This document shows, piece by piece, positions 1 through 33,417 of a stretch of 33,417 nucleotides of DNA (positions within the stretch are counted from its first letter, which is position 1; each line of letters starts with the position of its first letter). The notes beneath the pieces were generated by a model. That model was not told the origin of the DNA, ran no database searches, and saw only the letters and a program-made list of their open reading frames with translations. A program made the position numbers and the translations under genes. The DNA is from Sinosporangium album (GTDB taxonomy: Bacteria; Actinomycetota; Actinomycetes; Streptosporangiales; Streptosporangiaceae), in NCBI RefSeq assembly GCF_900100605.1, contig NZ_FNCN01000046.1, forward strand, positions 1-33,417, given 5' to 3'.

Positions 1-1119
1 GCGTATCCGGCTGATCGGTTCCGTCAGGGCGACGGCTACCCGCCCGGCCCGGGAGACCAGGGCTCGCCGGTGGATTACGGCGCGGGCTCGGCGGCCGGCT
101 ACTCCGGTGATCGGGGCGGCCACCTGCTCGGCCACGGCGACCAGGGTTCGATGCCCGGCTACCACGGTGGTCACGGCCCAGGAGGCGCTTATCCGGCAGA
201 CCACTCAGCCGGTCACTTCGGGCACGGCCACGCAGACGGCTACCCGGCCGGTCAGGGCGACCCGGGGTCGGCCGGTTACGGTGAACCGGCCGGATATCCG
301 GGAGGTCACCATGGAGACGGCCACACGGGGGGCGCCGGATATCCCGGCGGTTACCCGGGCGACTCCGGAGGTCATCCCGTGGCCGCTCCCATGACGGGCC
401 AGGGCGGGGGGCACGACAGCGCGCTGCGGCTGGTGTGGATCTATCCCGATCTGTTGAGCACCTACGGCGACCAAGGCAACGTCCTGGTCCTGGAGCAGAG
501 GGCCCGCGGCCGGGGCATCCCCGTGGAGATCGTGCATGTCCGCTCCGCGGACCCGGTTCCCGACCAGGGCGACATCTACCTGATCGGCGGGGGAGAGGAC
601 CGCCCGCAGATCCTCGCCGCCGACCGGCTGCGCCGGGACGGCGGGTTGCACCGGGCCGTCGCGAACGGCGCGGCGCTGCTGGCGGTGTGTGCGGGTTACC
701 AGATCATGGGCAGCACCTTCGGCGGGGAGGAGGGGCAGCCCGTCGCCGGCATCGAGCTGCTGGACATCGCCAGTAGCCGGGGTGAGCGACGCGCCGTGGG
801 CGAGCTCGCGGCGAACGTGGACCCCGCTCTCGCGCTTCCCATCCTCACCGGCTTCGAGAACCACATGGGCGTCACTCATCTCGGCCCCGGCGTGCGGCCT
901 CTCTCCACCACCGTCGTCGGCGTCGGCAACGGCGACGGCACGGAGGGCTGCTACGCGGGCAAGGTCGTCGGCACATACCTGCACGGTCCTGCCCTCGCCC
1001 GCAATCCGGCCCTCGCCGACCTGCTGATGGAGTGGGTCGTCGGCTCGCTCGCCCCTCTCGACGACGGGTGGTATGAGCGGCTGCGTCAGGAAAGGCTCGG
1101 CACGGTCCTGCCCGGCTGA
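1..1119 (+). CDS. gatD: GatD-type glutamine amidotransferase with Gly/Tyr/His-rich N-terminal region (5' partial)
   Basis: Glutaminase subunit of the MurT-GatD lipid II isoglutaminyl synthase, which supplies ammonia to amidate D-Glu of the peptidoglycan stem peptide. The class I amidotransferase domain starts near base 421 (motif LRLVWIYPDLLSTYGDQGN). It carries the nucleophile Cys in AVCAGYQ (codon at 688) and the catalytic His in GTYLHGP. The frame is open to base 1, so the gene may begin upstream. About 125 codons before the domain form a low-complexity G/Y/P/H/D tract. Possible internal starts are GTG at 70 and GTG at 379. The second has an excellent GGAGGT 6 nt upstream and would give a protein of about 246 residues, the usual family length. 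The tract reads in frame with normal GC3 bias, so I treat it as coding. The murT partner is expected just upstream, outside the window. Confidence 0.8.
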   Translation, partial: AYPADRFRQGDGYPPGPGDQGSPVDYGAGSAAGYSGDRGGHLLGHGDQGSMPGYHGGHGPGGAYPADHSAGHFGHGHADGYPAGQGDPGSAGYGEPAGYPGGHHGDGHTGGAGYPGGYPGDSGGHPVAAPMTGQGGGHDSALRLVWIYPDLLSTYGDQGNVLVLEQRARGRGIPVEIVHVRSADPVPDQGDIYLIGGGEDRPQILAADRLRRDGGLHRAVANGAALLAVCAGYQIMGSTFGGEEGQPVAGIELLDIASSRGERRAVGELAANVDPALALPILTGFENHMGVTHLGPGVRPLSTTVVGVGNGDGTEGCYAGKVVGTYLHGPALARNPALADLLMEWVVGSLAPLDDGWYERLRQERLGTVLPG

Positions 1120-1173
1120 CCGGCGTCCCCACCGGAGGGCGACAAGCCCCTCATGTTCGTGTTCGCGCAGGGC

Positions 1174-1204
1174 GGCCCCGGACGGCGCACGCCATCCGGG
1201 GGCC
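1174..1204. terminator. Hairpin between gatD and the DsrE gene
   Basis: Near-perfect inverted repeat, GGCCCCGGACGGC pairing with GCCATCCGGGGGCC across a GCAC loop. It lies between two convergent genes and probably serves both. No U-tract, as is common in actinomycetes. Confidence 0.5.
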
Positions 1205-1241
1205 GGTTCACGTCAACGGTCGTCCATGGCCTCAGTAGGCC

Positions 1242-1604
1242 TCAGTAGACGAGGGCCTGCGCCCCTTCGGCGACGGACTCCTCGACGAACGTCGGGGCTC
1301 CCGCGATGCGCACGCCCTCGATGAGGTCGCTCTGCGTGAGATCGCGCCGCGCGGCACACTGCGTGCAGAGCGTCACCCGGCCTCCGGCCAGCACTACGGC
1401 GAGGAGGTCGCTGAGGGGGGTGGCGTGGGCGAGACCGAGGTCGTCGGCCCGGCCGGGCACCGCGAACCACGACGCTTCACCGGTCAGCCACAGCGACACG
1501 GGCACACCGGCGGCGACGGCGGCGGCGGCAACGGTGAATGCCTGGTTGCAGCGTTCGGGGGCCTCGGCCCCCGCTGTCACTTTGATCACGAGAGATCGGG
1601 CCAT
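1242..1604 (-). CDS. DsrE/DsrF-like small sulfur-relay-type protein
   Basis: 120-residue protein with the compact alpha/beta fold of DsrE/F-like proteins. It has a beta-strand start (SLVIKVTAG), an aliphatic Ala-rich helix, a SLWLTGEA strand and a VTLCTQCAARR segment. The CxxC pair and the Cys in ERCNQAF are the visible candidate redox or persulfide-carrying residues. The exact substrate cannot be told from sequence; many actinobacterial members are annotated only as DsrE family. The start is supported by a leaderless-type -10 box (TAGGCT) 7 nt upstream. It is divergent from the nitrobindin-like gene. Confidence 0.75.
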   Translation of the reverse strand: MARSLVIKVTAGAEAPERCNQAFTVAAAAVAAGVPVSLWLTGEASWFAVPGRADDLGLAHATPLSDLLAVVLAGGRVTLCTQCAARRDLTQSDLIEGVRIAGAPTFVEESVAEGAQALVY

Positions 1605-1611
1605 GTCATGA

Positions 1612-1617
1612 AGCCTA
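1612..1617 (-). promoter_or_regulatory. Leaderless -10 box of the DsrE gene
   Basis: TAGGCT on the minus strand, 7 nt before the ATG at 1604, with no Shine-Dalgarno sequence between. Transcription would start at or beside the A of ATG. Confidence 0.5.
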
Positions 1618-1679
1618 TGGGTGCTGAACTGCAGCGTGCCAACCGGTCCCGCCGCGTATGAGTTCGGCCGTATCGGCCC

Positions 1680-1685
1680 TAGGCT
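1680..1685 (+). promoter_or_regulatory. Leaderless -10 box of the nitrobindin-like gene
   Basis: TAGGCT 8 nt before ATG 1694, with no Shine-Dalgarno sequence. It favours ATG 1694 over the upstream in-frame ATG at 1658, which would lie before the promoter. Confidence 0.5.
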
Positions 1686-1693
1686 CGGATGTC

Positions 1694-2200
1694 ATGGACA
1701 CACCTGAGATTCACCCCGATCTTGAGCCGATCGCCTTCCTTCTGGGCCGGTGGGAAGGCGCGGGCGTGGGGGGATATCCGACGATCGAGAGCTTCAACTT
1801 CGGGCAGGAGGTCGTCTTCGGGCACAACGGCAAGCCGTTCCTGAGCTATGTGAGCCGCACGTGGCTGCTCGACGAGGGCGGCAATCGGGTCCGGCCCCTC
1901 GCCACGGAGACGGGGTTCTGGCGGCAGCTCCCCGACCGGCAGCTTGAGGTCGTGCTCACGCACCCGACCGGCATCGTGGAGATCTACGTGGGCGAGGTCG
2001 TCTTCCACAAGATCGAACTGCGCTCCGACGTGGTCGCCCGTACGGCCACTGCCAAGGAATACACGGCCGGCCACCGGATCTACGGCCTGGTCAACGGCAA
2101 CCTCATGTGGGCCTACGACATGGCCGCCGTCGGCCAGCCCCTGCAGTCCCACATGTCCGGCGAGCTGAAGAAGGTCGCCGACTTCGTCCCCGGCGAGTGA
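1694..2200 (+). CDS. Nitrobindin-like FABP-family protein (heme beta-barrel, peroxynitrite isomerase type)
   Basis: 168 residues, matching the DUF1794/THAP4-like nitrobindin family, a ten-stranded beta-barrel that binds ferric heme and, in characterised members, scavenges nitric oxide or isomerises peroxynitrite. The sequence shows the GxWxGxG signature (GRWEGAGVG, residues 18-26), HPDLEPIAFLLG before it, and a C-terminal His (LQSHMSGEL, His153) at the place of the axial heme ligand in the family. The protein has no signal peptide and should be cytoplasmic. The start is set by the leaderless promoter and by family alignment; an upstream ATG would add 12 residues. It is followed by the DUF2470 gene on the same strand but has its own promoter signature. 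Confidence 0.85.
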   Translation: MDTPEIHPDLEPIAFLLGRWEGAGVGGYPTIESFNFGQEVVFGHNGKPFLSYVSRTWLLDEGGNRVRPLATETGFWRQLPDRQLEVVLTHPTGIVEIYVGEVVFHKIELRSDVVARTATAKEYTAGHRIYGLVNGNLMWAYDMAAVGQPLQSHMSGELKKVADFVPGE

Positions 2201-2278
2201 TCGCCTCGGGTCGCCTCTGCCGTACGGCACGGGCCCCGCAGGCTGCCGCCCCGCACCGGGGGCCGCATGGCGGGGCCG

Positions 2279-2284
2279 TACTAT
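2279..2284 (+). promoter_or_regulatory. Leaderless -10 box of the DUF2470 gene
   Basis: TACTAT 8 nt before ATG 2293, with no Shine-Dalgarno sequence between them. Confidence 0.45.
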
Positions 2285-2292
2285 CGGGCGTT

Positions 2293-2604
2293 ATGAGCAA
2301 CCCATTCACTCCGGACGTGGTGGAAGCCGTCAAGCGTCACATGAATGACGACCACGCCGCTGACGCGTTGCTGATCTGCCGGGCCCTCGGAGGCCGGCCC
2401 GAGGCCACGAGCGCCACCACGACGGGGGTGGACGCCGAGGGCATCGACTTCAGGGTGACCGTCGCCGACGGCGAGGTGCCCGTGCGGGTGCCGTGGGGTG
2501 AGACGCTGACGGAGCGGGCACAGGTGCGCATGGCCGTGGTGCGGTTGTACAAGGAGTCGTGCGACCTGCTCGGGGTGAGGCCACTCGGCGAGGCCCGCCA
2601 CTGA
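2293..2604 (+). CDS. DUF2470 domain protein
   Basis: 103-residue stand-alone DUF2470 protein. Family hallmarks are the N-terminal FTPDVVEAVKRHMNDDHAAD segment, an acidic central stretch with TTTGVDAEGIDF, and VPWGETLTERAQVRMAVVRL near the end. In other proteins this domain is the C-terminal half of HugZ/HutZ-like heme-degrading enzymes and of some pyridoxamine-oxidase-like proteins. Free-standing actinobacterial copies have no established function. A heme connection is suggested only by the domain family and by the adjacent nitrobindin-like gene, so it is inference. The ATG at 2293 is preferred because homologues begin close to this motif and a leaderless -10 box precedes it. Confidence 0.8.
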   Translation: MSNPFTPDVVEAVKRHMNDDHAADALLICRALGGRPEATSATTTGVDAEGIDFRVTVADGEVPVRVPWGETLTERAQVRMAVVRLYKESCDLLGVRPLGEARH

Positions 2605-2950
2605 AAGGTCCGCCACTCAAAGGCCCGTCACCCAATGGCCCTGAGCAGGGAAGAACCCCGGGTCTGCTCCGCCTCGGGGATGAGGGGGCCAGTTGGACCT
2701 AGGAAGACATCCGATCACGGCCCATGCGCGTGAGGGGGGTCTCCCACTGGCAACCCGGGGTTCCGGTAGTTGTCTGGAATTCGCCAGGGCGTCACCGACA
2801 CCCGGACGCAGGTCCGGACAGCGGTGTCCTAGCGGACAGCCACCTCGCTAGCCCAATCATGATCAACCATTGTTTGGACCACCTCCTTTCTGCGTGTTTG
2901 AACCATATGAAACGGCCGCGACCGGAGGCAAGCGAATATCCCGGCGATGC
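2605..2950. other. Gene-free stretch upstream of the 20-bp repeats
   Basis: No convincing gene. A 77-codon reading frame (2724-2957) has no domain signal and atypical composition. The only visible structure is an AT-richer island (about 2855-2915) with a direct repeat, TGTTTGGACCA at 2871 and TGTTTGAACCA at 2895, spaced 24 bp. Its role is unknown. Confidence 0.4.
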
Positions 2951-3098
2951 CCTCTGACCAGCCCCGACATCCTCTGACCAGCCCCGACATCCTCTGACCA
3001 GCCCCGACATCCTCTGACCAGCCCCGACATCCTCTGACCAGCCCCGACATCCTCTGACCAGCCTCGGCCTGACCAGCCTCGGCCTGACCGGCCTCGAC
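2951..3098 (+). repeat. 20-bp tandem repeat array decaying into 15-bp units
   Basis: Five perfect copies and a diverged sixth of CCTCTGACCAGCCCCGACAT run from 2951 to 3070. They are followed by shortened units built on GACCAGCCTCGGCCT up to about 3098. There are no spacers, so this is not CRISPR. It lies in the long leader region of the nur-type gene. Confidence 0.9.
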
Positions 3099-3259
3099 GC
3101 GATCTGGAATGCGGCGGCGCCGGGAGGCGCCCCTTCCGTGAAGGGCACCGGGCACCACTCCCACCGTCCGGCCCCCGATCGCGCCCGGGCGGCCGGCGGC
3201 CAGGGCACGAATATCTGTCGAACGGTTCGGTGCCGGATGTATGCGAGCCGTTCTCCTCT

Positions 3260-3265
3260 TAGACT
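3260..3265 (+). promoter_or_regulatory. Leaderless -10 box of nur
   Basis: TAGACT 6 nt before ATG 3272. No Shine-Dalgarno sequence is visible, so the mRNA is probably leaderless. Confidence 0.5.
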
Positions 3266-3271
3266 CTGGAC

Positions 3272-3685
3272 ATGGCCGAGACGTCATGGGACGAGGAACT
3301 CCGGGCTCGTGGTTACCGGGTCACTCCGCAGCGCCAGCTTGTTCTGGAGGCGGTCAAAGGGCTGGAGCACGCGACCCCGGAGGCGATCTGCTCCCGGGTG
3401 CGTGAGACGGCGCGGGGCGTCAACATCTCGACGGTCTACCGCACGCTGGAGCTCCTCGAAGAGCTCGGCATGGTCTCCCACACCCACCTGGGGCACGGGG
3501 CGCCCACCTATCACCTGGCGTCCGAGGCCGACCACCTGCACCTGGTCTGCCGGGGATGCGGGGGAGTGACCGAGGTGAGCTCCGACACGGTGCAGGATCT
3601 CGTGGCGAAACTCGACCGCGATTTCGGCTTCTCTCCGGATGTCCACCACCTGACCGTGTTCGGCCGCTGCCGCGAGTGCCGCTGA
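3272..3685 (+). CDS. nur: Fur-family regulator, Nur type (nickel-responsive)
   Basis: 137-residue Fur-family repressor with an N-terminal winged helix (RGYRVTPQRQLVLEAV; recognition region NISTVYRTLELLEELG) and a C-terminal dimerisation and metal domain with CxxC pairs at 93/96 and 133/136. Against the published metal ligands of Streptomyces coelicolor Nur, this protein has His at 70, 72 and 126 (nickel site) and at 33, 88 and 90 (second site) at the same residue numbers. The fourth M-site ligand, His86, is replaced by Ala. This supports Nur rather than Zur or FurA/CatR. Nur represses nickel uptake and the iron superoxide dismutase when nickel is present. It lies just before the ygfZ-type gene, which has its own promoter. 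Confidence 0.85.
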   Translation: MAETSWDEELRARGYRVTPQRQLVLEAVKGLEHATPEAICSRVRETARGVNISTVYRTLELLEELGMVSHTHLGHGAPTYHLASEADHLHLVCRGCGGVTEVSSDTVQDLVAKLDRDFGFSPDVHHLTVFGRCRECR

Positions 3686-3700
3686 GGCGAGCCTCCCGTA

Positions 3701-3730
3701 CGGCACGGCATCGCACGGCACGGCATCGCA
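3701..3730 (+). repeat. 15-bp direct duplication
   Basis: CGGCACGGCATCGCA occurs twice head to tail, followed by a partial third copy (CCACGGCATGG), in the gap between nur and the ygfZ-type gene. Confidence 0.8.
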
Positions 3731-3777
3731 CCACGGCATGGCCCGCCCCGGCGGCACCGAAACCGTCCCGGTGGTCG

Positions 3778-3783
3778 TAGCCT
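3778..3783 (+). promoter_or_regulatory. Leaderless -10 box of the ygfZ-type gene
   Basis: TAGCCT 6 nt before ATG 3790, with no ribosome-binding site. Confidence 0.5.
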
Positions 3784-3789
3784 TGGGGG

Positions 3790-4776
3790 ATGCGAAGCCC
3801 TCTGCTGGACATTCCTGGAGCGGTCGCCGCGCAGGCGCCCGACGCCGATGTCGCCGCGCATTACGGTGATCCGTTCGCCGAGCAGCGTGCGCTGCTGAAC
3901 GGCGAGGCCGTGGTCGACCGGAGCAACCGGGAGGTCGTCCGTGTCACCGGCCCCGACCGGCTCACCTGGCTCAACGATCTCAGCTCGCAGAAACTCGTGG
4001 ACCTCGTGCCCGGGCAGCCGACTCAGACGCTGGTCCTCGACCTTCAGGGCCGGGTGGAGCACCACCTGACCCTGGTCGATGACGGTGAAAGCATCTGGGC
4101 GCATGTCGAACCAGGCGCAGGCTCCGAGCTGGTGACATATCTCGACAAGATGCGCTTCATGCTGCGAGTCGAGGTGGCCGATCTGACGGTCGAGTACGCC
4201 GTGCTGACCACCCGGGCCGAGCTCGGCCCCGAGGCCCTCCCCGAGGGCACGGTCGCGATCGGCGAAGACCTCCTGGTGCCCCGCCGGCACCTCGCCGAGC
4301 ACCTCGGCCTGCGCCCGGCCGGCCTGTGGGCCTACGAGGCGGAGCGCATCGCGGACCACCGGCCGCGATTCGGCCAGGAGACCGACCACAAGACCATCCC
4401 CCATGAGGTGGGATGGATCGGGGCGGCCGTCCACCTGTCCAAGGGCTGCTACCGGGGCCAGGAGACCGTGGCCCGTGTCCACAACCTCGGCCACCCGCCG
4501 CGCCGACTCGTCTTCCTCCACCTCGACGGCAGCGTCGACACCCTGCCTCCTCACGGCGCCCCCGTGGTGCACGGCGACGCGGAGGTCGGCTTCGTCGGCT
4601 CCTCGGCCCGCCACCACGAGCTCGGTCCCATCGCCCTGGCCCTGGTCAAGCGCACCGTCCCCGTCGACTCTCCGCTGCTCGCGGGCGGTGTGGCCGCGAG
4701 CCAGGAGGTCATCGTGCCCCCCGACGCCGGCCGCAACGTCGCCGTGGACCCGGCTCTGCGCCGCCGCATCCGCTGA
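3790..4776 (+). CDS. ygfZ: YgfZ/GcvT-family folate-binding protein
   Basis: 328-residue aminomethyltransferase-fold protein of the YgfZ (IBA57-like) group, folate-dependent factors that support repair or assembly of certain Fe-S enzymes. The family signature KGCYRGQE is present (residues 218-225), and its Cys220 corresponds to the essential YgfZ cysteine. The N-terminal half carries the GcvT-like folate fold (VVDRSNREVVRVTGPDRLTWL), and a C-terminal beta domain follows the signature. Length and architecture are normal. The start is fixed by a leaderless promoter 6 nt upstream. It ends convergently with dtd across a strong hairpin. Confidence 0.9.
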   Translation: MRSPLLDIPGAVAAQAPDADVAAHYGDPFAEQRALLNGEAVVDRSNREVVRVTGPDRLTWLNDLSSQKLVDLVPGQPTQTLVLDLQGRVEHHLTLVDDGESIWAHVEPGAGSELVTYLDKMRFMLRVEVADLTVEYAVLTTRAELGPEALPEGTVAIGEDLLVPRRHLAEHLGLRPAGLWAYEAERIADHRPRFGQETDHKTIPHEVGWIGAAVHLSKGCYRGQETVARVHNLGHPPRRLVFLHLDGSVDTLPPHGAPVVHGDAEVGFVGSSARHHELGPIALALVKRTVPVDSPLLAGGVAASQEVIVPPDAGRNVAVDPALRRRIR

Positions 4777-4785
4777 TCCGTCCGC

Positions 4786-4832
4786 AGCCGATCAGGTCGG
4801 CGCCCACCGCGGGGGCGCCGGCCTGATCGGCT
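4786..4832. terminator. Long hairpin between ygfZ and dtd
   Basis: AGCCGATCAGG pairs with CCTGATCGGCT, and inside it CGGCGCCC pairs with GGGCGCCG, with a single mismatch between the two stems and a 7-nt loop. A 20-bp near-perfect stem between convergent genes, likely a bidirectional terminator. Confidence 0.65.
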
Positions 4833-4859
4833 GACAGGCCCGGGGTCGGCGGGCGGGCG

Positions 4860-5285
4860 TCAGATGTCGACGATCAGGGTGATGGGGCCGTCGTTGACCA
4901 GGCCGACCTTCATGTCGGCGCCGAAGACGCCGGTTTCGACGTGGGCGCCGAGGTCGCGGAGGGCTGTGACGACGGCCTCCACGAGGGGTTCGGCGACGGG
5001 GCCGGGGGCGGCGGCATGCCAGGTGGGGCGGCGGCCTTTGCGCGTGTCGCCGTACAGCGTGAACTGGCTGATGACCAGGAGCGGGGCGCCGACGTCGGAG
5101 CAGGACTGCTCGCCGTGGAGAATGCGCAGGCCCCACAGTTTGGCGGCGAGCTTGCGCGCGTGCTCGGGGGTGTCGGTGTGGGTGACGCCGACGAGGACGA
5201 GCAGACCGGGTTTGTCGATCGCGCCGACGGTCGCCCCGTCTACCTCGACCGACGCCGAACTCACGCGCTGTACTACCGCTCGCAT
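4860..5285 (-). CDS. dtd: D-aminoacyl-tRNA deacylase (DTD1)
   Basis: 141-residue DTD, which hydrolyses D-amino acids (and glycine mischarged on tRNA-Ala) from tRNA and so protects translation. It opens with [17 protein letters not shown], carries the SQFTL motif at 73-77 and the NDGPIT motif at 131-136, whose Gly-cisPro (133-134) is the chiral selectivity element. The ATG at 5285 gives exactly the family length; a longer reading frame upstream would run into the divergent asparaginase promoter region. It is cytoplasmic. Confidence 0.95.
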
Positions 5286-5327
5286 GACATGTGATTCTTC
5301 CAGATCGGGGAGCAGGTTTGACGCCCG

Positions 5328-5348
5328 TAGACTCCCCCTCGAAGGGAG
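5328..5348 (+). promoter_or_regulatory. -10 box and ribosome-binding site of the asparaginase gene
   Basis: TAGACT at 5328-5333, then the Shine-Dalgarno GAAGGGAG at 5341-5348, 6 nt before ATG 5355. This gives a short leader, in contrast to the leaderless neighbours. Confidence 0.45.
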
Positions 5349-5354
5349 CGTGAA

Positions 5355-6305
5355 ATGTCGAGTGAGTCGTTGATTGTGGAGGTTGTCCGCTCGGGGTTCG
5401 TGGAGTCCACGCACCGCGCGAGGATGCTGACAGTGGACGCCGACGGTGCCCCCGTCAGCGTCCACGGTGCCGTTGACGCACTGGTCTCGCCACGGTCGTC
5501 GATGAAGCCGTTCCAGGTCATGGGCATGCTGCGATCAGGGCTCCCACTCGACGGCGAACTGCTCGCGCTCTCGTCCTCCAGTCACATGGGGGAGGCGTTC
5601 CAGGTGGACGGCGTACGCAAGATCCTCGCGGGGGTCGATCTCGACGAGAGCGCGTTGCGCTGTCCCGAGGCGCTCCCCGACCACCGGGAATCAGTCCGTG
5701 AGGTGCTGCGCTCGGGCGGAGCGCCCTCGCAGGTCTACATGAACTGCTCGGGCAAGCATGCCGCCATGCTCGCCACCTGCGTGGTCAACGACTGGTCCAC
5801 CGAGACCTACCTCGACCCGGCGCATCCGCTCCAGCGGGCGATCAGGGACACCGTCGAGGAATTCACCAGTGAACGGGTGGCCGCGACCGGGGTGGACGGG
5901 TGCGGAGCACCCCTCTTCTTCGTCTCGATGCCGGGCGTGACCCGGGCGTTCCGCAGGCTGACCCTGGCGGAGCCGGGCACACTGGAGCGGCGGCTCGCCG
6001 ACGCCATACGCGCCCACCCGGAGTGGGTGGCCGCCTCCGAGCTCCCGGAGACCACGGTGATGCGGGCGATCCCCGGCCTTCTGGTCAAGCCCGGCGCCGA
6101 AGGGTTCAGCGCCTTCAGTTACTCGGACGGCCGCGCCGGCTCGATCAAGATCGAAGACGGTGGCTCCCGGGCGCGTCCCCCCGTGACCGCCGCCGCCCTC
6201 CGCACGATCGGCCTCGACGCTCCCGAGCTCGCCACACTCGACTCCATCCCGCTGTTAGGCGGAGGCAAGCCGGTCGGCGAGATCCGGGTGCGCAAGGCCC
6301 ACTGA
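5355..6305 (+). CDS. Asparaginase, ReAV-like (Asparaginase_II family)
   Basis: 316-residue enzyme expected to hydrolyse L-asparagine to aspartate and ammonia. It belongs to the Rhizobium etli type (PF06089), not the common EcAII fold. The serine-lysine machinery of this family is visible: SSMK with Ser48 and Lys51, the same numbering as ReAV; SSSHMGE at 74-80; NCSGKH with Cys131 and Lys134; and DGCGAP with the Cys that pairs in the unusual zinc site. It has a clear Shine-Dalgarno sequence and is divergent from dtd with a 69-bp gap. No signal peptide, so cytoplasmic. Confidence 0.9.
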
Positions 6306-6344
6306 AGCCCACCGGCATCCGCGGGTGCGGGAGCCCTGGGAGAG

Positions 6345-7967
6345 TCAGCGGAGTTGCCGCGTGCCCGCGAGCGCTCCCGACACGGTGAGGGTGAAGGCCC
6401 GGAGGGAAGCGGGCAGCCTGGAGCCGTCCCAGCCCGCCGGACCGCGATACCACGCCACGCCCCGCGCCACCGCCCCCGGCGCGCTCCCCGCTCCGTCCCC
6501 CGCCGCGCTCCCCGCTCCGTCCCCCGACGTGGACGCCGGAAGCATCCGGGTCCACGCGTCCAGCGCGTCGAAGGCCACGGCATACGGCAGGTGGCGTGCG
6601 AACAGCGCCGTCCTCTCCTCGTCCGCCAGCCCCGCGGTCTCTGCCCCCGAGGTGAGGTAGTCCCGGAACGCCTCCGCCTGCCCGCGTGCGTCCGAGCCCG
6701 CCCGGCTGCGGGCGGGCATGTGCCGTGCCCCCGCGGTGAGAGCGGCCCCTCCGATGATCACAGCCAACCCCAGCAGGCCGTACGGCGTGAGCCACGCCAG
6801 CGCCACCGCCGCCGGAACCCCCACGGCGGTGAGCGCGACGCCGAGGGCGGTCCACGGCGTGCGTACGGCGTCCGGCCGATGGGCGAACCACCCCCGTCCG
6901 ACCATGTCCGCGTAGAGGGCGTCGCGCACCTCGCCGAGACGGCCCGCGAGCGTGCCGCCCAGCTCCGAGATCCGCACACTGTCCCTCTCCGCGAAGATCG
7001 CCGTGAAAAGCGCCCTTTCGTACGGCACCAGCCCCTCGGCCGACCGCTTCACCAGCAGCCAGTCCGGCGCGTCGTAGATCTCCCGGGCCGTCTCCTCCAC
7101 CGCCAGGTGCCCGCGGACGGCGAGGTCCACGATGGTCGCCGTCACGTCCACGACGTTCGCCCGCTCGTCCAGGAGCGTGCCGATCTGGCCCGGCCGTACT
7201 CCCTCCGGCGGCCCGACGACCGGCCTGCCCTCCCGCCTGCCGACCCGCGCGTCGCGGCCCGCCGTCCATCGGAGGAACGCGGCGCCGCCGAGGAGCAGCG
7301 CGAGCAGTACGGCGAGCGCCGCGCCCGTGACGGGGTTGACGTCGAAGGACTCCGACAGGTCGAACCGCCGGTCGAGGATGGGCGTGGCGCCGCTCGCATA
7401 GCGCGGGTAGGCCGCCACCACGGTCAGCACCTGGCCGGGGCCGAGGCCGCGCTGGCGGAAGGTCGCGGCCGATCTGTGGTGGTCCATCGTCGCCGACGTG
7501 CATCCGATGGCCGAGGTCAGGGCGCCGGCGAAGCACGACAGGCCCTGCAGCCGCTCCGGCCCGGTGACGGTGACGGTCGCCGAGGACACCGGCACGCTCA
7601 GCCCGCCGGCCGCGAACCACCGCATCTCCTCGACCTCGCCGTGCGGCGTCACCGCGCCGGTCACGTCGTAACTCACGGTGATGGTCTGCCGTCCCTTGCC
7701 CGAGATGGTGAGCCTGTCGTCCTCGACCGGGCCCGGGCCGGTGACGTTGGCGATGTGGTAGAGCCGGTCGTGCACGTCGTCGTGCTGGGCGCGGGTGAGC
7801 ACGGTGCGGGTGATCTCGCCGCCCGCCCCGAAATCGTGGGTGATCCGCTCGGTCACGTGGAGGACGCCCCTCTCGTCCAACTCCAGCGCCACGTCGTGGG
7901 TCGTGGGCCCGCCCGTGTGAGCGGACAGGGCCAGGACGGCCGACGCCGCGAGCTGACAGAGAGTCAT
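6345..7967 (-). CDS. DUF2207 domain membrane protein
   Basis: 540-residue predicted membrane protein. An N-terminal signal-like helix (residues 3-16) is followed by a beta-rich extracytoplasmic domain opening DVALELDERGVLHVTERI, typical of DUF2207. Next come a transmembrane helix (VTGAALAVLLALLLGGAAFL) and a cytoplasmic segment with PEGVRPGQIGTLLDERANVVDVTATIVDLAVRG, the hallmark of the family. One or two more helices (TALGVALTAVGVPAAVALAW, LLGLAVIIGGAALTAG) precede a Gly/Ala tail. The tail contains a short duplicated GDGAGSA unit encoded by a 24-bp direct repeat near 6,480-6,530. The family function is not established. The start at 7967 is supported by a leaderless -10 box (TACGCT) 7 nt upstream. 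Confidence 0.85.
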   Translation of the reverse strand: MTLCQLAASAVLALSAHTGGPTTHDVALELDERGVLHVTERITHDFGAGGEITRTVLTRAQHDDVHDRLYHIANVTGPGPVEDDRLTISGKGRQTITVSYDVTGAVTPHGEVEEMRWFAAGGLSVPVSSATVTVTGPERLQGLSCFAGALTSAIGCTSATMDHHRSAATFRQRGLGPGQVLTVVAAYPRYASGATPILDRRFDLSESFDVNPVTGAALAVLLALLLGGAAFLRWTAGRDARVGRREGRPVVGPPEGVRPGQIGTLLDERANVVDVTATIVDLAVRGHLAVEETAREIYDAPDWLLVKRSAEGLVPYERALFTAIFAERDSVRISELGGTLAGRLGEVRDALYADMVGRGWFAHRPDAVRTPWTALGVALTAVGVPAAVALAWLTPYGLLGLAVIIGGAALTAGARHMPARSRAGSDARGQAEAFRDYLTSGAETAGLADEERTALFARHLPYAVAFDALDAWTRMLPASTSGDGAGSAAGDGAGSAPGAVARGVAWYRGPAGWDGSRLPASLRAFTLTVSGALAGTRQLR

Positions 7968-7974
7968 GTCACGG

Positions 7975-7980
7975 AGCGTA
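7975..7980 (-). promoter_or_regulatory. Leaderless -10 box of the DUF2207 gene
   Basis: TACGCT on the minus strand, 7 nt before ATG 7967, with no Shine-Dalgarno sequence. Confidence 0.45.
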
Positions 7981-8049
7981 ACCAGATGGGTAGATGAGTC
8001 TCGGAGGTGACACGCCCCCGGGAAGACGGTCGGCATCGGGGGAGAGGCC

Positions 8050-8988
8050 ATGCTGCGCGATGATCGACGCGGTGATCGACGGGCTCACGCGGGCCACCGC
8101 CGTACGACGACCTGGACGGCGGCGCTGGGGCTCCTCGCCACCGTCCTCCTGATGTTGATCATGGTGGACGCCGTGGCCGAGCAGCGCCTCCAGGTCACCG
8201 GCCACACCGCGCCCGCCGGCCGCGCCGCGTACGGCACGGGCCCCGGCCGCCCGCACATGAGCCTCGACCGCGCGCGGGTGCTCAGGAGCAACCCCGTGTA
8301 CGGCGTGCGCGGCCTGAAGGGGTTCGACTGCCGGGCGCAGTCCATCGTGGACGGCGACGCCGCCTCCATGGCGGCTTTCATGGAACGGTTCACCGACTGC
8401 CTGGACCGCACCTGGGAGGCGGGGTTCGCCGAGGCCGGGGTGCGTTTCACCAGGCCCGGCCGGGTGTTCTGGGACACTCCGGGGCGCGGACCGTGCGGCG
8501 ACTACCCGGTGGCCGGGGCGTCGGCGTTCTACTGTCCGATCAACCGCGGGATGTATGTCGGCACCAGGGATATCGTCAAGGCGTCGGGGGGCGTCCCCGG
8601 TGCGATGTACGGCGTCTACGCCCGGGTGCTGGCCCATGAGTACTCCCACCACGTCCAGGACCAGGCCGGGATCCTGTCGCTGGCCTGGAGGCTGCGGGAC
8701 TCGACGCCCGCCGTGGAGGCCAATGAGATTACCCGCCGGGTGGAGCTCCAGGCGCAGTGCCTGGCGGGGGCGTACTTCGGGGCGGTGCGCCGTACGCTCC
8801 CCATGGGCGAGGGCCAGTGGGCGCTGGTGCTCAACGATTCGCGTTCACGCGGCGAGGACCGCAAGCCCGAGGGCGAGCGCGACCACGGGTCAGGGGCGAA
8901 CTACGCGGGGTGGCTCGACCGGGGCTACAACGCGGGGCATCCGGGGGTCTGCGACACGTGGACCGCTCCGCTGCGCGACGTGTCCTGA
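8050..8988 (+). CDS. Neutral zinc metallopeptidase (YpfJ family, membrane anchored)
   Basis: 312-residue protein of the putative neutral zinc metallopeptidase family (PF04228). A basic N-terminus leads into one transmembrane anchor (about residues 22-42), and the rest should lie outside the membrane. The zinc motif is HEYSHHVQDQ (His196, Glu197, His200), followed by an EANEITRRVELQAQCLAG segment that supplies the distal acidic ligand. Two Cys-containing stretches (GPCGDYP, AFYCPI) are conserved in the family and may form a disulphide. Substrate unknown. GGAGAGG lies just before ATG 8050. It is divergent from the DUF2207 gene, with 82 bp shared as promoter space. Confidence 0.85.
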   Translation: MLRDDRRGDRRAHAGHRRTTTWTAALGLLATVLLMLIMVDAVAEQRLQVTGHTAPAGRAAYGTGPGRPHMSLDRARVLRSNPVYGVRGLKGFDCRAQSIVDGDAASMAAFMERFTDCLDRTWEAGFAEAGVRFTRPGRVFWDTPGRGPCGDYPVAGASAFYCPINRGMYVGTRDIVKASGGVPGAMYGVYARVLAHEYSHHVQDQAGILSLAWRLRDSTPAVEANEITRRVELQAQCLAGAYFGAVRRTLPMGEGQWALVLNDSRSRGEDRKPEGERDHGSGANYAGWLDRGYNAGHPGVCDTWTAPLRDVS

Positions 8989-9144
8989 TCGCCCACCCAG
9001 GGTGTTTCTTCAGGACACGGGCGAAATCCCCGGCGTTCACCCCTGGGACGTGTCAAAATTCCAAACTGCTCGACACTGCTCGACACCGCTCAGGCCGTCG
9101 CCTGGGCCGCTCACGTGGATCCGCTCAAGAACGGTGGGGTGGTC

Positions 9145-9876
9145 ATGCGCGGGCTCGCCTTATCAGGTCGCCCTCTGGTCACCCGGGCCGCCGCAACAAT
9201 GGCGATATTGTGTGTAATTTCGGGCGCACTGACCGGGTGTAGCGGGGCCAGCAGCACCACACCCATTCCCGTCTCCGAGGCCGCGGCGCAGCCTCGAAAC
9301 GCCCCCGTCGTCGCCGTCCTCGGTGACAGCTTCACCGTCGGGTCGGGGCCGGTGCGGACATGGGACAGCTACGCGGCCAAGGTGGCCCGCCAGTTCGACT
9401 GGCAGCTCATCGTCGCCGGAGCTTCCGGCACCGGTTTCGTCAACCCCGGCAGGGTGGGGCGGAACTTCCACGAGTCCTTCGTACAGGAGCTGGCCTGGCG
9501 GCCCGCCCCTGACATGCTGATCGTCTCCGGAGGCCACAACGACCGCCGCACCCACCCCTTGACGGTCTATCGCGCAGCCGCCAAACTCCTGCGCGCCGTG
9601 CGCATACACTGGCCCGGCACCCGCGTGGTCGTCGTCGGCCCGATCTGGATCGGAGGCGCTCCCCGCTGGGCTTATCCCGTACGGGACGCCATCTCCCTGG
9701 CCTCCAAGCAGTCGCGGGTGACGTTCCTCGACCCGCTGGCCCGCCGATGGATCACGCCGCGGACCACTGGCATCCTGCTCCCCGACGGCGTGCATCCCAC
9801 CCACCAGGGGCATGTACGGCTCGCGCGCTGGCTGGCCCTGTCCCTCCAGGCCCGCGGCATCACCGCGGGCCGGTAG
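9145..9876 (+). CDS. SGNH/GDSL hydrolase lipoprotein
   Basis: 243-residue secreted lipoprotein esterase-like enzyme. A signal peptide ends in the lipobox ALTGC (Cys32). The SGNH blocks are present in order: GDSFT (catalytic Ser62), an ASGTGF segment with the block II Gly, GGHND (block III Asn), and DGVHPTHQGH with the Asp-x-x-His dyad near the C-terminus. It would act at the outer face of the membrane or in the wall on an ester-linked substrate that cannot be named. ATG 9145 gives a standard signal peptide; an in-frame GTG at 9115 would add ten residues. The region just upstream contains short CGACACTGCT-like repeats. Confidence 0.85.
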   Translation: MRGLALSGRPLVTRAAATMAILCVISGALTGCSGASSTTPIPVSEAAAQPRNAPVVAVLGDSFTVGSGPVRTWDSYAAKVARQFDWQLIVAGASGTGFVNPGRVGRNFHESFVQELAWRPAPDMLIVSGGHNDRRTHPLTVYRAAAKLLRAVRIHWPGTRVVVVGPIWIGGAPRWAYPVRDAISLASKQSRVTFLDPLARRWITPRTTGILLPDGVHPTHQGHVRLARWLALSLQARGITAGR

Positions 9877-9903
9877 GGGCCGACAGGGCCGGGCGTCACC
9901 GCG

Positions 9904-9934
9904 TGAGTGATCGGTCGCTGACCGGTCGCTCACG
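9904..9934. terminator. Hairpin after the SGNH hydrolase gene
   Basis: GTGAGTGATCGGTC pairs, with one wobble and a small bulge, with GACCGGTCGCTCAC. It lies between convergent genes and overlaps the 11-bp repeat array described separately. Confidence 0.4.
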
Positions 9935-9960
9935 AGTCGCTCACCGGTCGTTCACCAGGG
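9917..9960 (+). repeat. Four 11-bp direct repeats, PHO-box-like
   Basis: Units GCTGACCGGTC, GCTCACGAGTC, GCTCACCGGTC and GTTCACCAGGG follow one another at exactly 11 bp. The form G(T/C)TCACC-N4 resembles the PHO-box unit of actinomycetes, but the array lies between two gene ends, not in front of a gene. Confidence 0.6.
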
Positions 9961-10284
9961 GCCGTAGGGCCCGGAGTTGCCTCCCTTGCCCACCTCGCTG
10001 ACGGCGGGCTTCACGTCCGCGAGGTAGATGCCGGAGGCGATCACCGAGGCGATGGCGAAGATGTTGAGCTGGCCGAGCCCGATCCCGAAGTATCCGACGG
10101 CGGCCATGAAGGAGAACAGGGTCGCCAAGACCAGGATGATCAGCCACATCTTCTTGGTCTGCTTACCGGCGACGGCAAAAGCCCTGGCGGGGCTGCGGAT
10201 CGCGTGGATCAGTGCCCAGGCCGACATGCCGAAGGCGCAGATCGCGAGGATCCACATGATGAGGTCCAGGACGTTATAAAGCAT
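9952..10284 (-). CDS. DUF2516 family membrane protein
   Basis: 110-residue integral membrane protein with three predicted helices (about residues 5-24, 45-65 and 68-86) and a conserved amphipathic link with KQTKKMWL, which matches DUF2516. It is the homologue of the small membrane gene that follows hbhA in mycobacteria (Rv0476). Function unknown. TGGAG lies 6 nt before ATG 10284. It is the last gene of the XRE - HBHA-like - DUF2516 set, but a strong hairpin separates it from the HBHA-like gene, so it probably has its own transcript. Confidence 0.85.
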   Translation of the reverse strand: MLYNVLDLIMWILAICAFGMSAWALIHAIRSPARAFAVAGKQTKKMWLIILVLATLFSFMAAVGYFGIGLGQLNIFAIASVIASGIYLADVKPAVSEVGKGGNSGPYGPW

Positions 10285-10372
10285 GGGCGCTCCAGCAGGC
10301 TGCATCGTGCCGACCGGCTTAGGGACGGCCACTCCACCCTAAACGGTGACGTGACACGGCGGGAGACGGCGA

Positions 10373-10406
10373 AATGGCCCGAACCCCCTCAAGAGGTCGG
10401 GCCATT
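10373..10406 (-). terminator. Terminator hairpin of the HBHA-like gene
   Basis: Perfect 10-bp stem AATGGCCCGA / TCGGGCCATT around a 14-nt loop, 17 bp after the stop of the HBHA-like gene on the minus strand. Confidence 0.7.
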
Positions 10407-10422
10407 CTTGCGGATCCGCCGC

Positions 10423-10890
10423 TCAGTGGGAAGTGGTCGTCGTGCGCGGCTTGCGGGCACCGGTGGCCGTGCCGGTGCGGGTGCCGCTGCCGGTGGACCG
10501 CCGCGTCGTCGTCTTACGGGCCCGGGAGGCCGATGCGGACTTGGTCGTGTCGATCTGACGGCGGCGGGGCTTGCGACCGCCGTTGACGACCCGGCGGCCA
10601 CGCGTGGCGAACTCGTCGTAGAGCTCGCCGGCCCGGACCGTGAGATGGTCGGCGTAGTCCTTGGCCTTCTCCGGAAAGTCCCTGGCGTAGCTTTCGGCCT
10701 TCGACGCGTATTCGCGCGCCTTGCCGGGCAGCTCGCGGGCGGCCTCACGCAGATCGGGGCCGCGCGACTGCAGGCGCTGAAGCTGGTCGGGCAGTTCACG
10801 GAGCTTTTCCATCGCGAGGTCGCCCGCGCCTGCCACGGCGTAGAAGGGCTTGGTCTCGGTGAGCTTCTTCACCTCGGTGGCGAGTGTCAT
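10423..10890 (-). CDS. hbhA: HBHA-like heparin-binding hemagglutinin homologue
   Basis: 155-residue protein with the HBHA layout. A short N-terminal stretch (KPFYAVAGAGDLA) leads into a long charged coiled coil (about residues 25-95, ELPDQLQRLQ to DYADHLTVRAGELYDEF). A basic Arg/Lys/Thr/Ser tail of about 55 residues follows. In mycobacteria the Lys-rich tail binds sulphated glycans, and HBHA is surface exposed though it lacks a signal peptide. In non-pathogenic actinomycetes a role in cell envelope or polarity is more likely, which is inference. Its tail uses Arg and Thr, not the Lys/Ala/Pro repeats of mycobacteria. AGGAAAGG precedes ATG 10890. The gene starts 2 nt after the XRE regulator stops, indicating one operon. 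Confidence 0.8.
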   Translation of the reverse strand: MTLATEVKKLTETKPFYAVAGAGDLAMEKLRELPDQLQRLQSRGPDLREAARELPGKAREYASKAESYARDFPEKAKDYADHLTVRAGELYDEFATRGRRVVNGGRKPRRRQIDTTKSASASRARKTTTRRSTGSGTRTGTATGARKPRTTTTSH

Positions 10891-10892
10891 TG

Positions 10893-11423
10893 TCAGCCTT
10901 TCCTGGAATCCGGTGTGACGTGACCGTTGCACGAGGAGCGTGTCTCGTCCGTGAACGGCTCAAGCGCGACGAGGAACTCCTGCGGCAGCGGCGAGTCGTG
11001 CGCCTGCGGACCAGGGACGTCGCCCCCCTGTGGCCTCGGCTCGGGCCGGCCGTCCTCAGCCGTGGCCGCGACGTGCTCCGCGACCTGGTTCTCCTTGCGG
11101 AACGACTCGTAGATGTCGATCAGCACCTGGCGCTGGCGCTCCGTGATGAAGGTGTCGGCTCTGATCGCCGCCGTCACATCGCTCGGCGCCTCGCGGTCCT
11201 CCATGAGACCGGCACGCACGTAGAGCGCGCGGGCGGAGATGTGCAACCCCTTGGCGATCTGGTTGAGGATCTCCGCGCTGGGCTTGCGCAGCCCGCGCTC
11301 GATCTGGCTCAGGTAAGGGTTGGAGACCCCTGCCGACGCGGCGAGCTGACGCAGTGAGATCTTGGCCTGCGTGCGCTGCTCACGGATGTATTCGCCGATC
11401 GAGCCGACCTTGGGTAGTGCCAT
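10893..11423 (-). CDS. XRE-family regulator upstream of hbhA
   Basis: 176-residue regulator with an N-terminal helix-turn-helix of the Cro/CI type (SIGEYIREQRTQAKISLRQLAASAGVSNPYLSQIERG, split here only as its start and end: SIGEYIREQR ... NPYLSQIERG). A helical middle segment has ITERQRQVLIDIYESF, and a Pro/Asp-rich tail ends the protein. It is the positional and sequence counterpart of Rv0474 in the mycobacterial hbhA locus, so it probably regulates the downstream HBHA-like gene and itself. ATG 11423 is chosen because the domain starts at residue 8. Three TTGCAA boxes lie 25-56 bp upstream. Confidence 0.85.
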   Translation of the reverse strand: MALPKVGSIGEYIREQRTQAKISLRQLAASAGVSNPYLSQIERGLRKPSAEILNQIAKGLHISARALYVRAGLMEDREAPSDVTAAIRADTFITERQRQVLIDIYESFRKENQVAEHVAATAEDGRPEPRPQGGDVPGPQAHDSPLPQEFLVALEPFTDETRSSCNGHVTPDSRKG

Positions 11424-11447
11424 GCGCTCATTGTGCGTCACACCTGC

Positions 11448-11479
11448 TTGCAATTGCAAACTTATGGCTAACAGTTGCA
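11448..11479 (-). promoter_or_regulatory. Candidate autoregulatory operator (TTGCAA boxes)
   Basis: Perfect 12-bp palindrome TTGCAATTGCAA at 11448-11459 and a third TTGCAA at 11474-11479, just upstream of the XRE gene. A possible -10 (CACAAT at 11430-11435) would place the palindrome over the -35 region, a typical repressor position. Confidence 0.5.
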
Positions 11480-11559
11480 AGCGGCGTGTCGTGCGGACGG
11501 AGAAACACGCAGGTCACACGGGGGTTGTACAGGTTATGCCCGCGGAGGGAGAAGGAAAC

Positions 11560-12477
11560 TCAGGAAGGCAGCAGCCACAGCAGAGGCGCCGACACCGTCA
11601 GCGTCGCCGCGAGCAGCATGACCAAGAAGCGGAACCGCTTCGGCAGAATGGGAACCGGTGAGATCAACCGCTCCACCCGGGCCATCACCCCCGTGTGAGC
11701 CCCGAGCGCACCGCTCGGCGTAGGCACGGCGGCAGCCGCACCGAACCTCAGCAGAGCCGTGGCCAGACGGCGCGGCGAGCAGTGCTCCCGGGCCCGGTCG
11801 TCCGCCGCCATCTCGATGAGCAGCTCCACCGACGACTGAGCGCCCCGCACCACACCCGAGAACGGCATGGCCCGGCACAGGGCCGCGAACGGCAGCAGCA
11901 CGAGGTCGTGCCGCTCACGCGCGTGAGCCGACTCGTGGGCGAGCACCGCGCGCAACTCGTCGGGCGACAGCAGCGCCAAGGTGCCGGCGCTGACCACGAC
12001 CTGAGAACGCAGCCCCGGCACGCAGTAGGCGGCGGCGCCGGGATGATCGACCACGCGCACACCCGGCACGCCGGGATCCTCCCGCGCGATGAGCGCGAGC
12101 AGCATGCGATGGCGCCGGCGGGCGCGCAGCGTCTGGAAGGTCGCGCCGACCAGCACCGCGATCAGCACGCTCAACATGGTCATGCCGGAGATGAGCGCGA
12201 GCACGCGCGGCAGATCCAGCGGCACGGTGCCGCCCTCGCCGCCCGTATAAGCCGAGACCACGAAGTCGCGCATGCCGAGCAGCGCGCCCTTGCCGTACGG
12301 CTCGAACGCATAGGCGAGCAGGGCCCCGGTGGCGGCCAGGCCCCATGTGACCCCCAGCGCCTGCCACAGCAGGACCGCGGTGTGCGGAGCCCTGGTGGCC
12401 CACCGGGCGGAGTTGAGACGCCACGCCCCTAAGGTGGAGATGATCGCGAGCGCGGCGAGCGCCGCCGCCGCGATCAT
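11560..12477 (-). CDS. M56-family membrane metallopeptidase (BlaR1/MecR1-like protease, no sensor domain)
   Basis: 305-residue integral membrane zinc protease. Helices lie at about 2-18, 35-56, 92-115 and 281-303. The catalytic motif HESAH (His181, Glu182, His185) is followed by the third ligand Glu222 in EMAADDRA. BlaR1/MecR1 proteases cleave their cognate BlaI/MecI repressor when triggered. This protein has no C-terminal penicillin-binding sensor domain, as is common in actinobacterial BlaI-M56 pairs, and its signal is unknown. The start overlaps the blaI stop by 4 bp (ATGA), so the two are translationally coupled. Confidence 0.9.
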   Translation of the reverse strand: MIAAAALAALAIISTLGAWRLNSARWATRAPHTAVLLWQALGVTWGLAATGALLAYAFEPYGKGALLGMRDFVVSAYTGGEGGTVPLDLPRVLALISGMTMLSVLIAVLVGATFQTLRARRRHRMLLALIAREDPGVPGVRVVDHPGAAAYCVPGLRSQVVVSAGTLALLSPDELRAVLAHESAHARERHDLVLLPFAALCRAMPFSGVVRGAQSSVELLIEMAADDRAREHCSPRRLATALLRFGAAAAVPTPSGALGAHTGVMARVERLISPVPILPKRFRFLVMLLAATLTVSAPLLWLLPS

Positions 12478-12830
12478 TCCTCCTCCAGCTCCGTGAGCGC
12501 CTTGCGGAGGATCTCGGCCTCAGAGCCCGACACGGCCTGGGCGAAGCGGGTGAGCGCGGCGTCGCGGTCACCGGTCATGCCGAGGGCTTTGAGCATGAGC
12601 TCGGCGACATAGGTGTCGCGGCTCTCGGTGGACTGGTAGCGCCACGCGCGACCGTCACGGGTCCGCACGAGGAACCCCTTGCGGGTCAACCGGTCGAGCA
12701 CGGTCATCACGGTCGTGGGCGCGAGGTCGCGCCCCGCGATGAGACGGCCCACCTCGCGGGCCGTCACCGGGGCGCTCTGCGCCCAAAGGATGTCCATGAT
12801 GCTGCGTTCGAGCTCGCCCAGTCCCTTCAC
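12474..12830 (-). CDS. blaI: BlaI/MecI/CopY-family repressor
   Basis: 118-residue winged-helix repressor: LGELERSIMDILWAQ, then APVTAREVGRLIAG, the recognition region LAPTTVMTVLDRLTRKGFL, and a helical C-terminal dimerisation part. It is expected to repress its own operon and to be removed by the adjacent M56 protease. The GTG at 12830 is preferred over the upstream ATG at 12887. The family normally begins at this point, and the palindromic operator (12862-12871) would otherwise lie within the coding region. The ribosome-binding site is weak (GGGTGG). Confidence 0.85.
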   Translation of the reverse strand: MKGLGELERSIMDILWAQSAPVTAREVGRLIAGRDLAPTTVMTVLDRLTRKGFLVRTRDGRAWRYQSTESRDTYVAELMLKALGMTGDRDAALTRFAQAVSGSEAEILRKALTELEEE

Positions 12831-12861
12831 GCCACCCAGGTTAGCGCGGGGGCCACCAGGT

Positions 12862-12871
12862 GTAGTACTAC
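12862..12871. promoter_or_regulatory. Candidate BlaI operator
   Basis: Perfect 10-bp palindrome GTAGTACTAC, 31 bp before the blaI GTG. TACTAC/GTAGTA half-sites are the form bound by BlaI/MecI-family repressors. It overlaps a possible -10 (TAGTAC on the minus strand). Confidence 0.55.
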
Positions 12872-12904
12872 GGGTTGTCGAGTTCATACTGTCCCGCTTG
12901 GCCC

Positions 12905-13120
12905 TGGTCGGTGCGTGAGTCCGGTCTATTCGGCCGCTGAGGACCGCTCCCATCTGCTCGCCTCCTGCTATCGCGAGTCGCTGCGCGTCGCCGACGAACT
13001 CGGCGCCCGCGCGCGCCTTCCCCGCGATCTCGACGGGGGTGTACGGCTGGCCGATGGACGACGGCGCCCGCGTCGCGGTGGAGACGGTGACGCAGGCTGC
13101 GACATCGGTGACTGACGTAG
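12905..13120 (+). pseudogene. Macrodomain (O-acetyl-ADP-ribose deacetylase) C-terminal remnant, frameshifted
   Basis: One frame reads SPVYSAAEDRSHLLASCYR continuing ESLRVADELGAR, the middle of an ADP-ribose-binding macrodomain. At about 13010 the homology moves to another frame: AFPAISTGVYGWPMDD, then GARVAVETV, the conserved ligand-binding loop and final helix. The N-terminal half is missing and the remnant runs against the blaI promoter. A complete member would remove acetyl from O-acetyl-ADP-ribose or ADP-ribose from proteins; this copy cannot. The frameshift is seen directly in the sequence. Confidence 0.7.
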
Positions 13121-13205
13121 GTTTGTCCTGTTCAGTGCCTCAGCCTATGCGCACTTCCAGGAGGCTTTCAGCCGTTTGGTGTGACAGGTCGTGGCCTATG
13201 CCCGC

Positions 13206-14033
13206 CTAGAGGGGGGCCACGCGGGGCGCCACCGCCGCCCACGGCACGCTGACCTCGCCGAGCCGCCACCGCGCCCGCCCGCCGAGCGGGGGAGTGGTCG
13301 CGATCGGCCAGGTGCGGGCGAGCAGCTCCACGGAGGCGATGAAGCGCTGGCGCAAGCCGTACGCCCCAAGAGGTGCGCAGACGGCCCACGCACGGTCGAA
13401 ATCCGACAGGAGCGCGTGGATCGCCTCGCCCTCCACGTTTCTGTGGATCAGCGCCTTGGGGAGGCGTTCCGCGAGGTCGGACGGCCGGTCGATGCCGGTC
13501 AGCCGGGCGGAGAGCGTCAGCGTGCGCGGCCCGGCGGCGTCGAGCGTCACCCAGGTGGCGCGATGGCCGATCTCCGAGCAGGTGCCCTCGACGATCACGC
13601 CTCCGGGCGCCAGGCGCCCGCGCAGCAGGTCCCAGGCGGCGAGCGCCCGCTCCTCGTCGTACTGCCGCAGCACGTTGAACGCCCGCACCACCGCCGGGGG
13701 CCGCGCCGTCGGCAGTTCGAACCCGCCGAGCGCGAAGGTCAGCCCGGGCCGGGCGTACGGCACCGCCCCCGCGACCCTGGCCGGATCGATCTCCAGCCCC
13801 GCCACCTCCACCGCGGGAGCCACGCGGCGCAGGCGGGTGAACAGCTCGGTCGTGGTGATGTGGGACGCGCCGTAGCCGAGGTCCACCACGAGCGGCCCGG
13901 GGCCGCTCGCCGGTGAGGCGGCCCGCAGCGTCGGCCCGTAGACGGCCGTGAGCCACCTGTCGCACCGCCGCAGGCGGTTGTGCCAGGTCGTGCCGCGGGT
14001 GATCTCGCCGACAGGCCGTCTTCCCGTGCGCAT
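13206..14033 (-). CDS. Class I SAM-dependent methyltransferase
   Basis: 275-residue Rossmann-fold methyltransferase. Motif I is LVVDLGYGAS (residues 48-57), followed by an acidic end of strand 2 (VAGLEIDPARV). Motif IV is about VVRAFNVLRQYDE, and a post-IV strand LAPGGVIVEGTCSE comes before a beta-rich C-terminal part. The substrate is not evident. The stop is followed by the end of the repeat-free core segment before the macrodomain remnant. The start lies 3 nt after the SDR gene stops, so the two form an operon with the SDR first. Confidence 0.8.
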   Translation of the reverse strand: MRTGRRPVGEITRGTTWHNRLRRCDRWLTAVYGPTLRAASPASGPGPLVVDLGYGASHITTTELFTRLRRVAPAVEVAGLEIDPARVAGAVPYARPGLTFALGGFELPTARPPAVVRAFNVLRQYDEERALAAWDLLRGRLAPGGVIVEGTCSEIGHRATWVTLDAAGPRTLTLSARLTGIDRPSDLAERLPKALIHRNVEGEAIHALLSDFDRAWAVCAPLGAYGLRQRFIASVELLARTWPIATTPPLGGRARWRLGEVSVPWAAVAPRVAPL

Positions 14034-14036
14034 CGG

Positions 14037-14777
14037 TCAGGTGAGGCGGTGGATCTTGTACTGCGCGGCCTGCGCCCGGGGGCGCATCACCAGGCGGTCG
14101 ATGTTGACGTGCGCCGGCCGGGTGACCGTCCAGGCGATCGCGTCGGCCACGTCGTCGGCAGTCAGCGGGCCGGGCACCCCTTCGTAGACCTTGGCCGCGG
14201 CCTCCGCGTCGCCGCGGAACCTCACCAGGGAGAACTCCTCGGTCTCGACCATCCCCGGCGCGATCTCCACGATCCGGACGGGCTGCCCGCACAGTTCGAG
14301 CCTGAGGGTCTCGGTCATCCCGGTCTGCGCGTGCTTGGCCGCGACGTAACCGCCGCCGCCCTCGTAGGAGATCAGCCCGGCGACGCTCGTCAGCATCAGC
14401 AGCACGCCGTCGCCCGACTCGATCAGCTTGGGCAGCAGCGCCTGGGTCACGCGCAGCGTGCCGAGCACGTTGACGTCGTACATCCGCTGCCAGTCCGCCG
14501 GGTCGCCCTCGGCCACGGATTCCAGGCCGACCGCGCCGCCCGCGTTGTTGATCAGGACGTCGCAGCGGTCGAGCGAGGCGGCGAACTCGTCCACCGACGC
14601 CTGGGAGGTGATATCCAGGGTCGCCGCCCGGACTCCGGGCGTCTCGGCCGCGAGCCTGTCCAGCCGGTCGCGCCGGCGGGCCGCCGCCACCACGTCGAAC
14701 CCCTCGGCCGCGAGCCGCCGCGCGGTCGCCGCGCCGATGCCGCTGCTCGCTCCGGTCACCACCGCCGTCTTCGTCAT
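14037..14777 (-). CDS. Classical SDR-family oxidoreductase
   Basis: 246-residue short-chain dehydrogenase. The cofactor motif TGASSGIG is at 8-15, with ARR after strand 2 suggesting NADP(H) preference. NNAG is at 77-80, the catalytic Ser131 in LTSVAG, and YVAAK holds Tyr144 and Lys148. The catalytic set is complete. The substrate is unknown. A leaderless -10 box (TAGGAT) 8 nt upstream fixes ATG 14777. It is divergent from mshA. Confidence 0.9.
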
Positions 14778-14785
14778 GGCTCGCC

Positions 14786-14791
14786 ATCCTA
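14786..14791 (-). promoter_or_regulatory. Leaderless -10 box of the SDR gene
   Basis: TAGGAT on the minus strand, 8 nt before ATG 14777, with no Shine-Dalgarno sequence. Confidence 0.45.
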
Positions 14792-14976
14792 AAAGGCTTT
14801 GGCGCGAGGGCTTTGGCGTGGTCGTCACGCAGTTGTCAGGCCGTCGTCATTCGAGGGACCGTCTAGGCGGAGAAAAGCCACCCCGGCGTACAAAGTGCCT
14901 TTCGGTGAATGTCACCGTATCTGGGGGAATCTCAGGCCGATTCGGGGAGTTAATACCCCTTCGGAGGTGGTGTCAG

Positions 14977-16254
14977 GTGAGGCGACGGCGGGTCCACCGG
15001 GTCGCGACGGTCAGCATGCATACGTCGCCCCTCGATCAGCCCGGCACAGGCGACGCCGGCGGGCTGAACGTCTACGTGGTCGAGGTCGCCAGGCGGCTGG
15101 CCCAGCTGGACATCGAGGTCGAGATCTTCACCCGGCAGACCGCCCGCGACCTGCCACCCGTGGTCGAGATGGCCCCCGGGGTGCTCGTGCGCCACGTCAC
15201 GGCGGGGCCGTACGAAGAGCTCGACAAAGGCGACCTCCCCGGCCAGCTCTGTGCGTTCCTCTCCGGCGTGTTGCGCACTGAGGCGATGTACGACCCCGGC
15301 CGCTACGACGTCATCCACTCGCACTACTGGCTGTCCGGACAGGTCGGCTGGCTCGCCAAGGAACGGTGGGGAGTTCCTCTCGTCCACACCATGCACACCA
15401 TGGCGAAGGTCAAGAACCTGCTCCTCGCCGAGGACGACAACCCCGAACCCAAGGCCCGCGTGATCGGCGAAGAGCAGGTCGTCGACGTCGCCGACCGCCT
15501 CATCGCCAACACCGACGCCGAGGCCGCCGAACTGATCGACCTGTACGGCGCCGCCCCCGCACGCGTCGCCGTCGTCAACCCCGGCGTGAACCTGTCGGTC
15601 TTCCAGCCCGCCTCCAAGGGGGCCGCCAGACACCGGCTCGACCTGCCGCAGGACGCCCACGTCCTGCTGTTCGTGGGCCGGATCCAGCCCCTCAAGGCCC
15701 CCGACGTGCTGCTGCGCGCCGCTGCCCGCATGCTCGTCGACGATCCCTCCCTGCGCGAGCGCCTCATCGTCGCCTGCGTCGGCGGGCCCAGCGGCAACGG
15801 CCTCGCCCGGCCCGACTTCCTCGCCCGGCTCGCCGACGAGCTCGGCATCGCCGACGTCGTACGGCTGGTGCCCCCCGCACGCCAGGAGGAACTCGCCGAC
15901 TGGTACCGCGCCGCCGACGTCACCGTCGTCCCCTCCCACAACGAGTCGTTCGGCCTCGTCGCCCTGGAGTCCCAGGCGTGCGGCACGCCGGTCGTCGCCG
16001 CGTCCGTCGGCGGACTGCGCACCGCCGTACACGACGGGGTGTCGGGGCTCCTCGTCGACGGGCACGACCCCGCCGCATGGGCTCATGCGCTGCGGTCCAT
16101 CGTCACCCGCCCGAGCCTGCGCGAGCGCCTCGCCCGCGGCGCCCCCGGGCACGCCGCGGCCTTCGGCTGGTCGGCCACCGCCGCCCGCCTTGCCGAGGTG
16201 TACACCGGAGCGTTGCGGCGGCTCCACCGCGTTCCCCTGGCGGTGAACTCTTAG
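14977..16254 (+). CDS. mshA: D-inositol-3-phosphate glycosyltransferase (mycothiol synthesis, first step)
   Basis: 425-residue GT-B (GT4) enzyme that joins N-acetylglucosamine from UDP-GlcNAc to 1L-myo-inositol-1-phosphate, the first committed step to mycothiol, the main low-molecular-weight thiol of actinobacteria. Visible hallmarks are [20 protein letters not shown] near the N-terminus (acceptor and phosphate contacts), [11 protein letters not shown], the donor-domain phosphate motif [11 protein letters not shown], and the [20 protein letters not shown] loop with the E-x7-E pattern. The GTG at 14977 has GGAGGT 8 nt upstream. A much longer open frame reaching back to 14428 has no homology and runs antisense to the SDR. 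It is followed closely by the YbjN gene. Confidence 0.93.
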
Positions 16255-16264
16255 GGTGGTCGCT

Positions 16265-16747
16265 GTGAGGGAGCTGATCGAAACCGCGCTCAAGGACGCC
16301 GAAGTGAGCTTTGAGGAGCCGCGCCCCGGCGCCTTCCTCGTCACCCTTCCCGGGCAGCGCAAGCTCGCCACCATGACCTGGCTGATCGTCGGCGCCCAGG
16401 CGCTGCACGTCGAGGCGTTCTTCTGCCGCAAGCCCGACGAGAACCACGCCGAGTTCTACCGGTGGCTGCTGACGCGCAACGGGTCGATGTACGGCGTGCA
16501 CTTCGCCCTCGACTCCGTGGGAGACGTCTACCTCGTCGGCCGCCTCCCCCTCCACGGCGTCACTGAGGAGGAGATCGACCGGCTGCTGGGCTGCGTGCTC
16601 ACCTATTCCGACGAAGGGTTCAACCGGGCGCTCGAACTCGGGTTCGCCTCCTCGATCCGGCGAGAATGGGAATGGCGCGCGAAGCGCGGAGAATCACTTG
16701 CCAATCTCCGCGCGTTCGCCAGGTTCGCCGACCCCGACACCGAGTGA
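16265..16747 (+). CDS. YbjN-domain protein
   Basis: About 160 residues of the YbjN fold, related to type III secretion chaperones: an N-terminal helix ([13 protein letters not shown]), a beta-sheet with [20 protein letters not shown], then [12 protein letters not shown] and a C-terminal helix pair ending in a basic segment. Its place directly after mshA and before gpmA is conserved in Streptomyces and relatives. The molecular role is not established. Two in-frame GTG codons (16256 and 16265) are equally possible starts; both lie within a few bases of the mshA stop, so translation is probably coupled to mshA. Confidence 0.82.
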
Positions 16748-16816
16748 TATTTCCACTCAATCCTTCAGGGGGGCGCCGTCCGTGACGCCCGACGCGGCAG
16801 GCCGAGGGGTCGCCGA

Positions 16817-16822
16817 TAGGCT
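16817..16822 (+). promoter_or_regulatory. Leaderless -10 box of gpmA
   Basis: TAGGCT 7 nt before ATG 16830, with only TGCCCCC between. It rules out the longer in-frame start at 16698 inside the YbjN gene. Confidence 0.55.
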
Positions 16823-16829
16823 TGCCCCC

Positions 16830-17573
16830 ATGGCGACTTTGGTGCTGTTGCGACACGGCGAGAGCGAATGGAACGCGAAGGGGCTGTTCACCGGCTGGGT
16901 GGACGTCAGCCTGTCGCCGAAGGGTGAAGACGAGGCCCGCAGAGGCGGCAGGCTGCTGCTTGACGCCGACCTGCGGCCCGACGTGGTGCACACGTCCCTG
17001 CTCACCAGGGCGATCCAGACGGCCAACCTCGCCCAGCAGTCCGCCGGGCTGCTGTGGCTGCCGGTGCAGCGCTCCTGGCGGCTCAACGAGCGCCACTACG
17101 GCGCTCTCCAGGGCAAGGACAAGGCGCAGACGCGCGAGGAGTTCGGCGACGAGCAGTTCAAGCTCTGGCGGCGGTCCTACGACACCCCGCCGCCGCCGAT
17201 CGCCGACGACGACGAGTTCAGCCAGGTCGGCGACCCGCGCTACGCGCTGCTCCCGAGCGAGGCCATGCCGCGGACCGAGTGCCTGAAGGACGTCGTGACG
17301 CGGCTCCTGCCGTACTGGTACGACCGGATCGTTCCCGACCTGGCCGCCGACCGCACGGTGCTGGTCGTCGCCCACGGCAACTCGCTGCGCGCCCTCGTCA
17401 AGCACCTCGACGACATCGGCGACGAGGAGATCGCGGGGCTCAACATCCCGACCGGCATCCCTCTGCGCTACGACCTGGACGCGGACTACCGCCCCGTCGA
17501 GCGCGGCGGTCGCTACCTCGACCCCGAGGCCGCGAAGGCCGCCATCGAAGCGGTCGCCAACCAGGGCCGCTGA
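16830..17573 (+). CDS. gpmA: 2,3-bisphosphoglycerate-dependent phosphoglycerate mutase
   Basis: 247-residue dPGM, interconverting 3- and 2-phosphoglycerate in glycolysis and gluconeogenesis. The phosphohistidine motif [10 protein letters not shown] (His9) is present, along with [18 protein letters not shown] and the second catalytic His in [11 protein letters not shown]. Length and all active-site blocks are normal for the dPGM group and exclude the larger metal-dependent iPGM. The start is set by the leaderless promoter. It is cytoplasmic. Confidence 0.95.
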
Positions 17574-17640
17574 CCACGCCCACGTGCTTTCCACGTGACC
17601 GCGTGTGAAAGCGCGTGTGAAAGCACGTGCTCACCTGTGA

Positions 17641-17708
17641 ACCGTGGTCACCTGTGGACCGTGCTGACCCGTGGACCGTGCTGACCCGTGGACCGTGGTC
17701 ACCCGTGA
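17641..17708 (+). repeat. 17-bp tandem repeat, four copies
   Basis: Units of the form ACCGTGSTSACCYGTGG at 17641, 17658, 17675 and 17692, the middle two identical. Each carries GTGGACC or GGTCAC half-sites. It lies between gpmA and its terminator. Confidence 0.85.
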
Positions 17709-17714
17709 ACACAC

Positions 17715-17752
17715 GTGAGCCCCGCCCCGTCGTTACGCGGGGCGGGGCTCAC
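17715..17752. terminator. Strong hairpin between gpmA and phoU
   Basis: Perfect 15-bp stem GTGAGCCCCGCCCCG / CGGGGCGGGGCTCAC with an 8-nt loop, between convergent genes. Probably terminates both. Confidence 0.85.
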
Positions 17753-17823
17753 GCGGTCACGGCACCGGCCGCTCGCCTCCCCCTATTGGCCGAGCGTCGC
17801 CGGGCCGGCGTGGCGGGCCGCTT

Positions 17824-18489
17824 TCACAAGCCTTCGGCTTGGTTCTCGGTGATCCTCGACCCGGTCACCATGTAGACGACATCCCTAGCGATGCGCACCG
17901 CGTGGTCCGCGTAGCGCTCGTAGTAGCGGCCGATCAGCGTCACATCGATCGCCGGCTCGACCCCCTGCGTCCAGTCGGGCGACAGCAGCACCCTGAACAG
18001 GCGCCGCCGCAGGCGGTCCATCTGATCGTCATCGTCCTCCAGCTGCTGGGCCAGTTCGGCGTTCTGCGTGAGGATGCAGCTCCCGGTCTTGGTCACCAGG
18101 CGCTCGGCGATCTGTCCCATCTCCAGGATGGTGTCCCGAACCTCCGCGGGCACGGCCGAATCGGGGTGCCGCATCCGCGTGATCTTCGCGATGTGGACCG
18201 CCAGGTCGCCCATGCGCTCCAGGTCGTTGCTGATGCGCAGGGCGGTGAGCACTGTGCGCAGATCTACGGCGACCGGCTGCTGGGTGGCCATCAGCTCGAA
18301 GCTCGTCGTCTCGATCTCTTCGAGGAGCGTGTTGACGTCCTTGTCACGAGAGATCACACTCTCGGCCAGAGGGAGATCGGAATCGAGCAGCGCGGTCGTG
18401 GCTCGGGACATCGCTGAACGGACCAGGCGGGTCATCTCGACCAGGCGCCCGGTGAGGGCCTTGAGTTCATCGTGATAGGCGTCGCGCAT
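17824..18489 (-). CDS. phoU: Phosphate signalling protein PhoU
   Basis: 221 residues with two tandem PhoU helical domains (about 5-95 and 115-205), showing the ExxxD metal-binding pattern in SVISRDKDVNTLLEEIE and again in the second domain (LSPDWTQGVEPAIDVTLIGRYYERYADHAVRIARDV, abbreviated here as GRYYERYADHAVRIA). It links the Pst phosphate transporter to the histidine kinase and keeps the Pho regulon off when phosphate is plentiful. A leaderless -10 box lies 6 nt before ATG 18489, with a PHO-box-like repeat just beyond. The pst operon is not in the window. Confidence 0.93.
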   Translation of the reverse strand: MRDAYHDELKALTGRLVEMTRLVRSAMSRATTALLDSDLPLAESVISRDKDVNTLLEEIETTSFELMATQQPVAVDLRTVLTALRISNDLERMGDLAVHIAKITRMRHPDSAVPAEVRDTILEMGQIAERLVTKTGSCILTQNAELAQQLEDDDDQMDRLRRRLFRVLLSPDWTQGVEPAIDVTLIGRYYERYADHAVRIARDVVYMVTGSRITENQAEGL

Positions 18490-18495
18490 GCCGCC

Positions 18496-18501
18496 AACGC
18501 T
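18496..18501 (-). promoter_or_regulatory. Leaderless -10 box of phoU
   Basis: TAGCGT on the minus strand, 6 nt before ATG 18489, with no Shine-Dalgarno sequence. Confidence 0.45.
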
Positions 18502-18508
18502 ATTTCTC

Positions 18509-18541
18509 AGGCGATGAACGAGTTTCTACAGGAAAGTGAAC
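18509..18541 (-). promoter_or_regulatory. Candidate PHO box between phoU and senX3
   Basis: Three consecutive 11-bp units on the minus strand: GTTCACTTTCC, TGTAGAAACTC and GTTCATCGCCT. The outer two match the G-T-T-C-A-(C/T) core of the PhoP-binding direct repeat unit; the middle one is degenerate. It sits over the -35 region of phoU and upstream of senX3, where autoregulation is expected. Confidence 0.5.
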
Positions 18542-18601
18542 TTTGCAGGAAGGACTCGGTGGATGCGTATCACGCGGTGCTGCTACCGAGATTAGGCCAC
18601 C

Positions 18602-18607
18602 TACCAT
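18602..18607 (+). promoter_or_regulatory. Leaderless -10 box of senX3
   Basis: TACCAT 7 nt before GTG 18615. It selects this GTG over earlier in-frame alternatives. Confidence 0.5.
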
Positions 18608-18614
18608 CGGTTAT

Positions 18615-19795
18615 GTGAGTGAGTTGGTGGCAAGCATGATCGCCATAGCGGGGTTCGTTGTGGGAGCACTCGCGGTTCTCGTCTTCCGCAACTACCAACG
18701 TGATCCAAACCCTAAGGATCGCTACAACGGACCGAACCCAGCGGCGCTGCCGCAGGGCGTCGCCTCTGTGCTCGCCGTGCTCCCGTCGTCGGCCGTCGTG
18801 CTCGACCACGAGGACCGCGTCCTGCGCGCCAGTTCGGCCGCCCGCGCGTTCAGCCTGGTCAAAGGGGACCACCTTACGGCCCCCGAGCTGATCGCGATGG
18901 CCAGGAAGGTGCGAAGAGACGGCGAGATCCGCGAAAGCGAGATCGAGGTGCCCGGCAACCGGTTCGGGCAGGAGGCGACCACCTTCGCGGTACGGGTCGC
19001 CCCCCTCGGCGCCTACGGCCAGGTTCTCGTGCTCGCCGAAGACCAAACCGAGCGGCAGCGGGTCGAAGCCGTGCGCCGCGACTTCGTGGCCAACGTCAGC
19101 CACGAGCTGAAGACCCCCGTCGGGGCCCTCAGCCTGCTCGCCGAGACCATCCAGGACGCGGCCGACGACCCCGAGGCCGTCACGCGCTTCTCCGGCCGGA
19201 TGCAGCACGAGGCCGCCCGACTGACCTACCTCGTCCAGGACCTCATCACGCTGTCGAAGATTCAAGGCGGCGACCCCATGCCCATCCCGGCACCCGTGCC
19301 CGTCGACGAGGTCGTCCAAGAGGCCATCGACCGCTGCAACACCAAGGCCGCGGCCAAGCACATCGCCTTGGTGGCCGGCGGAGCCGAAGGTCTCCAACTG
19401 TGGGGCGACGACGACCTGCTCATCACCGCGTTGCGCAACCTCATCGACAACGCCGTCGCCTACAGTCCCGAGCACACCCGCATCGTCGTCAGCAGCCGGG
19501 CGGCCGGAGACTCCGTCGAGATCAGCGTCAGTGACCAGGGCATCGGCATCCCGGAGGGCGCCCAGGAGCGGATCTTCGAACGCTTCTTCCGCGTCGACGC
19601 CGCCCGCTCCCGCGCCACCGGGGGCACCGGACTCGGCCTCGCGATCGTTAAACACGTAGCGGTGGCCCACGGAGGCGAAGTGACCGTGTGGAGCAAAGAG
19701 GGCTCCGGGTCTACCTTCACTCTCAAGCTCCCCGCCCTCGGCGGGACGGCCGTAGCCGCATCACAACCAAGCACAACTCCCCTGGAGGCCGCGAA

Positions 19796-19799
<4 letters not shown>
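18615..19799 (+). CDS. senX3: Phosphate-sensing histidine kinase (SenX3/PhoR type)
   Basis: 394-residue membrane kinase: one N-terminal transmembrane helix (about 6-24), a PAS-like sensory domain (about 45-145), the dimerisation/phosphoacceptor helix NVSHELKTPVGAL (His163), and an HATPase domain with the N box LIDNAVAYSPE, G1 DQGIGIPE, F box FERFFRVD and G2 GTGLGLAIVKH. It phosphorylates RegX3 under phosphate limitation, with PhoU as negative partner. Without a large extracytoplasmic loop it probably senses Pst/PhoU state, not phosphate directly. It overlaps regX3 by 4 bp (ATGA). Confidence 0.93.
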
Positions 19800-20479
<680 letters not shown>

Positions 20480-20563
20480 CGCCGGCGCCCTCACACACCG
20501 CCGGGCCGCAGCCCGGCACGATGCGATCCCTGTGGCATTCCGCGAGACCCGCGCGATCCACGG

Positions 20564-20597
20564 GCGAAAGGCCGATGCCCCGGCATCGGCCTTTCGC
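20564..20597. terminator. Hairpin after regX3
   Basis: 16-bp perfect stem GCGAAAGGCCGATGCC / GGCATCGGCCTTTCGC closed by only two bases, so the apex opens to a tetraloop or larger. It lies 84 bp after the regX3 stop and probably terminates the senX3-regX3 transcript. Confidence 0.6.
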
Positions 20598-20856
20598 GCT
20601 GTGCGAGCGCTCCATGCGGCGCCGCATGCGCCGCGCGTCGCGGCTCGGCCGACGATCGGCGGAACGGCCGCCAGGGCGAACAGGATCGCGGCGACGGGGC
20701 TCTCCCCGGTGTCGCCGCCCCGAATGGGCCCATGCCGCCGTGGGCGTCGCCGTACCGGAAGGTCGCCTGGCGCGGCCGTACCTATCGCCCCCGCTCGGCC
20801 CATGGCGGTCCCTGCTCGCCCTGCCGGCCTCGGTCGCCCCTATGGCCGGGCAAAGG
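20598..20856. other. Gene-free stretch between regX3 and the lipoprotein gene
   Basis: No gene recognised on either strand. It contains a short palindrome, ATGCGGCGCCGCAT, near 20,613 and very GC-rich sequence with several meaningless open frames. Confidence 0.35.
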
Positions 20857-20877
20857 GCCCCCGGCTGAGCCGGGGGC
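20857..20877 (-). terminator. Terminator hairpin of the lipoprotein gene
   Basis: GCCCCCGGC / GCCGGGGGC, a perfect 9-bp stem with a 3-nt loop, 8 bp after the lipoprotein stop on the minus strand. Confidence 0.6.
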
Positions 20878-20884
20878 GGTGTGG

Positions 20885-21460
20885 CTAGTGGCCGCTGCCG
20901 GCGGCGTCGGTGGCGGCGCTCGGGGTGGGCTTGGGGGCGGGGGGAGCCACGGCGCCGGAGACGGCGGGGTAGGCGGCGAACTCGCGGCTGCGGGTGACGA
21001 CCGGGACGTGGAGGGCGACCGAGCCGGCGTTGGCGAACTGGAGGTTTACCTTGAAGCTCTCGCCGCCGTGGAGGGACTTGGAGAGCCCTTCGACGACCAG
21101 CTGCGGGGTGGGGGTGCCCGTGAAGACGCCCTGGTTGCTGGGAAGGGCGATGGGGTTGGCGAGCTTGACCGTGCCGAGGCCCTCGGTGGTGACGCCGACC
21201 AGCGTGTCGGCGGTCTCAGCGGTGTTGACGAGGGAGAGGTAGAGGGGAGTGGTGCCGCCCGCGGGGAGGTTGCCGCCGGAGTCGGGGCCGAGGAAGAACG
21301 CCTGCGGGATCGTGATCCGGTTGGTCTTCAGGGAGATGGCCTCGGTGGGGGAGTACGGCTTTTCGACGATGGAGTCGAATCCTGCGGCGCAGCCGGCCAG
21401 CGCCGGGGCTGCGGCGAGGAACGCGGCTGCGGCGAGCGCGAGGCGACGGCTGGGGCTCAC
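20885..21460 (-). CDS. Secreted lipoprotein, possible PCu(A)C/DUF461-like domain
   Basis: 191-residue lipoprotein with signal peptide SPSRRLALAAAAFLAAAP and lipobox ALAGC (Cys23). The mature part is a beta-sandwich with GGTTPLYLSLVN, TLVGVTTEG, GGESFKVNLQFANAGSVALHVPV, the latter split as GGESFKVNLQF and AGSVALHVPV. This resembles the copper-chaperone-like PCu(A)C fold but lacks a clear His/Met copper motif, so a copper role is not supported. The tail is Pro/Ala-rich. The start GTG 21460 has AAGGAGA 9 nt upstream, which is decisive over an in-frame ATG at 21508. A lipoprotein between regX3 and carD is a conserved position in actinomycetes. Confidence 0.75.
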   Translation of the reverse strand: MSPSRRLALAAAAFLAAAPALAGCAAGFDSIVEKPYSPTEAISLKTNRITIPQAFFLGPDSGGNLPAGGTTPLYLSLVNTAETADTLVGVTTEGLGTVKLANPIALPSNQGVFTGTPTPQLVVEGLSKSLHGGESFKVNLQFANAGSVALHVPVVTRSREFAAYPAVSGAVAPPAPKPTPSAATDAAGSGH

Positions 21461-21852
21461 GGCGGGGATCTCCTTGGTCGGGAACACGTGCTGCACACGC
21501 GCTGGCACGTGCGTGCCCGGTCGGGCATGAAATCAGCTTGGACAACCCTATCCGCGCTTCGGCATGGTCACCGCGCCACCCCTGGGCGAGCCCCGGACGC
21601 GGTGGGTCCAGGCCGGTGAACGGTGGTCGCGCAGGTCGGGGACCGCCCGCCCGCGGCCCCTGGCGAGCCCGCGGGCGCGGCGCTCGGACGTACGGCGTAG
21701 GCCATTTTGTGCAGTGACCGCGCGAGGGAAAATCAACCGATTCAAGGTCGTTTAGGCGTCGCTGCGCGCTGTATCGCATGGGGCCTTGAAGGAGGCTTGG
21801 TCTTGTGTCCAATGCAGGTCATCCGCTATGTACAGCAATGCGATTCACAGAT
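21461..21852. other. Intergenic region upstream of carD
   Basis: No recognised gene. GC content falls towards carD. A 24-codon frame (GTG 21805 to TGA 21879) has a strong AAGGAGG 9 nt upstream but uses codons rare in this genome (CTA, ATA). It could be a leader peptide but is not supported further. Confidence 0.35.
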
Positions 21853-21867
21853 TTGACGATTTGTCAA
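21853..21867 (+). promoter_or_regulatory. TTGAC-N5-GTCAA palindrome in the carD promoter region
   Basis: Perfect 5-bp inverted repeat that also provides a TTGACG -35-like hexamer, with TATGAG 16 bp downstream as a possible -10. It may be both promoter and operator; the binding protein is unknown. Confidence 0.4.
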
Positions 21868-21969
21868 GCCCTAATATGAGGCGTTGACCTGCAGTTATGG
21901 TGATTTCACTGTTCCGGGAGGCTGTAAGCGCGTGGTACCCTGGAGTACAGCGGAAGGGGTACTTGTCAC

Positions 21970-22452
21970 ATGACTTTCCAGGTCGGCGACACTGTCGTCT
22001 ACCCCCACCATGGGGCTGCACGGATCGAAGCAATCACGACCCGGTCCATCAAAGGTGAGGAAAAGACCTACCTGGTGCTCAAGGTCGACAAGGGCGACCT
22101 GACGGTGCAGGTGCCGGCGGAAAACGCCGAACTGGTCGGTGTCCGCGACGTGGTCGGACAGGAGGGCCTTGAGCGTGTGTTCGACGTCCTCCGGATGCCG
22201 CACACCGAAGAGCCCACGAACTGGTCCCGTCGTTACAAGGCCAATCTAGAAAAGCTGGCCTCCGGCGACGTCAACAAGGTAGCTGAAGTCGTTCGCGATC
22301 TTTGGCGTCGCGATCGAGAGCGGGGTCTGTCGGCGGGCGAAAAGCGCATGCTCGCCAAGGCACGGCAGATTCTCGTCAGCGAGCTCGCCCTCGCTGAAAA
22401 GACCAACGAGGACAAGGCTGAGGCCCTTCTCGACGAGGTCCTCAACTCCTGA
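21970..22452 (+). CDS. carD: CarD-family RNA polymerase-binding regulator
   Basis: 160-residue CarD. The N-terminal Tudor-like RNAP interaction domain ([20 protein letters not shown]) is followed by a helical C-terminal DNA-contact domain containing the conserved Trp85 (EPTNWSRRY), which wedges the upstream edge of the promoter bubble, and the basic stretch [19 protein letters not shown]. It binds the RNAP beta subunit and stabilises open complexes at housekeeping promoters. GGAAGGGG lies about 12 nt before ATG 21970, and TACCCT at 21936-21941 is a plausible -10 box. ispF follows 17 nt after the stop. Confidence 0.95.
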
Positions 22453-22469
22453 ACACGATACTTCCACGG

Positions 22470-22934
22470 GTGGGCGTCGGGGTCGACGTCCACCCATTCG
22501 CATCTGGCCGTGACCTCTACCTCGCCGGGCTGCACTGGCCTGGGGAGACGGGGCTCGCGGGTCACTCCGACGGAGACGCCGCCGCGCACGCGGCGTGTGA
22601 CGCGCTTCTCTCGGCCACCGGGCTCGGTGACCTCGGGTCGGTTTTCGGCACGGCCGATCCGCGATGGGAGGGCGCGCGCGGTGTCGATTTCCTCCGGGAA
22701 ACCGCGCGTTTGGTGCGCGAGGCAGGTTTCGATATCGGCAACGTCGCCATTCAAGTCATTGGCAACCGGCCGAAGCTTGCCCCTCGCCGCGCTCAAGCGG
22801 AAAAGGTTCTCAGTGAGGCTTTCGATGCACCTGTGACGCTTACCGCGACGACCACCGACGGCTTGGGCTTGACCGGCCGTGGTGAAGGAGTGGCGGCAGT
22901 GGCGACCGCATTGGTCGTACGGCGCGAACCCTGA
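22470..22934 (+). CDS. ispF: 2-C-methyl-D-erythritol 2,4-cyclodiphosphate synthase
   Basis: 154-residue IspF of the MEP isoprenoid pathway, converting CDP-ME 2-phosphate to MEcPP with loss of CMP. Zinc ligands are Asp and His in VDVHPF and His in [29 protein letters not shown] and [14 protein letters not shown] complete the family pattern. The GTG at 22470 gives a slightly short N-terminus. Upstream codons in frame would encode LPR before VGVG, matching many homologues, but offer only CTG or ATA as start codons, so the true start is uncertain. The usual partner ispD is not here, neither fused nor adjacent. Confidence 0.93.
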
Positions 22935-23216
22935 TTTCCAGGTGTTCAAAAGTTCATCTAGAACAGGCAAACCCAACGCAAGTCGGGGGCGTCGTACAAC
23001 TGGATGTGTTGCCGACATCCGTGGCGAGCAGCATCGAATGCTCGTCGAACCCCGTGGGCGGCGGCCCTGTACTGGCGCGGTCTGGGCCGCCGCTCTCTTT
23101 ACCCGAGTTTGGATGCCACTGATCGCATTCCCGCTGGCATGGGTATTATCTTCGCGATTTCGGGTAACCCTTCCCCCACGTGAGTGTGCAGGGGGCACGC
23201 ACACGGGGAGGTTGAT

Positions 23217-23483
23217 ATGACTATCCAGTCCATTCTCGGCGCCATCGTGATCGGAGCGATCATCGGTGTCCTCGGACGCCTCCTGCTTCCCGGCAAGCAG
23301 GCGATCGGCTGGATCCTCACCATCGTCGTCGGTATCGTCGCCGCGCTCATCGGCACACTGATCGCCCAGTGGCTCGGAGTCGCCACCACCCCAGGAATCG
23401 ACTGGATCGAACTCGTTCTCCAGATCGTTCTGGCCATGGTTGGCGTCGGCCTTGTGGCGGGCCTGAAGCGAAGCAGGGCCTAG
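23217..23483 (+). CDS. GlsB/YeaQ/YmgE family small membrane protein
   Basis: 88-residue transglycosylase-associated-type (GlsB/YeaQ) protein with three hydrophobic helices (about 4-22, 31-52 and 63-83) and the Gly-rich pattern AIVIGAIIGVLGRLLLPGKQ typical of the family. These proteins are induced by general stress in many bacteria; the mechanism is unknown. GGGGAGG lies 5 nt before ATG 23217. It is followed at once by a terminator. Confidence 0.88.
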   Translation: MTIQSILGAIVIGAIIGVLGRLLLPGKQAIGWILTIVVGIVAALIGTLIAQWLGVATTPGIDWIELVLQIVLAMVGVGLVAGLKRSRA

Positions 23484-23503
23484 GGGCTTCTTGAACGAAG
23501 CCC
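23484..23503 (+). terminator. Terminator of the GlsB/YeaQ gene
   Basis: GGGCTTC / GAAGCCC stem with loop TTGAAC, beginning at the base after the stop codon. Confidence 0.65.
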
Positions 23504-23574
23504 GCTCACGGGGAAACCTGCCTGTATCAACCCGCTGGGCCGGGTCGCGTCTCCGCGGCCCGGCTCAAACGCGT

Positions 23575-23591
23575 CTGGGGCCTCGCCCCAG
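23575..23591 (-). terminator. Terminator hairpin after the DUF2637-like gene
   Basis: CTGGGGC / GCCCCAG with a 3-nt loop, just beyond the stop of the long minus-strand gene. Confidence 0.5.
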
Positions 23592-23598
23592 GCGCCTC

Positions 23599-25512
23599 TC
23601 AGCCCTCGGAGCGGTTCTCGGCTCGCTCCTCAGAGGGTTCCTGAGGGATGCTCTTCGGCGGTCGGGGCGAACTACGCATCCGTCCTGACGGCGGAGCCAT
23701 GGGCACGGTGTCGCCCGCGGCGGGGCTCGGGGTGCCGTCCTGGCCGCCGTCATGCGCGCTCTGTCGGCCTGCCCTGCCGGTGTCCTGTCGGCCGGTGCAT
23801 GGCAGGTCTGGGGTGCGGGCGTTGGTGTTCTGGCTGGTGGTGTCCTGCCTGTTTCTGAGTTGGCCGCCTGTGGGCCGGCTGCCGCGGTCTCGGTTGCCGT
23901 GGCTCTGGTCGCCACGGTTCCGGCTGCCATGGTCCTGGCTGCCGTGGTCCTCGGTGCCGTGGTCCTGGGTGCCGTGGTCCGGTCTGTTGTCGGTCTCGGT
24001 TGCTGAGGGGCTGGAAGCGGTCGGGGCCGGGGCCGCGGCCCGGCTTACGGGCTCGCTCGCGGAGGGTTGGCCTTTCGTGGGGCGGGCTGTGGCCGACGTA
24101 GGCCGGCGCGAGACCTCGGCAGCTCTGCGGGACGCGGTCCTGGAGATCGGCGGGATGCCATCGGGGATAACCGGGTGCGGCTCGGTATCGACGTCCGAGT
24201 TGTCCGCGGCGCCGGAACCGGTTGTGTTGTCCTGGGGCGGCCGGGAGGGCTGTTTTTGCCGTACGGCGCGAGCCTTGGCTGGGCCGTCCTCCGGGGTGTG
24301 CGGGATCGCGGCGGGCCGTCTGGGCGTCCGCTGCGGGAGCCGGGCCTCGCCGGTGGAGGGCCCGCTGAGGGCGCGCAGCGGTTGAGTGGGGACGTCCTTC
24401 TCGCTGACAGGGGCGATAGGAGCGGCAGGAGCGGCAGGGGCGACGCCTTCAGCCTGGTCAGCCCGGTCAGCCCGGTCGACATGGTCGACGCGGTGGATGT
24501 CGCTGTCGGCCTCGCTTGGGCGTGGATGGACGAGGACGTCACCCTTGCCCGGTCGAACGAGGTCGCCCCACCGCACCGGCCGCTGCTTGCGAGGTTCGTC
24601 AGGCGAGGCGTGGAGGTGTGGCCGCGGAGTCGAGGTTTCGGGGGATTGAGAGGCTTCGGGGGCTTGTGCTTCTTGGGTTTCGCGGGTTTCCGCGCTCTCC
24701 GGGGTTTCGAGGGGTTTGGGGGAGGGCGCGGCTTCTGGGGCTGCGGGGGCCACTTGGGCGGGGAGGGGCTGTGTGGGTTCGGCTGTGCCGTACTGGCCGT
24801 ACTGGCCGTGCTGCTCGTGCTGCTCGTGAGGGGTGGGTTGGTTGTCTTCGTGGCGTTCCGCGGGCGATGTCGGGATAGCCGCCTGCGGGATGGTGGGGGA
24901 TGCCTGTGGTTCGGGTCCCCCAATGCCGCGTTTGTCCCGAGCGTCCTTGTCGGGGGTGTCGAAGGGCACGATGTCGTCGGCGGGTTCCGACACGGCCTCG
25001 CCGTACGCCTCGCGGCGCGTGCGGGCGTGCTTGATGACGAGCAGCCACAGCCACAGCGCCAGGGCCAGCATGACCCACGGGGCCACCGCCACTCCGATCG
25101 CCGCGTGGCGCGGATCGACGGTCACTGGGAGGGCGTCGGACAGGTTCGCCCACGCGGCCGCTGCGAGCAGGGCGATCAGCACGACTGCGGTTTGGAGCCG
25201 GATGAGCGGCCTGCCGGAGCGTAGAAGCAACACGCTGATCAGAGCGACGGCGAGCAGGGCGTTGAACCCCGCCGGATAGAGATAGGCCAAATGCGGCACC
25301 GCCTGGCCCGCAAGCGCCAATCTCCGTAAGTCATCGAAAGAAAGCACACAGGCGGCAGCGGCCAGCAGCACCACGCCGAGACCCGCCAAGGCGATCCCGA
25401 CACGGTAAAGCGCGAGGGCCAGTCTCCCCGGCCCCCGCTCGACCGCGGCCGGCCTAGGGGGAGCGGACGGGCGACGCGGCCTGGCTGGGGCGGAGGGAGG
25501 TGTCACATCCAT
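23599..25512 (-). CDS. DUF2637-like four-helix membrane protein with long disordered tail
   Basis: 637 residues. The first 165 form four predicted transmembrane helices (about 35-56, 76-97, 104-124 and 139-160) with the segment VLSFDDLRRLALAGQAVPHL followed by YLYPAGFNALLAV, the pattern of DUF2637 (SpdB-like) actinomycete proteins. The remaining 470 residues are Pro/Thr/Ser/Glu-rich and predicted disordered, probably cytoplasmic. Near the C-terminus is a run of imperfect five-residue repeats (DHGTQ, DHGTE, DHGSQ) matched by 15-bp DNA repeats around 23,880-23,981. Related proteins occur on conjugative elements and near chromosomal genes; function unknown. It is transcribed against its neighbours and sits between ispF and cysS, genes that are usually closer together. 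Confidence 0.72.
   Translation of the reverse strand: MDVTPPSAPARPRRPSAPPRPAAVERGPGRLALALYRVGIALAGLGVVLLAAAACVLSFDDLRRLALAGQAVPHLAYLYPAGFNALLAVALISVLLLRSGRPLIRLQTAVVLIALLAAAAWANLSDALPVTVDPRHAAIGVAVAPWVMLALALWLWLLVIKHARTRREAYGEAVSEPADDIVPFDTPDKDARDKRGIGGPEPQASPTIPQAAIPTSPAERHEDNQPTPHEQHEQHGQYGQYGTAEPTQPLPAQVAPAAPEAAPSPKPLETPESAETRETQEAQAPEASQSPETSTPRPHLHASPDEPRKQRPVRWGDLVRPGKGDVLVHPRPSEADSDIHRVDHVDRADRADQAEGVAPAAPAAPIAPVSEKDVPTQPLRALSGPSTGEARLPQRTPRRPAAIPHTPEDGPAKARAVRQKQPSRPPQDNTTGSGAADNSDVDTEPHPVIPDGIPPISRTASRRAAEVSRRPTSATARPTKGQPSASEPVSRAAAPAPTASSPSATETDNRPDHGTQDHGTEDHGSQDHGSRNRGDQSHGNRDRGSRPTGGQLRNRQDTTSQNTNARTPDLPCTGRQDTGRAGRQSAHDGGQDGTPSPAAGDTVPMAPPSGRMRSSPRPPKSIPQEPSEERAENRSEG
23880..23981 (-). 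repeat. 15-bp degenerate tandem repeats inside the DUF2637-like gene
   Basis: On the plus strand GTGCCGTGGTCCTGG-type units recur in phase with codons, encoding the DHG-x-x repeats of the disordered tail. Confidence 0.7.
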
Positions 25513-25619
25513 GGCGGTTCGAGCCTACAGAATCAGGTCTTAGGCGTGATCTGCGTACTGCCCCAGGTTTCTTGGGCTGTGACATGATCAGGGAAGTTAC
25601 GCCTGTTGAGGGGAAACCT

Positions 25620-26006
25620 ATGGCCACTCTGTCGGATGACGTAAGAAAGCTCTTTGACGACCCGAACTTCGCCACCGTCACGAGCCTCAATCCGGACGGC
25701 AGCCCGCAATCCAGCGTGGTATGGGTGAAGTCTGAAGGCAGCGACATCCTTTTCTCAACCGCCAAAGGACGTCGCAAGCACCGCAACTTCGAGCGCGACG
25801 CACGCACGTCGGCCCTGGTGGTGGACCCGGAGAACCCTTACCGCTACGTCGAGGTACGCGGCACCGTCGTGATGGTGGACGACCCGAGGGGAGACCTGAT
25901 CCAGGAGCTCTCCCACAAGTACACGGGGCAGCCCTTCGTCGATCAGCCGGGCAACGAGCGGGTGATCGTACGGATCGTTCCGGACAAGGTCATCGTCCGG
26001 GCCTGA
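25620..26006 (+). CDS. PPOX-class F420-dependent oxidoreductase
   Basis: 128-residue split beta-barrel flavin/deazaflavin-binding protein of the pyridoxamine 5'-phosphate oxidase superfamily, in the actinobacterial F420-dependent group. The barrel opens FATVTSLNPDGSPQSSVVWV, followed by ILFSTAKGRRKHRNFERD, whose Lys/Arg cluster contacts the cofactor phosphate, then SALVVDPENPYRYVEVRGTV. Such enzymes reduce varied substrates with F420H2; the substrate here is unknown. GAGGGG lies about 7 nt before ATG 25620. Length is standard. Confidence 0.88.
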   Translation: MATLSDDVRKLFDDPNFATVTSLNPDGSPQSSVVWVKSEGSDILFSTAKGRRKHRNFERDARTSALVVDPENPYRYVEVRGTVVMVDDPRGDLIQELSHKYTGQPFVDQPGNERVIVRIVPDKVIVRA

Positions 26007-26331
26007 GGGCGCGCGGGCCGTCGGCCGGTCGTCCGGTCGGGTCGGTCGTCCGGTGGGGTCGGGAGTCGGCCGTCGTGTTGTTCGTGCGGCGGGTGCGTTC
26101 GTCGGCGGGTGCTCGGGAGCGGGACCGGTGGGGTACGGCGGAGCGTGCTTGAGGTGGCTGTGCCGTACGTCGTGGTTGGTGCGGGTGGATGTGTCTTGGC
26201 GGGCATTTGATCACGAAAGTGTCGGCTGGTTGAGGGGTAGCGAGAAGAGATCTCGGTGGCTGTCGCTGCCTTATGTTGTTTTGCGGCCACTCAACGTGGC
26301 GCATCCCGGCATGTGAGGCGGGCCAAGGCAT
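26007..26331. other. Intergenic region upstream of cysS
   Basis: No gene supported. The first 60 bases contain direct repeats built on GGTCGGTCGTCCGG. The rest is somewhat lower in GC. An 87-codon open frame here has no domain signal and no ribosome-binding site. Confidence 0.4.
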
Positions 26332-26337
26332 TAGCCT
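26332..26337 (+). promoter_or_regulatory. Leaderless -10 box of cysS
   Basis: TAGCCT 7 nt before GTG 26345. It fixes the start and excludes the longer in-frame start at 26273. Confidence 0.55.
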
Positions 26338-26344
26338 TGCGTTC

Positions 26345-27742
26345 GTGAGCCTGCACCTTTACGACACCAGTGCGCGTGCGATCCGCGAATTCGTTCCGAT
26401 CGAGACCGGTCGGGCGTCGATATACCTGTGTGGGGCCACCGTGCAGGCGCCGCCCCACATCGGGCATATCCGGTCGGGCATCAACTTCGACGTGCTCCGG
26501 CGATGGTTGACGCGATCCGGTTACGAGGTCACGTTCTGCCGCAACGTCACCGACATCGACGACAAGATCATTCGAGTGGCCGCGGGGGAGGGCGTGCCGT
26601 GGTTCGCCGTGGCCGAGCGCAATCAGCGCGCCTTCACCTGGGCATACCAGGTGCTCGGCTGCCTGCCGCCGACCGTCGAGCCCCGGGCCACGGGTCATGT
26701 TCCCGAGATGATCGAGCTGATGAAGCGGCTCATCGCGCGTGGCCACGCCTATGCGGTGAACGGCGACGTCTACTTCGATGTCATGTCCTATGCCGACCGC
26801 TATGGTTCGCTGTCGCGGCAGCTCCTGGAGAACGTCCGCGCCGCAGGCGACACGGATTCGGACTCGGGCAAGCGCGACCCGCGCGACTTCGCCCTCTGGA
26901 AGGCCGCCAAGCCGGGCGAGCCGACATGGGAGACGCCGTGGGGCCCCGGGCGTCCCGGGTGGCACCTTGAGTGCTCGGCGATGGCGACGAAATACCTCGG
27001 CCCGACGTTCGACATCCACGGTGGCGGACTCGACCTGATCTTCCCGCACCATGAGAACGAGCTGACCCAGTCGCAGGCGGCGGGTGATGGTTTCGCCCGC
27101 TACTGGATGCACAACGGTCTGCTGACCATGGGCGGCGAGAAGATGAGCAAGTCGCAGGGCAACTCGCTGCTGATCCCGGAGATGCTCAAGAAGGTCCGGC
27201 CGGTCGAGCTGCGCTACTACCTTGTCGCGCCGCACTACAGGTCAATGATCGACTACTCGGACGAGGCCCTGCAGGAGGCCGCCCTCGGCTACCGCCGTAT
27301 CGAGGGCTTCGTCACCCGCGCGGCCGAGGTGATCCACGACGTCGACGCCCACGCCCCGCTGCCGCAGGCGTTCGTCGACGCCCTCGACGACGACCTCGGC
27401 GTGCCCCAGGCGCTCGCCGTTGTCCACGAGGTCGTCCGCGAAGGCAACGTGGCGCTGGCCCAGGGCAACAAAGAGCAGGTCGCGAGGCTGCTGGCCGAGA
27501 CCCAGAACATGCTCGACGTGCTCGGCCTCGATCCCCGCTCCGAGCAGTGGCGCGGCGCCGAATCCGGCGCCGGCCTGCGCGGCGTCGTCGACGCCCTCGT
27601 CGCCGTGGCCTTGGAGCAGCGGCAGGCCGCGCGTGAGCGCAAGGACTACGCGGCGGCCGACGCCATCCGCGACCGGCTGGCCTCCGCCGGCATCGTCGTG
27701 GAGGACACCCCGCAAGGTTCCCGCTGGGAGCTCGCGCACTGA
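26345..27742 (+). CDS. cysS: Cysteine-tRNA ligase
   Basis: 465-residue class Ia synthetase that charges tRNA-Cys. HIGH is at residues 38-41 and KMSKS at 266-270. The zinc ligands Cys29, Cys210, His235 and Glu239 sit one position after those of the E. coli enzyme. The C-terminal part shows the usual anticodon-binding helices ending in [20 protein letters not shown]. The KMSKS loop and full length distinguish it from the paralogue MshC of mycothiol synthesis. GTG start set by the leaderless promoter. It precedes rlmB, an arrangement common in actinobacteria. Confidence 0.95.
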
Positions 27743-27757
27743 CGATCAGTCCGGCGA

Positions 27758-27784
27758 CCGTGGAGCGGTGCGCCCGCTCCACGG
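27758..27784 (+). terminator. Terminator of cysS
   Basis: Perfect 11-bp stem CCGTGGAGCGG / CCGCTCCACGG with loop TGCGC, 15 bp after the stop. Confidence 0.75.
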
Positions 27785-27888
27785 ACCCGGCTCCGTGGCT
27801 GCCGGCGTTGTGCCAGGCCACGAGGATCAGGGGGATCCGGGGGTGCTCGCCCGGCGGGCGGGGCGCTCGGACAGTGTGCCGCAGGCCG

Positions 27889-27894
27889 TACCCT
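27889..27894 (+). promoter_or_regulatory. Leaderless -10 box of rlmB
   Basis: TACCCT 7 nt before ATG 27902, with no Shine-Dalgarno sequence. Confidence 0.5.
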
Positions 27895-27901
27895 AGACAG
27901 C

Positions 27902-28855
27902 ATGGCTGGTGGCGGAAGGGCGTCGGGTAGGCCCTCGAAGAAGAAGAGCCCCACAAAGGGCAGCGGCGGCAAGGTTCGCCGTTCCCTGGAGGGCAAGGGC
28001 GCGACCCCGCCCGCCCACATGCGGCATTGGTATAAGGACCGCCAGCGTGAGGCGGCAGCGACAGGCGGTGCACGCCCCGCGACCCCCGCGCCCCGCAAGG
28101 TGAGGCGCGACGATACCAACGAGATCGTCGGCGGTCGCAACCCCGTCGTCGAGGCGCTCCGGGCAGGCATCCCCGCGACCGCGCTCTACGTGGGGCAGCG
28201 CCTCGACAGCGACGACCGCGTCCGCGAATCCATCAAGATCGCGGCTGACCGCGGCATCGCGCTGCTTGAGGTCTCCCGCGAGCGGCTCGACCGTCTCACG
28301 GGCGGCACCCACCACCAGGGTCTCGCCCTGCAGATCCCGCCCTACGAATACGCCCACCCCGACGATCTGGTGAGTTTCGCCCAGGACGCGACGGAAGTGC
28401 CCCTGATCGTCGCCCTCGACAGCGTCACCGACCCCCGCAACCTCGGCGCGATCGCCCGCTCCACCACCGCCTTCGGCGGCCACGGCATCGTCGTCCCGCA
28501 GCGCCGCTCCGTCGGCGTCACCGCCGGCGCCTGGAAGACCTCCGCCGGCACTCTCGCCCACCTTCCCGTCGCCCGCGCCGCGAACCTCACGAGCACTCTC
28601 CGTGAATACCGCGCCGCCGGCCTCTTCGTCGTCGGCCTCGACGGCGACGGCACCACCGAGCTCGGCGACCTCCAGCTCGCCACTGAGCCCCTCGTCGTGG
28701 TCGTCGGCTCCGAGGGCAAGGGCCTTTCCCGCCTCGTCCGCGACACCTGCGACGTCGTCGTCCGCATCCCCATGCACGCCGCTGCCGAGTCCCTCAACGC
28801 CGGCGTGGCCACCGGCATCGCCCTCTACGAGATCGCCCGCCTCCGCCGCGGCTGA
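27902..28855 (+). CDS. rlmB: 23S rRNA (guanosine-2'-O-)-methyltransferase RlmB
   Basis: 317-residue SPOUT methyltransferase, expected to methylate the 2'-O of G2251 in the P-loop of 23S rRNA. A basic disordered extension (about 1-70, rich in Lys, Arg, Pro) comes before the substrate-binding domain that starts at [15 protein letters not shown]. The SPOUT knot follows: motif 1 [19 protein letters not shown], motif 2 [18 protein letters not shown] and motif 3 [20 protein letters not shown], which together form the SAM-binding trefoil. The extended N-terminus is usual in actinomycetes. The start is defined by the leaderless promoter. Confidence 0.93.
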
Positions 28856-28865
28856 CCCGGCCCCA

Positions 28866-28957
28866 GCGGGCCTCCCGCAGTCCCCGTGTCGGCCTCGCCG
28901 TACCGGTCTTCCTGTACGGCGGAAGCCGACCCGCGGGCCGTGGCCGTGGTCGGCTTC
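28866..28957 (+). terminator. Three successive hairpins after rlmB
   Basis: GCGGG/CCCGC (28866-28878), GCCGTAC/GTACGGC (28897-28920) and GAAGCCGAC/GTCGGCTTC (28922-28957) lie in the 100 bp after the stop. Together they form a likely termination zone before the tRNA gene. Confidence 0.5.
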
Positions 28958-29022
28958 GAATCGCTGTGCCACACTTGAAGCAGAAACGGCACACCGAGGT
29001 GCCGGTGATCTTAGAGAGCGAC

Positions 29023-29028
29023 TATACT
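29023..29028 (+). promoter_or_regulatory. -10 box of the tRNA-Thr gene
   Basis: TATACT, close to consensus, 10 bp before the mature tRNA 5' end. No clear -35 is visible. Confidence 0.5.
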
Positions 29029-29038
29029 GTTTGGTCGC

Positions 29039-29111
29039 GCCGACGTAGCTCAATCGGCAGAGCGGCTGTCTTGTAAACAGCAGGCCAGGGGTTCGATTCC
29101 CCTCGTCGGCT
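29039..29111 (+). tRNA. tRNA-Thr (anticodon TGT)
   Basis: 73-nt cloverleaf. Acceptor GCCGACG/CGTCGGC, D arm GCTC...GAGC, anticodon stem GCTGT/ACAGC around CTTGTAA with anticodon TGT, and T arm CAGGGGTTCGATTCCCCTC. CCA is not encoded. Its 3' half is the integration target of the element that follows. Confidence 0.95.
29070..29111 (+). repeat. attL: tRNA-Thr 3' half, first copy of the att duplication
   Basis: From the anticodon loop to the discriminator base. It recurs 1,164 bp downstream with two substitutions. The tRNA gene is restored by this copy, as usual for tRNA-targeting integrases. Confidence 0.8.
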
Positions 29112-29119
29112 CGCAGCGC

Positions 29120-29154
29120 AAAGGGCCCCTTGCGATCAAGCAAGGGGCCCTTTT
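29120..29154 (+). terminator. Rho-independent terminator of tRNA-Thr
   Basis: 14-bp perfect stem AAAGGGCCCCTTGC / GCAAGGGGCCCTTT, loop GATCAA, ending in TTTT. A decayed copy of the same hairpin lies at 30284-30314 after the second att site. Confidence 0.85.
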
Positions 29155-29172
29155 GCTAACACTTTTGCTAAC
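29155..29172 (+). repeat. Arm-type repeat pair 1 (GCTAAC x2)
   Basis: GCTAAC at 29155 and 29167, spaced 12 bp, just inside attL. Resembles arm-type binding sites of a tyrosine integrase. Confidence 0.5.
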
Positions 29173-29182
29173 AGCGGGTCGG

Positions 29183-29262
29183 TCAGGCCGCCGCGTCCTT
29201 GATCGCCTGGGCGAAGATATCAGCGGCCGTCGCCAACTTCTCGGACACCACTCGGTGTCGGT
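29183..29262 (-). pseudogene. Integrase C-terminal remnant 1
   Basis: On the minus strand the frame ends VVSEKLATAADIFAQAIKD then AAA and stop. Just upstream, in a shifted frame, is VTDT, the start of the catalytic-Tyr box of tyrosine recombinases, with the Tyr codon lost. The scrap abuts attL with its 3' end facing the tRNA, the standard position of such integrases. It resembles remnant 2 near 30,345. Confidence 0.5.
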
Positions 29263-29263
29263 G

Positions 29264-29500
29264 ACGGCTCACCTGTTTCAACAGGAACTGCGCAAGTCCG
29301 CGACCGCGATCGGACGGGAGGTCTTCGCCACCAGGATCACCGCGCCCGATGGCGCGTTGGACTGGCGCAGCGGCGACTGGGACGAACTGGTCTACGAGCC
29401 CATCGAGGTCCCCGAGCCGATCAGGAATCGCCTGCATGCCTACCTCGACCGGCTCGGGCTGGTGTTCGGGTGCTTCGATTTCGTCCTCGGTGAGGACCAT
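29264..29500 (+). pseudogene. ATP-grasp peptide ligase (graspetide synthetase) fragment
   Basis: The frame reads HLFQQELRKSATAIGREVFA, then TRITAPDGALDWRSGDWDEL, then YEPIEVPEPI and LDRLGLVFGCFDFVLGED. This matches the C-terminal ATP-grasp region of actinobacterial RiPP maturases of the TgmB/MvdD type. In order it shows the strand with VFA-x-RI, the DWR turn and LGLVFG-x-FDFV before the metal-binding glutamates. The N-terminal two thirds and the final FLE-x-N metal motif are missing. Intact enzymes form ester or amide cross-links between acidic and Ser/Thr/Lys side chains of a precursor peptide. Identification is from motif memory and not from a search. Confidence 0.65.
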
Positions 29501-30053
29501 CCCCTGGCCGTGGCTGTGGCAGGTCCGCGTCGGCGGGACCATCACCGCCCCCATGTGCGGCTGGATGGGCGGGGTCGCCTTCGCTCATCTGACCATGGGC
29601 GGGAACGACATAGCCCAAGGCCGGTTCCTGAACGAAGATCTGTTCTTCATGACCGCCCGGTCCCACCTGCCGCCGCCGCGTCCACCGATGGTGTCCGGCC
29701 TGGGGGAGGCTCGCCAGAGCAGGATAGATCCGTCGATTCTCCAGGATGAGACTGGCACATGGGTGGCCCAGCTCGCTGTTCCGCAGGCGCAGCACTCTTG
29801 GAGTGATGACAGGGCCTTCCTCGTGGATGTCGGCACCGGATCCAGGGCTAGCGCCAAGCCGTCCCCTGACGGCGGCTGGGTCGCGTATCAGTCCGGTCCC
29901 GTCCGTCTGTGGGATGCGGTTGAAGACGTGATCCTCACCTGGCAGGAGGCGGGTCGGCCACATCAGTCGGAGTTCGGACTCACAGCGACACCTGACGAAC
30001 AGTGGGTATGGCTTGGCGACCCCAGTGGCCCTCGCTGGTATCTGCCGGCATAG
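29501..30053 (+). pseudogene. PIMT-like methyltransferase C-terminal fragment (graspetide-associated)
   Basis: In a different frame from the ATP-grasp piece, starting about WPWLWQVRVGGTITAP (the post-Rossmann GGxIxxP strand of protein-isoaspartate methyltransferases). It continues through GRFLNEDLFFMTARSH and ends QSGPVRLWDAVEDVILTWQE, AGRPHQSEFGLTATPDEQWV, WLGDP. The tail with its GP-RLWD, AGRP and FGLT-TPD-Q-VWL elements is typical of the PIMT homologues encoded next to ATP-grasp RiPP ligases. The SAM-binding half is deleted. The gene order, ligase then methyltransferase, is that of complete graspetide clusters. Confidence 0.65.
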
Positions 30054-30107
30054 CTGCTGCCGCCTACCTGCCCAGTGAGAGATGTGGACAGGACGGCCGC
30101 TGATCTT

Positions 30108-30125
30108 GCTAACGGCAGTGCTAAC
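30108..30125 (+). repeat. Arm-type repeat pair 2 (GCTAAC x2)
   Basis: GCTAAC at 30108 and 30120, again spaced 12 bp, near the right end of the element. Confidence 0.5.
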
Positions 30126-30233
30126 AGCGGCCGGGGACGGCGGTGGACACCGAGAGAAGGCGATCAAGCTGATTTGGTGTCTGAGCTGGGCAGATGAGAC
30201 GTGGAGAGACTCCTGGAGAGGGGCCTCAGCCGA

Positions 30234-30275
30234 CTTGTGAACAGCAGGCCAGGGGTTCGATTCCCCTCGTCGACT
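30234..30275 (+). repeat. attR: second copy of the tRNA-Thr 3' half
   Basis: 40 of 42 positions match 29070-29111 (differences at 30239 and 30273). The similarity continues into the terminator hairpin and beyond, up to the integrase stop codon. Confidence 0.8.
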
Positions 30276-30317
30276 CGCAGCGCAAAGGCCCCTTGCGATC
30301 AAGCACGGGGCCTTCAT

Positions 30318-30335
30318 GCTAACGGCGTTGCTAAC
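30318..30335 (+). repeat. Arm-type repeat pair 3 (GCTAAC x2)
   Basis: GCTAAC at 30318 and 30330, spaced 12 bp, placed relative to attR as pair 1 is to attL. It would belong to the older element. Confidence 0.5.
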
Positions 30336-30344
30336 AGTGTGCCG

Positions 30345-30480
30345 TTATCTCTTGATCGCCTCAGTGAAGATCTCCGCCACCACCGACCCGGCCCCGGCGG
30401 GCCTCCCGCCGCCCTCGAGTGTGATCGCCGGATCGCCGTGCCCGAGCCGCGCCCGACCTTGGTGAAGGCGAGCGTGAGCT
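30345..30480 (-). pseudogene. Integrase C-terminal remnant 2
   Basis: Minus-strand frame ends RARLGHGDPAITLE, a short diverged stretch, then SVVAEIFTEAIKR and stop. LGHGDPAITL is the conserved box II His region of tyrosine recombinases. The Tyr box that should follow is deleted, and a frameshift lies just upstream (a KVG/ARLGH break). Its stop lies within 2 bp of the position predicted from remnant 1 plus the 1,164-bp offset, so it is the corresponding gene of an earlier, related element. Confidence 0.6.
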
Positions 30481-30628
30481 GTCCGGGCAGTTCCCGTTGG
30501 GTAAGCCCGGCGAGTTGACCACGCGGCGGCGTAGGGCCTCCGCCGTCCACGTGATGGTCCGCGGCGGCCGGCGCCGCTGAGCCGGGACTCGCGCCACCGG
30601 GACGGCGGGAGTCCAGGGGACGTTGACT

Positions 30629-30675
30629 TTGTCGCAATGTATGACGCATCATGTTGATACAAAGCTTGCGACAAA
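30629..30675 (+). promoter_or_regulatory. Nested palindromic operator of the YtrA-type operon
   Basis: Outer perfect inverted repeat TTTGTCGCAA (30629) / TTGCGACAAA (30666). Inside it is a second symmetric element, TGTATGA...TTGATACA, with matching TGTAT/ATACA ends. TTGACT at 30623 may be a -35. The outer arm ends at the Shine-Dalgarno sequence, so a bound repressor would block both transcription and initiation. Confidence 0.6.
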
Positions 30676-30684
30676 GGAGGCGCT

Positions 30685-31500
30685 GTGACCCGTGGACCGT
30701 TACCGGACGCAGGCCCGACGACGCGTGCGGCCGATCTGCGACTGGCAAGCGAGTGGCTGGCCCGGCACGACCTGGCCGGCGTCCGCCCAACCCGGCTGCT
30801 GGCCGGCCGGCTGGCAGTTCGGATGTGCGCCCGCCTCGCCGCTCACGTCAGCATGGCCGTGCTGATCATCGCGAGCGCGCTCGCCGCCAGTTCAGCCTTC
30901 GGCGGCTTCCAGCCGCATCGCCCGCTGCCGCTGCTGGCCCTGACCGCGCTGGTGGCCGGGCTGCTGCTGGCACAGTCGCTGCTCGACCGGTGGGTGCGAC
31001 GCGCCGACCAGCGGGCGGCTGCGACGCTGTCCCGCAGGGCCACCCATCTGATCCAGCCCGGCTGGCGAGCCGTACTCGGCCGGCCGCACACCGTCTACGC
31101 GGTCGCCACGTTCGCCGGTGCGATGGCGCTGGCCGGGAGCGCCCTGGCCGTTGGCGACCCCACTGTGCGGCAACTGGCCGTCGTCCTGCTGATCGGCTTG
31201 CTCGGCATGACGGCCGTCATCGCCGTGCAGCTGCGCCACCTGCTCAGGCGCCCGGTCGTGGCGGAGGACGAGGAGTCGCTGACCGCCGACGTCGTCATGC
31301 GCGTCGAGGATGCCCGCGACCTCACCACGCCGAATGTGCAGTGGTCCCTGCCCATGGTGCTGCTGTTCGGCACCGCGCCCGGCTGGTGGGGCGCCGCTGC
31401 GGTTGCCTACGTGATCCTGGGCCTGGTCGCACACGTCGCGCTCCATGTCTGGACGCCATCGAGCGCTACGGTGGCCCGGCGGGCCATGAGCACCCGATGA
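30685..31500 (+). CDS. Hypothetical multi-pass membrane protein of a YtrA-type operon
   Basis: 271-residue protein with a soluble basic N-terminus (about 1-45) and roughly five predicted transmembrane helices (about 52-72, 79-98, 133-153, 161-182 and 233-258), with a short charged cytoplasmic loop (RRPVVAEDEESLTADVVMRV). No family is recognised. GTG 30685 has AAAGGAGG 4 nt upstream. It overlaps the GntR gene by 4 bp, so the two are cotranscribed. By analogy with ytr-type operons it may be a target of the regulator, perhaps a permease-like protein without its ATPase. That is inference. Confidence 0.7.
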   Translation: MTRGPLPDAGPTTRAADLRLASEWLARHDLAGVRPTRLLAGRLAVRMCARLAAHVSMAVLIIASALAASSAFGGFQPHRPLPLLALTALVAGLLLAQSLLDRWVRRADQRAAATLSRRATHLIQPGWRAVLGRPHTVYAVATFAGAMALAGSALAVGDPTVRQLAVVLLIGLLGMTAVIAVQLRHLLRRPVVAEDEESLTADVVMRVEDARDLTTPNVQWSLPMVLLFGTAPGWWGAAAVAYVILGLVAHVALHVWTPSSATVARRAMSTR

Positions 31501-31874
31501 TCGTCATCGACGCGGCCTCGCCGGTGCCGCCGTTCGAGCAGCTGCGGGCCCAGCTCGCCCGGCAGATCCAGGACCGCACGCTGGCCGTGGGCGCCCGGTT
31601 GCCGACCATCCGCCACCTCGCCGCCGACCTCGGCCTGGCCGTCAACACGGTCGGCCGGGCCTACCGGGAACTGGAGGAGGCGGGGCTGATCGAGACGCGC
31701 GGGCGGGCGGGCTCATTCGTGTCGGCCGCCGGTGAGGAGAGCCGGGAGCGGGCCCGCCGGGCCGCCGCCGACTACGCGGCCGTGATCGCCAGCCTCGGCA
31801 TCGACCCGGGCGAGGCGATCCGCATCGTACAAGCGGCTCTGACGTCCGGCGCGGCGGCGCCGGCCTCGCCATGA
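31497..31874 (+). CDS. GntR-family regulator, YtrA subfamily
   Basis: 125 residues: an N-terminal winged helix (PFEQLRAQLARQIQDRTLAV, then RLPTIRHLAADLGLAVNTVG, RAYRELEEAGLIETRGRAGS) and a short helical C-terminus of about 50 residues with no effector domain, the size and layout of YtrA-type repressors. ATG 31497 overlaps the previous stop (ATGA). It probably binds the palindromic operator in front of the first gene and represses its own operon; the signal is unknown. Confidence 0.88.
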   Translation: MIVIDAASPVPPFEQLRAQLARQIQDRTLAVGARLPTIRHLAADLGLAVNTVGRAYRELEEAGLIETRGRAGSFVSAAGEESRERARRAAADYAAVIASLGIDPGEAIRIVQAALTSGAAAPASP

Positions 31875-31984
31875 CCGCGACCCGGCCGCGGGCTCACGTC
31901 GCCGGCACCTGAGGACTGCTGTGTGCCAGTAGATCGGGAGAAGCGAGCAGGGAATGAATCATCTGATTTCCTGCTCGCGTGCTC

Positions 31985-32512
31985 TTAGGTTGCCTTCCCG
32001 GGGGATACGACGAAGGTGCCTCGTCTCGGCACGGTCTGGACATGCCTGTCGTCGCGTAGGAGGGCTATCGCCGCGCGAACTGTGTCGCGGGCGACGACGC
32101 CGTACCGGCCTGCCAGGCGGGTTTCGGTGGGCAGGCGCTCGCCGGGGCGGAGGTGGCCGCTGCTGATCTGTTCACGCAGGTGGTCGGCGATCTGCTCGCA
32201 TTTCTGCGGTGGGCGGAGCTTGGGGGCGGTTTTCGGGCTGACGTAGGAGCCTTCAGCCCGGATGGTGTAGACGGCACCTTCGTCGCGCAGCAGTGCGACA
32301 GCGCAGCGCACGGTTTGCCGACATACGCCGTACTGCTCGACCAGTTGGAACTCGGAGGGAATCAACTGGCCGGGAACGAGTTTTCCACTGCGGATATCCG
32401 TCCTGAGGTGCTCTGCGATCTGCTGGGGTAGAGGCATGAACCACTTCCATTGAGGTTGGTGGAGGGGTACGGGGTGGTGGGGGTGTGGGTGGTGCTTCGC
32501 GTGTTTTCCCAT
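31985..32512 (-). CDS. Double-winged-helix GntR protein with His-rich N-terminus
   Basis: 175 residues made of two tandem GntR-type winged helices: domain 1 (about 27-92: PLPQQIAEHLRTDIRSGKL, LIPSEFQLVEQYGVCRQTVR, EGSYVSP) and domain 2 (about 104-170: CEQIADHLREQISSGHL, LPTETRLAGRYGVVARDTVR, RGTFVVSP). No ligand-binding domain is present. The first 25 residues are rich in His (KHAKHHPHPHHP) and could bind metal. Start ATG 32512 has AAAGGGA upstream. An internal ATG at 32437 (GGAAG upstream) would remove the His tail and leave both domains. It faces away from the XRE gene. Confidence 0.8.
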   Translation of the reverse strand: MGKHAKHHPHPHHPVPLHQPQWKWFMPLPQQIAEHLRTDIRSGKLVPGQLIPSEFQLVEQYGVCRQTVRCAVALLRDEGAVYTIRAEGSYVSPKTAPKLRPPQKCEQIADHLREQISSGHLRPGERLPTETRLAGRYGVVARDTVRAAIALLRDDRHVQTVPRRGTFVVSPGKAT

Positions 32513-32758
32513 AGGGTTCGGTCCCTTTGGGGGTCTTAGATCTATGATGTCCCGCTTGATGTGCTCTCATACATGGGCTTGGGGCGAAGTGTTTCACGAG
32601 GTTCATGCCTCCCGTTCTTCTGTTCGTGAAGCTCTCCAAAGAATGGCCCCCACCAGTTAGATTGGGAAGGCGGATGGGCTGCACATCCGTAAAACACTTC
32701 AGTAGCAACAAAGTTGGATGCTGTGTGAAAGCTGTTCTACTGATCGAAGGGCACCGTG

Positions 32759-33139
32759 ATGCCACCCCCCAAGGAACTTGATCCGACAGGGAGTCTGCTC
32801 GCGTTCTTCGGCGCCGAGCTGCGCAAATTCCGCATGCAAGCGGGCTTGTCCCAGGAAGAGCTGGCCCAAAGGATTCGGTACAGCGCCGGCCTCGTCGGCT
32901 TCGTCGAGCGGGCCGCGCGGAGGCCGCACAGGGACTTCGTGACACGATGCGACGAGGTTCTGAACCTCGACGGCGCTCTGCTCCGCCTATGGCCCCTCAT
33001 CACCCACGAGGCGAGTCCACGGTGGTTCCGGCCATGGCTGGAGATCGAGGAGGAGGCACACACGCTCTGCACGTGGCAGGGTCACGTCCAGCGGAGTGGT
33101 GTAAGAGCTGATCTCCGCGTGATCCTTCCAGCAGGTTAA
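32759..33139 (+). CDS. XRE-family DUF5753-type regulator truncated by an insertion sequence
   Basis: The N-terminal helix-turn-helix (LLAFFGAELRKFRMQAGLSQ, EELAQRIRYSAGLVGFVERA, RRPHRDFVTRCDEVL) is intact. The next domain starts as expected for DUF5753 (PRWFRPWLEIEEEAHTLCTWQ, broken after WLEIEEEAHTLCTWQ), then changes abruptly at about 33,080 into IS-encoded residues and stops. Complete relatives are about 270-290 residues and often sit beside a DUF397 gene. So this is a truncated regulator, perhaps inactive. GAAGGG lies 7 nt before ATG 32759; a GTG one codon earlier is closer to it. Confidence 0.8.
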   Translation: MPPPKELDPTGSLLAFFGAELRKFRMQAGLSQEELAQRIRYSAGLVGFVERAARRPHRDFVTRCDEVLNLDGALLRLWPLITHEASPRWFRPWLEIEEEAHTLCTWQGHVQRSGVRADLRVILPAG

Positions 33140-33417
33140 GCGGTAAGCGTCTGCGGGAGCGGATACTGAGCGGCCGTGTCGCCGCCGACAACCCGCAGGC
33201 GGGCCTTGGCCAGGATGTCCAGCCCCATGTAGCGCCGCCCCTCGATCCACTCGTCGGTCTGCTCGGCCAGAACCGCACCCACCAGACGCACGACCGCAGC
33301 ACGGTCCGGGAAGATGCCCACCACATCGGTGCGGCGCCTGATCTCCTTGTTCAGCCGCTCCTGAGGATTGTTGGACCAGATCTGCCGCCAGGTCTCACGG
33401 GGAAAAGCGGCGAACGC
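33080..33417 (-). mobile_element. IS256-family insertion sequence, 3' end (continues beyond window)
   Basis: Begins where the DUF5753 homology stops, with a candidate terminal inverted repeat starting GGTCACGTCCAGCGGAG (33,080-33,096), then the transposase in reverse. The other end and any target duplication lie outside the window. Confidence 0.7.
33136..33417 (-). CDS. IS256-family transposase, C-terminal part (5' partial)
   Basis: The last 93 residues of a Mutator/IS256-type DDE transposase: ETWRQIWSNNPQERLNKEIR, RRTDVVGIFPDRAAVVRLVG, AVLAEQTDEWIEGRRYMGLD, then a short variable tail to the stop. N-N-P-x-ERLN-x-EI-RR-T-VVGIFP is the family signature that follows the catalytic glutamate. The rest of the gene lies beyond the window edge. 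It has disrupted the XRE/DUF5753 gene. Confidence 0.9.
   Translation of the reverse strand, partial: AFAAFPRETWRQIWSNNPQERLNKEIRRRTDVVGIFPDRAAVVRLVGAVLAEQTDEWIEGRRYMGLDILAKARLRVVGGDTAAQYPLPQTLTA

Follow-up and report, generated by a model that had tools for sequence, protein, structure and literature searches.

Streptomyces AICEs stack or accrete at tRNA genes, tRNA-Thr among them, and carry strongly pseudogenised cargo; in the same accessible parts of PMC9513070, DAICEs are described as keeping traB, and AICEs and DAICEs together span 11.9-36.3 kb. Those parts of the paper mention no graspetide cargo for either kind of element. Actinobacterial graspetide clusters have a TIGR04187 ligase and a TIGR04188 PIMT-like methyltransferase, according to the accessible parts of PMC8939145 and PMC10787088, and graspetide clusters on integrated elements are not described in the accessible part of PMC11118758. 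No literature pairing graspetides with integrative and conjugative elements was found in a search whose scope left out most subscription papers and bioRxiv preprints.

The locus described here lies near the right end of a 33,417-nucleotide contig of Sinosporangium album (NZ_FNCN01000046.1), which was analysed whole and is referred to as the window. Comparison with AICEs, and with graspetide clusters in the same genome and elsewhere, indicates that a short interval behind its tRNA-Thr gene is very probably the remnant of a pSAM2-type AICE with graspetide cargo, reduced by two deletions.

The tRNA-Thr site and the element ends

ARAGORN found one tRNA in the window, an intact tRNA-Thr(TGT) at 29039-29112 (+) behind rlmB, the 3' half of which forms the attL side. 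In each of the 54 loci L033-L086 the same tRNA follows rlmB at a distance of no more than 1.4 kb. A direct repeat of 64 nt with 92% identity (29065-29128 and 30229-30292, both +, 1164 nt from start to start) comprises the tRNA 3' half and the start of the terminator; its second copy is the attR of the element next to the tRNA (element 1), with the tRNA-Thr 3' half at 30229-30276 and the terminator start behind it. An additional, overlapping repeat stretch, 61 nt at 80%, spans the terminator and GCTAAC words. The terminator-like element is a hairpin 3' of the tRNA (29120-29153, +), the arms of which (29120-29133 and 29140-29153) are fully complementary. The tRNA and the repeat together confirm the 1.16-kb interval between two tRNA-Thr 3' halves that was proposed in the initial annotation, and the duplicated 3' half is the trace of site-specific integration into a tRNA, a property of AICEs. 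A separate 49-nt repeat (28841-28889 and 30372-30420) was considered as a duplication of the sequence behind rlmB; it was dropped and put down to chance, because 30345-30467 reads as integrase.

The pattern TGCTAAC-N5-TGCTAACA, scanned for with up to two mismatches tolerated, was found at three places in the window, always without a mismatch (0.00 expected from shuffles). The pairs lie on the plus strand at the left end of element 1 (29154-29173), at its right end (30107-30126) and at the left end of a second element (30317-30336). All six exact copies of TGCTAAC in the window belong to these three evenly spaced pairs, which are placed as integrase arm sites would be and which we infer to be such sites.

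Downstream of the second pair, the conserved right end of element 1 (30125-30230, +) aligns over 108 columns, at 81% identity, with its counterpart in a graspetide island on another contig of this genome, C48. Part of this end is common to elements in other genera. When the right end and core were searched for in 250 genomes of the family, a match was obtained in 158, mostly to the tRNA half only; among the matches listed, alignments across most of the right end (68-73% identity) came from G202 (two places), G120, G200, G147 and G107. Local BLAST among 341 sequences (the loci and the window) aligned the inner part of this end only between the window and C48, and in the 250-genome search longer, weaker alignments in other genera do span it.

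Two scraps of integrase lie on the minus strand. The first, at 29183-29251, carries a stop codon and is assigned to element 1; its stretch 29186-29251 reads as the C-terminal 22 residues of an AICE integrase, with 59% identity to that of locus L149 (E 0.002 in a search of the window). The second, at 30345-30467, holds RARLGHGDPAITL and a stop, and is 45% identical over 40 aa (E 0.004); this integrase end, from about 30351 to 30467, is rearranged. Each scrap is weak alone, and none of 2000 shuffles reached the score of either. Both are placed where the integrase ends in L149 and, by eye, in the congener G001. Because the second scrap lies beyond the half tRNA, two elements are probably stacked at this tRNA-Thr. 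A T-arm scan of the last 3 kb of the window, up to the contig end at 33417, found no right end of the second element (tRNA and one half only). A regulator with a double GntR domain and an XRE-type regulator are encoded near the contig end (31985-33139) and may belong to the second element. The second integrase scrap, the three TGCTAAC pairs and the conserved right end were all absent from the initial annotation.

A complete relative is found in L149 (genome G120), in which tRNA-Thr and its half lie 17.8 kb apart and the right end is 76% identical over 63 bp. Between the halves are an integrase (PF00589), a RepSA replication initiator (E 1.9e-159) and an FtsK_SpoIIIE gene; this element is a pSAM2-type AICE at tRNA-Thr. 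The ends of the interval are accordingly related to those of a complete AICE, through the right end and the tRNA-Thr halves of L149. The L149 AICE also carries a 1625-aa helicase-like protein (3195-8072, by eye), possibly a defence gene. Shorter elements with a related end, 5.7 and 4.4 kb long, are present in L150 and L151, and G001 has the same tRNA-Thr, a similar pair and, by eye, an integrase-like end; graspetide genes are absent from the 10 kb of G001 examined.

The site was surveyed in the best 80 of 516 RlmB loci, from named genomes, with 0.4 to 9.9 kb of sequence downstream of the tRNA, past which longer elements may extend. The tRNA-Thr was present in 77 of the 80 loci, and 13 of these 77 have a second half tRNA downstream (36 to 44 of 44 bases matching; at most 26 in the others), so that the tRNA-Thr(TGT) site is a hot spot with other cargo. 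None of the 80 loci had graspetide genes at the site at E <= 1e-6 (RlmB control 80 of 80). The expectation that an intact element would be found at the same tRNA-Thr in relatives was therefore not borne out in these best 80 of 516 loci; intact relatives are at other sites.

No match to RepSA was found anywhere in the window at E <= 1, and the only match to an FtsK/TraB-type transfer gene is a chance-level one of 33 aa (E 0.66) outside the interval. An intact integrase of the L149 type was not found in the same genome, where the best match is 28% identical. Since homologues of RepSA and FtsK are absent, the relic is a remnant, neither an AICE today nor a DAICE as that term is used in the accessible text of PMC9513070, where traB is kept.

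Graspetide enzyme scraps and clusters in the same genome

The profile of the graspetide ATP-grasp ligase, TIGR04187, matches 29246-29497 (E 5.1e-21) over its positions 190-278 of 312, with a score under the curated cut-off. The corresponding ligase scrap, 29252-29497 (+), has no internal stop and is 40% identical over 84 aa to the intact ligase on C48. TIGR04188, the profile for the methyltransferase of ATP-grasp peptide systems, matches 29484-30002 (E 3.3e-42, positions 182-361 of 363, below its cut-off); this scrap, 29484-30053 (+), is the C-terminal half of a PIMT-like methyltransferase that runs without internal stop to the stop codon at 30053, with at most 69% identity to relatives. The border between the two lies at about 29485-29500. 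At E <= 1 Pfam gave no match for either enzyme scrap or for the three minus-strand frames tested. The integrase scrap, ligase part and methyltransferase part named in the initial annotation are thus present, with coordinates good to a base or two, and both translations fall to graspetide-system profiles as it had suggested they might.

The ligase scrap lacks its first approximately 190 profile positions and its end, and the methyltransferase scrap lacks the first approximately 180 positions, which, judged against an intact gene, are the SAM-binding part. Owing to these losses both scraps, which were identified by sequence comparison, are presumably dead as enzymes. What is left can neither direct the synthesis of a peptide nor move on its own. 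When the window was searched with the precursor or precursor-like sequences from three relatives, nothing scored below E 0.047; divergent precursors could escape such a search.

The genome has a graspetide ligase at four places: besides the window these are C48, where it is intact, C9, where a stop interrupts it, and C25, where it is cut. The C48 ligase scores 361.5 bits, over the cut-off, and the methyltransferase 288 bits, below its cut-off of 380; ahead of the two is a 95-aa gene in precursor position, for which NCBIfam gives no recognition. Ligase followed by PIMT, cited earlier as the gene order of graspetide clusters, is the order of this intact cluster as well. Damage to graspetide clusters is repeated within this one genome: on contig C9 the cluster has a TAA in the ligase, and on contig C25 (L023 21-1152) the N-terminal part of the ligase stops about 40 bp from an ORF that resembles, by motif, an IS3-type transposase.

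The C48 cluster lies within a 4.7-kb island (contig C48, 45960-50656). The left edge of the island consists of a tRNA 3' half, a terminator and one GCTAACA, with 79% identity to the window over 96 columns, and among 15 tRNA types the half matches tRNA-Thr best; the right edge is that of the window. The island sits at a place without a tRNA, with both ends present. Its site is empty, with the flanking genes adjacent, in five of the seven relatives compared, and the other two gave no plus-strand match. Queries for the AICE integrase, RepSA and FtsK had no match in the island.

Graspetide clusters on mobile DNA elsewhere

TIGR04187 was detected in at least 95 of 150 genomes of the family at E <= 1e-15. 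Among 80 regions around graspetide ligases in the family, each at most 20 kb, none had an AICE-type integrase, searched for with two queries, or RepSA at E <= 1e-8, a search that short scraps would escape, and two had an FtsK-like homologue at the same threshold. Two of the 80, L256 and L290, lie between a tRNA and a duplicate of its half, as scanned with a tRNA library of 15 anticodon types from the loci examined. Halves of tRNAs are also present in L229, L235, L258 and L274; in L258 and L274 the clusters lie beside their islands, not inside. Thirteen more graspetide regions (L298-L310) had no tRNA or half.

In L256 the half follows the tRNA-Pro 5409 nt on (94% over 47 nt), and G008 has this site empty, with sequence like that beyond the L256 half directly behind the tRNA. 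The cassette encodes a ligase, a methyltransferase, an XRE/DUF5753 protein and a DUF397 protein. This 5.4-kb graspetide cassette (7888-13373) yielded no AICE core genes; its ligase lacks the first 18 profile positions and is in frame with upstream precursor-like sequence, and may be decayed or fused. In L290 a half of tRNA-Arg lies 9712 nt on (93% over 43 nt) and a weaker one at 12,675 nt (33 of 44). The ligase is full-length (249 bits, below the cut-off), and no TIGR04188-type partner was found in the locus. An integrase-like end beside the tRNA was seen by eye and is not among the tblastn matches at E 0.01. The stretch 3646-16400, with two duplicated halves and, by eye, an ABC transporter-like gene, probably represents stacked remnants at tRNA-Arg.

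L229, in genome G061, is bracketed at 42 kb (G061:C5, about 129430-171676; L356, L357, L291 and L229) at tRNA-Pro(CGG). The element has an integrase end beside the tRNA-Pro and genes for terminase, portal, protease, major head and tape-measure proteins, and is a tailed-phage prophage. Its graspetide cluster is intact (precursor, ligase and methyltransferase), with a precursor recognised by TIGR04186 (E 2.9e-13), and ends about 340 bp before the half tRNA (attR). A 40.6-kb viral contig of IMG/VR (UViG_2724679248_000001) ends with the same ligase (100% identity) and precursor. Relatives of this ligase, with 42-100% identity, are encoded on eight IMG/VR contigs (L358-L365), four of which (L359, L361, L363 and L365) also have the methyltransferase; on L365 an integrase-like ORF, recognised by eye, is next to a tRNA-like half. 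The C48 ligase had no match among the viral contigs. In phage records the L229 ligase was matched in 2 of 50,697, at 31.0% and 27.6% identity, and graspetide ligases are on 79 of 72,556 plasmid records.

The L256 and L290 islands, the G061 prophage, the IMG/VR contig and the plasmid records establish that graspetide clusters are carried on mobile DNA. Clusters lie on the 3' side of eight of ten tRNAs near ligases (one-sided p 0.055), six of the eight having no duplicated half above background by 44-base matching. In 56 genomes, 2 of 53 ligase loci fall within islands at tRNA-Pro, where 0.07 would be expected (p 0.0023), a post hoc figure among the matches listed, as tRNA-Pro was chosen after the hits had been seen. 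The statistic used 38 islands (428 kb of 421 Mb) and drew on the listed ligase matches and genomes with G112 left out; the island pairs were checked as tRNA plus half in G010 and G061 only. Enrichment of graspetide clusters on mobile DNA is at most suggested by these numbers. A mobile lineage for the window's own cluster was also considered, as relatives of its methyltransferase occur in 115 of 341 genomes; it was not supported, since none of the 29 loci examined beyond the window has the right end within 1.5 kb.

As a tentative proposal, which we hold to be possible and no better than that, graspetide clusters might be recurrent cargo of several kinds of tRNA-integrating element in the family, often at the element end, and be spread by them. 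The kinds in question would be AICE remnants, cassettes with AICE-like ends and no AICE core, and tailed-phage prophages.

Origin of the interval and comparison with known systems

The repeats, the TGCTAAC pairs, the integrase and enzyme scraps, the related AICE ends and the matching ends of the C48 island are direct observations. The assignment to an AICE rests on the ends and the integrase scraps, and the main support for graspetide genes as its cargo is the C48 island, even though the absence of a TGCTAAC pair on the right of that island counts against it, as does the single GCTAACA on the left; the pairs, judged by eye, are not kept there. Also weighing against this reading are the lack of graspetide genes at the 80 rlmB/tRNA-Thr loci, of AICE-type integrase and RepSA in the 80 ligase regions, of the right end near the 29 methyltransferase relatives, and of a right end for the second element in the last 3 kb of the window.

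A pSAM2-type AICE would have entered tRNA-Thr(TGT) when its integrase recombined the tRNA 3' half with the element's own copy, the integrase of element 1 presumably binding TGCTAAC pairs that flanked the core. Towards its right end the AICE would have carried the ATP-grasp ligase and then the PIMT-like methyltransferase, presumably with a precursor gene; the former precursor and transfer genes may be supposed to have been part of element 1. A related element would already have been at the same site, or would have entered it later (stacking or accretion). One deletion may have joined the last approximately 22 integrase codons to the ligase at about profile position 190, removing the core, and another the ligase at about 278 to the methyltransferase at about 182, leaving element 1 with 1.16 kb; the order of these events is conjectural. 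Trimming and fusion by deletion had been suggested before, and the scraps support it with two deletions needed, integrase into ligase and ligase into methyltransferase. The earlier proposals of a site-specific element targeting tRNA-Thr and of a graspetide pathway once carried on mobile DNA are upheld too, the former by the ends, the TGCTAAC pairs, the integrase scraps and the relation to L149; the carrier can now be named as a remnant of a pSAM2/RepSA-type AICE, probably one of two stacked.

The graspetide genes could instead have been chromosomal, or have come with another insertion, their remains being placed between the half tRNAs by rearrangement. In favour of this, graspetide ligases are common in the family, and the 29 loci with relatives of the methyltransferase scrap all lack the right end within 1.5 kb. 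We nevertheless consider it improbable: the right end starts only about 70 bp past the methyltransferase stop (30053 to 30125), the C48 island has the same order of methyltransferase and then right end, and the intact cluster of L229 also lies directly at an element end. The last of these is a prophage, and that phages can carry such cargo, at the attR end in the 42-kb tRNA-Pro element of G061, raises the question of whether the carrier was a prophage rather than an AICE. This is very unlikely, as the ends and the integrase resemble those of a RepSA/FtsK-type AICE at tRNA-Thr and the scraps already described take up the 1.1-kb interval.

An assembly artefact joining pieces of different repeats deserves mention in a draft genome of 97 contigs, where other graspetide fragments lie at a contig end (C39) or within 0.7 kb of one (C25). 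Over the 64 nt of the repeat, however, 8% of sites differ between its copies, and the interval is inside a 33-kb contig, though the right end of that contig is only 3 kb off; the chance of an artefact is correspondingly slight. Least credible is that the tRNA 3' region and the sequence downstream were duplicated in tandem, with unrelated debris between and no integrative element, since a local duplication, to which the downstream repetition of terminator, TGCTAAC pair and integrase end might be ascribed, cannot bring in integrase ends, the further pair at 30107-30126 and a right end shared across genera.

Read as the remnant of an AICE, the relic itself is ordinary element decay, and it connects a patchily distributed family of peptide natural products with carriers that can be named and whose ends can be defined. 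Should AICEs and prophages indeed carry graspetide clusters, excision and transfer assays could test how the clusters spread, and it would be sensible to hypothesise that they play a part when carriers compete with non-carriers.

Cis-mobilizable elements are a class with which the C48 island and L256 can be compared. Like these elements, the two have two att-like ends and cargo, with no homologue of the AICE integrase, RepSA or FtsK found; in contrast to them, the C48 island and L256 are known from sequence alone, and the genome is without an intact L149-type integrase. The AICE of L149 shares with the window the tRNA-Thr(TGT) target, a related right end and the integrase C-terminus, and differs in its complete core and other cargo, with no graspetide match. 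The DAICEs of Streptomyces, as presented in the accessible parts of PMC9513070, are likewise remnants between direct repeats at a tRNA, with stacking, use of a tRNA-Thr site and pseudogenised cargo; unlike them, the relic measures 1.16 kb and consists of ends and scraps only. In the actinobacterial graspetide clusters of PMC8939145 and PMC10787088, as far as the accessible parts of these papers go, the same methyltransferase family stands beside ATP-grasp ligases, as on C48, and the long C-terminal extension of RiPP-linked PIMT homologues corresponds to most of what remains of the methyltransferase in the window. The window departs from those clusters in that both genes are truncated, a precursor was not found and the genes lie inside element ends. 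The decay of an element at a tRNA gene is of a familiar kind; the cargo is unusual.
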